A stretch of 64,000 nt of DNA from Ferruginibacter sp. (GTDB lineage Bacteria; Bacteroidota; Bacteroidia; Chitinophagales; Chitinophagaceae), in NCBI GenBank assembly GCA_019638525.1, contig JAHBTO010000002.1, positions 62,001 through 126,000 on the forward strand, in the 5' to 3' direction. Every line of letters starts with the position of its first letter. Position 1 is the stretch's first letter. Shown piece by piece: positions 1 through 64,000 of the stretch. The notes below the pieces were generated by a model. It did not search any database, had not been told where the DNA came from, and saw nothing but the letters and a program-made list of their open reading frames with translations. The translations under genes were made by a program, and so were the position numbers.

Positions 1-101
1 TAATGATTGCATGTATTACAAATGTATTCAAAGCCAATAAATTCGAAGACACAAAAATTAATTACCAAGACTGGAGGTTAAGGTATGAATTTAAGACCTA
101 G
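1..101 (+). CDS. Possible 3' end of a gene cut by the window edge
   Basis: An open frame enters from the left edge (frame of position 3) and stops at TAG 99-101. It encodes about 33 residues with a mixed, protein-like composition (charged and aromatic residues near the end). No domain can be recognised in so short a piece. It could equally be a chance open frame; the only support is the composition and the close spacing (46 nt) to the toxin-like gene that follows. Confidence 0.3.
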   Translation, partial: MIACITNVFKANKFEDTKINYQDWRLRYEFKT

Positions 102-147
102 CCATTCAACCTTTACATTAGTAAACTTAATTTCGTAATTTTGGAAT

Positions 148-615
148 ATGAAGGTATATGCAGACACATCAACAATTGGAGGTTGTTTTGATGTTGAATT
201 TAAAGAATGGTCTTTAGCTTTATTTGAAGAATAAAAGCAAGGCATAAAGACATTGATGCTTTCTGATTTGACTATACAAGAACTGGAATTTGCAAGAGAA
301 GAAGTTAGAAATAAAATCAACGAATTGGCAATTGAAAACAAAATTTCAATAGGCGTAAATGACGAAGTAATCAAACTTGCAGAAAATTATATCACCGAGG
401 GTGCATTAACAAATAAAAGTTATAATGATGCACTTCATATTGCACTTGCAACGTTATACAATGCTGACGTTTTAGCAAGTTGGAACTTCAAACACATAGT
501 AAACATTAATAGAATTAGGGTGTACAACTCTGTAAATCTAAAACTTGGTTACAGAATGATAGAAATCAGGACACCAAGAGAAATTATAAACACTTCAAAT
601 GATGAAACAGAATAA
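148..615 (+). pseudogene. PIN-domain toxin gene interrupted by an in-frame TAA
   Basis: Starting at ATG 148 the frame reads a PIN-domain ribonuclease: an N-terminal beta strand with the first acidic residue (KVYADTS, Asp6), then an in-frame TAA at 232-234, after which the same frame continues without a break to the stop at 613-615. The downstream part carries the rest of the PIN signature: SDLTIQELE (second acidic residue), NDALHIALA, and ADVLASWNFKH near the C-terminus. PIN toxins cleave RNA with a cluster of acidic residues and Mg2+. Restart at TTG 253 or ATG 256 would give a 120-residue product lacking the first catalytic Asp, so an active nuclease is not expected. One substitution (for example CAA or AAA to TAA) explains everything. 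A sequencing error or a very recent mutation are the alternatives to a true pseudogene. The next gene overlaps its end, as in toxin-antitoxin operons. Confidence 0.75.
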
Positions 616-763
616 AAATTTTGACGCAGTAAAAATGATGAGGGAAATCAGGGAAAAGTTGAGTGAAAAATATTGGAAACATCCAGATATTTTGAAAAAA
701 GAAATGCAGGCAATTAGGGAAAAATACAATTTGAAAATTGCTGGATTGACAACAAGAAAATAA
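599..763 (+). CDS. Small antitoxin-like protein paired with the PIN gene
   Basis: A 54-residue frame opens at ATG 599 (or ATG 602), overlapping the last 17 nt of the PIN frame. The product is highly charged and helical, with the pattern FDAVKMMREIREKLSE near the N-terminus and a basic tail. In Bacteroidota and cyanobacteria, small proteins with a V-x-M-M-R-x-I-R-D/E-K helix are usual partners of PIN toxins, so I read it as the antitoxin. The overlap suggests translational coupling. With the toxin gene interrupted, this gene may be a remnant of an addiction module. No other function is suggested by the sequence. Confidence 0.6.
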   Translation: MMKQNKNFDAVKMMREIREKLSEKYWKHPDILKKEMQAIREKYNLKIAGLTTRK

Positions 764-958
764 CACTACTCCAACAAAAGTGCTTGCAAAGGTATGGCTT
801 AACAATATAATATCAGCTATGTACTACTATCAGCAAGGGTTTTTGAATTGCAAGTTCAGTATCCAACTTTAGCTTATAATTTCAGCCGTATAATATCCTG
901 TCTAATGGCAGCACAGTAACAAGTCATGCTTTTACAAATATTCAAACATAATACATAA

Positions 959-3262
959 TTATTGTTTCCTGATTTTTATTACCACGGCTTTTGAAACCGG
1001 GGTATTACTTTTTTCTGCTACGCTGCTGATGGGTACCAACACATTTGCTTCGGGGAAATAGGTGGCGGTACAACCAACAGGTATGGCATAAGGCACCACT
1101 ATAAATTTATGTGCAATCCGTTGCCTGCCGTCTTCTTCATTTACAAGGTCAACAATATCGTTTTTCTGTAATTGCCTTTTGTTCATATCGGTCTGGTTCA
1201 TTAATACCACACGGCGTTCATTATAAATTCCCCGGTACCGGTCATCAAGTCCGTAAATGGTTGTATTAAACTGATCGTGGCTGCGTATGGTCATCATCAG
1301 CAATTCATCTGCTGCCAATTCAGTTGCTGTGAAATTTGCAATATTAAAATGTGCTTTTTTTGTTACGGTATCAAAACTTCCATCACGGTTGCAGTTGGGC
1401 AAATAAAAACCACCCGGTATCCTCACTCTTTCATTATACTTTTCAAAACCCGGTATCGTTTTCTCAATATCATCTCTAATTCGATCGTAATGCAACAAGT
1501 ATTTATCCCAATCTATTTTGCTTTTATCGCCTAATGTTGCTTTGGCAAGATGGCATACAATAGCTGGTTCGCTTAATAAATTATCCGATACCGGTTTTAA
1601 TAAGCCCTTCGATTGCTGCACTACACCCATCGAATTTTCGCAGGAAACAAACTGTGCTTCGCCGTTCAATATGTCTTTATCGCTGCGGCCAAGGCAGGGT
1701 AGTATTATGGCTTCATTTCCATGAACCAAATGGCTGCGGTTTAATTTTGTACTTACTTGAACCGTTAATTTGCATTTACGTAATGCATTGGCTGTAAACT
1801 CCGTATCGGGTGTTGCTGATAAAAAATTTCCACCCATGGCAAAAAACACTTTCACTTTTTCTTCATACATGGCTTTTATGCTTTCCACTACATCGTAGCC
1901 GTGTTTTTGTGGTGGCGCAAAACCAAAATTCTGTTGTATTGATTGTAAAAGTTTTTGAGAAGGCTTTTCAAAAATACCTACTGTACGGTCGCCCTGTACA
2001 TTGCTATGGCCACGTACCGGGCAGGTGCCTGCACCCGGCTTACAAATGCTTCCTTTTAATAATAACAGGTTTACAATTTCTTTGATGGTATCTACCGCAT
2101 TTTTATGCTGGGTAAGCCCCATAGCCCAACAGGCAATAATTTTTGTTTTGTTTTTTATTATATCTGCAGCCTGCTTTATATCTACCATATCAATACCACA
2201 AGCGTTTGCCAGTTGCTGTATATCTAATTGCCGCAGGTGGTTACAAAACTCGTCAAAACCTTCTGAATTATTTTTAATAAACGTTTGGTCAAATACTTTG
2301 CCTTTATTTTTTTCTTCTTCCTGCAGCAATAAAATTTCAATGGCCTGCAACAAAGCCATATCGCCATTAATTTTTACCGGTAAAAACAAATCGGTTAATG
2401 TACTGTTGATACCAAGAATGCCTTTTATTTTTTGAGGATTGTTGAAACCCATTAAACCGGTTTCGGGTAGTGGATTTATAGAAATGATAATGGCGCCGTT
2501 GGCTTTAGCTTTTTGTAAAGCTGTTAACATACGTGGATGATTGGTACCGGGATTTTGTCCTAAGATGATTATCACTTCTGCTTCATAAAAGTCTTCCAAC
2601 TTTACGGAGCCTTTACCTATGCCGAGCGATTCGCCTAAAGCCACTCCGCTACTTTCGTGGCACATATTGCTACAATCGGGCAGGTTGTTGGTACCAAATT
2701 CACGTACAAAAAGCTGGTACAGGAATGCAGCTTCATTGCTTGTTCGTCCGGATGTGTAAAAAACAGCTTCATCGGGCGATGATAAACTATTTAATGCTTT
2801 TGCAATTTTTGTAAAAGCAGCCATCCAACTGATGGGTTGGTAATGTGTTGCGCCTTGCGGCAAATACATTGGATGGGCGATGCGGCCTTTTTTGCCAATT
2901 TCATAATCGTTTAATAATGCAAGCTCTTTTACGGGGTTAGCTGCAAAGAATGGTGCACCAATTGCTTTTGCGGTGGCTTCGTCTGCTACGGCTTTTGCGC
3001 CGTTTTCGCAATACTCTGCAATAGGGCTGCGTTCGTCATCGGGATCGGGCCAGGCACAACTTGGGCAATCGAACCCATCTTTTTTATTCAATTTATTCAA
3101 TGCCTTTAAACCACGTAAAATTCCTGCTTCACTAAATACATGTTTAAAACTTTGCATTACGGCAGGTATGCCTGCGGCCACTTTCATTGGCGGGCCAAGT
3201 TTTAACCCCGTGAATATTTCGGGGTTTTCGGCTGCCGGTATTTCTTTTTTCTCTTCTTTCAT
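959..3262 (-). CDS. FdhF/YdeP-family molybdopterin oxidoreductase
   Basis: A 767-residue cytoplasmic protein of the formate-dehydrogenase-alpha-like (YdeP) family, which binds bis-molybdopterin guanine dinucleotide. Visible features are an N-terminal Cys pair CPSC (Cys66, Cys69), with a further Cys85; the molybdopterin domain with a conserved Cys201 in NMCHESSG at the place where formate dehydrogenases carry the Mo-ligating residue; VIIILGQNPGTNHPR in the dinucleotide-binding region; and a C-terminal molydopterin-binding domain containing MMTIRSHDQFNTT. There is no Tat signal. The length is normal for the family. It is the last gene of a four-gene operon with mobA and fdhD, which supply cofactor and sulfuration, and its start overlaps the stop of the preceding gene by 4 nt (ATGA). 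Family members have been linked to acid resistance in E. coli, but the physiological substrate is not known; formate is only one possibility. Confidence 0.9.
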   Translation of the reverse strand: MKEEKKEIPAAENPEIFTGLKLGPPMKVAAGIPAVMQSFKHVFSEAGILRGLKALNKLNKKDGFDCPSCAWPDPDDERSPIAEYCENGAKAVADEATAKAIGAPFFAANPVKELALLNDYEIGKKGRIAHPMYLPQGATHYQPISWMAAFTKIAKALNSLSSPDEAVFYTSGRTSNEAAFLYQLFVREFGTNNLPDCSNMCHESSGVALGESLGIGKGSVKLEDFYEAEVIIILGQNPGTNHPRMLTALQKAKANGAIIISINPLPETGLMGFNNPQKIKGILGINSTLTDLFLPVKINGDMALLQAIEILLLQEEEKNKGKVFDQTFIKNNSEGFDEFCNHLRQLDIQQLANACGIDMVDIKQAADIIKNKTKIIACWAMGLTQHKNAVDTIKEIVNLLLLKGSICKPGAGTCPVRGHSNVQGDRTVGIFEKPSQKLLQSIQQNFGFAPPQKHGYDVVESIKAMYEEKVKVFFAMGGNFLSATPDTEFTANALRKCKLTVQVSTKLNRSHLVHGNEAIILPCLGRSDKDILNGEAQFVSCENSMGVVQQSKGLLKPVSDNLLSEPAIVCHLAKATLGDKSKIDWDKYLLHYDRIRDDIEKTIPGFEKYNERVRIPGGFYLPNCNRDGSFDTVTKKAHFNIANFTATELAADELLMMTIRSHDQFNTTIYGLDDRYRGIYNERRVVLMNQTDMNKRQLQKNDIVDLVNEEDGRQRIAHKFIVVPYAIPVGCTATYFPEANVLVPISSVAEKSNTPVSKAVVIKIRKQ

Positions 3263-3633
3263 GCTACAGGCTTTTTATTTGGATTTTCATAATTATCGCT
3301 TTGGTCTTCGGCGGTTTCATCAAGGCAAACAAAATCCTTTTCCAGTAAAAGATACAATTTTTCTTTTTCATTTACCTGCATCCATGCATCCATTCCTACC
3401 ATATCATTTTGATGCCAATTGGCTGCAAAAGATTTTGGAACCATCATGGTAAGAATATTGTTTTCAAATGCAATTGTTAATGCAGTTGCATTGTCATCAG
3501 ATTTTATGGCATAGATGAATGTTTGTCCCGGTAAAACAGTTGCCTCTTGCAGGTAGCTTTCAGTTGCAAGTTTGTTTACTTCTGTTTTTGTAAGCCTTAT
3601 CCGTACTGAATTTGCTTTGATGCGTAATTTCAA
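3259..3633 (-). CDS. Conserved protein of the molybdoenzyme operon (DUF7009-like)
   Basis: A 124-residue soluble protein with no signal peptide or membrane segment. It starts with a strand-rich stretch (MKLRIKANSVRIRLTK) and ends in an acidic, low-complexity tail that overlaps the start of the oxidoreductase gene by 4 nt. I recognise it as the small protein that often accompanies FdhF/YdeP oxidoreductases in Bacteroidota, tentatively the DUF7009 family. Its position between fdhD and the enzyme suggests a subunit or maturation factor, but nothing in the sequence proves this. Confidence 0.8.
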   Translation of the reverse strand: MKLRIKANSVRIRLTKTEVNKLATESYLQEATVLPGQTFIYAIKSDDNATALTIAFENNILTMMVPKSFAANWHQNDMVGMDAWMQVNEKEKLYLLLEKDFVCLDETAEDQSDNYENPNKKPVA

Positions 3634-3696
3634 TCCTGTTATTTTTAACTGTTAATCAACTCAAAAATATAATGCTAACAATCCACTTTCTTAACA

Positions 3697-4527
3697 TTAT
3701 ACAATTACTCTTTGTTTACCTGAATATATATTAAAACGGTTCCCTCTTAAAAAACCAATTAATGTAATATCATTTTCCTGTGCCAATTCAACTGCAAGAC
3801 TTGATGGGGCGCCTATGGCAACAATCATTTTTATACCTGCCATTGCCGCTTTTTGCAATAATTCAAACCCGGCCCTGCCACTTAAAAACAAAATGCAGTT
3901 GTTCAAAGGGAGTTTATCTGCTAAAAAAAAATGACCTATCGCTTTATCCAATGCATTGTGCCTGCCTACATCTTCTTTCAGCAATAAAATATCGCCATTA
4001 TTATTAAATAATGCTGCTGCATGTATGCCACCGGTATCTTCAAAAACGCTTTGTTGTTTTTTTACCTTTGATGGTAAGTTGTAAATTAAATCGGTAGTAA
4101 TGCTAAAATTATTTTTAATGGTTGCATATGCCGAAACCATTTGAATGGCTTCAATGCTAGCTTTACCGCATATTCCACAACTTGATGTACTGTAAAAATT
4201 ACGTACCGCATTGGCAATTTGTGGCTTAATGTCTTCTTTAAGAATTACCAGTAAACTATTATCATCTGCTGATGACTGTTTAATGGATTCTATATCAGCT
4301 TTATTTTTTATAACTCCCTCGGTAAATAAAAAACCGGCAGCCAGGTCTTCATCATTACCCGGTGTACGCATAGTAATGGCTATGTTTTTTTGCATGCGCC
4401 CGGTAGCTGTACTGTATTCAAGTTTAATTTCAAGAGGTTCTTCTTTTGCCAGCAAATCATTTTCGTTTGTACAACTGTTGCCATTAATTTTTTGTATGTG
4501 TATATGTGCTACCTGTAAATTTTTCAT
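3697..4527 (-). CDS. fdhD: Formate dehydrogenase accessory sulfurtransferase FdhD
   Basis: A 276-residue FdhD. The protein transfers sulfur from a cysteine desulfurase to the bis-MGD cofactor, which activates formate-dehydrogenase-type enzymes. The family landmarks are all present: RTPGNDEDLAAGFLFTEG (residues about 54-71), the sulfur-carrying CGIC pair (Cys117 and Cys120) and EDVGRHNALDK in the C-terminal half. The length is normal. It lies 32 nt downstream of mobA and 63 nt upstream of the small conserved gene, all on the minus strand. The target is very probably the oxidoreductase two genes further on. Confidence 0.95.
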   Translation of the reverse strand: MKNLQVAHIHIQKINGNSCTNENDLLAKEEPLEIKLEYSTATGRMQKNIAITMRTPGNDEDLAAGFLFTEGVIKNKADIESIKQSSADDNSLLVILKEDIKPQIANAVRNFYSTSSCGICGKASIEAIQMVSAYATIKNNFSITTDLIYNLPSKVKKQQSVFEDTGGIHAAALFNNNGDILLLKEDVGRHNALDKAIGHFFLADKLPLNNCILFLSGRAGFELLQKAAMAGIKMIVAIGAPSSLAVELAQENDITLIGFLRGNRFNIYSGKQRVIV

Positions 4528-4558
4528 TACTTAAATTTACAAAAAGATACTCAAAGCA

Positions 4559-5176
4559 TTATCCGTTTATATCTTTGTATGCTTTAGTATATTCCCGGTA
4601 AGTATCAATACTGATGATACTTTTCTTATTTTCCGGGAAGAATTTTTCGGCATTTACCTTTTGTAAAAATATCCTCAGCGAATATTGCTTTGCTTCGTAT
4701 TTCTCCATCAGTGTATCGGCGCAACTATAAGGATACCAGGCCAGCAAAGGCTCATACATATTTTTTTTTGCATTACAAAATGCAACAGGTTTATCTGTAT
4801 TACATACGTTACTAAAACTTTCCAGGTCGGTTTTTTTAAGGTAAGGGTAATCGCAGCCGATAAAGAGTATGTTTTTTTTCGAAAATTTAGTGAAAGCGCT
4901 CAGCAGGGCTGCCATGGGGCCTATTCGTTCGTAGCGGGGCATATCAACAAGGTATGGATAATTGGGTTTTAATTTAGCTACCTGTTGTTTATTACAAGAG
5001 ATAAAAACTTCTTTGCAAAAAGGTTTCATCATATCATATAAACGGTATTGCTGTGGCTTAGTATAATACTGTATCATCCCTTTTTCCATTCCCATACGGC
5101 TACTGGTACCACCACAAACAACCAGCCCATATGTGTCTTCTAAAATTGGTTTGTTTTCAAGAATATCAAATATCAT
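4559..5176 (-). CDS. mobA: Molybdenum cofactor guanylyltransferase MobA
   Basis: A 205-residue nucleotidyltransferase that attaches GMP to molybdopterin to make the guanine dinucleotide cofactor. The N-terminal nucleotide loop reads CGGTSSRMGMEKGM (from residue 21); the usual form is LAGGxSxRMGxxK, so Cys replaces Ala/Gly at the start of the loop. A Mg2+-binding aspartate is seen in LFIGCDYPYL. The first 16 residues precede the usual start of the fold. It is the first gene of the mobA-fdhD-small protein-oxidoreductase operon, with a matching promoter at 5196-5226. General MobA used for other enzymes cannot be excluded, but the context argues for dedicated service. Confidence 0.88.
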   Translation of the reverse strand: MIFDILENKPILEDTYGLVVCGGTSSRMGMEKGMIQYYTKPQQYRLYDMMKPFCKEVFISCNKQQVAKLKPNYPYLVDMPRYERIGPMAALLSAFTKFSKKNILFIGCDYPYLKKTDLESFSNVCNTDKPVAFCNAKKNMYEPLLAWYPYSCADTLMEKYEAKQYSLRIFLQKVNAEKFFPENKKSIISIDTYREYTKAYKDING

Positions 5177-5195
5177 CTTTATTAAATTAACAATA

Positions 5196-5226
5196 TAAAG
5201 TTACAAGCTAATAGTTGCAATACAAA
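5196..5226 (-). promoter_or_regulatory. Bacteroidota-type promoter of the mobA operon
   Basis: On the minus strand a -33 TTTG (plus 5223-5226) is followed after exactly 19 nt by TAACTTTA (plus 5196-5203), close to the -7 consensus TAnnTTTG. It lies about 20 nt before the mobA start codon, so the leader would be very short. The spacing match supports it; there is no experimental evidence. Confidence 0.55.
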
Positions 5227-5308
5227 TTGTTACCGTTGCTGTAATAGTTGTTTACTTTATAAAATAGTTTCGCTAAATTTAAAACCAGCATTTTAAAAAA
5301 CAACAATT

Positions 5309-7486
5309 ATGAAAAAAATTTTTTTAAGCACAATGTTTATGTGCTTTTATTTTTTTTCGGTAACCGCACAAACCGGGAAAAAAGTTTTAACAACAGCCGA
5401 TTATGAACATGCCACAAAATTTTTAAGTTTTAATACCAACAAATTAATTGATGGAGGTAATGTATTTGCCAATTGGCTTGATGATGGAAAATTTTGGTAC
5501 CAGGCAGATGTTGCAGGTAAAAAAGAATATGTATTGGTAAATCCTGTTAATGGTGAAAAAAAGAATTCAACCGATTTAAATTCTCTTGTGCCTGGCGCCA
5601 AACCATCAATGGGTATGAGAGGCCGCAGGGGTGGAGGTGCACCCGAATTGGTATCGCCCGATGGCACCAAAGCAGCATTTATTAAAGACTGGAACCTATG
5701 GGTAAAAGACCTGGATACTAAAAAAGAAACACAATTAACTTTTGATGGCGTAAAAGATTATGGATATGCCACCGATAATGCCGGCTGGACACATAGCGAC
5801 CGGCCTATCTTGTTATGGTCGCCCGACTCTAAAAAGATTGCAACCTTTCAGCAAGATCAGCGCCACGTAAAAGATATGTACCTGGTTACAACAAATGTTG
5901 GTTCGCCCACATTACAATCCTGGAAATACCCTTTACCCGGCGATAAGGAAATAATAAAAATAGAAAGGGTAATAATTGATGTAGATAATCCAAAAGTGAT
6001 ACGGTTAAAAATTCCGGCAGATGAACACCGGGGAACTTTAAGTGATGATATCTCATCAAGCGGATCGTATGATGATAATGTATGGAGTGCTGACGGAACA
6101 CAATTGGCTTTCATTTCCACATCAAGAGACCATAAAATTGAAAAAGTTCGTATAGCCGATGCTGTTACAGGCAATGTAAAAGAAGTATTTGAAGAAAAAG
6201 TAGCCACACAATACGAAAGCGGACAGGGCGCAATTAATTTTCAATATTTAAAAAACAGCAACGAAATAATCTGGTACAGCGAGCGAGACGATTGGGGGCA
6301 TCTGTACTTGTATAATGCAACCACCGGTCAATTAAAAAACCAGGTTACCAAAGGAAATTTTGCAGTAACCCGTTTATTAAAGGTGGATGAAAAAAACAGG
6401 GTGATGTATTTTATGGCTAATGGCAGGGAAGCAGGCAGGGATCCTTATTTTAGCCATTTTTACCGAGTTGATTTTGATGGTAAAAACTTGCAACTGCTTA
6501 CACCCGAAAATGCAAATCATACCATTTCAATATCGCCCGATGGGAAGTATTTTATTGATAATTATTCTACCCCCGATGTGCCGCCAGTTACAGTATTGAG
6601 AGATATGAAAGGCAAACTTATCAGTACGCTTGAGAAAACTGATATCAGCAGGTTAACGGCTACCGGCTGGAAGCCACCAACACCAATAACCGTTAAATCA
6701 CGAGATGGCAGATGGGACTTATATGGATTAATGTTTACACCTACCAGCCTTGATAAAACAAAAAAATACCCTATTGTAAATTATATATATCCCGGCCCGC
6801 AGGGCGGAGGCGTAGGCAGCCGTTCTTTTTCTGCAGCCCGTAGCGATCACCAGGCTCTTGCCGAACTTGGCTTTATTGTAGTGGTTATAGATGGCACCTG
6901 CAACCCCGGCCGTTCAAAATCTTATCATGATGTATGTTATGGCAATATGGCCGATAACACTTTACAGGACCAAATATCCGGTATAAAACAACTTGCAGCA
7001 AAATATCCATACATGGATTTAGACAGGGTAGGTATTTGGGGACATTCAGGCGGTGGGTTTGCTACGGCTGCTGCCATGTTTCGTTATCCTGATTTTTATA
7101 AAGTGGGTATTTCAGAATCGGGCAACCATGATAACAGGAATTATGAAGACGATTGGGGCGAGCGATATATCGGTTTACTTACAAAAGATGCAACTGGAAA
7201 AAGTAATTATGAAGACCAGGCCAATGAAAATTTTGCTGCAGGCTTAAAAGGTAAGTTGTTGCTTGCTCATGGTGGTTTAGATGATAATGTACCGCCTTAC
7301 AATACTTACTTAGTTGTACAGGCGCTTGAAAAAGCCAATAAAGATTTTGACCTTATAATTTTCCCCAATGCCCGGCATGGCTATGGCGCCGATAGTTATT
7401 ATATGATGCGTAAACGCTGGGATTATTTTGTTACTAATTTATTAGGAGCCGAACATCCAAAAGAATTTAAAATACAACCAAACTAA
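5309..7486 (+). CDS. Dipeptidyl peptidase IV (S9 family)
   Basis: A 725-residue secreted or periplasmic prolyl peptidase. Residues 1-20 form a signal peptide ending FSVTAQ. Residues about 90-450 are the eight-bladed DPP IV beta-propeller; the C-terminal alpha/beta-hydrolase domain carries Ser580 in GHSGGG, Asp658 in GGLDDNVP and His690 in ARHGYG as the catalytic triad. The motif around the serine is GHSGGG instead of the more common GWSYGG, a variant also found in intact family members. It removes X-Pro or X-Ala dipeptides from peptides. It is a single-gene unit: it diverges from mobA and ends in a clear terminator at 7506-7540. Length and order of motifs are complete. Confidence 0.93.
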   Translation: MKKIFLSTMFMCFYFFSVTAQTGKKVLTTADYEHATKFLSFNTNKLIDGGNVFANWLDDGKFWYQADVAGKKEYVLVNPVNGEKKNSTDLNSLVPGAKPSMGMRGRRGGGAPELVSPDGTKAAFIKDWNLWVKDLDTKKETQLTFDGVKDYGYATDNAGWTHSDRPILLWSPDSKKIATFQQDQRHVKDMYLVTTNVGSPTLQSWKYPLPGDKEIIKIERVIIDVDNPKVIRLKIPADEHRGTLSDDISSSGSYDDNVWSADGTQLAFISTSRDHKIEKVRIADAVTGNVKEVFEEKVATQYESGQGAINFQYLKNSNEIIWYSERDDWGHLYLYNATTGQLKNQVTKGNFAVTRLLKVDEKNRVMYFMANGREAGRDPYFSHFYRVDFDGKNLQLLTPENANHTISISPDGKYFIDNYSTPDVPPVTVLRDMKGKLISTLEKTDISRLTATGWKPPTPITVKSRDGRWDLYGLMFTPTSLDKTKKYPIVNYIYPGPQGGGVGSRSFSAARSDHQALAELGFIVVVIDGTCNPGRSKSYHDVCYGNMADNTLQDQISGIKQLAAKYPYMDLDRVGIWGHSGGGFATAAAMFRYPDFYKVGISESGNHDNRNYEDDWGERYIGLLTKDATGKSNYEDQANENFAAGLKGKLLLAHGGLDDNVPPYNTYLVVQALEKANKDFDLIIFPNARHGYGADSYYMMRKRWDYFVTNLLGAEHPKEFKIQPN

Positions 7487-7505
7487 AATCATTATCTAAT
7501 TTATT

Positions 7506-7540
7506 AAATGCTGTACTGGTAAAATGGTACAGCATTTTTT
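7506..7540 (+). terminator. Rho-independent terminator of the DPP IV gene
   Basis: An 11-bp perfect stem (7506-7516 with 7527-7537, arms AAATGCTGTAC and its complement) around a 10-nt loop, followed by a T run. It sits 20 nt after the stop codon and just before the convergent hydrolase gene. Confidence 0.85.
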
Positions 7541-8537
7541 ATTGAACCGGTTTCAACTTTAAAACCTCTTCTAAAAATTTTTTTGTTTCTCTTTCTACAC
7601 CGGCCAGGTCGTTCGATTTTAGGTGAGAGCCTAAAACATGGTTGCCGGTATTGGGCATGGCAATAGCCCTGCGTAAAGCGGTATCTGTTCCTAACTGGGT
7701 AAACATTTTTTTTAATGCACTTACTTTCACTACATCATCCTGGTGTTGTTCGTCTTTATAATAATATAAAAGCAATACCGGTTGTTTTACTTTGGCAAAT
7801 GTTTCTTTGTTCATGGTTGTTTCTAACAGTTCTTCCAGCGCTGCTACGGCTTCTAACCGGTACACATTGCTCCAGTATTGTTTATAAGCAGGCCTTGTAT
7901 CTTCTGCAATATTATATTTACCGCCTTTCACCAGCCTTGCAATTTGTACACCCCAGTGATCGTTCATCATCCATGCATTGGGGTCGTTGATGGCAATATT
8001 GGGCGAATAAAGTATGAGCGCCGCAACATCGTTAGGATAGGTAGCTGCCAGTTGCAAAGCCAATGTGCCACCGGTGCTGGTACCCATCAATATCACTTTA
8101 TTGCCTAACTGCTTACCAATTGCCAACGCCTGTTTGGCGCTCTCCCAATAATTATCAGGCGTAAGATTAACCATGTTTTCAACCGTATCAAGCCCATGCT
8201 CGGCTAATCTTGATAAATACAAATTACAGCCAAAAGTTTTTGCCACTTCACGATGCGTTGGGTTTCCTTCTTCTTGCGAAGCAGTAAAACCATGCAGGTA
8301 AACAATAGCATATTCTGTTTTTGTTTTGTTGCTGTCATTTGCCCACACCACTCTTGCCTGGTTATCGGGCCTTAACTTATGCTGTGCTTCGTTGTTGGCA
8401 ATATATTGGTCAAGCCCGTTTAAGGCAGGTACTACAGGCATAGCTTTATCGTACTTGGGTGTGGCAGGGCGTGGGCCAAATAAAAATACAATGATTAAAA
8501 CTCCAATAATATACAGCAATATTTTTAACCAACGCAT
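7539..8537 (-). CDS. Membrane-anchored alpha/beta hydrolase
   Basis: A 332-residue protein with a hydrophobic N-terminal segment (residues about 3-21) that is either an uncleaved signal anchor or a signal peptide. The alpha/beta-hydrolase fold follows: an oxyanion-region HG at 82-83 (YLHGFTAS), the nucleophile Ser154 in GTSTGG, and a C-terminal His in NTGNHVLGS. The acid is probably in the YYYKDEQHQDD region. It resembles carboxylesterase/lipase-like hydrolases; the substrate is unknown. It is transcribed alone, convergent with the DPP IV gene. Confidence 0.85.
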   Translation of the reverse strand: MRWLKILLYIIGVLIIVFLFGPRPATPKYDKAMPVVPALNGLDQYIANNEAQHKLRPDNQARVVWANDSNKTKTEYAIVYLHGFTASQEEGNPTHREVAKTFGCNLYLSRLAEHGLDTVENMVNLTPDNYWESAKQALAIGKQLGNKVILMGTSTGGTLALQLAATYPNDVAALILYSPNIAINDPNAWMMNDHWGVQIARLVKGGKYNIAEDTRPAYKQYWSNVYRLEAVAALEELLETTMNKETFAKVKQPVLLLYYYKDEQHQDDVVKVSALKKMFTQLGTDTALRRAIAMPNTGNHVLGSHLKSNDLAGVERETKKFLEEVLKLKPVQ

Positions 8538-8705
8538 AATTTTAATTTAATGATGTAAATATTATTTTGGCTGCATGAAAATAGGCATAGCATTTTAATT
8601 ATACAAGATAACTTTCAGATTTAAATCGTTAACTGCAATACTTTGATGTTTTTACCTCAAACTAAAATGCTTGTTAGTTTTATTGAAACGATTAAACCGC
8701 ACAAT

Positions 8706-9815
8706 TCAATTTAATAGCTGGGCTTCAGCATTTTCAAAATCTTGCGGCACCAATACCATGTTTGATGAATATCCTTTTGCAATCTTACCATACACATCAT
8801 CCATTTGCATTACCTGCGCAGGATAAAGGCTGCACATACGCAAAGCATCTGCCATATCAATACCGGCATGCACAACCAGGTTTTTATAAGCTTTATACAT
8901 GTTTAATGCCGAGCCGCTAAGGATGTTATCGGCTGTGTACCTGTCGCCTTCTAATTTATGTTTGTAATAGCCTTCGGTAGTTCCGGTAACGGCATCGGTT
9001 ATAGCAAATAACCTATTGCCCATTATTTTATGTGCTATACTGATAGCTGCATAGTCTACATGGTAACCATCGGCAATAATACTTGCCATTACTTTTTTAT
9101 GATTAAATGCTGCACCAACAAGGCCGGGGTTACGGTGTTGCAAAGGGCTCATGGCATTGTACAAATGCGTTACGGCATCAATGCCATCATCAAAAGCCTG
9201 CATGGCAGTTTCATAATCGGCATTGCTATGGCCGGCAAAAACTTTAACGCCAAAATCATGTATCAAATTTACAATATCCTTATTGCAGGTTTCTGGCGCC
9301 AGGGTAATTATTTTTAAAACATCTTTTCCATATTCTAAAAAATCTTTTACTTCTTTTATTGTTGGAGAATAAATTAATGATTCTATGTGTGCACCCCGTT
9401 TTGCCTTGCTTATCCATGGGCCTTCGGCATGCAGGCCTGCAATGCCTTTGCCTCCCTGTTGCCAGTACAGCCGTACAGCATCCATACATGTATAAAAAAC
9501 CGAAAGTTTGTTGGTGGCAATGGTGGGCATGCAAAATGCGGCGCCGCCTTGTGTACAGTAATTGTTCAATGCATGTAAAGCATCCACATCGGGATAAACA
9601 GCAAACAGCTTTTCATCTGCACCATAAATTTGCAGGTCGATGAATGCAGGAGCAAGGATACTGTTGACGAATACTTCCTTCTCTACATCAACAGGCAGTT
9701 CGGCAACCGGTATTACATCTTTTATTTTACCGGCGCTTGTTAATACTGCATGATTGTGAAGCCAATCGTTTCCTGTAAATACCTTACCTGTTATAATTGC
9801 TTTATATGCTGCCAT
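8706..9815 (-). CDS. nagA: N-acetylglucosamine-6-phosphate deacetylase
   Basis: A 369-residue amidohydrolase that converts GlcNAc-6-P to GlcN-6-P and acetate in amino-sugar recycling from peptidoglycan or chitin. The metal ligands of NagA are recognisable: Glu131 in GLHAEGPW, His196 in AGHSNAD and His217 in THLYNAM; the catalytic Asp is in AITDAVTGT. The N-terminal APAFIDLQIYGAD corresponds to the PGFID strand of the family. The length is usual. A match to the -7 element (TAATTTTG on the minus strand, plus 9832-9839) lies 16 nt before the start. No nagB, nag transporter or regulator is adjacent. Confidence 0.92.
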   Translation of the reverse strand: MAAYKAIITGKVFTGNDWLHNHAVLTSAGKIKDVIPVAELPVDVEKEVFVNSILAPAFIDLQIYGADEKLFAVYPDVDALHALNNYCTQGGAAFCMPTIATNKLSVFYTCMDAVRLYWQQGGKGIAGLHAEGPWISKAKRGAHIESLIYSPTIKEVKDFLEYGKDVLKIITLAPETCNKDIVNLIHDFGVKVFAGHSNADYETAMQAFDDGIDAVTHLYNAMSPLQHRNPGLVGAAFNHKKVMASIIADGYHVDYAAISIAHKIMGNRLFAITDAVTGTTEGYYKHKLEGDRYTADNILSGSALNMYKAYKNLVVHAGIDMADALRMCSLYPAQVMQMDDVYGKIAKGYSSNMVLVPQDFENAEAQLLN

Positions 9816-9852
9816 AAAAAAATTATGGCAGCAAAATTACAATGTATATACT

Positions 9853-10410
9853 TTATTTCAGTTTTAGAATTATACCACCTTGTATTTGGGTGATATCATA
9901 ACCGGCTTCTATATTAAAACCAAAAGTAGGAGTTACAAAATAAGAGGCGCCTACAAAGCCGCCAAATACCGGAATTACTTCACTTTCTTTAACTGTGCCG
10001 TTTTTGTAATATTTGTAATTATTGAACCCGGCGCCGGCAGAAAGGCCTGCATATGTATCCAATCCTTTTACGTTCCAGCCGTGGTGCCAGGCAGAACGGC
10101 CTGCAACTATAATGGTATGTGTTTTATAATCATTGTATCTGCTGCTGCCATTTGAAAATGATGCACCCACTTCGCCGCCAAGTGTAATAACACCCGGCCC
10201 TGCCTGCCAAAGGCCTGCCTCTATGGCTGCTTTTGTGCCAAATGCCGAATTGTAATAATTGCTGTTGTACTCATTGCCGATGCCTACACCTGCAATAAAT
10301 GTTACTGAACCTTTTTGCACAGGCTCCATGGGGCCTTGCGCTTTACTAATAGTGCCAAGGCTTAAGCCTGCTCCTAATAAAATTGCTGATATTAAAGTAT
10401 GTTTTTTCAT
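9853..10410 (-). CDS. Small outer-membrane beta-barrel-like protein
   Basis: A 185-residue protein with a signal peptide (residues 1-24, cleaved after SKAQ) and amphipathic, glycine- and tyrosine-rich strands typical of small eight-stranded barrels. It ends in a hydrophobic strand (QIQGGIILKLK). No specific family motif is visible. It lies 37 nt upstream of nagA on the same strand, but nagA has its own promoter-like element, so joint transcription is uncertain. Confidence 0.75.
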   Translation of the reverse strand: MKKHTLISAILLGAGLSLGTISKAQGPMEPVQKGSVTFIAGVGIGNEYNSNYYNSAFGTKAAIEAGLWQAGPGVITLGGEVGASFSNGSSRYNDYKTHTIIVAGRSAWHHGWNVKGLDTYAGLSAGAGFNNYKYYKNGTVKESEVIPVFGGFVGASYFVTPTFGFNIEAGYDITQIQGGIILKLK

Positions 10411-10552
10411 ACCGCCACATTTACAAATGCTATGCCAACGACATTTTTTATTTGATAAATAGCTGTTAATGAATTGGTTTCGATAACGAAAAAATGTTAC
10501 ATAAAAAAATCCTTTTTAAATGCCATATAAAGAATTTAATTAACTTCCCTCA

Positions 10553-11611
10553 ATGAAACATTTCAAATTTTATTCAAAGGAAGATATCTTATCGCTAACA
10601 AGAATACACCGTTATGAAACAAAAACCGGCGAGCGTATACAATATATAAAACCGGGGCAGGAGTGGCCTGAAGTAATAGAAGAATCTACAGCTAAATATG
10701 TGTTACTGGGCATCCCCGAAGATTTTGGTGTAAAAGGGAATAATGGCATTGGCGGCACCGATACTGCCTGGCTGTCGTTTTTACATGCCTTTCTCAATAC
10801 ACAGAGTAACGATTTTATGAGTGGAGAAAATATTTTGTTATTGGGCCATTTTGATTTTGGCGATATAAAATTTCTTATTGAGAACAATGCTTATAATGAC
10901 GAAGAAAAAATAAATGCATACCAACATGCTATTAATATTATTGATGATGAAGTGGAAAGTATTATAAAAGTTATTGCAAGCGCCAAAAAAATTCCAATTG
11001 TAATTGGTGGCGGCCACAATAATGCTTATCCAATAATTAAAGGGGTAGCTAAAGGATTATATAAAGCCGAAGTAATACCACTATCACAAATAAACTGTAT
11101 AAACCTGGATGCCCACAGCGGGTATGCTGTTACCAATGGAAGGCATAATGACAACGCTTTCCGTTATGCAGAAGAAGACGGATACCTGGGGAAATATTGC
11201 CTGGTGGGCCTGCATGAAAATTATATTGCTCAAAGTATATTAATGGATATACATAATAATCCATTTGTAGATTATATCACGTACGAAGATATTTTTATAC
11301 ACGAACGAAAAAATTTTATTCAGGCAGTAGCACATGCAACCGGCTTTACCGAAGATAGTTATACAGGCATTGATATTGACCTTAGTTGTATTGAAGATAC
11401 GCTTAGCAATAACTTTACCCCAAACGGCATTAGTACTTTACATGCAAGAAAATTTGTAACCTTTACTGCCCAGGATGCAAAAGTTGCTTACCTGCACATC
11501 TGTGAAGGAGCCACGCAATTAGCCGATGGAAGAAAAAATGATGCTACGGGAAAACTTATTAGTTACCTGGTAAGCGATTTCATTAAGGAATTATCGCAGG
11601 AACAACGATAA
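10553..11611 (+). CDS. Formimidoylglutamase-like arginase-family protein with an altered metal motif
   Basis: A 352-residue ureohydrolase-fold protein of the Bacteroidota formimidoylglutamase group (histidine breakdown in family members). His155 in GGGHNN and the Asp274/Asp276 pair in GIDIDLS match metal ligands. The central D-x-H-x-D motif reads DAHSG (Asp186, His188, Gly190), so the third ligand is glycine. In the family this residue binds Mn2+, so the enzyme may be inactive or bind metal differently. The family's GRH and HxCEG regions are present (TNGRHND, YLHICEGA). No other hut gene is nearby, which weakens a histidine-pathway reading. A small membrane-protein gene follows 20 nt downstream on the same strand. 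Confidence 0.8.
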   Translation: MKHFKFYSKEDILSLTRIHRYETKTGERIQYIKPGQEWPEVIEESTAKYVLLGIPEDFGVKGNNGIGGTDTAWLSFLHAFLNTQSNDFMSGENILLLGHFDFGDIKFLIENNAYNDEEKINAYQHAINIIDDEVESIIKVIASAKKIPIVIGGGHNNAYPIIKGVAKGLYKAEVIPLSQINCINLDAHSGYAVTNGRHNDNAFRYAEEDGYLGKYCLVGLHENYIAQSILMDIHNNPFVDYITYEDIFIHERKNFIQAVAHATGFTEDSYTGIDIDLSCIEDTLSNNFTPNGISTLHARKFVTFTAQDAKVAYLHICEGATQLADGRKNDATGKLISYLVSDFIKELSQEQR

Positions 11612-11631
11612 TATATTCAACAAAAAAATGT

Positions 11632-11898
11632 ATGAAAACAAAATGGCCGGCAATCTTTTTTACCATTGCATTATATATCGCTGTATTGGCTGCTTTTCTT
11701 ATCACTGATAAACTGCCCAAAAGAGGCGCTAATGATATTTCAACGGGTTTGATGGTGGCAGCCATCAGTTTACCGGTAATTACTTTCTTCTTTTTAAGAA
11801 GTATTTACCTGGCTATAAAAAATGATAACTCTTACTGGATTATAACTGCTGTGCATCTTGCCTGTTTTATCCTATTAGGCATGTATCTTACATTCTAA
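11632..11898 (+). CDS. Small three-helix membrane protein, unknown function
   Basis: An 88-residue protein with three hydrophobic segments (about residues 6-25, 38-60 and 69-88). It follows the formimidoylglutamase-like gene by 20 nt and is probably co-transcribed. I do not recognise the family. A short basic/polar loop (DKLPKRGAND) lies between helices 1 and 2. Confidence 0.65.
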   Translation: MKTKWPAIFFTIALYIAVLAAFLITDKLPKRGANDISTGLMVAAISLPVITFFFLRSIYLAIKNDNSYWIITAVHLACFILLGMYLTF

Positions 11899-11909
11899 AA
11901 TTTTTACTA

Positions 11910-12026
11910 TCAACAGTTTTTAAGAGCCACCCAAATTATTATAAAAACTAAAACCGTACCAAAGCATCCACGCCCTAATTTTTTTGCACCATACCATGCA
12001 ATCAATCCTCTTACTAATTTATTCAT
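11910..12026 (-). CDS. 38-residue small membrane protein
   Basis: On the minus strand ATG 12026 opens a 38-codon frame ending in TGA at 11910-11912. The product has a basic N-terminal half with GAKKLGRGCF, followed by a strongly hydrophobic helix (TVLVFIIIWVAL) and a Lys-Asn-Cys end. This pattern, a GAKKLG-G-C motif running into one transmembrane helix, is one I associate with small proteins repeatedly seen in Chitinophagaceae; I cannot confirm it here. Codon use is like that of the neighbours and the frame fills an otherwise empty gap. It is convergent with the 88-residue gene (11 nt apart). Chance is the main alternative. Confidence 0.55.
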   Translation of the reverse strand: MNKLVRGLIAWYGAKKLGRGCFGTVLVFIIIWVALKNC

Positions 12027-12198
12027 TGTTTATTTTTAATTGAATTTTTAACAATTATAATAATGTTGGGTTGATAAAGCTATAACAATATTAAATTGAT
12101 GCAAACTGCTTTTTTTTGTGATGACAAAAAAAGAGTGAATGAAAGTATTCTTCAATGGATTCAAGTAATTGTTTACAATGCCTGGTACGATGTATTTT

Positions 12199-15100
12199 TT
12201 ATAACGATGCATCTACAAAATACATTTTTAACATGCCTTTATTCTTGGCTTCAATTTCGCCCCTGTATGTACAGTTAACTTTGTTTTTGATAATTTCATA
12301 AACAGAATCAGAAATATTTATTTTTCCTCCTTCACTGTTCTGTTCCATACGTGAAGCTGTATTTACCGTATCGCCCCAAATATCATAAGCAAATTTTAAA
12401 CTGCCTACCACACCTGCCACAACAGGCCCTGTATGTATGCCCACACGAAGCCTGAAATAATCTTTTCCTAACCTGGCCCTTTCATCAAATTTTGCTTTCA
12501 TCCACTGCTGTATTTCTATTGCTGCCCTAACCGTGTTGATGGCATGGTTTTCATTTTCGGTTGGTATACCGCCAACACATAAATAAGCATCACCAATGGT
12601 TTTTATTTTTTCAATTTGATGGCGGGCAATAATTTCATCAAAAGATTTAAAACAGAGATGTAATTCATCAATTATTTCTACCGCACTTAATTTTTCGGCA
12701 CGCTTGGTAAAATCAATAATATCGCAAAACATTACAGTGGCATGCTGGTAATATTTAGGTGTAGCCTTACCCGATGTTTTTAATTCGGCAGCTACTTCCT
12801 TTGGCAATATGTTAAGTAAAAGGTTATCTGTCTTCTCTACTTCCTGCGCAAGTTGTTCGGTACGTTTCTCTACCAGCTTTTCCATGTTATCGTATAAAAT
12901 AGCGTTTTGAAGGCTTACACCCATTTGGCCTGCAAGCATCTTAAGTAAACCAATACGCTCTTCTGTGAATATCGATTTTGAAAGTTCATTAGCCAGGTAT
13001 AACAAAGCTATACAGGTGTTTTGGTTAATGATAGGAACACACATCACAGATTTTTCAGCGGCATCAATTACAGTCTTATCATTGTTATAAGGCGAAGTAT
13101 TCATTGCATTCTCCAGTATAAGTGGTTCTTTTGTACGTATTACATAATTGAAAATACTTGTTGGGATGCCTCCCTTCCTGTTTCTGCCTTTTTCAAAGCC
13201 ATCTGCAAATTTTTCTGAAACCATTTCATAGCCATCATCCTTCTTCACCATAAAACATCCATACCTTGCACCTGCATTCTCCATCGAAAACTGCATCATT
13301 TTATCAACCAGTTTAGTTAAAACAATTTCACTACTTAAAGCTTCTGTGGTTTTAATAATCGTTTTTGCATCAAACTGCTCGGTTGAAAATTCGCCTTTGT
13401 TAACTTCTAAATGCAAATTCCGTTGTTCTTTAAAATCGGTATATTTTAATTCCCAGGTATATATCACACTGTTTATTTCCAAATCGGCAAGTTTCCCTTT
13501 TACAGAATACCAGTATTGCCTGCTACCTTCAATATCCAGGTATTTCATTTTTTGTATCCGCATTAACTCTATCAAAATAGCCGGTAGCTGAAACCCATAA
13601 TTCTCGGCATTTTCTGCAGCCTTTGAATACAATTGATGGTTTACAACCTTGTTTTCAATCGCATTAATTTCGGCATCCATTAAATCTACAATCCAACCTA
13701 CATTCCCTTCATAAACTTTTCTAGCAGCGGTCAATTTTTTCCTGTCTTTTTTTAATTCGTTTTTTATTTTGGTATAATCTGATACACCTTCAAATGCGCT
13801 GTTGATATAAGCTATAACTTTTAATGCTATAAAATAGGGCTGCCAGTAAAGGCTGGCAGTATTGGCAATGTCTTTTTGATTTTGATTAACATGCTTAATA
13901 ACACTGCCATATTGCAAATGAAAAATACCTAAGAAAATTTTCATGCAGTTATATACAAATGAAAACACTGTGTTGTTGGCTTTGCTTTCACGGTTAACCA
14001 ACTGAAGCTCTTCTTCACTGTCAACCAGCTGCACAGGCTGTGTCAGCAACATCTTGCTTAATGCATTTTTTATAACAACAGAAGCGCCATAAGCATTTAA
14101 CTGCCGGTGCCTCACATAAAATTTTTCATAATCATCAAACATGTTCACTGTTTCGGAAAGCTTGGCGCCCCTGAAGTAAACCGAATTGGAATGTGTGTAT
14201 AAATTCCAGGCGGCATATTCCAGGTTACCGGTGTTCAACCCTTTTTCGTAATAGTGCAAACAGTCTTTTTCAAAAGATACCAGCGACTCTTTCCAGTGCA
14301 GGATAAACGTGGTATTTACAAAGCCAGCAGTAGAAACCAATTGTGGTGCATCAAAATGATTAAAAAGTTTCATTGCTTCTTTACCAACGGTATAACCACT
14401 TTCGGGCTTATTTATAACCCCGGCAAGTATAAGCCCATACGATCCATATCCAATAATAGATTCGGGAGTGTTACCATATTTCACACTAAGGTTTACCATT
14501 TTAAAAATCAGCAAAGGGTAGGTGTCTCTTTCCACAAAATAAAATGCTTCAAGTGATGTGTAGATAAGCTGCATTAATAACTTGCCGGCTTCATCTTTCA
14601 TGTCGGCAAACCTTGTTATTTCATTTATTTTTTTATTGGGAAAAGCAATTTGTATTTTTATTGCATTCCAAATAATTTGCCATTTAGATGCTTTACCTTT
14701 AGGAAACCTGAAACCCAATTCATCAAAAGCTTTCCTGGCAATTACAGTGGCTTCGTTCAATTTATTCATGGCAATAGCGCCTTTTAGGTTAGCTACATAA
14801 ACCTGCGAACGATCAATTTTACCAACAGCTTTTGCAAAAGCTTTTTCTTCGTATTCCTGTATTTTAGATTCATTATTGTTAAGATGGGCACACATAATAA
14901 GCAAACAATAATCTAAAACCTGGAGAGAATCTTTTTCTGATATCTTTTCAAAAAGTTCAAGAAAAATAAATGACGATTCGTATGCAGCCGATGAATAAGC
15001 TTTTTGCCCCGCTTGTTGCAGTATTTTAGCAGCCTGGTTACGGTGGCTGCTGTTTTTTAATAAAGCCCCCGATGCTACCAGGTGGTTGGCAGTAATAAAA

Positions 15101-17265
15101 ATATTATCGCCCTCACCGGGATTGGCCATAGAATATTCTGCTGCTTCAAAATGCAGTTCTTCCCTCAACTTGCTTTGAGTACGGTTATATAATGCCTGTT
15201 GAATGCGGTCGTGTGTAAATTTAAAACGCAATTTGGTTTTACTGGCTTCGTAAAAGCCGGGTACAAATTTATATTCCTTATCAAGCGGCTCTATAATATT
15301 TTCTTTTATAGCCTCCCAAAGTAGTGCATGCAGTTTTTGTTGAGGAATTTTTGTTATAAAACTCAATGACGAAAGGCTAAACTCGTGGCCTAAACAGGAA
15401 GCATAAGTGAGAACCTCTAAGTTTTGGGGCGAAATATTATTGATCTTATCAATAATTACGGTAGCTATGTTTTCGGTAACAACCAGTTCCCTTATTCCGG
15501 CTATTTCCCATTTCCAGGTACAATCGGTAACCTGTAACCAAATGAGTTTTTTGGCATAGAGGTAATCGAGTAATTGAATGATAAAAAAAGGATTTCCCTG
15601 TGTTTTGGCAAATATCAGGTCGGCAAGGGTATTTGTTTCTTCTTTACTGCATAAAAAAGTATCTGCAAGCAAATCATTGGTATCATTTATTGTTAATGGT
15701 TTTATTTCAATCGAATCAACAATTAAATTTGTATCGGCCTGTGTTTCATTATGATTTAATTCAATTTCAGTTAATGTTCTTATAAAAGGATGTGTACTAT
15801 CGGTTTCATTATGCCTGTATGCTAATACTAAAAAAAGTTTTTTTAGTTTAACATCTCCCGAGATACTTCGCAGCAATTCAACAGATGCTTCATCGGCCCA
15901 TTGCCAATCATCTACAAAAAATAAAACCGGTTTTACTATCTTAAGAATGCTTTTAATAAACAGCGAAACAGCAAATTGAATCCTGCTTTGTTGTTCTTTT
16001 GGATTTAACTGCGGCTGCGGTGTTATTTGTGTAAATAAAGTTTTCCACCTGGGTGCAATAGCAACAATATCAGCTTCCAGGCCCTGCATATTTTTATCTA
16101 AAAATTTACGGCACAGCGAAATATTTTCTTCTGTTTCGGTAAATAATAATTCGGCCAGTTGATTAAAAGCCTGCGACCATCCATAGTAAGGTATATTACG
16201 ATGTAAAGAATCGAATTTACCACTAATAAAAACTCCTTTATCAGCAGTGAGGGGTTTTGCTACTTCCTGTACAAGTTTTGTTTTTCCCAAACCGCTTAGT
16301 CCCTTTAATGCTAACAATATTTTTTTACCGGCAACGGCTTCTTCATACAACGAATAAATCTTTTCGGTTTCCTGTTTTCGGCCAAAAAGTTTTTGTGATA
16401 CATTCAGGCGTAATGGTAAATCGGCTTTACCTAATTCAAACATAGCTACTGTACCGGTGCTTATCCATTCTTTTTGGCAATGTTCCAGGTCAATTTTTAA
16501 TCCACTTAAAGATTGGTACCTGTCTTCGGCATTTTTAGCCATTAACTTTTCTATGATAGCAGACAGGGCTTGTGGAATTTTTGCATCAATTGTATGTAAT
16601 GCAGGTGGCAATAAAGCAATATGACAATGTATAAGTTCTAATGTGTCGTTACTGTCAAATGGTTTTCGCCCCGACAAAATCTCGTAAAAAATTACACCTA
16701 GCGAATAAAAATCAGAACGGTAGTCAATTACACGGTTCATACGGCCTGTTTGCTCGGGAGAAATATAATGTAATGCACCCTCAATTACCGATGCGCCTTT
16801 ATAGGCCGATTGTTGGTATTGCTGGTGTGTGCCCGATTCCAGGTCAATAATATATATTTTGTTTTCGGCAAGGTTGGTGATAATGTTTTGAGGGTTTAGA
16901 TCATTGTGTATGATTTGCCTTGCATGCAAGTTTTGTAATTCATCAATGATTTTAAAACAGGTATTAAAAAAATAAACTACTCCCTGGTGATTATTTTCAA
17001 GTTCTTCTTTTAAAGGCCTTCCGGGAAAATAGGGGCGTGTAAAAGCAGGAATCTTTTCTATTTCGGTTAATGAAACAAGCGAATCATCTCCATTAAGTTC
17101 CAAAGTAAGATTGTACTCATTATATAGGCCCGCCCTGGTGGCTGTTTTTCCTTTTTTTATGATGATATCTTTTCCGCTTGCAATATTCCTTGCCCGGTAA
17201 ATTGAAGATTTATTACCATCATAAATGGTTTCAATCACATCATATTGTTTATCATTTTGTATCAT
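12199..17265 (-). CDS. Multidomain Ser/Thr kinase - ATPase - GAF - adenylate cyclase
   Basis: A 1688-residue soluble signalling protein. In order: a protein-kinase domain (about 8-270) with IIHNDLNPQNI as catalytic loop, DLE where DFG is usual, and YISPEQTGRMNR in the activation segment; an AAA/predicted-ATPase domain (about 290-600) with Walker A GLSGLGKTK and Walker B LFFVDDWQWAD; a long helical, TPR-like region (about 620-1250); a GAF domain (about 1310-1450); a coiled linker; and a class III nucleotide cyclase (about 1500-1688). In the cyclase both metal aspartates are present (MFCDIIDFT, and Asp in its loop), and the purine-selecting residues look like Lys (KIKTIGDAY) and Asp (YDIWGDTVN), which predicts cAMP. 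This architecture resembles large cyanobacterial and myxobacterial sensor kinases, but with a cyclase in place of a histidine kinase. It probably senses a small molecule through GAF or TPR. The carotenoid oxygenase gene lies 40 nt upstream on the same strand. Confidence 0.9.
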   Translation of the reverse strand: MIQNDKQYDVIETIYDGNKSSIYRARNIASGKDIIIKKGKTATRAGLYNEYNLTLELNGDDSLVSLTEIEKIPAFTRPYFPGRPLKEELENNHQGVVYFFNTCFKIIDELQNLHARQIIHNDLNPQNIITNLAENKIYIIDLESGTHQQYQQSAYKGASVIEGALHYISPEQTGRMNRVIDYRSDFYSLGVIFYEILSGRKPFDSNDTLELIHCHIALLPPALHTIDAKIPQALSAIIEKLMAKNAEDRYQSLSGLKIDLEHCQKEWISTGTVAMFELGKADLPLRLNVSQKLFGRKQETEKIYSLYEEAVAGKKILLALKGLSGLGKTKLVQEVAKPLTADKGVFISGKFDSLHRNIPYYGWSQAFNQLAELLFTETEENISLCRKFLDKNMQGLEADIVAIAPRWKTLFTQITPQPQLNPKEQQSRIQFAVSLFIKSILKIVKPVLFFVDDWQWADEASVELLRSISGDVKLKKLFLVLAYRHNETDSTHPFIRTLTEIELNHNETQADTNLIVDSIEIKPLTINDTNDLLADTFLCSKEETNTLADLIFAKTQGNPFFIIQLLDYLYAKKLIWLQVTDCTWKWEIAGIRELVVTENIATVIIDKINNISPQNLEVLTYASCLGHEFSLSSLSFITKIPQQKLHALLWEAIKENIIEPLDKEYKFVPGFYEASKTKLRFKFTHDRIQQALYNRTQSKLREELHFEAAEYSMANPGEGDNIFITANHLVASGALLKNSSHRNQAAKILQQAGQKAYSSAAYESSFIFLELFEKISEKDSLQVLDYCLLIMCAHLNNNESKIQEYEEKAFAKAVGKIDRSQVYVANLKGAIAMNKLNEATVIARKAFDELGFRFPKGKASKWQIIWNAIKIQIAFPNKKINEITRFADMKDEAGKLLMQLIYTSLEAFYFVERDTYPLLIFKMVNLSVKYGNTPESIIGYGSYGLILAGVINKPESGYTVGKEAMKLFNHFDAPQLVSTAGFVNTTFILHWKESLVSFEKDCLHYYEKGLNTGNLEYAAWNLYTHSNSVYFRGAKLSETVNMFDDYEKFYVRHRQLNAYGASVVIKNALSKMLLTQPVQLVDSEEELQLVNRESKANNTVFSFVYNCMKIFLGIFHLQYGSVIKHVNQNQKDIANTASLYWQPYFIALKVIAYINSAFEGVSDYTKIKNELKKDRKKLTAARKVYEGNVGWIVDLMDAEINAIENKVVNHQLYSKAAENAENYGFQLPAILIELMRIQKMKYLDIEGSRQYWYSVKGKLADLEINSVIYTWELKYTDFKEQRNLHLEVNKGEFSTEQFDAKTIIKTTEALSSEIVLTKLVDKMMQFSMENAGARYGCFMVKKDDGYEMVSEKFADGFEKGRNRKGGIPTSIFNYVIRTKEPLILENAMNTSPYNNDKTVIDAAEKSVMCVPIINQNTCIALLYLANELSKSIFTEERIGLLKMLAGQMGVSLQNAILYDNMEKLVEKRTEQLAQEVEKTDNLLLNILPKEVAAELKTSGKATPKYYQHATVMFCDIIDFTKRAEKLSAVEIIDELHLCFKSFDEIIARHQIEKIKTIGDAYLCVGGIPTENENHAINTVRAAIEIQQWMKAKFDERARLGKDYFRLRVGIHTGPVVAGVVGSLKFAYDIWGDTVNTASRMEQNSEGGKINISDSVYEIIKNKVNCTYRGEIEAKNKGMLKMYFVDASL

Positions 17266-17305
17266 TTACCGTTTACATGTAAATAATCAATATTAAAAAC
17301 TGTTA

Positions 17306-19549
17306 TTAAACCTGTTTGCTTTTTAAAGCATACCATTGCGGATAAACATAGTTATCAAAAAAACGCTGTATGCTTCTTTTATCAACAAGCTTTGATATCA
17401 CAGCATCGTAATCCTGCTTTATATCAATATCATAAGGGAGATTAAAGGTGCTGGCATTTTCTAACCAGGCAGAGTGTAGGGTAAAACAAAACTGCACATC
17501 ATCAAAAAGCAATTTACAAACAGGCCCTTCATTTATTTTAGCGGCATCAAACACCCAATACTCTGATCGGTATTTACCAGGGTTAGCTTGTGGTATGCCT
17601 GCCTGTAAGGTACAAAAAAGATAACCGTCAAGTTCATATTCTACACCCGGCGTTGGTGTTTGGCGTGGTATAAAATGAAGGCTCCTGATGTAGATATTTT
17701 TTTGAAACTGAAAATGTGATACAGGCTGCATACTGTTGCAATCAAGCATCACCAGGGTTTGTGGTAAATCCTGTTGTGTTAATTTTATTATTTCATCTGT
17801 TGATACAATCCTATTGGGATAATCCTGGTATAAATCAAAAATAAATTCGGTAAGCATCCGCTGATCGAGCCCGTTTGCCACATACCATAAATATTTTATT
17901 TGGTTTACAGTTTTTGTTGCTGATACAATATCCCTGAATGTGTACAGGCCAACCGTCCAGGTATTGGGCCCAATATCTGTTTCATTGGTATTGCCGGTTG
18001 CATAATATTGTTTTGAACCTGCATTATCAATTTGCAGCGTATTGGTATCCAGTACCCATTTCCCAATCCTGTTCACATCCATACTGCCCAAAGCAAATAA
18101 ACTAAAGAGTTGTTCATCTGCCGGTTTACCGGTAAGTTTCGAAATGTCGTAAGGCCTTATCCATTCTGCAACACAGGCTGCCGTATTGTGTATGCCATAA
18201 AGAGTAATCTTGCCATTGGGGTTATCATAATTGCATGAATAATGTATAGTTTCAACTGGTATTGGAGTACTTAATTTATAAGCGGTTGCCTGCCCGCCAC
18301 CGGCCGTAAGTTGCGCCCGTTTTACTATATAGCAGTCTGTATATGGCAACATGGTTCCTGCCAGGTGTTTGCGAATAAACCTATCAATAAAATGGTTTTC
18401 GGGGAAAGGATTGTTTACCAACAGGTCTAACGAAAACTTAAAAGCCGTATCGGTTAATACAATAAAATCTTTGGTAAGTGCTGTTTGGTGCATACACTCT
18501 GCAATTTGTAAAGCCTGCCCGTTTTGATCGGTTAATATCCATTTTTCAATAAGTTTAGAGCCTTTCCATCGCATCAGCCATACGCTGGTTTGTTTTTTAG
18601 TTTCATCTGTGCTAATGCTTTTTTCTTTACCGCCAACGTAATAGTCAAGATTATCAAAAAAATCAATTAACCTTTCATGTACTACTTCACTGTTTTTTTC
18701 ATCACCCATTTCTTTACATAACGATAGCAATTTCTGTTCATATTTTTTCCTATTATGCCGCAGGTAATATAAAGACTGTGGCGTATGTACAAATGAATGG
18801 TGATTTGATAATCTTGTATAATTAACTGTAAAAACTTCTTCCGTATTAGGGTCAAAACTTGGATGAGCAGTAGTTTGTACAACCGGAAATGGCCAGGGTA
18901 AATATTCGGGTGTGCCCGGTGTCCAGTCTAAATTATTTCCTACTGGTGTTTGTAAAACAAGGTTTACGGGGTCGGTAATAAAAGGGCGGCCTACATCATA
19001 ACTTGCCAGTAAAAATGTATTGGCATTTCCAAACTTAACAGGTGTAACAGCTGTGTTAGGTTCATTGCGGGCACCTAAAAGTAAACTCATTCTTGAAATA
19101 CCAAAATTGCTAAAACCAAATAATCTATAATAGGAAGTACCATACCTGGAAGCATAATCTGCAAAATAACAAGGTGTTTTCATCAGCCTTGTTTTTATAA
19201 CCGGGTTTTGTGTGCCGTTAAAACTTACTGATAACAACATGCCATCACCATTCATGATGGGGGAGCCATATTCTTTATTGTATTTACCGTCTTCATTATA
19301 TTGTGTGTAAGGCAAACCATTACTGTTAACGGTGCCAACGGGATACATAACATAAAAAACACCGTTTACATCACTGGGCATATTTCCTTCAAATACCTGG
19401 AGCTTTCCATCTGTTTCGGTTGAAGTAGTGTATAAAAAAGTATCGGCCGCAGGTAACTGAGGGCTTGGTGGTATTTTATTTTTACTGGTAATAAAATTCC
19501 ATATTTTATTTGCACTATTACTTAACCAATTCCAAATTTTTTTTATCAT
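17306..19549 (-). CDS. Carotenoid oxygenase (RPE65/CCD family), long form
   Basis: A 747-residue relative of carotenoid cleavage oxygenases, seven-bladed propeller enzymes that hold Fe2+ with four His. Family elements seen are VFEGNMPSDVNGVFYVMYP, MNGDGMLLSV (about residues 99-108), His229 in TAHPSFDP, His354 in ECMHQTALT, a His in the TLYGIHNTA region and the last ligand His692 in FTLHSAWLEN. It is much longer than the usual 450-550 residues; about 80 extra residues (roughly 245-325) sit between the first and second ligand, and the N-terminus is extended. No signal peptide is evident. It lies 40 nt upstream of the kinase-cyclase gene and may be its operon partner. Substrate unknown; apocarotenoid or stilbene-type cleavage is possible. 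Confidence 0.85.
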   Translation of the reverse strand: MIKKIWNWLSNSANKIWNFITSKNKIPPSPQLPAADTFLYTTSTETDGKLQVFEGNMPSDVNGVFYVMYPVGTVNSNGLPYTQYNEDGKYNKEYGSPIMNGDGMLLSVSFNGTQNPVIKTRLMKTPCYFADYASRYGTSYYRLFGFSNFGISRMSLLLGARNEPNTAVTPVKFGNANTFLLASYDVGRPFITDPVNLVLQTPVGNNLDWTPGTPEYLPWPFPVVQTTAHPSFDPNTEEVFTVNYTRLSNHHSFVHTPQSLYYLRHNRKKYEQKLLSLCKEMGDEKNSEVVHERLIDFFDNLDYYVGGKEKSISTDETKKQTSVWLMRWKGSKLIEKWILTDQNGQALQIAECMHQTALTKDFIVLTDTAFKFSLDLLVNNPFPENHFIDRFIRKHLAGTMLPYTDCYIVKRAQLTAGGGQATAYKLSTPIPVETIHYSCNYDNPNGKITLYGIHNTAACVAEWIRPYDISKLTGKPADEQLFSLFALGSMDVNRIGKWVLDTNTLQIDNAGSKQYYATGNTNETDIGPNTWTVGLYTFRDIVSATKTVNQIKYLWYVANGLDQRMLTEFIFDLYQDYPNRIVSTDEIIKLTQQDLPQTLVMLDCNSMQPVSHFQFQKNIYIRSLHFIPRQTPTPGVEYELDGYLFCTLQAGIPQANPGKYRSEYWVFDAAKINEGPVCKLLFDDVQFCFTLHSAWLENASTFNLPYDIDIKQDYDAVISKLVDKRSIQRFFDNYVYPQWYALKSKQV

Positions 19550-19698
19550 GCCCTGCAGTTTTTAAATTATAAATTTTCAATTTTAAGGCACTGATAAAAA
19601 TGTTGATAAAGGGTATGATTTCAAACTTACTTCAGCTTTCAATATTAAAAGTAGAAGTACTAATAAATCATCAGTAAGTTTTCTATAAGGGAAGGTTC

Positions 19699-20064
19699 TT
19701 AATTAAAAAATTCTCCAAAATGCCAGAGAATCCCCGATGGGTCGGTGATAAAACATTCACGGCCCCAATCATTTGTTTTGATGGGCACAAGTCTTATTTC
19801 TTTATATTTATCTATAAGGTTTAAATCATTAAGCCGGTTCCAAACTTCTTCCACATTTTCAACTTCCAAAAAAATCATAGTATTATCAATCCAGTCTTTT
19901 ATATAAGCATCCTGCAGGTAAAAAGCCATGTTTCCGGTTGTAAATACCGATAAATTGTGACTAATATTTGTTTCTTCAAATCCCAGGTCACGGTAAAAAC
20001 GTTTTGATACATCAAAGTCTTTTGCGCCTATAAACGGACGAATTGATTTAGGTTTAAAATTCAT
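19699..20064 (-). CDS. VOC/glyoxalase-fold protein
   Basis: A 121-residue vicinal-oxygen-chelate protein: two beta-alpha-beta-beta-beta modules, with SIRPFIGAKDFDVSKRFYRD at the start and the closing ECFITDPSGILWHFGE typical of glyoxalase/bleomycin-resistance proteins. The C-terminal Glu may be a metal ligand; a clear first-module ligand is not obvious. Function is unknown: such proteins include antibiotic-binding proteins and dioxygenase-like enzymes. It is a single gene. Confidence 0.85.
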   Translation of the reverse strand: MNFKPKSIRPFIGAKDFDVSKRFYRDLGFEETNISHNLSVFTTGNMAFYLQDAYIKDWIDNTMIFLEVENVEEVWNRLNDLNLIDKYKEIRLVPIKTNDWGRECFITDPSGILWHFGEFFN

Positions 20065-20218
20065 GAACTCTATATTTTACATTCCTTAAAGTTAAGTTCT
20101 TGCTTTCATTTTTTCTATGATTTTTTACATTTACTGGTTTTAGAATGTAAAATATTTGCCGTAACCAAACCTTATAAAAATTTAATTACTATAAACTGAA
20201 TGTTAACATGGGGCATTC

Positions 20219-20250
20219 TTGCTTTAACTGGCCTGTACTTATTAAATTTG
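20219..20250 (+). promoter_or_regulatory. Bacteroidota-type promoter before the acid phosphatase gene
   Basis: TTG at 20219-20221, 21 nt, then TAAATTTG at 20243-20250, a full match to the -7 consensus TAnnTTTG. The start codon is 38 nt further on. Prediction from consensus only. Confidence 0.55.
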
Positions 20251-20287
20251 CAACTTCGTAAACATTTAAAAATTTAAATTAAAAAAT

Positions 20288-21070
20288 ATGATGCGTCAAC
20301 TAATTACTGCATTTCTGCTTGTAGCAGGTTTGTCCTTAACTGCACAAGACAAAAACCATAAACCATCTCAATACAATATCAACAGTGTAATATGGCAGCA
20401 GCAAAGTGGCGAATACAGGGCATTGTGCTACCAGGCTTTTAGCCTGGCACGGTTAAGGTTAGAAGAAATTTTAAGAACCAATAAAGACAGCATGCCACTG
20501 GCTATTATTGCAGATATTGATGAAACAATACTTGATAACAGCCCCGATGCAGCAAAAGATATACTTAACAACCGTACTTATAATGACAGCACCTGGAAAA
20601 TATGGGTAAGCCTTGCACAGGCAAAGCCCCTGGCCGGGTCGGTAGAGTTTTTTAACTATGCCGCACAGCACGGTGTTCAATGCTTTTACATTACCAACCG
20701 AAAAGAAGATGAAAAAGCTGCCACCATTATAAACCTTCGCCAGCAAGGTTTTCCAAACGCTGATGAAATACACGTAATAGCAAAAGGAACTACAAGCGAC
20801 AAAGAATCAAGAAGGCTGGCTGTTAAAAAAAATTATAACGTGGTATTATTGTTGGGCGATAACCTGAATGATTTTGACGACTTGTTTTACAATAAAGGGG
20901 TAGCTGAAAGAAATGCCAATGTTGACAAAGTGCAAACATATTTTGGCAGTAAATACATTATGCTGCCCAATGCCACTTACGGCGATTGGGAAAATGCTTT
21001 ATGGAATGGCAAAAGAGTAAATGCCGAAGAAAGGGATAAAATAAAATGGAATAGCCTTATTGGGTTTTGA
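20288..21070 (+). CDS. 5'-nucleotidase / class C acid phosphatase, e(P4) family, secreted
   Basis: A 260-residue HAD-superfamily phosphatase. A signal peptide (1-20, ending LSLTAQ) exports it. The catalytic DxDxT motif is ADIDET (Asp76 nucleophile, Asp78 acid/base), followed by the family's ILDNSP; the second half has FYITNRKEDE and LLLGDNLNDF, the last supplying Mg2+-binding aspartates. Members dephosphorylate NMN, nucleotides and aryl phosphates in the periplasm. The name 'lipoprotein e(P4)' comes from Haemophilus; here there is no lipobox Cys, so the protein is soluble or loosely bound. It is followed by a terminator at 21131-21159. Confidence 0.9.
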   Translation: MMRQLITAFLLVAGLSLTAQDKNHKPSQYNINSVIWQQQSGEYRALCYQAFSLARLRLEEILRTNKDSMPLAIIADIDETILDNSPDAAKDILNNRTYNDSTWKIWVSLAQAKPLAGSVEFFNYAAQHGVQCFYITNRKEDEKAATIINLRQQGFPNADEIHVIAKGTTSDKESRRLAVKKNYNVVLLLGDNLNDFDDLFYNKGVAERNANVDKVQTYFGSKYIMLPNATYGDWENALWNGKRVNAEERDKIKWNSLIGF

Positions 21071-21130
21071 TACACTTCACCAATAAAAGATAACACTCAA
21101 ATAAAAATTAAACAGCAACTAATAAAAGTA

Positions 21131-21159
21131 AAAATCCCACTGATGAAGTGGGATTTTTT
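21131..21159 (+). terminator. Rho-independent terminator, probably bidirectional
   Basis: A 10-bp perfect stem (AAAATCCCAC at 21131-21140 with 21148-21157), 7-nt loop and T run on the plus strand. The minus strand also has a T-rich tail, so it may serve the convergent lpdA gene as well. Confidence 0.85.
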
Positions 21160-21201
21160 GTATCCGTTTTAAAAATAACTTCCAAAACAAGTTGGTGATG
21201 T

Positions 21202-22590
21202 TTAAATATCTATTGCCTCGCCATAAGCCGCAGCAGTAGCTTCTTTTACTGCTTCGCTCATGGTTGGGTGAGGATGTACTGCATTTAATATTTCGTGAGC
21301 CGTGGTTTCCAGTTTACGGGCAACCACAATTTCGGCCACCATGTCGGTAACATTCAACCCAATCATGTGGCAACCCAAAAGTTCTCCATATTTGGCATCG
21401 TAAATTATTTTTACAAAACCTTCGGTGGCGCCGGCAGCAACAGCCTTACCACTTGCAACAAATGGAAACTTACCAACTTTAACTTCGTAACCGGCATCCT
21501 TGGCCGCTTTTTCGGTATAACCCACACTTGCAATTTCGGGCAGGCAATAGGTACATCCGGGTATATTATTGTAGTCCATCGGCTCGGGATGGTGGCCGCT
21601 TAAATGCTCTGCAGCATTGATACCTTCTTTGCTGGCAACATGCGCTAACGCCTGCCCGGGTGTACAATCACCAATGGCATAAATGCCCGGCACGTTTGTT
21701 TGTTGGTTGGCATCAACAATTATTTTTCCTTTTTCGGTTTTAATTCCCAATGCTTCAAGGCCTATGTTTTCAATATTGGCCACCACACCTACGGCGCTTA
21801 ATAAAATATCAGCTTCCAGGGTTTGTTCGCCACTTGCTGTTTTCACTTTTGCCTTTACGCCGGCGCCGCTTGTATCTACACTTGTTACTTCGGCGCTTGT
21901 CATAATCGTCATGCCCTGTTTCTTAAATTGCTTTTCAAGTTCTTTGCTAATCTCTTCGTCTTCTACCGGTACAAGGCGTGGCATAAACTCTACCATAGTA
22001 ACTTTAGTGCCAAGGCTGTTATAAAAATAAGCAAACTCACTTCCTATGGCGCCGCTGCCGCAAATGATCATGCTTTTGGGTTGCTGCTGCAAAGCCATTG
22101 CTTCACGATAGCCTATAATTTTTTTCCTATCAATAGGCATACTGGGCAATTCTCTTGCACGGCCACCGGTTGCAATAATTATATTTTTTGCTTCAAGTAC
22201 CTGCTTGCTGCCATCGGCTGCTGTTACTTCCAGCTTATTGGCGGCAATCAGTTTACCATTACCCATCACCACATCAATCTTATTTTTCTTCATCAAAAAC
22301 TGTATGCCTTTACTCATCTTATCAGCTACGCCACGGCTACGACTGATAACAGCACCAAAATCTGCAGACGGGTTATCTATTTTAATACCATAATTGTTGG
22401 CATGTTTTGTATATTCATATACCTGGGCACTTTTCAACAAAGCTTTTGTGGGAATACAACCCCAGTTTAAACAAATACCACCCAGGCTTTCACGCTCTAC
22501 TATTGCCACTTTTTTCCCAAGCTGACTTGCTCTTATTGCTGCAGGATAACCGCCGGGGCCGCTGCCAAGTACTATTACATCGTATGCCAT
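21202..22590 (-). CDS. lpdA: Dihydrolipoyl dehydrogenase (E3)
   Basis: A 462-residue flavoprotein disulfide reductase, the E3 part of pyruvate, 2-oxoglutarate and branched-chain dehydrogenase complexes. Seen are the FAD-binding GSGPGGYPAA (residues 9-18), the redox disulfide in GGICLNWGC (Cys40 and Cys45), the NAD-binding ICGSGAIGSEFA, the second FAD motif YAIGDCTPG, and the active-site HPHPTMSEA near the C-terminus. Length is usual. It stands alone, with no E1 or E2 genes beside it. A promoter match is at 22652-22682. Confidence 0.95.
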   Translation of the reverse strand: MAYDVIVLGSGPGGYPAAIRASQLGKKVAIVERESLGGICLNWGCIPTKALLKSAQVYEYTKHANNYGIKIDNPSADFGAVISRSRGVADKMSKGIQFLMKKNKIDVVMGNGKLIAANKLEVTAADGSKQVLEAKNIIIATGGRARELPSMPIDRKKIIGYREAMALQQQPKSMIICGSGAIGSEFAYFYNSLGTKVTMVEFMPRLVPVEDEEISKELEKQFKKQGMTIMTSAEVTSVDTSGAGVKAKVKTASGEQTLEADILLSAVGVVANIENIGLEALGIKTEKGKIIVDANQQTNVPGIYAIGDCTPGQALAHVASKEGINAAEHLSGHHPEPMDYNNIPGCTYCLPEIASVGYTEKAAKDAGYEVKVGKFPFVASGKAVAAGATEGFVKIIYDAKYGELLGCHMIGLNVTDMVAEIVVARKLETTAHEILNAVHPHPTMSEAVKEATAAAYGEAIDI

Positions 22591-22909
22591 AATAAGGTTT
22601 TAGATTTTTTGATTTGTAATTTATTGAATTTACTTTTCTGTAAAAACAGTGCAAAATTAACCTGAAAAGGGTGATTCGCCAAAAGCTAATTTAGCCGCAT
22701 ATTTTACATTTTTAAACCGTATGCCTTTATTAGTTAAAACAACATTTACCCATTTAAAAACTGAATAAACTTGCAAAAAATGATAAAAGTTAATTTCAAC
22801 CCATATTAATGCATTAAAAAATCAAAATCACATTAATACAACACTCTAAAAACATAAATCGTTATTTTTGAAAAAATATCCGTTCTTCTTTATCCAAAAT
22901 AAAAAAAGT
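22591..22909. other. Divergent intergenic region between lpdA and the NtrC-like gene
   Basis: About 320 nt of AT-rich DNA without a coding frame I trust. On the minus strand it holds the lpdA promoter (22652-22682). On the plus strand TATTTTTG at 22863-22870 matches the -7 consensus, 39 nt before the regulator's ATG at 22910, but no good -33 element precedes it. Nothing else was recognised. Confidence 0.5.
22652..22682 (-). promoter_or_regulatory. Bacteroidota-type promoter of lpdA
   Basis: On the minus strand TTG (plus 22680-22682), 20 nt, then TAATTTTG (plus 22652-22659), a full match to TAnnTTTG. The leader to the lpdA start codon would be about 55 nt. Confidence 0.55.
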
Positions 22910-24073
22910 ATGGCTAATATCTTAATCATCGATGATGAAAAATCAATCCGCAAAACACTTACAGAAATACTCAGTTACGAAGGTTATAAAATAGATGAGG
23001 CCGGTGATGGTGAAGAAGGACTCAAGAAATTTTCTGAAAAAGAATATGATGTAGTTTTATGCGATATCAAAATGCCTAAGATGGACGGCATTGAATTTCT
23101 TGACAAAGCTAAAGATGTAAATCCCGATGTACCGGTCATAATGATTAGCGGGCACGGAAATGTAGATACTGCAGTGGAAGCTGTTAAAAAAGGCGCATAC
23201 GATTATATAAGCAAGCCACCCGATTTAAACAGGCTGCTTATCACACTACGAAATGCATTAGACAAGCAAAGCCTTGTTACCGAAACCAAAGTGCTAAAAC
23301 GCAAAGTAGGCAAGGCTTTGGAAATGATTGGCGACAGCGGCCCCATCAACAAAATAAAAGATACTATCGAAAAAGTGGCGCCTACCGATGCCCGTGTTTT
23401 GATAACCGGCGAAAATGGTGTAGGAAAAGAACTAGTAGCCCGCTGGATTCATGAAAAAAGCAACCGCAATACCGGCCCTATGGTAGAAGTGAATTGCGCC
23501 GCTATACCCGGCGAGTTGATAGAAAGCGAACTGTTTGGCCACGAAAAAGGCTCTTTTACATCGGCCATAAAACAACGCATTGGTAAATTTGAAACAGCCA
23601 ATGGCGGCACTTTGTTTTTAGATGAAATTGGCGATATGAGCCTGAGCGCACAGGCTAAAGTTTTACGTGCCTTACAGGAAGGAAAGATTACAAGGGTAGG
23701 GGCCGATAAAGATATTTCGGTAGATGTAAGGGTAATTGCTGCTACCAATAAAGATTTGCTAAAAGAAGTGGATGAAAAAAAATTCAGGCTCGACCTGTAT
23801 CATCGCCTGGGTGTAATTATCATACATGTACCATCTCTAAACGAACGGCGTGATGATGTACCATCATTGGTAGATCATTTTTTAGATATAGTAGCCGGAA
23901 ACTACGGGCAACCCAAAAAACAAATAGATGATGACGCTATTGAAGCTTTAAAAAAGTATAACTGGACAGGTAATATACGTGAATTAAGAAATGTGGTGGA
24001 ACGATTAATTATTTTATCGGGCAAAACAATCACTTTAGAAGATGTACAAAATTATGTTTTACCCAGGAAATAA
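22910..24073 (+). CDS. Sigma-54-activator-like response regulator lacking a DNA-binding domain
   Basis: A 387-residue response regulator. The start is taken at ATG 22910 (MANILIIDDE), the usual beginning of a receiver; the frame is open upstream to a TTG but that adds an atypical tail. The receiver (1-120) has Asp8/Asp9 and the phosphorylation site Asp52 in CDIKMPKMDG. The AAA+ domain follows, with Walker A GENGVGKE (167-174) and the loop that contacts sigma-54 reading GSFTSA (214-219) instead of GAFTGA. The protein ends at VQNYVLPRK with no Fis-type helix-turn-helix. Such forms occur as a conserved Bacteroidota group. Whether it still drives sigma-54 transcription is doubtful. Two genes (hydrolase, lepB) follow on the same strand. 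Confidence 0.9.
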   Translation: MANILIIDDEKSIRKTLTEILSYEGYKIDEAGDGEEGLKKFSEKEYDVVLCDIKMPKMDGIEFLDKAKDVNPDVPVIMISGHGNVDTAVEAVKKGAYDYISKPPDLNRLLITLRNALDKQSLVTETKVLKRKVGKALEMIGDSGPINKIKDTIEKVAPTDARVLITGENGVGKELVARWIHEKSNRNTGPMVEVNCAAIPGELIESELFGHEKGSFTSAIKQRIGKFETANGGTLFLDEIGDMSLSAQAKVLRALQEGKITRVGADKDISVDVRVIAATNKDLLKEVDEKKFRLDLYHRLGVIIIHVPSLNERRDDVPSLVDHFLDIVAGNYGQPKKQIDDDAIEALKKYNWTGNIRELRNVVERLIILSGKTITLEDVQNYVLPRK

Positions 24074-24101
24074 TATGGCCTATTATTGAAACAAAAATTA
24101 A

Positions 24102-24752
24102 ATGAAAACCATTTATTGTATAAGCGGGCTGGGGGCAGATGAAAGAGCTTTTTCAAAATTAAAAATAAAAGGTTTTGATATAAAAGTAATCAGATGGCTG
24201 GTACCTTTTAAAAGAGAATCTTTAAGCGCCTATGCTGCCAGGATGCGACAAGGCATAGACGATGAAAACCCAATATTGATGGGGCTTTCGTTTGGCGGCA
24301 TGTTATGCACCGAAATTGCCAAGCAGGTGCCTGTACAAAAAATCATCCTCATCAGCAGTATCAAAACATCAAAAGAATTGCCACTATGGATGAAGGCGAT
24401 TGCCATGATAAGGCTAAATAAAATTGTGCCCATGCAATCAACAAAAATTACGCAGCCCATACAAAACAAGATGCTGGGTGTAACAACAGACGAAGAAAAA
24501 AAACTGGTAGCATCATTAAGAAAAGCGGCTGATGTAAAATATACCAATTGGGCCGTAAACCAGGCCATCAACTGGAAAAACAACTGGCAGCACCCGGCCA
24601 TTTACCATATACATGGCGATAAAGACAGGATGTTTCCTATAAAATATATCAAGGCCGATTACACTATAAAAAATGGTGGGCATTTTATGATAATGAACAA
24701 GGCTGATGAAGTGAGCAATTGTATTAATACTATACTTGATAATGAAAAATAG
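24102..24752 (+). CDS. Small alpha/beta hydrolase
   Basis: A 216-residue hydrolase-fold protein starting 28 nt after the response regulator. The nucleophile is Ser63 in GLSFGG, the acid is likely in HGDKDRMFP, and the histidine in NGGHFMIMN near the C-terminus. There is no signal peptide. Length is at the short end of the family. It resembles small esterase/thioesterase-like proteins; substrate unknown. Spacing suggests one transcript with the regulator. Confidence 0.85.
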   Translation: MKTIYCISGLGADERAFSKLKIKGFDIKVIRWLVPFKRESLSAYAARMRQGIDDENPILMGLSFGGMLCTEIAKQVPVQKIILISSIKTSKELPLWMKAIAMIRLNKIVPMQSTKITQPIQNKMLGVTTDEEKKLVASLRKAADVKYTNWAVNQAINWKNNWQHPAIYHIHGDKDRMFPIKYIKADYTIKNGGHFMIMNKADEVSNCINTILDNEK

Positions 24753-24839
24753 CTTTGTTAAACTTATGAAAACATTATTTACGCAAACCTTTGCCAAAAG
24801 TATTATTATGGTATTTTTGGCACTTCTAAAAATTAACGC

Positions 24840-26357
24840 ATGAGTACAGGTTGGATTGTTTTTATTATTGGCGCACTTGGCTGGCATATTGGAATGTATG
24901 GAATGTTTAAAAAAGCAGGTATAGAAAGTTGGAAAGCACTGGTACCTTTTTACAACACATGGTGTATGGTGCAAAAGATGCAACTTAAAAAATATTGGTT
25001 CTTCCTGCAGTTTATACCTATTGCAGGGCAGTTTATTACCATTTGGATATGTATAAAATTTGTAGAGTACTTTGGCCGTTTTGATTTTTGGCACCATGCT
25101 GCAGCCGTATTGTTTCCGTTTATTTATTTTCCATACCTGGGTTATTCAAAAAATGAAAGATATGCCGGCATAGCCGTTGTAAAGAATTATAAAAAATCTA
25201 CTGCAAGAGAATGGATTGATGCTGCCGCATTTGCAGTTGTAGCTGCTACCATCATACGTACATTTGTGTTTGAAGCATATACCATTCCCACTCCATCCGA
25301 AGAAAAGACATTGCTGGTAAATGATTTTTTATTTGTAAGTAAGATGGCTTATGGCCCCCGTATTCCCAATACACCTATTGCCATGCCTTTTATGCATCAC
25401 ACCATTCCGGGGCTTAATGTAAAATCTTATGTGGAGTGGATAAAGATACCTTATACAAGATGGTTTGCACGGCCTGTAAAACGTAACGATGCCGTGGTGT
25501 TTAATTTCCCGGTAAACGATACGCTTATAAATGATGAAGAAAACTTTGGCAGCAAGGTTACTTATTACGATGCCGTTAGGCAATTAGGCAGGGAAAGGGT
25601 TTGGCAGGATTATGGCGACCTTATAATAACAAGGCCGGTTGATAAAAGAGAGAATTTTATAAAACGCTGTGTGGGCATTGCAGGCGATACCATACAGGTG
25701 ATAAATGGCAAGCTGCATGTTAATGGCCGGCCAGAAGATTATTTTCCGCATGCCGAGCGGTTTTATCAATTGCAAATTCCCGAGGGCATTTACCTTGATG
25801 AGGATAAATTGAAAAGCATAGGCATCAATATCCGTCCATCGCAGGGCGATTTGCAACAACTAAAGAGCAATTTGTTTTTGGTGAACATCACCAACGAAGA
25901 ACATAAGAACCTGAAATTACCTCCCGGTTATATCCTTACAGATTTTATTGCAGATATCAGCAATCCTAATTATCCGTACAAACAACTGTTTCCTTATTAC
26001 AACGATAATAAAAGCTGGACGGTTGATAATTACGGCCCCATTTGGATACCGGCAAAAAATGCTACTATACAACTAACACCTGACAATGTAATTCGCTACC
26101 AGCGCTGCATTGAAGTGTACGAAGGCAATAAGTTTGAAAACAGGAACGGTAAGATTTTTATAAATGGAAAAGAAGCAAACAGCTACACATTTAAAATGAA
26201 TTACTACTGGATGATGGGAGATAACAGGCACAACTCACTCGACAGCCGTTACTGGGGTTTTGTACCCGAAGACCATGTAGTGGGTAAAGCATCGCTGATA
26301 TGGTTCAGTTACGAAAACGGACCAAGATGGAACAGGTTGTTCAGGTGGATAAAATAA
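24840..26357 (+). CDS. lepB: Signal peptidase I fused to an N-terminal DUF5684-like membrane domain
   Basis: A 505-residue membrane protease that cleaves Sec signal peptides. Residues 1-110 form a separate hydrophobic domain with several helices (GWHIGMYGMFKKAG, PYLGYSKNERYAG), of the DUF5684 type. Then a transmembrane segment (about 125-142) leads into the catalytic domain: Ser153 in TPSEEKTL (usual form SM-x-x-T-L; here Glu follows Ser), the general-base Lys275 in IKRCVGIAGDTI, and the last box GDNRHNSLDSRYWG. A large insertion separates Lys and the last box, as is common in Bacteroidota enzymes. A terminator follows at 26382-26418. Confidence 0.92.
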   Translation: MSTGWIVFIIGALGWHIGMYGMFKKAGIESWKALVPFYNTWCMVQKMQLKKYWFFLQFIPIAGQFITIWICIKFVEYFGRFDFWHHAAAVLFPFIYFPYLGYSKNERYAGIAVVKNYKKSTAREWIDAAAFAVVAATIIRTFVFEAYTIPTPSEEKTLLVNDFLFVSKMAYGPRIPNTPIAMPFMHHTIPGLNVKSYVEWIKIPYTRWFARPVKRNDAVVFNFPVNDTLINDEENFGSKVTYYDAVRQLGRERVWQDYGDLIITRPVDKRENFIKRCVGIAGDTIQVINGKLHVNGRPEDYFPHAERFYQLQIPEGIYLDEDKLKSIGINIRPSQGDLQQLKSNLFLVNITNEEHKNLKLPPGYILTDFIADISNPNYPYKQLFPYYNDNKSWTVDNYGPIWIPAKNATIQLTPDNVIRYQRCIEVYEGNKFENRNGKIFINGKEANSYTFKMNYYWMMGDNRHNSLDSRYWGFVPEDHVVGKASLIWFSYENGPRWNRLFRWIK

Positions 26358-26381
26358 ACAGCATGGATTATCCATCAATAC

Positions 26382-26418
26382 AAATCCTCATTGCAGCGAT
26401 GCAGGGAGGATTTTTTAT
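26382..26418 (+). terminator. Rho-independent terminator of lepB
   Basis: An 8-bp outer stem (AAATCCTC at 26382-26389 with 26406-26413) encloses an inner TGCA-GCGA-TGCA hairpin; a T run follows. It lies 25 nt after the stop codon and before cdd, so cdd probably has its own promoter or relies on read-through. Confidence 0.75.
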
Positions 26419-26443
26419 TACTATAATATTGTAATTTCAGGCA

Positions 26444-26929
26444 ATGAAAAAAGAACCTTTTGAATTTGAATACCTGGTGTACGAATCTATTGATGAATTA
26501 AATGAGCAAGATGCAGCATTGCTTGAACAGGCACGTAAGGTAACGGCTGCCGCTTATGCACCTTACTCAAAATTTAATGTGGGCGCAGTGGCAAAACTTT
26601 CAAACGGTGAAACGGTGGCAGGCACTAACCAGGAAAATGCATCATACCCTGTAAGCCTATGCGCCGAAAGATCGTTACTGGCTACTGCTGCATCCATGCA
26701 TCCCAATATTGCTATTGAAACCATGGCCATCAGTTACCATAATATTAACGGGCAAAGCAACCATCCTATTTCGCCCTGCGGCATGTGCAGGCAAAGCCTT
26801 GTTGAATACGAAGAAAGAGTAAAACAACCCATACGTTTAATTTTAAGCGGCCTGCAGGGTAAAGCAATTGTAATTGAAAAAGCAAGTTTGTTGTTGCCTC
26901 TTTCTTTTGGAAGTATCGATTTAAAATAA
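26444..26929 (+). CDS. cdd: Cytidine deaminase
   Basis: A 161-residue zinc-dependent deaminase of the pyrimidine salvage pathway (cytidine or deoxycytidine to uridine). Zinc ligands and the proton shuttle are visible: Cys73 and Glu75 in LCAERS, Cys112 and Cys115 in PCGMCRQ; the substrate strand FNVGAVAKLSNGE is present. Length is slightly above the 130-140 residues of the tetrameric form because of about 20 extra N-terminal residues. Its last 9 nt overlap the convergent ogt gene. Confidence 0.93.
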   Translation: MKKEPFEFEYLVYESIDELNEQDAALLEQARKVTAAAYAPYSKFNVGAVAKLSNGETVAGTNQENASYPVSLCAERSLLATAASMHPNIAIETMAISYHNINGQSNHPISPCGMCRQSLVEYEERVKQPIRLILSGLQGKAIVIEKASLLLPLSFGSIDLK

Positions 26930-27433
26930 CACCTGCACACCATTTGCAATTTTAGCTTCATGTTCCAGTAACCATTTCTTTCTCCATAAATCGCCGCCAT
27001 AACCAACCAACTCTCCATTGCTGCCAATTACACGATGGCAGGGAACGATGATGCAAACACTGTTATTGCCATTTGCTGTACCCACTGCACGAATGGCTTT
27101 TACATTGCCAATTCTTTTACTTAGTTCGAGATAACTGATGGTGCGGCCAAATGGTATGTGGCATAGCTCGGCCCATACTATTTGCTGAAAGGGAGTTCCG
27201 CTTTGTAAAGTATGAATAGTAAATGTTCTCCTGGTACCGGCAAAATATTCATCTAACTGTTTAATGCAATTTTTTATGATGGGGGATTTGGGTTTTACAA
27301 AACTCAGTGTAGTTTCATCTACCTTTACGCCTTTCCACGAATTTACAAACAACACATCGGAAATGGCGTTGCCACTGCTTCTTATCTCAAGCGCACCCAA
27401 CGGCGATTTATAATATACCATTTCAATATTCAT
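26921..27433 (-). CDS. ogt: Methylated-DNA-protein cysteine methyltransferase
   Basis: A 170-residue suicide DNA-repair protein that takes the methyl group from O6-methylguanine. The acceptor is Cys132 in IVPCHRVIG; the arginine finger and helix-turn-helix are in SYLELSKRIGN to IRAVGTANGNN. The N-terminal domain has the usual RNase-H-like strands. No AraC/Ada domain is attached, so it is the constitutive Ogt form. Its 3' end overlaps cdd by 9 nt on the opposite strand. Confidence 0.93.
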   Translation of the reverse strand: MNIEMVYYKSPLGALEIRSSGNAISDVLFVNSWKGVKVDETTLSFVKPKSPIIKNCIKQLDEYFAGTRRTFTIHTLQSGTPFQQIVWAELCHIPFGRTISYLELSKRIGNVKAIRAVGTANGNNSVCIIVPCHRVIGSNGELVGYGGDLWRKKWLLEHEAKIANGVQVLF

Positions 27434-27516
27434 ACCCGGTATAAATGTAAAACAATTTACAGGGTAAAATAATAAAGTATCTTCCTTAACTTTTTAATAA
27501 ATTGAAATATTTTACA

Positions 27517-27846
27517 TCAACCGGCTTTGCAGCCGTTTTTTACAGGTATTGAAGGTTGTAATAACACTACATCATTATTTTCATTATAAACACCCAGCAC
27601 CAGGCATTCGCTGAAAAAATTTGCAATCTGCTTAACAGGAAAATTAACCACAGCAATAACCTGTTTGCCTTTTAATTCTTCCTTTGTATATAGTTTTGTT
27701 ATTTGTGCCGATGATTTTTTAATACCCATTTCACCAAAATCAATGGTAAGCTGGTAAGCCGGTTTTTTTGCATTGGTAAAATCATCTGCATCCAAAATGG
27801 TGCCGCACCTGATGTCTAACTTTTCAAAATCTTCCCAGCTTATCAT
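27517..27846 (-). CDS. csaA: CsaA-type tRNA-binding protein
   Basis: A 109-residue OB-fold protein. It has FEKLDIRCGTILDAD near the start, the dimer-region AQITKLYTKEELKGKQVIAVVNF, and SECLVLGVYN at the end, which match CsaA, a tRNA-binding (EMAP/TRBD) protein with reported chaperone activity in Bacillus. Length is normal. It is the third gene of a tight minus-strand operon, overlapping the DUF952 gene by 4 nt. Confidence 0.9.
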   Translation of the reverse strand: MISWEDFEKLDIRCGTILDADDFTNAKKPAYQLTIDFGEMGIKKSSAQITKLYTKEELKGKQVIAVVNFPVKQIANFFSECLVLGVYNENNDVVLLQPSIPVKNGCKAG

Positions 27847-28136
27847 ATCGGTTCTACATTTATTACTGCATCTAAGTTCATAGGCCCAAAAATATGGGGA
27901 AACTCATCATTCACCGATTCAGAAAATTCGTAGGTGAAAGGTTCCAGCAATGCATGTTCATTTATATGTAACAGTAAAAGGTCTTTTTCGTTTTTAAAAT
28001 AACGTTGCAGCACACCTGCTACCTGTGTGGCTTTGCTGGCATGTATAAAACCCTCTGTACTAAGTGATGCAGGTTTGTAAACACCTTGCTGCAAGGCATT
28101 TTCCCAATCGGCTTTTTTTAACACATGATAAATCAT
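27843..28136 (-). CDS. DUF952 family protein
   Basis: A 97-residue protein with MIYHVLKKADWENALQ at the start, EGFIHASKATQVAGV in the middle and FPHIFGPMN near the end, the hallmarks of DUF952. The conserved FIHAS histidine suggests a nucleotide- or ADP-ribose-binding fold related to RNA 2'-phosphotransferase, but no activity is established. It overlaps the genes on both sides by 4 nt (ATGA), so the three are translated as a coupled set. Confidence 0.87.
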   Translation of the reverse strand: MIYHVLKKADWENALQQGVYKPASLSTEGFIHASKATQVAGVLQRYFKNEKDLLLLHINEHALLEPFTYEFSESVNDEFPHIFGPMNLDAVINVEPI

Positions 28137-29002
28137 TCGTCGAGCAGGTTTGAAAGTAGAATCAGTTCGTTCATCTTGTACCTGTTGCGGTCGTTATCAA
28201 AACACTTGCTCAATTCTTCCAATAGGTATTGAATAACTTTTTTATTATTTAACTGCCTGAAATACGATGGTACCGGAGGCACAGATATACGTTTAAAATA
28301 TCCTTCCACATCCTGGTGGCTGTACATTTGGCCGTTCAAGGGGTCGATATAAAAATTTATTTTTTCTGACGCATGGCCGGTAGGATTCAGCAAATCATGT
28401 GTTGGATCAAAATAAGCAAGAATAAATTGGCGGGGGATATTTATAGCTTTAACCGGGATATCCAACAATTGGCATAAAGCAATATAAATAATACCATTGC
28501 TTAATGCATTACCTTTTTTAGTTTCAAATGTTTTATTAATTAAATAATCATCGGGAGTGTCATAAGAAAATTCAACTCCTTTTTGTTTATAATAATTATA
28601 AAAGATACTGGTAACAATATTTACCTGTTCAATTGGTGTAAGATAATTGTTTAACTCAAGCCATGTGTTGCGGCGCAGTTTTTCAATTTCCTGGTAAACC
28701 AGGCTGGTATCCAATGTGGGGTAATGATAACGGGCTACCAATAAAGCGCCTTCAAGTAAACTATCCTCTTTAGCTGCCCATTCGGTAAAATCATCTGTAA
28801 GATCCCTGAAGTGCAACCGGTGTATCAGCAATTCTATCCGTTCCTGAATTTCCTGGTTGCTGGTGGTTTCCCAAAGGTTCTCCAGGTTGGGGATGATATC
28901 TTTTCCAAAAGTAACTATACGTTCGCTAACCGTGCTGTACACATCTTCATCGGGGTCGTCTATTAAATGAAGTAACGCCGCTATTTCTTTATTTTCTTTC
29001 AA
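28133..29002 (-). CDS. SirB1-like transglutaminase-fold protein, catalytic Cys not evident
   Basis: A 289-residue protein with an N-terminal helical, HEAT-like region (about 1-90) and a Transglut_core2 domain resembling SirB1/YchA. The conserved block KGNALSNGIIYIALCQLLD matches the family's R-G-N-P-I-S-x-x-x-x-Y region; FILAYFDPT and FYIDPLNGQ follow. At the position where true transglutaminases have Cys there is none, as is usual in the family, so a binding role is more likely than catalysis. It is the first gene of the operon with DUF952 and csaA. Confidence 0.8.
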   Translation of the reverse strand: MKENKEIAALLHLIDDPDEDVYSTVSERIVTFGKDIIPNLENLWETTSNQEIQERIELLIHRLHFRDLTDDFTEWAAKEDSLLEGALLVARYHYPTLDTSLVYQEIEKLRRNTWLELNNYLTPIEQVNIVTSIFYNYYKQKGVEFSYDTPDDYLINKTFETKKGNALSNGIIYIALCQLLDIPVKAINIPRQFILAYFDPTHDLLNPTGHASEKINFYIDPLNGQMYSHQDVEGYFKRISVPPVPSYFRQLNNKKVIQYLLEELSKCFDNDRNRYKMNELILLSNLLDE

Positions 29003-29115
29003 TACGTGGTTTAAATTTTAATGAAATTCGTATTTGCAGTTGAATTTAAGAAGTTAAAATTTTCCACAGTTGTGATAAAATAAAGATTGCTTGTATATTT
29101 AAATTGATGTATAAA

Positions 29116-30666
29116 TTATTTGACCCTGTAAAATTCCAGATCATGAAAATCGTAACTGAAATCTGTTAATGGCGATATAGCTCTCATCTTTATACCATCT
29201 GCCTTTCCCTGTTCATCTAAACTAAAATTTACAAATGCATCTGCATCCATACTTCTATCCTGCCATTTTACTACAAAACTATTGCCTTTGTAATAAAACA
29301 TTTCGCCATTTAATTTGGGCGACCGTTTTGATGTAAACCAAAGTTTACCGTTTTTAACAGCGATATAGATATCGCCAAACCATACATCGTGGTAGGTGCC
29401 GGTATATAACCTGGTATCGGGCCTTGCCGTAACATCGGCTGATTGAATTTCTTTCCAGATAGAATCAACAAATTTATTGGCCATAGCAACCTGTTCTTTT
29501 CTTCCTTTTGAATATTCTTCAACCCTATCAGTGCCTGTTATTCCAAAATAGGAATCCTTTATTTGGTTGGTGACAGATGTGAATGCAGCACCTTCCTGCT
29601 GATTGGTAAGCACAATAATACCAAGGTTTAATTCGGGAAACATAGTGATTTGTGTTACCATACCTTCTAACCCACCGGTATGCGTAACTTTTTTATAACC
29701 TTTTTCATCGCTTAAAAAAAAGCCAAGGCCATAAGCAGCAAAATGAGTGTTATAAGGGCCGGGATTATACACTTGTATAATAGTTTGAGGCGATGTTATT
29801 TCTCGGTACACATTTTCAGAAAATAATCTTTTTGATAACCCTTCTCCATATTTGCCATGATTAAGCCAAAGCTGTACCCATTTACATAAGTCGGTAATGT
29901 TTGAATTGATACCACCTGCCGAATGGCCCACCTTTACAGTGCTTCGGGCTATCACCTGCACTTTACCGTTTACAGGCGCATGTGCATCTATCACATTGCT
30001 TTTATCTTTTAACCGGTCGAAAGAGCCGGCCGATTTATCCATACCAAGCGGCTTAAAAATCTTTTGCTCCACAAAATCATCCCAGCTAATGCCCGAAACC
30101 CTATTCACAATTTCGCCGGCAAGTATGTACATAAGGTTATCGTAATCATATTTAGTTCTAAACTCCGAAACCTGTTTTAAAAAACGCAGGTTATAAATTA
30201 TATCTTTTAAAACAAAATCGCTTGAATCGGGAAAGAACATCAGGTCGCCGGCGCCTAAACCTAATCCACTCCTGTGTGTAAGCATATCCCTTATGGTAAA
30301 GGCTTCGGTAACATAGGGGCTGTATAATTTAAATTCAGGAATATAATCCCTCACTTTATCATCCCATTTTATTTTTCCTTCATCTACCAGCATCCCTAAA
30401 GCCGTGCAGGTAAAAGCCTTGCTGTTAGAGGCTATACCGAAAATTGTATTTTCATCTGCCGGTAATTGTGTTTTTAACGAGCGCACGCCATTGCCTTTGG
30501 CATAAATTATTTTTCCGTCTTTGATGATTCCTACGGTAATGCCCGGTACATCAAAAGCTTTTAACGAATGTTGCACTATTGCATCAATTTGTGCAGTGCT
30601 TAATGGCTGGCTATGTGCAGCTGCAATACCGCTAAATATTGCGGTAATGAAGAACAGTTTTTTCAT
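29116..30666 (-). CDS. Class C beta-lactamase-like serine hydrolase, secreted
   Basis: A 516-residue protein with a signal peptide (1-19, AAAHSQ). The serine-beta-lactamase/DD-peptidase motifs are Ser80-x-x-Lys83 (ASNSK), Tyr-x-Asn in KYDYDN, and HTGG in KVTHTGGLEG. The last 110 residues form a separate lipocalin-like module (DUF3471 type), containing LYTGTYHDVWFG. Family members act as D-aminopeptidases, esterases or beta-lactamases. It is directly downstream of the BlaR1/BlaI genes on the same strand but 131 nt away, so a regulatory link is possible and not shown. Confidence 0.9.
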   Translation of the reverse strand: MKKLFFITAIFSGIAAAHSQPLSTAQIDAIVQHSLKAFDVPGITVGIIKDGKIIYAKGNGVRSLKTQLPADENTIFGIASNSKAFTCTALGMLVDEGKIKWDDKVRDYIPEFKLYSPYVTEAFTIRDMLTHRSGLGLGAGDLMFFPDSSDFVLKDIIYNLRFLKQVSEFRTKYDYDNLMYILAGEIVNRVSGISWDDFVEQKIFKPLGMDKSAGSFDRLKDKSNVIDAHAPVNGKVQVIARSTVKVGHSAGGINSNITDLCKWVQLWLNHGKYGEGLSKRLFSENVYREITSPQTIIQVYNPGPYNTHFAAYGLGFFLSDEKGYKKVTHTGGLEGMVTQITMFPELNLGIIVLTNQQEGAAFTSVTNQIKDSYFGITGTDRVEEYSKGRKEQVAMANKFVDSIWKEIQSADVTARPDTRLYTGTYHDVWFGDIYIAVKNGKLWFTSKRSPKLNGEMFYYKGNSFVVKWQDRSMDADAFVNFSLDEQGKADGIKMRAISPLTDFSYDFHDLEFYRVK

Positions 30667-30797
30667 AATAGCAGTTTTGGTAAATGTAACAATTTTATGG
30701 TTTACATTTTTACAATAAAATACAATGAGAGAATATTCTAAAACAGAGAAGAATAAAAATTAATAATTGAATTTAGTATGAAACTGCTACCAATTTA

Positions 30798-32273
30798 TTA
30801 TTGTTGTGTAGGGTAGGGCTTGTTGATAATTGCCTTGATAGAATCGACTGTATTTTTCAGCGAATCTTTATTTATCTCTTTTGCAGTAATTATCCATTGC
30901 GGCAGTAATATCCATTTACCGTTTTCAAAACCCAGGTAATATACTTTTACAGATGTACCGCCCGAGCCTTCTTCCTTCACTATAATCTGCTTTGCTGCAT
31001 CATTTTCTTTTGTTGTTACCGGTAAAGCAATGTTAGCATCTGTTTCGGGTGCTGCCGGAAGCCCTACTTGTTGTTTGTTAATTTCATTTTTTACTGCTTG
31101 GGGCTTCTTTGCTTTTTGTTTGTTTGAAATTACAATGGGGGCTGTAATTATTTTTTTTGCATTATCAGCCTGCGCTATTTTCTGTTCTTTTTTTTCTGTG
31201 TTGAATGAATAATTATTTAGCTGTGCAAAATCAGCATCAGTTACCGAATAATTATTAACAGGGAGAAAAGGTATGTACCTGGCCGAATGAAATGGCAAGC
31301 TGTTGTTCCCGTTTTGCAGCAACATGGCTAATATCAGCAATAAAACCAAAACAAGGCCTGCCAATGGTGCCATCATATTAAACCGCCTGTTTGTATTTAA
31401 CACTTTACTGTCGGTAAAAAATTCAATACGCTTTAGCAAATGTTTTTTATTGTTTGCGGCAGCAAGTTGAAATGCCGGTACAAGCTGTTTCATTTTTTCG
31501 GCCTGCAATAAGGTTTCGGCATAAAGGGCCGGGGTATATTCAAATGCCATTACATTTAGGTCGCAGTTTTTTTCCCGCTCAAGCCTTATTTGCCTGCATA
31601 AGTTTTTTATAAACGGGTTAAAGAAAAAAACCGTTTCGCAAAACAACAAAAACCAGTTAAGCAGGTAATCGTTGGTACGTATGTGCGAAAGTTCGTGCAG
31701 GATAAGCGTTTCGGCCTGTTGAATAGAAATACTGTTCACCAATGCCACCGGTAAAAGAATGACAGGTTTAAAAAATCCGAAGGTTACAGGTGTGGTGATA
31801 GTTGTACTTAACCAAAGAGTAACTTTTCTTTTTATGCCAAAATGATGTGCTTTTTGTTGGGTAAAAAGTTTAAGATGGATGGCCGGTTTTGTATTGCCGT
31901 TTTTATATTGATGAAAGAAAAAACGCCAGTTGAAAATGGCTTTTACCAGTTTTGAAACAAGTATAAGTATATACAATACAAAAATCCAGGGCGCTGCATA
32001 TTGCATTGTGGCATTACTGCCTATTGATAATAAGTTTTGTGATATGATGGCAAACAGGCCGCTTGCTTGTGTGTTAAAGTAATAAATACTGAATGTGCAG
32101 ATAGAAATGAAAAGTTGAGCAACCAGCGTGATGTATAACAAATTTCTCCTGGCCAGTGGCGCATTATTTTTATACAACAGCCTGTTTGTAACAATATACA
32201 ATCCCATCAGCAATGCAGCCTGCCATAAGCTATGCAGCAAGGTTATGCAAAAACTATATGAGAAATCTATCAT
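30798..32273 (-). CDS. BlaR1/MecR1-type membrane metallopeptidase (M56)
   Basis: A 491-residue inner-membrane protein. The start is taken at ATG 32273; the frame extends 6 nt upstream to a TTG. Four hydrophobic segments (about 8-30, 45-65, 95-115 and 280-300) surround a cytoplasmic M56 peptidase with zinc motif His193-Glu194-x-x-His197 (HELSH). In the beta-lactam system such proteins sense a signal and trigger cleavage of the BlaI repressor. The C-terminal extracytoplasmic part is short, Lys/Ala-rich and has no penicillin-binding domain, so it is not a beta-lactam sensor in the staphylococcal sense. It lies 31 nt after blaI. Confidence 0.88.
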   Translation of the reverse strand: MIDFSYSFCITLLHSLWQAALLMGLYIVTNRLLYKNNAPLARRNLLYITLVAQLFISICTFSIYYFNTQASGLFAIISQNLLSIGSNATMQYAAPWIFVLYILILVSKLVKAIFNWRFFFHQYKNGNTKPAIHLKLFTQQKAHHFGIKRKVTLWLSTTITTPVTFGFFKPVILLPVALVNSISIQQAETLILHELSHIRTNDYLLNWFLLFCETVFFFNPFIKNLCRQIRLEREKNCDLNVMAFEYTPALYAETLLQAEKMKQLVPAFQLAAANNKKHLLKRIEFFTDSKVLNTNRRFNMMAPLAGLVLVLLLILAMLLQNGNNSLPFHSARYIPFLPVNNYSVTDADFAQLNNYSFNTEKKEQKIAQADNAKKIITAPIVISNKQKAKKPQAVKNEINKQQVGLPAAPETDANIALPVTTKENDAAKQIIVKEEGSGGTSVKVYYLGFENGKWILLPQWIITAKEINKDSLKNTVDSIKAIINKPYPTQQ

Positions 32274-32304
32274 AAGCAACTATCATTATCAGGTATAAAA
32301 ATAT

Positions 32305-32691
32305 TTACTGTTCTTTTTTAAGCCTATTAATAAGCTGTTGTATTTTTTCCAGTTCTTCTTCGCTTGCGTTATGCCCGCCCAATGCCTGCAAAACCAGTTC
32401 GGATGATGAACCGGCAAACAAAGTGTTTATCATCCTGTTCAGGAATTGCTGTTGTGTTTTTTCCCTGCTTACAGCAGGTTTGTACACATGTGTTTTATTA
32501 CTGTCGTCTCTTGTAACCAAACCTTTCTCAAACATAATCTGCATCAGTTTAAGCGTGGTAGTATAGCCTGAATCTTTTGTTTTCAGTAATTCTTCATGCA
32601 CCGTTCTAACCGTAGCAGCTTTTTCGTTCCATAAAACCTGCAGTATTTCCAGTTCGCTTTCGGTTGGTTTGTTGTTTTTTATGATTGTCAT
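32305..32691 (-). CDS. BlaI/MecI-family transcriptional repressor
   Basis: A 128-residue winged-helix repressor: TESELEILQVLWNEKAATVR, a DNA-recognition helix in the TTLKLMQIMFEKGLV region, then a C-terminal dimer helix pair. It is cleaved or released by BlaR-type peptidases; the partner gene is next in the operon. Two TACGA-N6-TCGTA palindromes lie just upstream of its start codon (32694-32734) and overlap the predicted promoter, which indicates self-repression. Confidence 0.9.
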   Translation of the reverse strand: MTIIKNNKPTESELEILQVLWNEKAATVRTVHEELLKTKDSGYTTTLKLMQIMFEKGLVTRDDSNKTHVYKPAVSREKTQQQFLNRMINTLFAGSSSELVLQALGGHNASEEELEKIQQLINRLKKEQ

Positions 32692-32693
32692 AG

Positions 32694-32709
32694 TACGATT
32701 GTTTTCGTA
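32694..32709. promoter_or_regulatory. BlaI operator 2 (predicted)
   Basis: Palindrome TACGA-TTGTTT-TCGTA, 3 nt upstream of the blaI start codon. It has the same arms and spacer length as the site at 32715-32734; their centres are 23 nt apart, about two helical turns. Confidence 0.6.
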
Positions 32710-32710
32710 A

Positions 32711-32741
32711 GCAATTTACGATTTTACTCGTAAATACCAAA
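32711..32741 (-). promoter_or_regulatory. Promoter of the blaI-blaR1 operon (predicted)
   Basis: On the minus strand TTTG (plus 32738-32741), exactly 19 nt, then TAAATTGC (plus 32711-32718), one deviation from TAnnTTTG. The first operator lies between the two elements and the second over the likely transcription start, the expected arrangement for a repressor. Confidence 0.55.
32715..32734. promoter_or_regulatory. BlaI operator 1 (predicted)
   Basis: Perfect inverted repeat TTTACGA-TTTTAC-TCGTAAA. It resembles BlaI/MecI operators in having short palindromic arms around a spacer. It sits inside the predicted promoter. Confidence 0.65.
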
Positions 32742-32834
32742 TCCATTTATAAAATTTTAAATTGAATTAACTTTTACGGTTTAAAACTTGTGTTTCTACA
32801 AACAGCCAAATATTTAATTTACCTACCGCACCTC

Positions 32835-32866
32835 AAAAAAAATCCCTGCTAAAAATTAGCAGGGAT
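32835..32866 (-). terminator. Rho-independent terminator of hppA
   Basis: An 11-bp perfect stem (32842-32852 with 32856-32866, arms ATCCCTGCTAA), 3-nt loop, then on the minus strand a run of eight T (A run at plus 32835-32842). It is 22 nt after the hppA stop. Confidence 0.9.
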
Positions 32867-32887
32867 ATCTTTTTAAAGTTGTTTAAT

Positions 32888-35332
32888 TTATTTTTTGGTA
32901 TTGTTTACATTAAGGCTTACATCACCCAATGCATCAATAAGTGATTTGTATTTTACAGCAATATCGTTGCTTACTTCTTTATTGTTTAAAGTAAGTTTAC
33001 CTTTTGCTATTGAAAGCGAAAAATTATCTTTTTCAATCACTTTATCGGCAGCAAGTGCATCAACTAACGCTTCTACAGGAACTTTCACAGCATTGGCATC
33101 GGCTGTAACTGTTACTTGTGCAGTATTGGTATTATCAGCATTTTTAATGATGCTCATTTCAGTTGTTACTTCTTTCATCTCATGCTTTGCTGTATCGCTA
33201 CCATGTAAAGTGGCAAGAGTAGGTGCAATCACCAATGAAACAATCGACATCAGTTTAATAAGAATATTCATTGATGGGCCCGATGTATCTTTAAATGGAT
33301 CGCCAACCGTATCGCCGGTTACTGATGCCTTGTGTGGTTCAGATTTTTTATAAAACATTTCGCCATTGATATCAACACCGGTTTCAAAAGATTTTTTTGC
33401 ATTGTCCCAGGCGCCGCCTGCATTGTTTTGGAACATACCCATTAATACACCGCTAACTGTTGCGCCAGCCAAAAAACCACCCAATGCTTCGGCGCCAAGC
33501 CCCGGAATAAAACCGATAATGATGGGAGAGATGATGGCAATGGCACCCGGCAACATCATTTTTTTGATAGATGCTTCGGTAGAGATAGCCACACATTTAT
33601 CGTACTCAGGTTTACCGGTTCCTTCCATAATACCGGGTATAGATTTAAATTGGCGACGAACCTCTTCAACCATTGCCATGGCGGCTTCGCCAACTGCACG
33701 TATAGCGAGTGATGAAAATATAAAAGGAATCATACCGCCAATGAATAAACAGGCAAGTACGTTTGCTTTGTAAATATCTATATGTTGGTTGCCCGGCATA
33801 GCAACACCCACAAATGCTGCAAACAATGCCAACGCAGTTAATGCTGCAGATGCAATGGCAAAACCTTTTCCGCTTGCAGCAGTTGTGTTACCTACAGCGT
33901 CAAGTATATCAGTTTTTTCACGAACTTCTTTTGGCAGTTCACACATTTCGGCAATACCACCGGCATTATCTGCAATAGGGCCAAAGGCATCAATAGCCAA
34001 TTGCATGGCAGTGGTACTCATCATACCGGCAGCAGCAATAGCCACACCATACAAGCCTGCACATTCATAACTTCCCCATATGCCACCGGCTAAAACCAAA
34101 ATCGGCAATAAAGTACTTTCCATACCTACTGCCAATCCACCAATAACATTTGTTGCATGCCCGGTACCGCTTTGCCTGATGATGGTTAACACGGGGCGCT
34201 TGCCCATGGCTGTGTAATATTCTGTAATCACACTCATTAAAACACCTACACCTAAACCAACCAATATGGCGCCCATTACACCATTACGGGTAAACTCATG
34301 GCCACGTAGCTCCATATTTACCGGCAAAACATAATACACCAATGCTGCAGAAACGATACCTGCCAAAATCATAGACCCCCAGTTGCCCATATTAAGCGCT
34401 TTTTGTACTGTGGCTGTATTTAAGCCTGCATTGTCGCTTATTTTTACAAAGAAGGTTCCAACTATTGAAAGAATTACACCAGCACCTGCAATTAGCATTG
34501 GTAATAAGATTGGAGAAAGTCCATAAAAATTATCGCCTGTTGCAATTGTTTCCTGGCCTAATACCATGGTAGCAAGTACAGTGGCAACATAAGAACCAAA
34601 CAAATCGGCACCCATACCGGCCACATCGCCTACATTATCGCCAACATTATCTGCAATAGTTGCAGGGTTTCTTGGATCATCTTCAGGAATACCTGCTTCT
34701 ACCTTACCCACTAAATCGGCGCCTACATCGGCTGCCTTGGTATAAATACCGCCGCCCACACGGGCAAACAATGCAATACTTTCGGCACCCAAACTAAAGC
34801 CTGTCAATACTTCAATTGTCCTTAGCATACCTTCAGGATTTGCATCGGTACCGGGAGCAAAGAAATGTTTAAGAATGATGAATAAGCCACCGAGGCCTAA
34901 AACAGCAAGGCCTGCAACACCAAGTCCCATTACTGCACCTCCGGTAAATGATACGTTTAATGCTTTTGAAAGGCTTGTTTTAGCAGCCTGCGTGGTACGT
35001 ACATTGGCCTTGGTAGCCGCTTTCATTCCTATGTATCCTGCAGTGGCACTGCAGATAGCGCCTAAAATAAATGAAATGGCAATGCTCCAATGCGAATGTG
35101 CATTACTTTGGCTCATGAAACCCAACAGTAAAGCAACAATCACTACAAAATATGCCAGTATCTTCCATTCGGATTTTAAGAACGCCATTGCACCTTCGGC
35201 AATGAAATTGCTGATCTCTTTCATGCGGTCGCTGCCGGCATCTTGTTTACCTACCCAATTAAATTTAATAAGTGTGTAAAGCAGACCTAAAATTCCCATT
35301 GCCGGAACAGCATAAAACAATAATTTGTCCAT
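32888..35332 (-). CDS. hppA: Membrane-bound, K+-dependent proton/sodium-pumping pyrophosphatase
   Basis: An 814-residue integral membrane protein with about 16 transmembrane helices. It couples PPi hydrolysis to Na+ or H+ export. The PPi-binding block [20 protein letters not shown] and the following [20 protein letters not shown] are complete, as is [16 protein letters not shown]. In [10 protein letters not shown] an Ala stands where the K+-independent class has Lys, so the enzyme should need K+. The C-terminal 90 or so residues (after [13 protein letters not shown]) form an extra soluble, charged domain not found in most family members. The minus strand carries TATTTTTG (plus 35362-35369) about 30 nt before the start, a -7 match. 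Confidence 0.95.
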
Positions 35333-35470
35333 AAGTAGTATTTGTTCTGTTTTTTGGACGGCAAAAATAGGGCAAATGAAGTGAAAAACAGGAAATAGGC
35401 CTTGAGAATTTGTAAGATGGGGAAAGAACCCGGATTATCAATTAGCCATTGCTTTTAAACAAGATAAAAT

Positions 35471-36970
35471 TTAATGATACAACATTTTAAAAGCATCGCC
35501 CATGCAAACGGCAATATTGCCTGCAGTCATTGCTTCCTGCGAATATTTACCTGCGGCTATATCGCCTGCAAGGCCATGCACATACACACCCAACATACAG
35601 GCCTGCATACTATCATAACCCTGTGCCAGCAATCCGGTGAGTATGCCCGTTAGCACATCGCCGCTGCCGGCTGTGGCCATACCCGGGTTACCGGTGCTGT
35701 TGAAATAACCTTTTTGGCCTGAACATGCAATAAAACTATAATGTCCTTTAAGTACTATGAAAATATTAAACTCATTTGCTTTTGCCAATGCTAATTGCAA
35801 GCGTTCAAAATTGTTTTGTGTTTTTCCAAACAGCCGTTCAAATTCTTTTGGATGTGGGGTGATGATTGAACCGGCCGGAATTGATGTAAACAATGAAGGC
35901 TCTTGGGCTATGATGTTTAATGCATCTGCATCTATCACAATTGGTTTATTGGCAGTACTGAATACATGCTGCAACAATTCTTTATGTGATGGAAATAAAC
36001 CGATACCCGGGCCGATACCAACTGCATCAAATTTTTCAATTGAAGGCGGGTGTTGAATAAAATTATCTCCTTCCACTTCGCACATAGCTTCGGGTACTAT
36101 AGCCTGCATAATTTGATAACCGCATTGGGGCACACAGGCCGTTAATTTACCAACACCGCTTTTTAAACAGCCAAGTGATGACAATACAGCGGCTCCCATC
36201 ATACCATAACTACCGCACATTAAAACTGCATGGCCATAATTGCCTTTGTGTGCAAAGTTTGATCTTGGCTTAAAAATATTTTTTATTGCATGCCTGTCAA
36301 TCATTTCAAAAATAGATGCTTCGTTATCTTCAAACAATTTGTGCAGGCCAATTTCAAGTAAATGTACCTGCCCGCAATAAGTTTCGTTTTCGGGCAACAG
36401 TAAAGCCAGTTTATAATTTTGAAAACTGAGAGTATGAGTTGCATTGATGATAGTATTGCCTGTTGAAGCTTTATCTGTAAATAAACCGGTTGGCATATCT
36501 ATCGATACCATCAATGCCTCCTGTAAGTTTAAATATTGTACCAGTTGGGCGCTTATTCCGTCAAGTGGTTTGTTTAGGCCAATGCCAAACAATGCATCTA
36601 CTATTACATCATCCTTATTAATTGTTGGGAAAAATTCGGTAGATTGTATAAAATGAATATCGGTTGTACATTGGTGAAGCCGCTCCAGGTTGAGCTGAAA
36701 ATCTTCGGTGCCTATTTTTCCAAATTCAAGAATGTAAACAGTAACCCTGCAATTATTTTGAATAAGTAATCTTGCAAGGGCAAGCCCGTCGCTGCCATTA
36801 TTTCCTTTACCACAAAATATGCGGAAGTGTTTTTGGGCAAACTCATTTTTAACAAGCCATCGGTAACATGCTGTGGCAGCCCTTTCCATGAGGTTGATGG
36901 AATTGATGGGTTCATTTTTTATACTATAAGCATCCCATTCTTTTACCTGTGCTGCCGAAAAGATTTTCAT
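35471..36970 (-). CDS. nnrD: Bifunctional NAD(P)H-hydrate epimerase/dehydratase
   Basis: A 499-residue metabolite-repair enzyme. The N-terminal YjeF domain (about 1-215) is the epimerase, with FCGKGNNGSDGLALARLL and DALFGIGLNKPL; the C-terminal ribokinase-like domain (about 225-499) is the ADP/ATP-dependent dehydratase, with GHAVLMCGSYGMMGAA, ITPHPKEFERLFG and GSGDVLTGILTGLL. It repairs NADHX and NADPHX formed by damage or heat. Both halves look complete and the length is normal for the fusion. Confidence 0.93.
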   Translation of the reverse strand: MKIFSAAQVKEWDAYSIKNEPINSINLMERAATACYRWLVKNEFAQKHFRIFCGKGNNGSDGLALARLLIQNNCRVTVYILEFGKIGTEDFQLNLERLHQCTTDIHFIQSTEFFPTINKDDVIVDALFGIGLNKPLDGISAQLVQYLNLQEALMVSIDMPTGLFTDKASTGNTIINATHTLSFQNYKLALLLPENETYCGQVHLLEIGLHKLFEDNEASIFEMIDRHAIKNIFKPRSNFAHKGNYGHAVLMCGSYGMMGAAVLSSLGCLKSGVGKLTACVPQCGYQIMQAIVPEAMCEVEGDNFIQHPPSIEKFDAVGIGPGIGLFPSHKELLQHVFSTANKPIVIDADALNIIAQEPSLFTSIPAGSIITPHPKEFERLFGKTQNNFERLQLALAKANEFNIFIVLKGHYSFIACSGQKGYFNSTGNPGMATAGSGDVLTGILTGLLAQGYDSMQACMLGVYVHGLAGDIAAGKYSQEAMTAGNIAVCMGDAFKMLYH

Positions 36971-37039
36971 ACTGTTAAGTTACGAAACCTTTGAAGTATC
37001 AAAGATTTTGATATCGGGCCAAAAAGAGTTACAGCAGGC

Positions 37040-37133
37040 AGCCTGGAAGTTGCTGGCCAGGCGACCAGCAACGGCGAAAATGGGTTGAGAAGAAATTTCA
37101 ATACCTGTGCATCCCGGCCTGAAGACCGGGGCG
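37040..37133. repeat. GC-rich paired-hairpin element (REP-like)
   Basis: A clearly more GC-rich piece in an AT-rich gap. It contains a perfect 8-bp inverted repeat (GTTGCTGG at 37049-37056 with CCAGCAAC at 37065-37072) and a second hairpin CCCGG-CCTGAAGA-CCGGG (37113-37130). Two hairpins separated by a spacer are the layout of REP/BIME-like palindromic elements. No second copy was noticed in this window. A small RNA is the alternative. Confidence 0.45.
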
Positions 37134-37150
37134 TAATAAATTTTTAAATA

Positions 37151-37190
37151 AAAAAGGGCTTAACAAGCCATTTGGTGGTTTATAAAGCCC
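37151..37190 (-). terminator. Terminator-like hairpin after the broken lipoprotein gene
   Basis: GGGCTT (37156-37161) pairs with AAGCCC (37185-37190), with additional pairing inside (ACCA/TGG), and on the minus strand a T-rich run follows. It lies 24 nt beyond the lipoprotein stop. Confidence 0.6.
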
Positions 37191-37213
37191 GGTTGTAAAA
37201 GAGATGAAATTAT

Positions 37214-37948
37214 TTAGTCCTTTCCCCTGTCCAGGTTCCAGATCCATAACAATTGCTGTAAGTGCCGGATCGTTTGCCCATTAGATGAAATAGTGCCTGT
37301 TATTATGGTCCCTTTATAACTACAATCCGGCAGGTGTATAACGGGGTCTTCCGAAAAAGCTGACAGCTGATTAATAGTAAGTGTTCCAAACATTTTTGGA
37401 GGAGGAAAGGGGTCACCATTTTCTTTATAATGGCCATTCATTACGCCTGCATTTATTACCATATTAAACGTTCCAGACGAGCGATTGCTAAGAAAAGTAT
37501 CTTCATAACACTTTACCAATGAATCTGATTTTTCTTTAAGCACCGATATTCCCGAATTTGGATGTCCTGCAATATTAATACCTGTAATAGTTGGGTTGCC
37601 GCCTGTTGCAGTCGTTGAAAAAACAAATGAATTAGCACCTGAAGTAAAAGTAATGGTTAAGGCCTGGTTTTGTGCAACTGTCTGGGCAGAAGTATATGTT
37701 GTTGCAACGCCGTCAATTTTTAAAACTGCGTTTAATGTATTGTCGTTATTTACATTTATTTCTAAATTCCCTGATGAGCCAGTGAAAACTCCTTTGTAGA
37801 CTCCGTAGTTACTGTTATTAAAAGCTACTTTAGCAATTGGTGTATTTGAAAAGCTGCTGCCCGGAGGGTTGTTATCATCGCTTTTTTAGCAGGCACTAAA
37901 CATCATAACGGTGAGTGGCAATATGAGTAATAAAAATTTCTGTTTCAT
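37214..37948 (-). pseudogene. Lipoprotein gene with a stop codon directly after the lipobox Cys
   Basis: Minus-strand ATG 37948 opens a typical lipoprotein signal (MKQKFLLLILPLTVMMFSAC). The next codon is TAA (plus 37886-37888); the same frame then continues with KSDDNNPPGSS, a normal start of a mature Bacteroidota lipoprotein, and stays open for about 220 codons to the stop at 37214. The mature part looks like a small beta-sandwich lipoprotein (repeated T/S/G/N strands); no family recognised. The frame was checked codon by codon. Without the stop it would be 244 residues. One base change restores it, so a sequencing error or a very recent knock-out are both possible. The next start in frame (GTG 37543) would remove the signal. 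Confidence 0.8.
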
Positions 37949-38033
37949 ATTATATGTTTTAAATGGTGAAATATATAATCTTAATAAAATTGATGGTTGA
38001 TAATGTAAAAATGAAAATTGCTGATGGGGAAAA

Positions 38034-38054
38034 CAATTCCACTTAAGGGGAGAG
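38034..38054. promoter_or_regulatory. Imperfect CCCC-N4-GGGG palindrome before the lipoprotein gene
   Basis: CAATTCCAC-TTAA-GGGGAGAG, related to the three better sites at 38299, 43861 and 48119, with one mismatch in the left arm. It lies about 90 nt upstream of the lipoprotein start; about 32 nt after it, on the minus strand, comes TACATTAT, a -7-like element shared with the solo LuxR gene's promoter. Confidence 0.4.
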
Positions 38055-38055
38055 G

Positions 38056-38253
38056 TTACAGGAACCAGAACTTTATCAACGCCTCAATCTTATTGCTTAC
38101 TTTAAGTTTGCGATAAATATTCTTGAGATGTTTCTTCACCGTTTCGGCAGTTATGCCAAGTTCAGTAGCAATGCTGCGATACGACATGCCCTTGGCCAAA
38201 AGGCCCAATACCTCTTTCTCCCTGGGGGTTACTTTTTTAGCAGTAATTTTCAT
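38056..38253 (-). CDS. Free-standing LuxR-type DNA-binding domain
   Basis: A 65-residue protein starting at ATG 38253 (MKITAKK); the frame is open further up but only to a TTG. It is nothing but a LuxR/GerE helix-turn-helix: TPREKEVLGLLAKGMSYRSI, AETVKKHLKNIYRKL. There is no receiver or sensor domain. Its recognition helix and the following residues (ETVKKHLKNIY, KL, NKIEAL) are nearly identical to those of the response regulator at 43969-44592, so the two probably bind the same DNA. Single-domain LuxR proteins can act as constitutive activators or as competitors. Its own promoter carries the CCCC-ATTTA-GGGG palindrome. Confidence 0.85.
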   Translation of the reverse strand: MKITAKKVTPREKEVLGLLAKGMSYRSIATELGITAETVKKHLKNIYRKLKVSNKIEALIKFWFL

Positions 38254-38298
38254 ACTGATGATGTTAAATGTAAAAATGAAAAAGCTGTACGGATATTT

Positions 38299-38320
38299 CA
38301 ATCCCCATTTAGGGGTATTG
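38299..38320. promoter_or_regulatory. CCCC-N5-GGGG palindrome before the solo LuxR gene
   Basis: CAATCCCC-ATTTA-GGGGTATTG. On the minus strand it is followed after about 31 nt by TACATTTA, a -7-like element, and after a further short leader by the start codon at 38253. Position just upstream of -33 suits an activator. Confidence 0.55.
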
Positions 38321-38382
38321 CACAAAAAAATATTTTAAGTACCTGTTACAAAAAAATTGATACCGGCAACTGCCTCCAAATA

Positions 38383-38409
38383 AAAAACCCCGCAACAGAA
38401 GTTGCGGGG
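38383..38409 (-). terminator. Rho-independent terminator of the large repeat-protein gene
   Basis: A 9-bp perfect stem (CCCCGCAAC at 38388-38396 with 38401-38409), 4-nt loop AGAA, and on the minus strand a T run (A run at plus 38382-38387). It lies 28 nt after the stop codon. Confidence 0.9.
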
Positions 38410-38436
38410 GTAAAACTAACGCTGATATGAGAAGAA

Positions 38437-41400
38437 CTAATTCTGCCTTATTATTTTTCCGGTTACAGAATAATTTCCCACAATCACCCTGTATAAAAGG
38501 ATTGCTTCACGGATATTATTAAAGGTAATTTTGTTACTGTTTCCTTTAGTTAACATCATGTTTGTTGCTTTCAGCAATTTGCCCTCGGCAGTTATTAGTT
38601 GTACGGTTGCCATTCCGCTTACCGGTGAGTTAACTTGTAATGTAAAGTCTCCACGGTGAGGGTTGGGGTATGCATTTGAACGCAGCGTTTCAGTTACCTG
38701 TATTGTTTTAGCAGCAACTCCTTTTTCATTCAACCCGTTTTTGCCTGTTTCGGCAAATGTTGTGGGTGGATTTACCGAAAGTTGGTAACAGGTAAATGAC
38801 AATGTATTTGTGCTGATGCCGATGGAGTAACTTGTATTGGCTGCCAACACATATTCTTTGCTGGTTGCAGTTGTATTTACAGGCACCAATGCAGGCGTGT
38901 TACCGGCAGTTACATACAAGTCGAAATTATAATTTACTGAAGGATGTGTAACAGATATGATATAGTTACCGGCGCCATCTGTTGTAAACTTAAACCAATC
39001 AGCCAGGTCGGTTGCAACTGCCAATCGTGCTGCAATTATTTCAGTAACATTAATAGTTTTTGCATGGCTCTTATTGTTATTGCCTTCGTACTGGTCGGTA
39101 CCATTATCAACAACAGTGATGGTTTTTGTAGTGGTACATCCTCTTGCATCTTTAGTGTAAACATTATAAGTACCGCCGCTTACATTTGCAAACAATCCCG
39201 ATGACTGGTAGCTAATATCATCTAAACTATATTCATAAGGTGCAGTACCACCCGATGCAATTGCAGTAATGGTACCTAAACTTATACAACCATTTACATT
39301 TGTTTTTGTAAGTGTTAATTTTAGGTTTGCAGCAGGTTGAGAAACATTGATGATTTTTGATACGATACATCCATTGTCGTTATCCGTTACCTTCAAGGTA
39401 TAGTTTGCTGCCTTTAAATTACTGATGTCTTCGGCAGTTTCATTAAATCCTCCACCCGAAGTCCACAGGTAAGTAAAGCCTAATCCACTGCCGCCCGTAA
39501 TGGTTGCATCAATAGCGCCGTTTGCTCCGCCACGGCAAGATACTGGTGTTACCACTTCAGTTATATTTATCTGTGGATAAGATTCAAGGTTTACCTCAAG
39601 GTTTGCAGTACATCCCTTAGTATCGGTTACGGTTAAATTATATATTCCTGCATAAAGGTTATTTGGATCCTGTGCATTGGAAGTATAACCACCGGGACCG
39701 GTCCAGTTATAAGTTTTAGCGCCTGAACCTCCGCTAACAGTAATGAATATACGGCCGTTGTTTGATGTACCGCATGGCCGTATAGTATTATCAAGCACCA
39801 CAGTAAGCAATGCAGGTTGTGTAACTGTCCTGGTCACAAAATCAGAGCAACCATTGGCATCTTTAACACCTACTACATAAGTACCTGCCAGCAGGTTGCT
39901 GAACACATTACTTGTTTGCCATGCACCGGCGTTAATATTATAAGTATGTGGCGCCACTCCGCCAGCAGTATTAACGGTAATGCTTCCGGTGGCTGTGCCA
40001 TAGCAGCTTACCGGTATTATGGTTGTTGTTGGGTTGATAGTAGAACCGCCGGTTATGGTATAAGCTCCATTAACGGTGCAGCCATTTGCATCGGTAACAA
40101 CTACTGAATATGCGCCAGCCGGAACATTGCTGATGGTTTGTGTAGTTGCCCCGTTATTCCACAAATAAGTATAAGGGGTTGTGCCGCCTGCGGCAGTTGC
40201 TGTGGCGCTTCCATTGCACGAAGCCGTTGTGCCGCTCATGGTAACCGTTAGTAATGCCGGTTCGGTAACATAATATCCATCATTTACTATACAACCGTTG
40301 GCATCAGTAACCACTACAGTATAAGCGCCTGCGGCTAATGCGCTGATGGTAGCGGTATTAGCGCCATTGCTCCATGCATAAGTATAAGGAGTTGTTCCGC
40401 CACTGACATTGGCAACAATGCTTCCATTGTTTGCTCCAAAGCAACTGATGTTAGTACCTGCAAGGTTAATGGCAAGCGCTGCTGCCGGCTCTGTGAGTGT
40501 AACATCAAGCGATGCTGTAGATCCATTTGCATCGGTAAGCGATAAATGATAAGTGCCTGCCGACAAGTTACTGATATCTTCTGTAGCAGCATTGTAGCCT
40601 GCATCGCCGGTTTTTGTCCAGGCAAATGTATATGGTGCAAGGCCGCCACTAACAGTAACATCAATTGCGCCTGTATTTTGTCCGTAACAATAAATATTTG
40701 TTGCCTGTGTAAGCGTAACTGTTACAGTTGTTCCATTGCAGGAGCCGGGTACGGGCTGAAAGCCGATGGCAGGATCATTGTCTGTACCGTTTATAAGCCA
40801 TGGACTGTAATTAACAGTTGTGGGTGTAATTTTCTGCAATACATTTTGCGCAGCAGCAGCGCCATACCAGTTGCAGTTTGCATTTATTGTTTGGCTCGTT
40901 GTTCCATTATTGATGGAAATGGAGTCGCCGGTGAAGCTGTTGTTATTCATATTTGCAAGGATACCGTTTGCAAGTCCGCCGAACTGACCATTCATCGCAT
41001 GAAAAAATACAACTGATTGTTTAAAACCACTTATTTTATTTGCATTGATGTTAAGCACTGCATTTGCCGGTAATGAAATAGTGGATGATCCGCTATTGGA
41101 AGAGATAAGAATTGCAGTTCCTCCGGGAAAATTTGGCCCTCCGGCTCCCGGGGAAAGATTAACACCTGTAAAACTAACCTCATTGCTGTCAATGGTGATC
41201 ACATTAAACACTCCTGAGGGCCTGATGCCAAATGGAGATGAATTTGTCCAAAGACTATAATCCCCGGTAAAACTTAGTGTATTCCTTTTAACAATGGCTT
41301 CGGCATTCAATACCGATGCCGATGTAGAAAGGATTATCATAGATCCGTTTGACAGACCTGTGCCGTCAATACTTATTGTATTATCCTGGATGGTCATCTT

Positions 41401-43680
41401 ATTCACCCCGCTTGGATCTGTTCCACCGCTCCTTTGGCTAAGTATGGCGTTTCCCCTTGAATTCTGGATAAGATTGTTCCTGACCATAAAAGTTGCCGGT
41501 TCCGGAATATTACTGTAAAGACTGAATCCTGTATTACAATTGTACACTTTATTATTTTCTATCACTGTATTACCAATACGTGATGTTGTAATGGCCAGGT
41601 AAGGTGCATTGAAATGATTACCGGAGATGGTAAGATTGTCCACTTTTACAGTTGACCCGAAATTCATTCCCGTTTGTTTCCTGTCGAAACTGGCACTGCT
41701 ATTAACAAATGAATTACCCGATACAAAAACACCGTTAATTCCATTGAGCAAAATAGACGTACTGTTGTTGAAACCGTTATTTTTCTCGAACCGGTTATTA
41801 CTAATATTGTAATTAAAGGTTGACAATGGTGTTATATTCTTTCCGGTAATACCTATTGGAATTGTATAGGAATTAATAATGAACCTGTTGTAAGAAATTT
41901 CGATTTGACTAAAACCTACCGTATTGTTGATTTGCTGAAATTGTGCTGTTGCAGCCATGTTGAACGTAAATCCTTTGAAATTGATATTGCTGGCGGCAAT
42001 GTTATAGGCTCCACCAGAAATCACTGCTTCGGCATTGCGGCCTGCATTGAGTTGCAAAGGATCTGTGGCATCATTGGGCGAAATCTGATAATTGGGCCCT
42101 AAAACCGTAATTGATTTACTGATATTACCAGATGAAATATGATTGCCTGCATCCACAAAAATAGTATCTCCGGCCTGTGCTTTGTCGAAAGCAGCACCAA
42201 TAGTAGCCAATGGAAAAGCGGCCGAACCATTATTATTATCATTGCCCACAGCAAGTGTATATATATCGCCTGCCTGGCTATTATCATTAACATAAAATGT
42301 TTTTGGCCCTGCCAATACACTCTCGTCGTTGTTGTATTTATAAACTTCAAAGCCATTAGTTCCATTGTTGGCCGCAAAATAAACGGGGTTACCGGGAGTA
42401 AAAGTATTAGGAACAGAATTTCCGGATGGGTTGATATCTGCAACCATCACCGTATTTAAAGCTGTTCCGTCTGTTATCCAAAGCTCTCCGCCATTTGTAC
42501 CGTTATTAGAGGAAAAAATAATAGTATTTTCTGAAACGGTTAAACCGGCGGGGCCACTGCCATTGCTTCCCGGGTTTATGTCTTTTACCATGGATGCGGC
42601 AGATCCGTCAAACTTCCAAAGTTCACTTCCGTTGGCAGGCGTAAAAGCATTAAAATAAAGGGTATTATTCAATGCAGTCAAAAAAACCGGATTTGAGCTG
42701 CCGGATCCGGGTACAATTTCAGCGGCCAACAGGGTACCAGCCGCTGTGCCATCCGTTTTCCATAATTCTTTACCATTCACACCATCGTTTGCTGCAAAGT
42801 ATAAGGTGGAACCAATGTTTGCAAAAGCAGGGTAGAGGTTTGTGCTATATACACTGTTGAACTCGTACATCGGAACGGTTCCTGCGGCTGTTCCATCGGT
42901 AACAAATAATACCGAATTGTTGTTGGCAGTTTTCCCTGTCATAAAACAAACCTTGCTTCCTGCACTCATAAAATAACCCATGCCGAAATATTCGGTGCCG
43001 AGGTCTCTTAGCAGTATTGTACCTGCGGCGGTACCATCACTGCGCCAGATGGCATCATAACCGGTGCCCCATTGGTCGTACAATAGAAAATACAACATCC
43101 CATTGATGACTTTCATCCAAGCGCCTTCGGGTGCCGTTCCTGCATAACCGCTGAATTCATATACAAGCGAAGTACCTGCCACTGTACCGTCGGTTCTTCT
43201 TAACTGCAGTTTGTTGTTGTTAGCAACAACCGTATAATATACATAACCATTCATTGGTTCTAATTGATAAACAGGGCCACCACCTGCAGTTGCCGTGGGG
43301 TTGAATTGTTCCAGCGGGATGGTGCCTGCCTGTGTGCCATCGCTAACCCATATTACACTATTATTGGGCGCAAAGTTGTCGCCGGTAAAGACAACCTTAT
43401 CGCCCAGTTTGGCCAGTATGGTTGCTTTGCTGTTATTATAACCGGGGTAGGTAAGGTCGAGCTTTATGGTGCCCGCTGCCGTACCATCTGTCCTGAACAG
43501 GCTGGGGTAAACGTCTGCATCATCATCATCTTCATTAAAGAATGTGTAGTTGGTTGTTTTAATTATCTGTTGGATGGTTCCGCTATTATTTCCCGGGAAA
43601 ACATCTTTTAGCATCAATGGATTTTGTGCATCTACAACCATTGTGCTTATTAACAATAGTAAACTGATTAGCTTTTTCAT
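38437..43680 (-). CDS. Giant T9SS-exported surface protein with ELK, beta-helix and SprB repeats
   Basis: A 1747-residue exported protein. It starts with a signal peptide (1-19, MVVDAQ). Residues about 20-470 hold eight ELK/hyalin-like repeats around the motif (L)W-x-(T/S)DGT-x-AGT. Residues about 480-990 are a right-handed parallel beta-helix with Asn-rich turns (right-handed repeats such as NNTISIDG and GNHFNAP). Residues about 1010-1540 are seven SprB-type repeats, each with C-x-G, GG-x-x-PYTY-W and AGTY-x-V-x-V-DANGC. A PPC-like domain follows (about 1560-1650), then a type A T9SS sorting domain with AYPNPHRGDFTLQV and a final YSVTGKIIRQN. The protein should be exported by T9SS and fixed on the cell surface. 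Function may be adhesion or motility; no enzyme is visible. The gene lies downstream of the sensor/regulator pair. Confidence 0.93.
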   Translation of the reverse strand: MKKLISLLLLISTMVVDAQNPLMLKDVFPGNNSGTIQQIIKTTNYTFFNEDDDDADVYPSLFRTDGTAAGTIKLDLTYPGYNNSKATILAKLGDKVVFTGDNFAPNNSVIWVSDGTQAGTIPLEQFNPTATAGGGPVYQLEPMNGYVYYTVVANNNKLQLRRTDGTVAGTSLVYEFSGYAGTAPEGAWMKVINGMLYFLLYDQWGTGYDAIWRSDGTAAGTILLRDLGTEYFGMGYFMSAGSKVCFMTGKTANNNSVLFVTDGTAAGTVPMYEFNSVYSTNLYPAFANIGSTLYFAANDGVNGKELWKTDGTAAGTLLAAEIVPGSGSSNPVFLTALNNTLYFNAFTPANGSELWKFDGSAASMVKDINPGSNGSGPAGLTVSENTIIFSSNNGTNGGELWITDGTALNTVMVADINPSGNSVPNTFTPGNPVYFAANNGTNGFEVYKYNNDESVLAGPKTFYVNDNSQAGDIYTLAVGNDNNNGSAAFPLATIGAAFDKAQAGDTIFVDAGNHISSGNISKSITVLGPNYQISPNDATDPLQLNAGRNAEAVISGGAYNIAASNINFKGFTFNMAATAQFQQINNTVGFSQIEISYNRFIINSYTIPIGITGKNITPLSTFNYNISNNRFEKNNGFNNSTSILLNGINGVFVSGNSFVNSSASFDRKQTGMNFGSTVKVDNLTISGNHFNAPYLAITTSRIGNTVIENNKVYNCNTGFSLYSNIPEPATFMVRNNLIQNSRGNAILSQRSGGTDPSGVNKMTIQDNTISIDGTGLSNGSMIILSTSASVLNAEAIVKRNTLSFTGDYSLWTNSSPFGIRPSGVFNVITIDSNEVSFTGVNLSPGAGGPNFPGGTAILISSNSGSSTISLPANAVLNINANKISGFKQSVVFFHAMNGQFGGLANGILANMNNNSFTGDSISINNGTTSQTINANCNWYGAAAAQNVLQKITPTTVNYSPWLINGTDNDPAIGFQPVPGSCNGTTVTVTLTQATNIYCYGQNTGAIDVTVSGGLAPYTFAWTKTGDAGYNAATEDISNLSAGTYHLSLTDANGSTASLDVTLTEPAAALAINLAGTNISCFGANNGSIVANVSGGTTPYTYAWSNGANTATISALAAGAYTVVVTDANGCIVNDGYYVTEPALLTVTMSGTTASCNGSATATAAGGTTPYTYLWNNGATTQTISNVPAGAYSVVVTDANGCTVNGAYTITGGSTINPTTTIIPVSCYGTATGSITVNTAGGVAPHTYNINAGAWQTSNVFSNLLAGTYVVGVKDANGCSDFVTRTVTQPALLTVVLDNTIRPCGTSNNGRIFITVSGGSGAKTYNWTGPGGYTSNAQDPNNLYAGIYNLTVTDTKGCTANLEVNLESYPQINITEVVTPVSCRGGANGAIDATITGGSGLGFTYLWTSGGGFNETAEDISNLKAANYTLKVTDNDNGCIVSKIINVSQPAANLKLTLTKTNVNGCISLGTITAIASGGTAPYEYSLDDISYQSSGLFANVSGGTYNVYTKDARGCTTTKTITVVDNGTDQYEGNNNKSHAKTINVTEIIAARLAVATDLADWFKFTTDGAGNYIISVTHPSVNYNFDLYVTAGNTPALVPVNTTATSKEYVLAANTSYSIGISTNTLSFTCYQLSVNPPTTFAETGKNGLNEKGVAAKTIQVTETLRSNAYPNPHRGDFTLQVNSPVSGMATVQLITAEGKLLKATNMMLTKGNSNKITFNNIREAILLYRVIVGNYSVTGKIIRQN

Positions 43681-43860
43681 TTTTTAATGATTTAGGTTTT
43701 GTTTGATTGTTTTGAAAAATCAGTTAACAAGAAGTAAGGATTTTTTACAAGAAACGGTAAGCGTTATGGATTTTCTATGAGGATTACACGGATTATAAAA
43801 CAGTGAAATCACCGTTTTTATCCATTCATGCATAAAATTGTTACAAACCGGGTTTTAAAT

Positions 43861-43883
43861 CAATTCCCCTTTCGGGGAATATT
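43861..43883. promoter_or_regulatory. CCCC-N4-GGGG palindrome upstream of the giant protein gene
   Basis: CAATTCCCC-TTTC-GGGGAATATT, about 180 nt upstream of the giant gene's start codon and 86 nt downstream of the response regulator stop. Arms match the other two perfect sites. A clear -7 element was not found at the same distance as in the others, so the promoter position is uncertain. Confidence 0.5.
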
Positions 43884-43968
43884 TTTTTTACTGCCGGTTT
43901 TTTAAATGGAGATTACCTGTTTTATAGGTGCAGGGGGTAGTATTTATTCAACATCAAAAAAAATATGA

Positions 43969-44592
43969 CTACAGCAGTTTGTATTTATTAAGCGCTTCAA
44001 TTTTGTTTTGAACATGCAATTTTTGATAAATATTTTTAAGGTGCTTTTTTACCGTTTCGTGTGTAACGCCCAGTTTTTCTGCAATTTCCTTGTATAGCAA
44101 ACCCTTTGCTAACAACTCAAGCACTTCTTTTTCACGGGTACTCAGCAATAAGTTTTGGGCTTGCAATGCCGGTTTCTGAAAACTGCTTATAACCTTTCGG
44201 GCAATGAAGGGGCTCATGGGCGAGCCACCGTTATACAAATTCCTAATGGCAATACATATCTCAGATGCTGTAACGGGTTCTTTTAGTATATAACCCGATG
44301 CACCGCATTTAAGCGCTTCATAAATGGTATCATTATCATCATGGATACTGCAAACCATAAACTGTGTTTGTGTTAAAATGTTTTTCATCCGTACAATCAA
44401 TTCGGTTCCCTTCATGCCGGGCAGGCTGATATCGGCAATAACAATATCGGGCGCATTAACCGGAAGATCAGCAATTGCTTTTTCGGCACTTGAATAAGAG
44501 CCGGCTAGAAAAAAATCGTTTTCGCTGCTAATGATGGCTTCAAGCCCGTTGCGGAATTGCTCGTTGTCTTCTACAATTGATATGGTTATCAT
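43969..44592 (-). CDS. NarL/FixJ-type response regulator
   Basis: A 207-residue response regulator. The receiver (1-120) has Glu8/Asp9 and phosphorylation site Asp54 in VIADISLPGM; the C-terminal LuxR domain (about 145-207) carries STREKEVLELLAKGL and HETVKKHLKNIYQKL. It overlaps the sensor-kinase gene by 4 nt and must be its partner. The DNA-binding domain is almost the same as that of the solo LuxR protein downstream. Likely target: the CCCC-N4-GGGG palindromes in this cluster. Confidence 0.93.
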   Translation of the reverse strand: MITISIVEDNEQFRNGLEAIISSENDFFLAGSYSSAEKAIADLPVNAPDIVIADISLPGMKGTELIVRMKNILTQTQFMVCSIHDDNDTIYEALKCGASGYILKEPVTASEICIAIRNLYNGGSPMSPFIARKVISSFQKPALQAQNLLLSTREKEVLELLAKGLLYKEIAEKLGVTHETVKKHLKNIYQKLHVQNKIEALNKYKLL

Positions 44593-47500
44593 GTAACTGG
44601 TTTTAACGGTATTTCAAATGTCAGCGTAAGCCCATTGCTGTTTTTAATATCAAGTTTGCCCTGTAGTATGCTTATGCGTTGTTTCATGTTCTTCATCCCG
44701 TTGCCGGTGCCGTTTAATTCTTCCGAGTGTATGCCTTTGCAATTATCCGAAATAGTCAACAGCAACTGTTCCTTATTGCAACGCATTTCAATCACCACCT
44801 TATCGGCGCCGGAGTGTTTTATTATATTGTGAACCGCCTCTTTTACTATTAAGAAAATATTCCGCCTGGTTTCGCCATTTATTTTTATTTGGGGTATTGA
44901 ATGTGGGGCGATGATTTGTAACTGGCAGGGAAAATGCTCTAACCATGCCCTTGCCTGTGTTTGAAGATAAGAAAGCAGGCCGGCCAATGTATCATTATCG
45001 GTATTCAGGCTCCAGATTACTTCTTTCATTTTTGCAGATATCTCACCTAGCGACTGGTAAATTTTTTCTACGTCTTCCACCGTTTGTTCATCTTTTACTT
45101 TTTTCTTCATCAGTTCGGTCAGCAGCCTTATCCCTGAAAGCCCAGCGCCTATATCGTCATGCATCTCGGAAGAAATACGCTGCCGCTCATATTGCACAGC
45201 CAGTTGTTTTTCCAATGCAGTTTTTTGTTTGCGCAGCTGGTAGTTGTAAATGAACAAGGCAATAAAAAATAATGTTACCAAACCGGCAATTACCATCAAT
45301 GTTTTAAACCACCAGCTTTGCCACCATGCAGGAAGTATGGTGAAATGATATGCTGTAGGTTTGCTCCATACCTGTGATGGGCCAATGTACATCACCTCAA
45401 ATGTATAATCGCCATATCTTAAATTACGGTAATCGGCAATAGTAGATGATGAAGGACTGCTCCAGGTTTCATTAAGGCCCTTCATACGGTAACTGTATTT
45501 AATTTTATCGGGCGACAGCCAGTTGGTTGCGTAAAAATGAAAACGAAGAAAATCCTGGTCATAAGTAAGGGTTAAGTTTTGCGGGCAATTGCTGAAAGGC
45601 ATCAAAGTACCAAACATGATTTTTTTCTTCATGCTATCGGGCAGGTTACGAAAATCAAAATAACGCTCATTAATCTCAATATAATCCAGCTTAGCCTGGC
45701 TTTGTTGATTATTAGATATGGTATTATCCAGGTTTTTGATGAGGATATTTTTACCGGTACTCCACCACATGAAATTGTTTTTATCAATACAGGCGCCATT
45801 AAAATTAAAGTCGAGGGCCTTTAGGCCATCCTGCAAACCATAGTTATAAATTACAAGCCGTTTGTCAGCCCATAAAAAACAATTCAACCCATTATCGGTG
45901 CCTGCCCAAATGCGCCCCAATGAATCTTTAATGAGCGACCATACATTGTTATTTGTTAATCCCTGTTTTTCGGAGAAGTAAGTAAATTGTTTTCCATCAA
46001 ACCTGCACACCCCGGCGCCCTGTGTACCCAGCCAAATGTTTCCATCTTTATCTTCCAGTATGGATGTGATTTTTATACTGAATAATCCTTCTTTCTCAGA
46101 GTAAACTGTACTATTTGCTCCATCGTATTTAATGATACCGCCGCCTTTAGTACAAAACCAAAGGTTTTTCCTGCTGTCTTCCATCATTGCAAAAATTGTA
46201 TTGGCAAGCAGTCCTTGTTCTTCGGTAAAATGAGTAATTGTTTTACCGCTTATACAGGTGATGCCATTTTCCTGGGTACCCAACCAAAGGTTGCCGCCTT
46301 TATCCTGCAATATTGAAAATATTGACATACTTGATAAGCCTTCTTTTACTGTATAATGCCACACATCATTTCCATCAATTTTGAACAGGCCATTACTTGT
46401 TGTACCCATCCAAATATTCCCCTGCCTGTCGGCATATAAAGAGCGCTGCCCGTTATAATCAAAAAAATTGTCCCAGGCATAATATTCAAAACCCGTATTA
46501 AATCCGGCTGCGGCAGTAGCATCATATTTTCCAATACCTGCCCCTTCGGTACCAAACCAGGTATTGCCATTATTATCATTAATGATGGGCCGCACCCTGT
46601 TATTGGTGATAACTTCGTTGTGGGGGAGTGTGCTGAAGCTTTCAGTATTTAATTTATTTACACCTCCGCCATCAGTGGCAAACCAAATGTTTCCGGCTTT
46701 GTCCTGTATTATTTGCCTTACTTTATTATTAGTGATTCCCTCCGCCAGGGTATAGTGTGTAAAATTTTTTCCATCAAATTTATTAAGTCCACCCAGGGAG
46801 GTGCCCAGCCAAATATTACCACTCCTGTCTTCCATCATGCTCCAAATATGATTACTGGAGATTCCATTCTCTGTATCATACGAAGTAAAGGATTTACCAT
46901 CGTACATAGTAAGCCCCCTTTTTTTGGTAATGCCATAACCATTGCTTATCCAGATATTGTGTTTACTGTCTTGCAATAAAGCAAAAACATAATTATTGGG
47001 TAATCCGTCTTTTTGTGTAAAATGTGTAAATACTTCTCCATCAAACAATGCAAGCCCTGTACTAGTGCCAATCCATAATTTTCCTTTGTAATCAACAATA
47101 CAGGATTTGACATCGTTTCCGGGCATCCCTTCTTTTGTAGTATAGAAAGTAAATTTTTTCCCGTCGTATTTCACAAGCCCATGCATAGAGCCAATCCAAA
47201 TATTTCCTCTTTTGTCTTCGGTTAACGCAAAAATTGATTTATCCTTCAAGCCCGGGAACAGGTCGATATTATTAAAATTCTTTCCGTCAAAAACCGAAAT
47301 GCCTTCAGTGGTGGCAATCCACAATTCGCCTTTACTGCTTTCAATAATCCTGTTAATTGTGTTACTGATAAGCCCGTTTTTTGTAGTATAATGTATAAAC
47401 TCTACAGCATTGTATTTTGTTAGCCCTGTTCCATCCATCCCAAACCAAATATCACCCCTGCTATCTTCTAACATGGCATAAACAAATGAAAAACTTAATC

Positions 47501-48059
47501 CCTGTTGCACATCAAGGTATTGAACATTGGCAATTGCTTCATCCTTGTATCGCATTGGCATAGCACGTACGGGCTGTGGTTGGCTGAAAGGCATTTTTTT
47601 AAAAACAGCCTTAACAGGTACGCCGGTTGGGATATTGCTTTTTACAATGTCCATATCCTGTTGCGGAAGGCCATTGCCTGTTTTTATTTTTATCAATTTT
47701 GCCGTATCAATAACTGTTGTAAATGGGGTGCCTGATACCGGGAAAACATTGCCCTTTATTATTTGCCTTGCCTTTAATGCAGGCAGTAAAATTTTACTGG
47801 GAGAATTATTTTGGGGCAGTTTTACAATCCCCTTAAAAGGCAGTTGAACACCGGTGCGTATGCTAATACCTTTTGAATTGACAAGCGGTACAATACTGTC
47901 GCCGTTGATTGGGTTAATTGTATAACCATTAATCGTATCGAGCTTTACCGTAAGCGGCGCCTGGTATAACAAAGGTAAATCCTGTGTTTGCTGTTTTTTA
48001 TTAAGCCTGCAAGCCTGTACAAGGATAAGCAGCAATAAGTATTTGCAATATTTGTACAT
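44589..48059 (-). CDS. Two-component propeller-type sensor histidine kinase
   Basis: A 1156-residue membrane sensor. The start is taken at ATG 48059 because it gives a lipoprotein-like or cleavable signal (MYKYCKYLLLLILVQAC); the frame is open 23 codons further. The periplasmic part has about 14 Reg_prop repeats (D-x-x-G-x-(I/L)W-(I/F)G-T-x-x-G) forming two propellers, then a Y_Y_Y domain (TYDQDFLRFHF, YSYRMKGLNETW). One transmembrane helix (about 920-945) leads to a HisKA_3 kinase with His967 in SSEMHDDIGAG and an HATPase with NIIKHSGA and GNGMKNMKQRI. It differs from hybrid two-component sensors in having the regulator as a separate gene. The ligand is unknown; in Bacteroidetes similar sensors detect carbohydrate oligomers or surface conditions. 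A CCCC-N4-GGGG palindrome precedes the gene. Confidence 0.92.
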   Translation of the reverse strand: MYKYCKYLLLLILVQACRLNKKQQTQDLPLLYQAPLTVKLDTINGYTINPINGDSIVPLVNSKGISIRTGVQLPFKGIVKLPQNNSPSKILLPALKARQIIKGNVFPVSGTPFTTVIDTAKLIKIKTGNGLPQQDMDIVKSNIPTGVPVKAVFKKMPFSQPQPVRAMPMRYKDEAIANVQYLDVQQGLSFSFVYAMLEDSRGDIWFGMDGTGLTKYNAVEFIHYTTKNGLISNTINRIIESSKGELWIATTEGISVFDGKNFNNIDLFPGLKDKSIFALTEDKRGNIWIGSMHGLVKYDGKKFTFYTTKEGMPGNDVKSCIVDYKGKLWIGTSTGLALFDGEVFTHFTQKDGLPNNYVFALLQDSKHNIWISNGYGITKKRGLTMYDGKSFTSYDTENGISSNHIWSMMEDRSGNIWLGTSLGGLNKFDGKNFTHYTLAEGITNNKVRQIIQDKAGNIWFATDGGGVNKLNTESFSTLPHNEVITNNRVRPIINDNNGNTWFGTEGAGIGKYDATAAAGFNTGFEYYAWDNFFDYNGQRSLYADRQGNIWMGTTSNGLFKIDGNDVWHYTVKEGLSSMSIFSILQDKGGNLWLGTQENGITCISGKTITHFTEEQGLLANTIFAMMEDSRKNLWFCTKGGGIIKYDGANSTVYSEKEGLFSIKITSILEDKDGNIWLGTQGAGVCRFDGKQFTYFSEKQGLTNNNVWSLIKDSLGRIWAGTDNGLNCFLWADKRLVIYNYGLQDGLKALDFNFNGACIDKNNFMWWSTGKNILIKNLDNTISNNQQSQAKLDYIEINERYFDFRNLPDSMKKKIMFGTLMPFSNCPQNLTLTYDQDFLRFHFYATNWLSPDKIKYSYRMKGLNETWSSPSSSTIADYRNLRYGDYTFEVMYIGPSQVWSKPTAYHFTILPAWWQSWWFKTLMVIAGLVTLFFIALFIYNYQLRKQKTALEKQLAVQYERQRISSEMHDDIGAGLSGIRLLTELMKKKVKDEQTVEDVEKIYQSLGEISAKMKEVIWSLNTDNDTLAGLLSYLQTQARAWLEHFPCQLQIIAPHSIPQIKINGETRRNIFLIVKEAVHNIIKHSGADKVVIEMRCNKEQLLLTISDNCKGIHSEELNGTGNGMKNMKQRISILQGKLDIKNSNGLTLTFEIPLKPVT

Positions 48060-48118
48060 CCGTAGGTTGGCTTTGAGGATAAATATAAAAACAATCTTCT
48101 TTTTTTCAAGCAACCGGG

Positions 48119-48139
48119 CATTCCCCAAAAGGGGTATTG
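48119..48139. promoter_or_regulatory. CCCC-N4-GGGG palindrome before the sensor kinase gene
   Basis: CATTCCCC-AAAA-GGGGTATTG. On the minus strand TTG, 19 nt, then TATATTTA, a -7-like element, lie between it and the start codon at 48059. The site is upstream of the -33, the place for an activator. Confidence 0.55.
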
Positions 48140-48224
48140 TAAAATAAAATATGTTATGGCTTAAAGAGGTTATTTTTTAGGCAGGATAAGATTTATTTAA
48201 ATGAAAAACCTTGGGTACCGGTTT

Positions 48225-48584
48225 TCATAATTTCTCCAGCTTTGTTTTTGTAAGTTCATTCTGCACATCGCCGGTATTTAATGTAGATGCTGGCTCAAAA
48301 AGAAGCAGGTGAACTTCTTCAACAGCCACAGGTTTGTGTTCAATGCCTTTTGGTACAATAAAAAATTCGCCTTCGCTTATGGTAACCGTTTTATCTCTTA
48401 GCTCCATATCAAATTTACCTTTTACTATCATAAACATTTCATCTTCGTGTGCATGGCTATGCCATACAAATTCGCCTTTTAGCTTTACCGCTTTTACATG
48501 TTGGCCATTCAACTCACCAATGATACGTGGGTTAAAATAATCGTTTATGAAACTAAATTTTTCGGCGAGGTTAACTTTTTGCAT
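48225..48584 (-). CDS. Cupin-domain protein
   Basis: A 119-residue single-domain cupin. The start is taken at ATG 48584 (MQKVNLAEKF); the longer frame to 48611 has no support. The cupin motifs are present: FVWHSHAHEDEMFMIVKG and the second FFIVPKGIEHKPVA, with His, His, Glu and His in the metal-binding positions. Family members are often small-molecule-binding or isomerase-like proteins; function unknown. It is 90 nt after coaE on the same strand and may form its tail gene. Confidence 0.9.
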   Translation of the reverse strand: MQKVNLAEKFSFINDYFNPRIIGELNGQHVKAVKLKGEFVWHSHAHEDEMFMIVKGKFDMELRDKTVTISEGEFFIVPKGIEHKPVAVEEVHLLLFEPASTLNTGDVQNELTKTKLEKL

Positions 48585-48594
48585 TTTGGTTTCA

Positions 48595-48640
48595 CTCCAA
48601 CCCCTCTCCATAGGAGAGAGAACCCGAAGTGGAGAGTTTT
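48595..48640. repeat. Palindromic CTCTCC/GGAGAG element
   Basis: Just before the cupin gene: CTCTCC-ATA-GGAGAG (48604-48618), flanked by CCAACCC and by GAACCCG then a further GGAGAG (48631-48638). The composition is unlike the surroundings and resembles palindromic intergenic sequences seen in many Bacteroidota genomes. Single copy in this window. Confidence 0.4.
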
Positions 48641-48673
48641 ATATTTGAAATGATTTCTTAATTGTAGAAATTA

Positions 48674-49261
48674 CTATTTTGAAAGGGATAATAATTTTTC
48701 ATGCAATGCTATCACCTGCGGTAACAGCATTTGCTGCTCATCGTTATAAATAATAAAATCGCTTAGTTTTATTCGGATGCTTTCATCCAGTTGCCTGTTC
48801 ATCCTCGCTATCACTTCTTCACGTGAAATATTATCCCGCTGCATGGTTCGCAAAATGCGGAGTGGGGCAGGGGCGGCAACCGCAATCACATAATCAAGGT
48901 GTTGTTGAGAGCCGGTTTCAAATATAATGGCGGCTTCTTTTATGGCGTAAGCCGATGTTTGTTTTTCCATCCATGCTGCTGCATCATTTATAGTTAGCGG
49001 ATGAACAATTTTGTTTAGCTGCTCTAATTGTTCAGGATTATTAAATACAATAGCAGCCAGTTTTTTCTTATCTAATTTCCCATCGGTAAAAACGGCATTG
49101 CCAAAAACTTCTTTTATTTGTTGCTGTAACTGTACATTTTCATTCATCATCCTTTTTGCAGCATCATCAGCATAATACACTGGCACGCCAAGTACTTCAA
49201 ATATTTTAGCTACGGTTGTTTTGCCGCTGCCAATGCCGCCTGTGATGCCAATCTTTAACAT
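48674..49261 (-). CDS. coaE: Dephospho-CoA kinase
   Basis: A 195-residue P-loop kinase that catalyses the last step of coenzyme A synthesis. Walker A is GGIGSGKTT (8-16), the CoA-site motif is in PVYYADDAAKRMM, and the lid contains MQRDNISREEVIARM. The length is normal. It follows yajC by 138 nt on the same strand, with a terminator between, so it probably has its own promoter. Confidence 0.95.
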   Translation of the reverse strand: MLKIGITGGIGSGKTTVAKIFEVLGVPVYYADDAAKRMMNENVQLQQQIKEVFGNAVFTDGKLDKKKLAAIVFNNPEQLEQLNKIVHPLTINDAAAWMEKQTSAYAIKEAAIIFETGSQQHLDYVIAVAAPAPLRILRTMQRDNISREEVIARMNRQLDESIRIKLSDFIIYNDEQQMLLPQVIALHEKLLSLSK

Positions 49262-49323
49262 GATTTCAAAAGTAAATAATCAAAAGTGAAAATATTTGTG
49301 TAATAAGTGAGCCGTTATTCAAT

Positions 49324-49362
49324 AAAAAAACGGAACCGAAGTTAAACTTCAATTCCGGATTT
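49324..49362 (-). terminator. Terminator after yajC
   Basis: An imperfect stem (CGGAA...GAAGT at 49331-49342 with ACTTC...TTCCG at 49346-49357) with an A run on the plus strand (49324-49330), i.e. a T run on the minus strand. Short heptamer-like AT repeats (ACTTTTT, ACTTTTG, AATTTTG, AATTTTT) lie next to it at 49374-49401. Confidence 0.65.
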
Positions 49363-49399
49363 TTTGATTTTTTACTTTTTACTTTTGAATTTTGAATTT

Positions 49400-49741
49400 T
49401 TATTTCTTCCCCTCAGCCACAGGCTTATTAATATTTGCCGTCCACTCCATGCTGATAGCGCTGCGTTCTACTTTAAGGTAACTGCCGGGGCTTACTTCCA
49501 GTTCAAGTGTTCCATCATCGCCTACTTTATTTACTTTGCCATGAATGCCGGCAATGGTTACAATTTTATCACCTTTTTGCAGGTTATTGATAAACTCTTT
49601 TTGCTTTTTTGCTTTTTTAGCCTGCGGCCTAATCATAAAAAGCCAAAATACCAGGATCATCAATCCCATCATAATCAGTGTAGCGCTGCTGCCGCCTTTT
49701 CCCTGCGGGTCCATCATCAAAAAAATACTTAATAATTGCAT
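49400..49741 (-). CDS. yajC: Preprotein translocase subunit YajC
   Basis: A 113-residue protein with one N-terminal transmembrane helix (about 22-40, LIMMGLMILVFWLFMIRPQ), the family signature RPQAKKAKKQKEFI and the following DKIVTIAGIHGKV. It associates with SecDF. The stop codon overlaps the AT-rich repeat by 2 nt. The order nusB, DUF1573, yajC is common in Bacteroidota. Confidence 0.93.
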   Translation of the reverse strand: MQLLSIFLMMDPQGKGGSSATLIMMGLMILVFWLFMIRPQAKKAKKQKEFINNLQKGDKIVTIAGIHGKVNKVGDDGTLELEVSPGSYLKVERSAISMEWTANINKPVAEGKK

Positions 49742-49774
49742 GTTGTTTGTTTATTTGTTTAAAAGTTAAAGTTG

Positions 49775-50209
49775 TTATTCCTTACTTACTACATCGCCTG
49801 TTAATATTAATTGTGGAAATTCGGGTTTAGCATTTGATGCTACGGTAATTGTTTTGTATGCATTGCCAACCCTTCCCTTACTGTCGAACACCACTTTAAT
49901 AAATCCTATTTCGCCGGGTAATATCGGTTTCTCGGGCTTTTGCGGCACGGTACATCCGCAACTGGCATGGGCTTCTGTTATCACCAATGGTTTTGATCCG
50001 GTATTCTTAAAACGGTAACTGTACTCCACTTTTTCGCCATCGGTTACTTTGCCAAAATTATATGCCGAGTCCAAAATTTGCACTGTTGTGGGTTCTTTTA
50101 AAGCCTTTTCCCTTTGTGCAGTTGTATCATCTGCAATCTTATCCCTGTGCCTGCTGTCGCAGGAAATGAATAGAAGGGATAATAAAGAAATCAGGAAGTA
50201 TTTTTTCAT
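49775..50209 (-). CDS. DUF1573 lipoprotein
   Basis: A 144-residue lipoprotein starting at ATG 50209 (MKKYFLISLLSLLFISC, lipobox FISC); a longer frame to 50236 has no signal. The mature part is an immunoglobulin-like DUF1573 domain with the marks FGKVTDGEKVEYSYRFKNTG, EAHASCGCTVP and PILPGEIGFIKV. In the family, the SCGCT cysteines are conserved, suggesting a redox or structural role. Between nusB and yajC, as usual in this phylum. Confidence 0.9.
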   Translation of the reverse strand: MKKYFLISLLSLLFISCDSRHRDKIADDTTAQREKALKEPTTVQILDSAYNFGKVTDGEKVEYSYRFKNTGSKPLVITEAHASCGCTVPQKPEKPILPGEIGFIKVVFDSKGRVGNAYKTITVASNAKPEFPQLILTGDVVSKE

Positions 50210-50274
50210 GAGTGTTTTTTGCAAATTTAAGTTCATTTAATGTATTAATGTAAGCAAGCCGGTGGAGATAAATA

Positions 50275-51207
50275 TTAAATAGTGCTGTTTTTATAAGTCT
50301 TTTTGGTTATTTTATTTTGTGCCAATAAATCCTTTAGTATATTATCAAGCAAACCATTAACAAACTGCCCGCTTTGTACGGTGCTGTATTCTTTAGCCAG
50401 GTCGATATATTCATTAATGGTAACTTTTGTAGGAATGGTTTCAAAAAATAAAAATTCGCAAACACCCATTTGCAGTATAATAAGGTCAAGCGAGGCTATC
50501 CGGTCGGCATCCCAGTTTTTCAGTTTGGGCTTTATCAGTTCCATGCATAAGTCTTTTTTATCTATCACAGTATTAAGTAAATCTCGGGCAAACTCTCTTT
50601 TCTCCAAACTAAGTATATCGGTAAAATTGGTGTGTGCAGGTTTGTTGAGGTAATTAAGCACAAGCTGGTTCATCATCTCAGCATCATCATCCCATTGTAT
50701 AAAACATTCTTCCATGTGGTTAATAAAATCATCGTTGGGCAGCATCAGGTTACTGAAAATAAATTCCAGCATATCCTTTTCTATTTTGGGGTTCCTGCTT
50801 TTTTCTTCGATATACTCGGTGTATTGGGGCGAAAGCACCAACTGCTGGTAAATTTTCTTCAGCAGTTCCTCATCCAACAGGTGCTGTGGTTTGCTATCGG
50901 CAATAGCTTTTTTAAAACTTTCGTTCTCCAATATTTTCCAAAGCAGTTGGTTGCCTGCAATTTTAGTATTAACATTAAGATCGGCAGCGGAGGGTAAATG
51001 TTTAGACGCCTTATGCCGGGCATCGGTTTCGGAATACCTGGCCACTTCGGTAATAAAATAAATAAGATAGGTGAATATCTGGCGGCTTTGCTCAATCTTT
51101 TTTGTTAGTACACCTGTTGCCTCGCCGGGTTTAATGCCATCAGCAATACTTTCTATGCTGTATAAGGTTTGCATCACTTTAACCCGGATATTTCTTCTGC
51201 TGATCAT
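50275..51207 (-). CDS. nusB: Transcription antitermination factor NusB
   Basis: A 310-residue RNA-binding protein. The NusB fold is recognised by ISRRNIRVKVMQTLYSIE at the start and, in the C-terminal half, DADRIASLDLIILQMGVCEFL, TIPTKVTINEYIDLAKEYS and QFVNGLLDNILKD. Bacteroidota NusB proteins are longer than the E. coli 139 residues because of an N-terminal extension, which is the case here. It acts with NusE/S10 and NusA on rRNA transcription. TACCTTTG on the minus strand (plus 51238-51245) is a -7 match 31 nt before the start. Confidence 0.93.
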   Translation of the reverse strand: MISRRNIRVKVMQTLYSIESIADGIKPGEATGVLTKKIEQSRQIFTYLIYFITEVARYSETDARHKASKHLPSAADLNVNTKIAGNQLLWKILENESFKKAIADSKPQHLLDEELLKKIYQQLVLSPQYTEYIEEKSRNPKIEKDMLEFIFSNLMLPNDDFINHMEECFIQWDDDAEMMNQLVLNYLNKPAHTNFTDILSLEKREFARDLLNTVIDKKDLCMELIKPKLKNWDADRIASLDLIILQMGVCEFLFFETIPTKVTINEYIDLAKEYSTVQSGQFVNGLLDNILKDLLAQNKITKKTYKNSTI

Positions 51208-51415
51208 GCGTTAAAGAACTTTATATTTTTAAGGCAGCAAAGGTAAGCATTAGTTTGCAGTTAGTAGAGTTGAGTTAGAAAGATTAGGGTTAAAGCTTAG
51301 GCCTTTGGTAAGCCCACAATGCCCAAACCCTGACAAAAAATCCTGCCTAATTCGCCCATTTTTTTATTGCTGCTGAATTTTTTTCATTAAAATGCTGACA
51401 TCTTTTATATTAATA

Positions 51416-51445
51416 TTGATTGGTACAAAAATGGCAGTACCTTTG
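51416..51445 (+). promoter_or_regulatory. Bacteroidota-type promoter of groES-groEL
   Basis: TTG at 51416-51418, exactly 19 nt, then TACCTTTG at 51438-51445, a full match to the consensus. The start codon is at 51503. No CIRCE inverted repeat was found in this region, so control by HrcA is not indicated. Confidence 0.7.
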
Positions 51446-51502
51446 CCACCCGTTAAAAACGGATATTTTATTTTTTCAAATAAATCAAAAACTGATACAA
51501 TT

Positions 51503-51799
51503 ATGGCTAAAGTAAAAAATGCTGCAAAATTAAGCATTACTCCTTTGCACGACAGGGTTATTGTACAACCTGCGGCTGCTGAAGAAAAATCTGCCGGAGG
51601 CATCATCATTCCGGATACTGCAAAAGAAAAACCACAACGTGGTATTGTACTGGCTGCCGGGCCCGGTAAAAAAGATGAACCTGTAATGGTAAAAGCCGGA
51701 GATACCGTTTTATATGGCAAATATGCCGGAACTGAAATTTCAATTGAAGGAAATGACTACCTGATAATGAGAGAGAGCGATATTCTTGCAATTGTATAA
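51503..51799 (+). CDS. groES: Co-chaperonin GroES
   Basis: A 98-residue GroES; start at ATG 51503 (MAKVKNAAK), since the longer upstream reading adds an unlikely hydrophobic tail. The family landmarks are [30 protein letters not shown] (mobile loop), [22 protein letters not shown] and the final [10 protein letters not shown]. It caps the GroEL ring during folding. groEL follows after 89 nt. Confidence 0.97.
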
Positions 51800-51888
51800 T
51801 GTGATGATTTGGATATTTAACAATGCAATATAAATTTCCAGATCTTCCTATCAACTAATTTTCAAAAACATCAAATTAAATAAGATTT

Positions 51889-53523
51889 ATGAGCAAAATG
51901 ATATTCTTCGATATTGAAGCAAGAAATAAAATGAAAAAAGGCGTAGATACTATGTCTAACGCAGTAAAAGTAACCCTTGGCCCAAAAGGCCGCAATGTGG
52001 TTATTGAACGCAAATTTGGTGCTCCTTCTGTAACTAAAGACGGGGTAACAGTTGCTAAAGAAATTGACCTGGAAGACCCCATTGAAAACATGGGCGCCCA
52101 AATGGTAAAAGAAGTGGCCAGCAAAACGGCTGATATTGCCGGTGATGGAACTACAACTGCTACCGTACTTGCACAGGCTATTATAAGCGAAGGTTTAAAA
52201 AACGTAGCTGCCGGTGCCAACCCAATGGATTTAAAACGTGGTATCGACAAAGCAGTAACTGCTGTTGTTGATAACCTTAAAAAACAATCGCAAACCGTTG
52301 GTAACGATAATAAAAAAATTGAACAGGTAGCATCTATATCGGCCAATAACGATAAAGCCATTGGCGCTTTAATAGCACAAGCTATGACTAAAGTTGGAAA
52401 AGAAGGTGTTATTACCGTAGAAGAAGCAAAAGGTACCGATACTACAGTGGATGTGGTGGAAGGTATGCAGTTTGATCGTGGATATATCTCTCCTTATTTT
52501 GTTACCAACAGCGAAAAAATGCACGCCGAACTTAGCAATCCTTACATTTTAATTTATGATAAGAAGATATCTACCATGAAAGATATTCTTCATATACTGG
52601 AGAAAGTTGCACAAAGCGGCCGCCCTTTAGTAATTATTGCCGAAGATTTGGATGGCGAAGCATTAGCAACGCTTGTTGTAAATAAATTACGTGGCACCAT
52701 TAAAGTTGCTGCTGTAAAAGCTCCGGGTTTTGGCGACAGGAGGAAAGAAATGCTGCAGGATATTGCTGTACTTACTTCTGGTATTGTTGTTAGTGAAGAG
52801 CAAGGTTACAAATTAGAAAATGTTGACCTGGATTATTTAGGATCGGCCGAAAGTGTTACAATTGATAAAGACAATACTACTATTGTAGGCGGTAAAGGTA
52901 AAAAAGCCGATATCACTGCAAGAGTAAACCAGATTAAGGCACAAATTGAAACTACTACATCTGACTACGACAGGGAAAAATTACAAGAGCGTTTGGCAAA
53001 ACTGGCCGGTGGTGTTGCTGTATTATACATTGGAGCCGCAACTGAAGTTGAAATGAAAGAAAAGAAAGACCGTGTAGATGATGCATTACATGCTACAAGA
53101 GCTGCAGTAGAAGAAGGTATTGTACCCGGCGGCGGTGTTGCCTATGTACGTGCAAGCGATGTACTGGAAAAATTAAAAGGCAGCAACGAAGATGAAACAA
53201 CCGGTATTGCCATTGTTCGCCGTGCAGTAGAAGAACCATTACGTACAATTGTAGAAAACGCAGGTTTTGAAGGCAGCGTTGTGGTGAACAAGATTAAAGA
53301 AGGTAAAGCAGATTTTGGCTTTAACGCATACAGCGAAAAATACGAAAACCTTTTAAAGGCTGGAGTTATTGACCCAACTAAAGTTAGCCGTGTAGCATTA
53401 GAAAATGCGGCTTCTATTGCTGGTATGATGTTAACCACAGAATGTGTGATAGCAGATAAACCAAAAGAAGAAGCTCCACACTCACATGGCGCACCCGATA
53501 TGGGCGGCATGGGAGGCTATTAA
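51889..53523 (+). CDS. groL: Chaperonin GroEL
   Basis: A 544-residue chaperonin. Seen are [55 protein letters not shown], and a C-terminal glycine/methionine tail ([10 protein letters not shown]). ATP-binding residues and the length are standard. One copy only in this window. A strong terminator follows at 53559-53590. Confidence 0.98.
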
Positions 53524-53558
53524 TAAAACTAAAACCGGAATAAACGGATTTACAATAC

Positions 53559-53590
53559 AATCCCCGGGCAAAATGCCCGGGGATTTTTTT
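53559..53590 (+). terminator. Rho-independent terminator of groES-groEL
   Basis: An 11-bp perfect stem (AATCCCCGGGC at 53559-53569 with 53575-53585), 5-nt loop, then a run of seven T. It is the strongest hairpin of the window by GC content. Confidence 0.95.
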
Positions 53591-53610
53591 TACTTACAAT
53601 ATTGCCGATT

Positions 53611-54648
53611 TCAATTAAAATGTTTATTCCATTTCCATTGCCCGCTTTTTGTATCTAATAAATTCATAGAGTTTTTTGTTATTACTAACAGGTTGCTGCC
53701 ATGTAATTGAATATCCAATAAATCATTTTCGCTGCTCTCACCTTTTTCATTTTTTAAAGTTACCGACCATTTTGTTTGTAATGATGAACCATCAATAAGC
53801 GTTAAAATAAACTCAAATGTATTGCTGTCTTTTGTTTTTGAAACGATGAGTAAGCCATTATTAATACGTAAAGGCAATTCTTTGTTTTGCTGTGGAAAAT
53901 AGTATCCTACAAAATAAGGATTAATGAAATCTATTGCTGATGAAAGAGCAGCATTGGGTGTATTATTTCCTTTGATTGTGGCAACTATTTTTTTTCTACG
54001 GCTGCCGGTAAAGTTCAGCAGTTGGTTATTTATTTCAATATTACTTAATTGAAGAAAACGGCGGTTAATCATCCTTGCATCCACCGAGTCTGGCAGTAGT
54101 ATGGCTTTCCCGCTTTTTTCATCTAAAGCATACAACCGGGCATCATCAGCTTTTAATATAATTCCCGGTATGCCTGTAGGGTTGTAGTATGTGTAAGTCG
54201 GGTTAAAAATCAACCCGTTATTAATAGCAGTCAGTGCTGCCTCATCAAACTCCTTGCTAAACTGCGGAATGTTTACTATCAATAATTCCTGGTTGTTTTT
54301 TTTGATGTTATAATATTTAAGCAGGGCATGCTTGTTGGTAACTTTTATCAATTTATAATTACCTTTTAATTTAAACGCTTGTTTTGAAACCGCCTCTCCT
54401 GTAGTACCATCAAAAGCTTCTAAATAGTTGGTGGTTGATCCATATCTCCTGGTGCTGTTTCCCCGTTTGCTGTAAGAGGTTACATTAAAAACACTGTATT
54501 GGCGAATGATAACAGCGCCATCGTCAGATGCCATCAATACAACATTTTCCGGTGGTTGGTTTCCTAATTCTGAACAGGAATACAAAATTACCAATAGTAG
54601 TGCAGCAATTGTGGGTTTGTACTTGTTCAGTTTTATTTTCTTCAGCAT
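53611..54648 (-). CDS. Predicted lipoprotein, propeller-like, unknown function
   Basis: A 345-residue protein with a lipoprotein signal (LLLVILYSC, Cys25). The mature part is strand-rich with spaced repeats such as LEAFDGTTGEAVSK, LYALDEKSGKAILL and the closing MNLLDTKSGQWKW, which look like PQQ-type propeller blades. No cofactor or catalytic residue is recognised. It is convergent with groEL and has no operon partner. Confidence 0.75.
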   Translation of the reverse strand: MLKKIKLNKYKPTIAALLLVILYSCSELGNQPPENVVLMASDDGAVIIRQYSVFNVTSYSKRGNSTRRYGSTTNYLEAFDGTTGEAVSKQAFKLKGNYKLIKVTNKHALLKYYNIKKNNQELLIVNIPQFSKEFDEAALTAINNGLIFNPTYTYYNPTGIPGIILKADDARLYALDEKSGKAILLPDSVDARMINRRFLQLSNIEINNQLLNFTGSRRKKIVATIKGNNTPNAALSSAIDFINPYFVGYYFPQQNKELPLRINNGLLIVSKTKDSNTFEFILTLIDGSSLQTKWSVTLKNEKGESSENDLLDIQLHGSNLLVITKNSMNLLDTKSGQWKWNKHFN

Positions 54649-54920
54649 GTTATTTTTTTCACTCTAAAATATAAAACCGGATCAATTTTTTATAATATTA
54701 AGAGTAAATAGGTTAAGTAAACAACATCAAAAAAATGATGTAAATCATACCAAATAAAAGCTATCACAGCTTTTTTGTTTCTTATATGTACATATCTTTG
54801 CAGCACAATTTGGTTTGCCTGCAAGCATCCAATTTGCCATTGGGCAGATTTTCCGCTCACAACGGAATCAAATTTTAAAAACTGGCGCTACACTTTAGTG
54901 TAACCATTAAAAAAACTTTT
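54649..54920 (+). promoter_or_regulatory. Promoter and structured leader of trhO
   Basis: TATCTTTG at 54793-54800 is a full match to the -7 consensus; the best TTTG (54774-54777) is 15 nt upstream, a little close. The leader, from about 54807 to the start codon at 54921, contains three short inverted repeats: TGCC-ATT-GGCA near 54836-54847, TTCCG-CTCACAA-CGGAA (54851-54867) and TACACT-TT-AGTGTA (54889-54902), the last only 18 nt before the start codon. The leader may be regulatory RNA. The remaining upstream 120 nt hold nothing I recognise. Confidence 0.45.
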
Positions 54921-55976
54921 ATGGCAGTATTGCACAACCGCATCTCACAAGCGGAGCTTAAAAAATTATTGTACGCCGAAACTGAAAAGCGTACCACAAT
55001 TTCATTTTATCAATATTTTAATATTGATGATCCGAAACTTTTTAGGGATGAATTGTATAAAGCCTTATTTAACCTGAAAGTATTTGGCCGCATTTATATT
55101 GCCCACGAAGGCATCAATGCACAAATTAGTATTCCTGAAAAAAATGTAGATGCATTAAAAAAATATTTAGATAGTATTGAACCACTCAAAAACTTACGAT
55201 TGAATATTGCCGTTGACGACGACGGCAAATCTTTTTGGGTTTTAAAGATAAAAGTGAGAGATAAAATTGTTGCCGACGGTATTACTGACCCCGGTTTTAG
55301 CATGCAAAACAAAGGCAACTATGTAAATGCCGCACAGATGAATGAACTGATGCAGCAAAAAGATACTGTTGTTATTGATATGCGTAACCATTATGAGTAC
55401 GAAGTGGGGCATTTTGAAAATGCCATTGAAATACCCAGTGATACTTTTCGTGAACAATTGCCCATGGCTGTTGATATGATGAAAGATAAAAAAGATAAAA
55501 ACATCATCATGTACTGTACAGGTGGCATACGCTGCGAAAAAGCAAGCGCTTATATGAAACACCATGGCTTTGAACATGTGTATCACCTGGAAGGCGGCAT
55601 CATTAATTACGCAAAGCAAACAAAAGAAAACGGGCTGCAAACAAAATTTATCGGTAAAAATTTTGTTTTTGATGACAGGCTGGGAGAGCGGATAACCGAA
55701 GATATTATTGCCACATGCCACCAATGCGGCAAGCCGGCCGATACACATACCAACTGCAAGAATGATGGCTGCCATTTATTATTTATCCAATGCAGCGATT
55801 GTGCAAAAGCATTCGACGGTTGTTGTACCGAAGAGTGTAAAACAATTTATAATTTACCAAAAGAAAAACAGGCCGCATTGCGTAAAGGGATAGATAAAGG
55901 CAAGATGATTTTTAATAAAAGCAAACAGCGGTTGCGCCCTACCATTGAAGAAAACAGGAAATATAGAAGTACTTAA
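54921..55976 (+). CDS. trhO: tRNA uridine(34) hydroxylase (TrhO/YceA family)
   Basis: A 351-residue rhodanese-domain protein that makes 5-hydroxyuridine at position 34 of tRNA. An N-terminal acylphosphatase-like domain (about 25-120) with [10 protein letters not shown], a rhodanese domain (about 130-240) with [16 protein letters not shown] and the active Cys199 in [12 protein letters not shown], and a C-terminal zinc-like module with CHQCG and CSDC-x12-CTEEC are present. The length is that of the family. It ends with a 4-nt overlap with the convergent purC. Confidence 0.92.
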
Positions 55977-56911
55977 GTTTTTGCCATCAATAATTTTTCC
56001 AGGGCTTCATCCAGTTTTTTTTCGGTGGCTTCGTAGCTTACATCAAACGGTACAAATTGCTGGCCAATCACTTTCTCGTACAATTCAATATATCGTTTTG
56101 AAATTGTTTCAACCCATTCATCGCTCATAGGTGGTACCACCTGGCCTTCTTTTCCCATAAAATTATTTTCAATAAGCCACTCCCTAACAAATTCCTTGCT
56201 CAGTTGCTTTTGCCGTTGGGCATTTGCCTGCCTTTCTTCAAAACCATCTGCATAAAAATATCGGCTCGAATCGGGAGTGTGTATTTCATCCATCAGTACA
56301 ATTTTACCATCCAGTTTACCAAATTCATATTTGGTATCAACCAAAATCAGCCCTTGTTTGGCTGCAATGGATTTTCCTCTATCAAACAATTGCAATGCAT
56401 AGTTGCTTAGTGTTTCCCATTCTTCGGCGGTAGCCAATTTATTTTTGATGATATCGGCTGCAGAAATATCTTCATCATGCCCTTGTGCAGCTTTAGTGCT
56501 TGGAGTAATAATGGGCGAAGGGAAAAAATCGTTTTCCTTCATACCGTCGGGCATATTTACGCCACATAAATTTCTTTTGCCCGATGAATATGTACGCCAA
56601 GCATGACCGGTTAAATTGCCCCTTACCACCATTTCAATTTTAAATGGTTCGCATTTATAACCAATACTTATATTGGGCGCAGGAACGCTTATAAGCCAAT
56701 TGGTACAAATATCTTTGGTAGCATTAAGCATAAAAGAAGCAATTTGGTTTAGCACCTGTCCTTTATAAGGAATAGGCCTGGGCAGTATTACATCAAATGC
56801 CGAAATACGATTACTGGCAACCATTACCAGGTATTTGTTGGCAATGGAATAAACATCCCTCACTTTACCGCTGTAAAAACCTGTTTGCTGCCTTAAATTA
56901 AATGTATCCAT
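55973..56911 (-). CDS. purC: Phosphoribosylaminoimidazole-succinocarboxamide synthase
   Basis: A 312-residue ATP-grasp-like SAICAR synthetase of purine biosynthesis (CAIR plus aspartate). The marks are [12 protein letters not shown] and [18 protein letters not shown] at the start, [34 protein letters not shown] and [14 protein letters not shown]. Length matches the longer form of the family (about 300). It is transcribed alone on the minus strand; its 3' end overlaps trhO by 4 nt. Confidence 0.95.
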
Positions 56912-57046
56912 CGGGCTAAATTAATATCAACCTCTTAAAAAGAATAAATTACGGTTGAACTATTTGTTAACAGTGTAGGAAAATAAATTTTTCAGGTAGC
57001 AATAACGTTCTTAATTTGCTATATATTTAAAACCAAAAAAAGCAAT

Positions 57047-59824
57047 ATGAGAAAAATTACAAGCTATTTGGTTACATTTTTATTGGCAAACATTTTAACG
57101 GTTGCTGCCATTGCACAAAGTGTAACAATAAACGGCAATGTGAGAAATAGCAGTACCAAGGAAGCGTCCGGTGCTGTTTCCGTAATTGTAAAAGGACAGG
57201 ATGAAGGTACCTTTACCGATGATAAAGGTAATTTTAAGATTACCGTTAAAAGCCTGCCTGTAACACTTTTGATTACTTCGGTTGGTTATGAAATGCAGGA
57301 AGTAACTGTTACTTCGGCAGCAAAACCAATTCAGGTTGAATTTAAGCCCACCAATATACTGGGTCAGGAAGTGGTGGTATCGGCTAACAGGGTTCCGCAA
57401 AAAATTATGGAATCTCCGGTATCTATCGAAAGGGTGAGTGCCGCCAACATTCGCAACTCGCCGGTATCAAATTATTACGATGTTGTTACCAGTTTAAAAG
57501 GTGTTGATGTAACCACATCATCATTAACATTTAGAACACCCACTACCCGTGGTTTCAACTCAAGCGGTAATACCCGTTTTAACCAGTTGGTAGATGGAAT
57601 GGATAACCAGGCCCCCGGCCTTAACTTTTCGGTTGGCGCCATTATTGGTTTAAGCGAATTGGACGTTGACAATATAGAATTACTTTCAGGTGCATCATCT
57701 GCCTTATATGGTCCGGGTGGCATGAACGGTACATTGCTGATGACTAGTAAGAACCCTTTCAAATACCAGGGTTTGTCTTTTTTAGTAAAAGAAGGATTGA
57801 TGCATGTTGGCAACAAAAGCATGCAAGACCCATCAGCTTACCATAACTGGAACTTACGCTGGGCAAAAAAGATTTCTGAAAAATTTGCTTTTAAAATAAT
57901 TGCCGAGTTGATACAAGCCAAAGATTGGCTGGGTACCGATTACCGTAACTATACCCGTACAGGGTCAAACGGTGCGGTTAAAGCCGGTAACAGGCAAACA
58001 GACCCTAACTACGATGGTATAAATGTTTACGGCGATGAAACAACTGTTGACATGCGTGCATTTTTTACACAAATTGCTGCCAGCCTGCCCGGCGCTGCTA
58101 ATTTCATTTTAGCAAACGGGTTATTATCAACTCCGCAAAATGTATCCCGTACCGGATATACCGAATCGGAATTACTGAACCCCAATACAGTTAATTTTAA
58201 ATTAGGCGGTTCATTAAATTATAAGATTACACCAAACACCGAAGCAGTTTTAGCAGCTTATTGGGGAACCGGTAATACCATTTATACCGGAAGCGATCGT
58301 TATTCTTTAAAAGATTTTAAAATGGGCCAGTATAAGTTGGAAGTAAACAGTAAAAACTGGTCAGTAAGAGCTTATACCACACAGGAAAATGCAGGTGAAT
58401 CTTTTAATGCCACTGCAACTACCAGGTTGTTTAATGAATCATGGAAAAAATCTGTAACTACTGATGCAAATGGTAATCCCACACCATTGCCAACAGATTG
58501 GTACATACAATACACTTATAAATATTTAAGCGATAGGATGAGTGGGCTTACCGATTATGATGCACACCAAAACGCTAGGGCTTTAGCAGATATGGGCCGG
58601 CCGGCCGCTAATAGTGCAGCTTTTCGTTCAGCATTTGATGCTATCCGCAAAAAACCCATTTCGCAAAATGGAGGTTTATTGTTGGATAAATCAGACTTAT
58701 ACGCCGTGGAAGGAAATTATAACCTTAGCCAGTTTACCAAAGGTTTTGTTGATATACTTGTTGGCGCTAACTATAAAAATTATGTATTGAATTCGCAAGG
58801 AACTTTATTTGCCGATTCTACTGGCTCTATCAATGTTTCACAGTTTGGTGGATATATACAGGCAAGTAAACAATTTTTAGACCGACTAACATTAACCTTA
58901 TCGGGCAGGTACGATAAAATGCAGCATTTTAAAGGCCGCTTTACACCCAGGGTAACTGCACTTGTAAAAGTTGCAAAAGATAATAATTTTCGTCTTTCTT
59001 ATCAAACAGCTTATCGTTTCCCAAGCAATCAACAACAATACATAAACTTGCAGGTGGGCAGCACACGCCTGATAGGCTCTTCGCCAGGGTTTGAAAGTTA
59101 CATTGGGTACAATACTAACCCTTTATATACTTATGATGTAAACAGTTCTGGTACATTGTACAACTTTACTGCATTTAATCCGCCGGCAGTAAAACCAGAA
59201 TCTGTAAGTTCTTTTGAACTTGGTTATAAAGGATTATTGTTAGATAGCAAATTATTGATTGACCTTTATGGATATTTTGGACAATACCAGGATTTTCTTG
59301 GTAGAACCAACACAATACAAACGCTTACAGGCAATGCCAACGATACTGCAACAGCAAGCAAGAGAAGAAACATTTCGGTAGTGGTTAACTCACCTGAAAA
59401 AGTAAAAACTTATGGCTTTGGCATTGGCTTCGATTACAGGTTACCTATGAACTTTACTTTAAGTGCTAACTTTTCATCCGACCAGTTGAAAGATGTGCCT
59501 GCAAATTTTGTAGCCAACTTCAATACACCTAAATATAAAGCCAATGCAAGTATTGGCAACTCAGGTTTTGGCCCGGGTAAAAGATTAGGATTTAATGTAG
59601 CTTACAGGTGGCAGGATGCATTTTTTTACCAGGCCGATTTTGCCAATGGCAATATACCAGCAGTACAAACACTGGATGCTCAAATCAGCCTGAAAATACC
59701 TTCATCTAAATCAATAATAAAACTGGGCGCCAGTAACCTGTTAAACCAATATTATTACAACGCTGTGGGTAACTCAAGGGTAGGAGGTTTATACTATATA
59801 AGTTATGGATTTAATGTTTATTGA
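57047..59824 (+). CDS. TonB-dependent receptor
   Basis: A 925-residue outer-membrane transporter. Signal peptide 1-24 (AAIAQS), then a CarboxypepD_reg-like domain (about 25-105) with VTINGNVRNSSTKEASGA, a plug domain (about 110-230) with VVVSANRVPQKIMESP and GASSALYGPGGMNG, and a 22-stranded barrel ending in GGLYYISYGFNVY, whose last residues fit an outer-membrane insertion signal. No SusD-type partner follows; instead a fasciclin lipoprotein gene starts 36 nt downstream. Substrate unknown; the size and the YISYGFNVY end do not single out one. No Fur-type or ECF-sigma control gene is adjacent. Confidence 0.9.
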   Translation: MRKITSYLVTFLLANILTVAAIAQSVTINGNVRNSSTKEASGAVSVIVKGQDEGTFTDDKGNFKITVKSLPVTLLITSVGYEMQEVTVTSAAKPIQVEFKPTNILGQEVVVSANRVPQKIMESPVSIERVSAANIRNSPVSNYYDVVTSLKGVDVTTSSLTFRTPTTRGFNSSGNTRFNQLVDGMDNQAPGLNFSVGAIIGLSELDVDNIELLSGASSALYGPGGMNGTLLMTSKNPFKYQGLSFLVKEGLMHVGNKSMQDPSAYHNWNLRWAKKISEKFAFKIIAELIQAKDWLGTDYRNYTRTGSNGAVKAGNRQTDPNYDGINVYGDETTVDMRAFFTQIAASLPGAANFILANGLLSTPQNVSRTGYTESELLNPNTVNFKLGGSLNYKITPNTEAVLAAYWGTGNTIYTGSDRYSLKDFKMGQYKLEVNSKNWSVRAYTTQENAGESFNATATTRLFNESWKKSVTTDANGNPTPLPTDWYIQYTYKYLSDRMSGLTDYDAHQNARALADMGRPAANSAAFRSAFDAIRKKPISQNGGLLLDKSDLYAVEGNYNLSQFTKGFVDILVGANYKNYVLNSQGTLFADSTGSINVSQFGGYIQASKQFLDRLTLTLSGRYDKMQHFKGRFTPRVTALVKVAKDNNFRLSYQTAYRFPSNQQQYINLQVGSTRLIGSSPGFESYIGYNTNPLYTYDVNSSGTLYNFTAFNPPAVKPESVSSFELGYKGLLLDSKLLIDLYGYFGQYQDFLGRTNTIQTLTGNANDTATASKRRNISVVVNSPEKVKTYGFGIGFDYRLPMNFTLSANFSSDQLKDVPANFVANFNTPKYKANASIGNSGFGPGKRLGFNVAYRWQDAFFYQADFANGNIPAVQTLDAQISLKIPSSKSIIKLGASNLLNQYYYNAVGNSRVGGLYYISYGFNVY

Positions 59825-59860
59825 TAACAGCCTTAATTATAAAATTTAAAAATTACTATA

Positions 59861-61141
59861 ATGAAAAAATTAATTAATAAACTTAGTGTTCTGCACCTGT
59901 TGTTAATTGCCGCTATGATGATGGTATTTACATCCTGTAATAAAGACATGGAGCAACTTGCACCTATACCAACACCTGTGTATCCAACCGGGTCGGGTAT
60001 TGAAGCAACTTTAGCTGCTAATGCAAACTATAGTTTTTATGATGCACTCATCAACAGGGCAGGCATGAAGAATACGCTAAACGATTTAACAAAAACCTTT
60101 ACCCTGTTTGCAACAGATAACAATGGCATGAAGATTTTTGTAAATGCAGCTTCGGGTGGCTTGGTTCCATTAAACGCTCCTGATGCAGCTTTCCTTGGGT
60201 TCATCAATTCAAATTTGCCAGCATCAAGTGCAGCAGGTATTGTACAATACAATTTGGTAGGTCAAAAATTCCCTTTGTCGTCAATCGGAACATCTTTTCC
60301 GAATTATCCTTTAACAACACAGATTATTCTTGACCCAACACAACCTTTTGTAAGAATGCCGATTTTTCCTGCAAGAGGCACCACTTATTCTTATGTAAAT
60401 AATTTACCCATTACAGCCCCAACTATTGATGCTGCCAATGGTGTAATTTATACAGCGTACAGTGTGGCTGCACCACCAACTGCTACATTAAAAGATGTGA
60501 TAGCTACAGAACCAACGCTATCATATTTTCGTGCAGCTATTGCACGTGCAGATAGTGGTACTGCTGTAGGTACAGGCCAGTTCAATTATTTATTAGGCTA
60601 TGGTGTTACCAATATGACAGTACTTGCACCTAATGATGCAGCTTTTCAAACATTAATTTATGGGCTGGCTTTCCAGGCATACCTGGCTACAAGGCCACAG
60701 CCATATACAGCAACTGACACCTTGAATGCTATTGCTACCGCAAATGGCGCTGTAGCAGCAGGACCGGCTTTCTTAAGCACCAACAATGTAAGTACTGCAA
60801 TGGTAAAAGGTATTGTTGCGTATCACTTACTTGCATCATTAACTACCAGTACAACTACACCTTATCAACCAAATATCAGGGTATTTTCAAACAATGTACC
60901 TTCTACACCGGGTTATTTTATAAAAACATTGGTTAACAGCAGTGTTAGTGCACATCCCGGTGTTATGGCACAATCAACTTGTTTTGGCCCGGCTGTTACC
61001 AGTTTAAAATTCACAGGGCTGGGCACTTTCCCTCCAGGTGGATTACCTTATAGTGGCGCTGCTGCAAATGCTGTTAAGATGGATCAGCATGCTGTAAATG
61101 GAGTTTATCATATTATTGATAAAGTTTTGCTGCCACAATAA
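59861..61141 (+). CDS. Two-domain fasciclin (FAS1) lipoprotein
   Basis: A 426-residue lipoprotein (signal ends MMVFTSC, lipobox Cys). Two FAS1 domains are recognised: the first (about 45-200) with YSFYDALINRAGMKNTLN, FTLFATDNNGMKIF and FINSNLPASSAAGIVQYNLVG, the second (about 205-425) with LSYFRAAIARADSG, MTVLAPNDAAFQTLI and HAVNGVYHIIDKVLL. FAS1 domains mediate binding. The gene is 36 nt after the TonB receptor and should be co-transcribed; a surface binding partner for the receptor is a reasonable guess. It ends in a strong terminator. Confidence 0.88.
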   Translation: MKKLINKLSVLHLLLIAAMMMVFTSCNKDMEQLAPIPTPVYPTGSGIEATLAANANYSFYDALINRAGMKNTLNDLTKTFTLFATDNNGMKIFVNAASGGLVPLNAPDAAFLGFINSNLPASSAAGIVQYNLVGQKFPLSSIGTSFPNYPLTTQIILDPTQPFVRMPIFPARGTTYSYVNNLPITAPTIDAANGVIYTAYSVAAPPTATLKDVIATEPTLSYFRAAIARADSGTAVGTGQFNYLLGYGVTNMTVLAPNDAAFQTLIYGLAFQAYLATRPQPYTATDTLNAIATANGAVAAGPAFLSTNNVSTAMVKGIVAYHLLASLTTSTTTPYQPNIRVFSNNVPSTPGYFIKTLVNSSVSAHPGVMAQSTCFGPAVTSLKFTGLGTFPPGGLPYSGAAANAVKMDQHAVNGVYHIIDKVLLPQ

Positions 61142-61160
61142 ATTTTTTAAAATTGGATTA

Positions 61161-61195
61161 AAAACGGGCTCTTATTTTAAGAGCCCGTTTTCTTT
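61161..61195. terminator. Bidirectional terminator between the FAS1 gene and ychF
   Basis: A 14-bp perfect stem (AAAACGGGCTCTTA at 61161-61174 with 61178-61191), 3-nt loop, and T runs on both strands. It serves two convergent genes. Confidence 0.93.
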
Positions 61196-61281
61196 CTGCA
61201 CCAGAAAGTTTGCATATTAAGTTTATCTCTATGATTTAAAATCTTACACTTTTAAAATGAAATAAAATTGTTGCTGACAGA

Positions 61282-62379
61282 TTAAACATTAAACCTGAAG
61301 TGCATGATATCCCCATCCTGTACAACATAATCTTTCCCTTCAATTCTTAACCTCCCGTTTTCACGGCATGCTGCTTCCGATTTATATTTTAAAAAATCAT
61401 CGTAAGCAATCACTTCGGCTTTAATAAATCCTTTCTCAAAATCGGTATGTATAACAGCGGCTGCCTGAGGCGCTTTCCAGCCTTTTTCAATGGTCCAGGC
61501 CCTTACTTCCTGCACACCTGCAGTAAAATAAGTAGAAAGGTTTAAAAGCTTATAGGTTGAATGTATCAACCTGTCTAATGCCGGTTCGGTCATTTTATAT
61601 TCTTCCATAAACATGGCCTTGTCTTCGGGGTCTTCAAATTCGGCAATCTGTGCTTCAATAGCGTTGGTCATCACAATCACTTCGTTGCCTTCGTTTTTTA
61701 CGGCTTCAATCAACGCATCCGAATATTTATTGCCGGTATGCATGCTTGCTTCATCAACATTGGCAACATATAAAATATGCTTATCAGTAAGTAAAAATAA
61801 ATCTGCAATGGCTAATTTTTCTTCTTTACTTAATCCCAGGGTGATAATATTTTTTCCTGAATCGAGATGAGCTTTGCATTTTGTAAGTATCTCCAGTTCG
61901 GCCTTCATCTTAGAATCTGTCTTTGCCATTTTTTCGGTACGCTGCATTTTCTTTTCTACACTTTCAAGGTCTTTAAGCTGCAATTCAGTTTCAATTATTT
62001 CTTTATCACTCACAGGATTGATGGGGCCTTCTTCTCTTAAGATATTTTCATCTTCAAAGCAACGCACTACATGAATAATGGCATCTACTTCTCGTATATT
62101 GGCTAAAAATTTATTACCCAATCCTTCTCCTTTGCTGGCGCCACGTACAAGCCCGGCAATATCAACAATCTCAATTTGTGTAGGTACAATCCTTTCCGGT
62201 ACAACCAACTCTGCAAGTTTATTCAGGCGTGGGTCGGGCACATTTACCAGCCCGGTATTGGGTTCTATAGTACAAAACCGGTAATTACTTGCCTGCGCCT
62301 TGGCGCTGTTGCTAACCGCATTAAACAAAGTTGATTTTCCTACATTGGGTAATCCTACTATACCTGCTTTTAAAGCCAT
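61282..62379 (-). CDS. ychF: Redox-regulated ATPase YchF (OLA1 family)
   Basis: A 365-residue Obg-related nucleotide hydrolase. G1 is GLPNVGKSTLFNA (8-20), the G3 region DIAGLVRGASKGEGLGNKFL, the nucleotide-specificity position has VANVDE instead of the GTPase NKxD, as in ATP-preferring YchF; a TGS domain (ending VVQDGDIMHFRFNV) closes it. It binds the ribosome. The minus strand has TACCTTTG (plus 62420-62427), a -7 match, about 40 nt before its start. Confidence 0.95.
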   Translation of the reverse strand: MALKAGIVGLPNVGKSTLFNAVSNSAKAQASNYRFCTIEPNTGLVNVPDPRLNKLAELVVPERIVPTQIEIVDIAGLVRGASKGEGLGNKFLANIREVDAIIHVVRCFEDENILREEGPINPVSDKEIIETELQLKDLESVEKKMQRTEKMAKTDSKMKAELEILTKCKAHLDSGKNIITLGLSKEEKLAIADLFLLTDKHILYVANVDEASMHTGNKYSDALIEAVKNEGNEVIVMTNAIEAQIAEFEDPEDKAMFMEEYKMTEPALDRLIHSTYKLLNLSTYFTAGVQEVRAWTIEKGWKAPQAAAVIHTDFEKGFIKAEVIAYDDFLKYKSEAACRENGRLRIEGKDYVVQDGDIMHFRFNV

Positions 62380-62689
<310 letters not shown>

Positions 62690-63961
62690 ATGGCATTAAG
62701 CAGAATATGGTCGGCTTTTATCATCATTGCAATTGTTGTTGCCGGCATTAAATGTTTTTTCTTTGGCGAAACACAGATTTTTACCTGGATGGTAAGTGGC
62801 AAAGCATCGGACCCTGCCAACCCTTTAAAGATAGATGGCATCATTGAAACCTGCTGGGTGGCGGTTGAAATCTGTCTGAAGCTGATAGGCATTTTATCGT
62901 TGTTCATCGGATTTATGAATATTGCCGAAAAAGCAGGCGGAATAAGGCTTTTATCCCGTATCGTTGGTCCATTCTTTTCAAAACTTTTTCCCGAAATACC
63001 CAAAGGCCATCCTTCGATGGGGCACATGATTATGAATTTTTCGGCCAACTTGCTTGGTCTTGATAATGCAGCTACACCTTTTGGCTTAAAAGCCATGCAA
63101 AGTTTACAGGAACTAAATCCAAACAAAGATGTTGCTTCAAATTCGCAAATTATGTTTTTATGCCTGCATGCTGCCGGGCTTAACCTGATTCCCGTAAGTG
63201 TAATTGCTGTTAGGGCTGCACAAAACGCATCCAACCCAACTGATATTTTTATCCCTTGTATGATTGTAACTTTTGTGGGCACCATAGCTGCTATGATTAT
63301 CGTTTCAATAAAACAAAAAATAAACTTATTGCAACCGGTAATTCTTTTATGGGTATTGGGTATTTCAATTGTGATTGGATTGCTGGTGATGTATGTAGTA
63401 AGTTTAAATGCGGCAGGTATACAGTTATTTTCGGGGATGCTTAGCAATGGACTTATCCTTTTAGTTTTTATACTAATCATACTTGGTGGTATCTACAAAA
63501 AAACCGATATCTTTTCTGATTTTGTTGATGGCGCAAAAAATGGTTTTGATACAGCTATCAGGATAATCCCATACATTTTGGGGATATTGGTTGCCGTTAG
63601 CATGTTACGCACAAGCGGTACTTTTGACGCTGTAATAAACGGGATGAAACATTTTTTTGCCATGTTTAGTCCCGATACCCGATTTGTTGACGGCCTGCCA
63701 ACCGCCTTGATTAGGCCACTCAGCGGTGGCGCTGCCCGTGGCATGATGGTGAGTACTATGGCTGCTTATGGTCCCGATTCATTTGCAAGCAGGCTTTCAG
63801 GTATTTTCCAGGGAGCATCGGATACCACTTTTTATGTGGTGGCAGTTTACTTTGGTTCAGTATCTATAAAAAATACACGTTATGCAATTGGCGCCATGCT
63901 GCTTGCCGATCTTGTATGTATTATTACTGCTATTACATTAGCGTATTTATTTTTTGGGTAA
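62690..63961 (+). CDS. Fused SpmA/SpmB-type nucleoside-recognition membrane protein
   Basis: A 423-residue integral membrane protein with about ten helices. The first half resembles SpmA and the second half SpmB of Bacillus (Gate/nucleoside-recognition domains): MNFSANLLGLDNAATPFGLK (about 116-135) and IRPLSGGAARGMM with TTFYVVAVYFGSV in the second half. The fusion is standard in Bacteroidota, which do not sporulate, so the name spore maturation protein reflects homology only. Transport or gating of a small solute is the family idea; no substrate is known. The start codon lies 10 nt after a heptamer array. Confidence 0.9.
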   Translation: MALSRIWSAFIIIAIVVAGIKCFFFGETQIFTWMVSGKASDPANPLKIDGIIETCWVAVEICLKLIGILSLFIGFMNIAEKAGGIRLLSRIVGPFFSKLFPEIPKGHPSMGHMIMNFSANLLGLDNAATPFGLKAMQSLQELNPNKDVASNSQIMFLCLHAAGLNLIPVSVIAVRAAQNASNPTDIFIPCMIVTFVGTIAAMIIVSIKQKINLLQPVILLWVLGISIVIGLLVMYVVSLNAAGIQLFSGMLSNGLILLVFILIILGGIYKKTDIFSDFVDGAKNGFDTAIRIIPYILGILVAVSMLRTSGTFDAVINGMKHFFAMFSPDTRFVDGLPTALIRPLSGGAARGMMVSTMAAYGPDSFASRLSGIFQGASDTTFYVVAVYFGSVSIKNTRYAIGAMLLADLVCIITAITLAYLFFG

Positions 63962-64000
63962 ATGATATATCATATCAAAACCAAAAGAGCAGCTCTGTAA

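Follow-up and report, generated by a model that had tools for sequence, protein, structure and literature searches.

A palindromic site as the probable operator of a NarL-type regulator and its local surface-protein regulon in Ferruginibacter

The DNA analysed here (the window) is a 64,000-nt stretch of a Ferruginibacter genome. It contains a cluster that is encoded entirely on the minus strand, and all features described below lie on that strand. The sensor histidine kinase gene (44589–48059) encodes 1156 residues from its ATG; the protein has a lipobox-like N-terminus, followed by a Reg_prop propeller and Y_Y_Y, HisKA_3 (PF07730, 38.4 bits) and HATPase_c (PF02518, 47.2 bits) domains. A mechanically assigned TTG start of this ORF falls within the putative operator; the ATG at 48059 is the likelier start, and the orthologue at locus L073 of a relative begins with MYKYCKY. 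The kinases of the window, L073, L074, L075, L076, L079, L081, L082 and L226 all have lipobox-like starts (for example LVQAC, IFSAC and IGGC), which lie ahead of a propeller and a transmembrane kinase; such an arrangement would be consistent with a lipid anchor at the sensor end. The HisKA_3 kinase gene overlaps, at its stop codon, the gene of a 207-residue response regulator (43969–44592). The regulator is of NarL/FixJ type, it contains one receiver (PF00072, 72.6 bits) and then one GerE helix-turn-helix (HTH) domain (PF00196, 61.1 bits); no equivalog cut-off was reached in an NCBIfam search with this protein.

The next gene (38437–43680) encodes a giant surface protein of 1747 residues, with ELWxxDGT repeats, SprB repeats and a type IX secretion (T9SS) sorting tail. 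Its C-terminal sorting domain scores above the cut-offs of both PF18962 (31.1, cut-off 27) and TIGR04183 (42.9, cut-off 23), and its middle region is common to the proteins of the relatives. A probable intrinsic terminator, CCCCGCAAC..GTTGCGGGGTTTTTT, was read from the sequence at 38384–38410 and is also present in L098. It is followed by one 65-residue gene (38056–38253), which encodes a predicted stand-alone LuxR/GerE-type DNA-binding protein without receiver, and by a lipoprotein pseudogene (37214–37948). Compared to the intact 245-residue copy in L098, which also has an intact operator, the lipoprotein ORF of the window carries one TAA (37888–37886) immediately past the lipobox Cys and one 2-nt deletion near 37269, close to the 3′ end.

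Palindromic sites were analysed on the coding strand of the cluster. The sequence-only reading had placed four of them, at 38034 (imperfect), 38299, 43861 and 48119, upstream of the lipoprotein, solo LuxR, T9SS protein and kinase genes, respectively; we recovered the same set as three exact sites and one degenerate site. The three full-consensus matches are CAATACCCCTTTTGGGGAATGC upstream of the kinase operon (48118–48139), which was also compared with the relatives, ATATTCCCCGAAAGGGGAATTG upstream of the giant T9SS protein (43861–43882) and CAATACCCCTAAATGGGGATTG upstream of the 65-residue gene (38299–38320). The degenerate site upstream of the lipoprotein, CCTCTCCCCTTAAGTGGAATTG (38034–38055), starts directly after the stop codon of the 65-residue gene; with four mismatches from the consensus, it is insufficient as a stand-alone match. 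The L098 orthologue of this site is a clean CCATTCCCCGAAAGGGGAATTG. The lipoprotein operator of the window has lost its symmetry, while the adjoining sequence aligns closely with L098 throughout. The lipoprotein gene has decayed jointly with its operator, which is expected if the latter serves this gene.

Exact CCCC-N4/5-GGGG occurs three times in the 64,000 nt of the window, at 38303–38315, 43866–43877 and 48123–48134, which bears out the earlier statement that the window has no such site outside the cluster; widening the spacer to CCCC-N3..6-GGGG returned the same three matches (38303, 43866 and 48123). The bare core is too weak as a signal by itself: shuffled windows contain 1.56 cores on average, and 27 of 100 shuffles reach three or more. 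With the flanks included (CAATnCCCCn4GGGGnATTG, ≤3 mismatches), the window has exactly three sites; the shuffles contain 0.24 on average, and none of the 100 reach three. Since the bare core is expected about 1.6 times in a window of this size, it is the flanks, not the core, that carry the significance.

The confinement of the site to the cluster held up in the whole source genome, which is 3.40 Mb in 33 contigs. The bare core is found at 18 distinct places (19 per-strand entries, with one overlapping pair in a C-run), many of them within genes. In contrast to a scatter of unrelated sites, three of the four places that match CAATnCCCCn4GGGGnATTG with ≤2 mismatches in the 3.40 Mb are those of the cluster, and the fourth lies within a 784-residue ORF. 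By chance, three of four sites would fall within a particular 9.84-kb stretch with a probability of about 1e-7, and within any stretch of such size with one of 1e-4. A second scan combined one half site with the promoter element described below (GGGGnATTG-N20-CATTTTTA, ≤1 mismatch). Besides the three cluster targets, it returned two places that both lack the left arm; one of them lies within an ORF, and the second overlaps the 5′ part of an ORF.

We also searched CCCC-N4-GGGG-AATTG in 396 genomes of the family and obtained 48 matches, against about 8 for a reversed control. Eight of the family genomes have the full-length regulator at an identity of at least 69%. Six of these eight hold 12 exact sites, and all 12 lie beside the regulator; the about 390 other genomes hold 36 scattered sites. 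Leaving aside the genome of the window, five regulator-bearing genomes have 11 sites where 0.46 are expected (P about 3e-12), and the presence/absence table of site and regulator among the family genomes gives P 2e-5. The promoter element was found in register at none of the 27 scattered sites (of 36) that were inspected; 15 of the 27 are within ORFs, and the others are 3′-end elements or lie at other intergenic places. When one mismatch is allowed, the family genomes show many more core-like elements, often CCCCTTTAGGGGG or CCCCGAAGGGGG. Such elements are dispersed in genomes G226, G028, G327 and G266, with some near gene 3′ ends, and look like a separate class. Since CCCCTTTAGGGG and CCCCGAAGGGGG elements recur in a number of relatives, in part at the 3′ ends of genes, the sites of the cluster might be put down to chance or to a dispersed CCCC-GGGG repeat that abounds in such genomes. 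However, the recurring elements lack either the full ATTG flank or a promoter element in register, and the exact sites are restricted to the regulator cluster in six of six family genomes that hold both; we regard this explanation as highly improbable.

Orthologous loci were collected from Chitinophagaceae-type genomes by a scan with the regulator. The response regulators of the relatives are 59–92% identical to that of the window. The closest one (92%) belongs to L073 and L098, which are two contigs of one Ferruginibacter MAG; L074, L075, L079, L081, L082, L083, L084 and L226 represent the cluster in other genomes, and the L225 cluster reads as L075. A site lies beside the regulator in nine loci or locus pairs (L073/L098, L074, L075, L079, L081, L082, L083, L084 and L226), upstream of one T9SS/SprB-type or other large surface protein, a lipoprotein or a 65-residue gene. 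The palindrome was thus retained together with the cluster, as had been asked of relatives by the sequence-only reading: it is present wherever the regulator adjoins an SprB/beta-helix T9SS protein, a lipoprotein or a 65-residue gene. The same reading had one operator shared by the kinase, T9SS, LuxR and lipoprotein genes. This stands for the target genes, the sites of which are kept, but only in some lineages for the kinase, whose site is found in the window, L073 and L083 only. In L073 the operator and promoter block of the kinase is conserved, whereas the DNA upstream of the block is not.

No site was found near the regulator homologues of L077, L078, L080 and L085, whose neighbouring genes are different ones, and the more distant regulators (L086–L096) have no common CCCC-GGGG site. 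The regulators of L077, L078 and L080 carry the same recognition helix (A/PETVKKHLKNIYQKL), yet no site is nearby. The assumption that the same recognition helix means the same site is weakened by these three loci, and the helix taken by itself is no predictor of the site. In the single MAG from which both L080 and L084 derive, two kinase-regulator pairs may be arranged in tandem across a contig break; operators are present at the second pair only. L081 contains, at 10626–15600, two tandem units of operator, 65-residue gene, operator and T9SS protein; judged from its layout, this tandem is a cassette that was duplicated along with its surface protein.

Promoter-like sequences follow the sites at a fixed distance. 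As proposed before, −7-like elements lie 31–35 nt past the right arm at three of the sites: TACATTTA and TACATTAT start 31 nt after GGGG, and TATATTTA starts 35 nt after it. The T9SS site was omitted from that list, and it has the variant CAATTTTAT in the same register (43832–43840), with its TA 26 nt after the operator; this register is common to the relatives. In the aligned operator-promoter units, the element CATTTTTAC is located at 38270–38278 for the 65-residue gene and at 38005–38013 for the lipoprotein gene. The alignment was first made with 22 sites, 19 of which are target sites, and two L226 sites were added afterwards. Counted from the end of the 22-nt site, TTTTTA (≤1 mismatch) starts at offset 22 in 18 of the 19 target sites, while every other offset has four or fewer. 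With L226 included, 20 of 21 sites are followed by a CATTTTTAC-like element whose TA occupies offsets 26–27, exactly 26 nt from the 22-nt site; the 21 aligned sites share descent, so they are not independent draws. CATTTTTAC rises above the low-information sequence on either side, and the 16 bases between the site and the element drift. Drift of the intervening bases, while the element stays, speaks for selection on the promoter element.

The fixed register also bears on whether the palindrome acts as RNA, either as a terminator of the upstream gene, in the form of a hairpin with a GNRA cap, or as a 5′-UTR element of the downstream gene. For the T9SS-type sites, folding does give CCCC-GAAA-GGGG hairpins (z about −2.1 to −2.3), the A-rich centre is oriented alike at the target sites, and with their GAAA centre and T-rich flank some copies resemble hairpins or terminators; the L081 site right after the regulator stop codon is terminator-like, with a T tail. 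However, a downstream promoter element at one exact register would place the palindrome outside the transcript of that promoter. GNRA does not fit the centres GAAC, TAAAT, TTTT and GAAT, the kinase site of the window shows no unusual fold (z −0.18), and the T9SS gene of the window has its separate terminator-like hairpin ahead of the 65-residue gene. In addition, the ATTG flank is among the most conserved positions, although it lies partly outside the stem. The exact register, the variety of centres and the conservation of the ATTG flank favour DNA binding, and a role as RNA appears improbable, with a dual terminator/operator role possible at some copies.

The −7 box of Bacteroidota, TAnnTTTG, spans −12 to −5 (PMC9723704), and promoters of the phylum have TTTG near −33 (PMC7366714). 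If the conserved TA belongs to the −7 box, the operator would occupy about −60 to −39, with its centre at −49.5. No TTTG was found at the −33 place in the aligned target promoters, as expected for activator-dependent promoters. TA is fixed in register, but the target sites do not keep the TTTG half of TAnnTTTG; the core element of the targets may therefore be non-standard, rather than an ordinary −7 box. In the probable kinase promoter (48080–48110), CTTG (48110–48107) is followed after 19 nt by TATATTTA (48087–48080), which agrees with the sigma-A spacing of TTTG and TAnnTTTG. In the window, a promoter of the form CTTG-N19-TATATTTA points to autoregulation of the kinase on top of a basal expression. 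Repression is also compatible with an operator placed directly ahead of the core promoter; in this case the regulon would be silent as long as the regulator is active, or the 65-residue protein would be the repressor; a receiver-less paralogue could act as a competitor. Nevertheless, an operator that lies upstream of the core promoter and not over it, together with the missing −33 TTTG at the targets, fits activation, and we consider repression unlikely.

The 65-residue protein has one single GerE domain that is complete through the last (dimer) helix, and no receiver or ligand domain. Its length is exactly 65 residues in the window, L098, L074, L075, L081 (twice) and L226; the gene of this type in L084 has no ATG at the expected start and is probably TTG-started. 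Among solved structures, the HTH is nearest to NarL output domains; GerE (1fse) is matched at 1.1e-6, and residues 5–60 align to the NarL and GerE chains. In NCBIfam, PedR matched at 35.3 bits, under its cut-off of 120 bits. The recognition helices of the regulator (HETVKKHLKNIYQKL) and the 65-residue protein (AETVKKHLKNIYRKL) are nearly alike, in agreement with the sequence-only reading; across the loci, the helix of the 65-residue protein is that of the regulator or a slight change of it (KMHLK for KKHLK).

The stop codon of the 65-residue gene abuts the next operator in several loci, and so does the regulator stop codon in L075, L079, L081 and L084. Within a locus, the units of HTH end plus operator share 66–69% DNA identity with each other. 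The arrangement fits an origin of the 65-residue gene by duplication of the 3′-terminal part of the regulator gene with its operator; the tree, in which the 65-residue proteins group on one side with modest support (73/83), neither proves nor dates this duplication. A recent origin from the own regulator of each host was set aside; one old origin is allowed by this modestly supported grouping, which does not establish it.

The 65-residue protein retains a full HTH and always occurs with the operator; it could be the main reader of a real operator, with the regulator acting elsewhere. However, no 65-residue gene is present within the 17–20 kb of L079 and L083, though both have operators, and L083 also carries a site before its kinase. 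The regulator, which is present in all of the loci, is thus the constant partner of the operator, and a main role of the 65-residue protein in reading it seems quite improbable. Isolated output domains of NarL/FixJ type are often active without phosphorylation, and for this reason the 65-residue protein may act in feed-forward, with a competitor role nearly as likely. We found nothing relevant in the literature on this operator or on HTH-only LuxR proteins in Bacteroidota.

Other NarL-type systems of the source genome have no palindrome of this sequence, except for one pair at C12:604k. This pair (L016, G000:C12:596000-612000, at 7951 and 8701) belongs to a different NarL-type two-component system with its own CCCC-N5-GGGG sites, CCCCTTTTTGGGG just before the regulator and CCCCATTTTGGGG in front of a T9SS protein encoded further downstream. 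Its sites have standard TAnnTTTG-like boxes at a shorter spacing, and its regulator has a different recognition helix (FETIRSYIKKIY). One perfect palindrome with 11-bp arms, ATACCTCAACA-AAAAA-TGTTGAGGTAT, is located at 7935–7961 of L064 (G000:C30), upstream of another Reg_prop kinase operon, and is probably that kinase system's own operator.

Taken together, the comparison makes it likely that the palindrome is the operator of the NarL-type regulator of the cluster and activates a local surface-protein regulon; that the site is bound and activates is inferred, as is what the 65-residue protein does. The operator copies are confined to the cluster and were retained with it in the relatives. Uniqueness, register and co-conservation support the one-operator regulon of the sequence-only reading, but of its two surface proteins one is intact and the lipoprotein is dead. 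In our model, the envelope-facing propeller kinase would sense a signal and phosphorylate the regulator. A regulator dimer would then bind CAATnCCCC-n4-GGGGnATTG with its centre at about −49 to −50, ending just upstream of the −33 region, and would recruit RNA polymerase to promoters that have the CATTTTTAC core element but no −33 TTTG. The predicted local targets are the giant T9SS surface protein, the lipoprotein and the 65-residue LuxR-HTH gene; the operator copy before the kinase operon, in the lineage of the window and two others, would provide autoregulation. The 65-residue protein, an output domain without receiver, would be produced under the same operator and probably binds it independently of phosphorylation; holding the switch on by feed-forward is more likely than damping it.

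Like NarL, UhpA, VraR and DesR, the system combines a HisKA_3 kinase, a regulator of receiver plus GerE-HTH and a palindromic site. Different from these NarL/FixJ systems, its targets directly adjoin the system, and it reaches no NCBIfam equivalog cut-off; to our knowledge, its operator sequence is unlike those of NarL, UhpA, VraR and DesR. GerE of Bacillus is a stand-alone LuxR-HTH regulator of 74 residues. The 65-residue protein resembles GerE, and PedR by a weak match, in having a single GerE domain without receiver or ligand domain; unlike them, it is exactly 65 residues in length, a paralogue of the output domain of the neighbouring regulator, and carries the operator of the regulon. The Bacteroides hybrid two-component systems share the Reg_prop/Y_Y_Y sensor type. 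Those beside polysaccharide loci control neighbouring genes (PMC11253607); in the present cluster, kinase and regulator are separate, and the targets are adhesin-like T9SS proteins instead of sugar-uptake genes. PorXY-SigP is a two-component system tied to T9SS in Bacteroidota (PMC4800418). Its cascade controls the secretion machine via an ECF sigma factor, whereas here a regulator of another family would control adjoining cargo genes.

We know of few operators of Bacteroidota two-component systems. Comparative genomics yields here a predicted one to base-pair detail, with the promoter register, that is directly testable. The cluster is also a clean case in which a receiver-less regulator copy would be built into the circuit of the same regulator, and in which a regulatory unit was duplicated and lost along with the surface protein under its control. 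We tentatively raise the possibility that the cassette of operator, 65-residue reader, operator and surface protein arose from the 3′-terminal part of the regulator gene and multiplies with new surface proteins, as in the two tandem units of L081, and that its phosphorylation-independent reader latches the regulon on. If so, each new adhesin would come pre-wired to the regulon.
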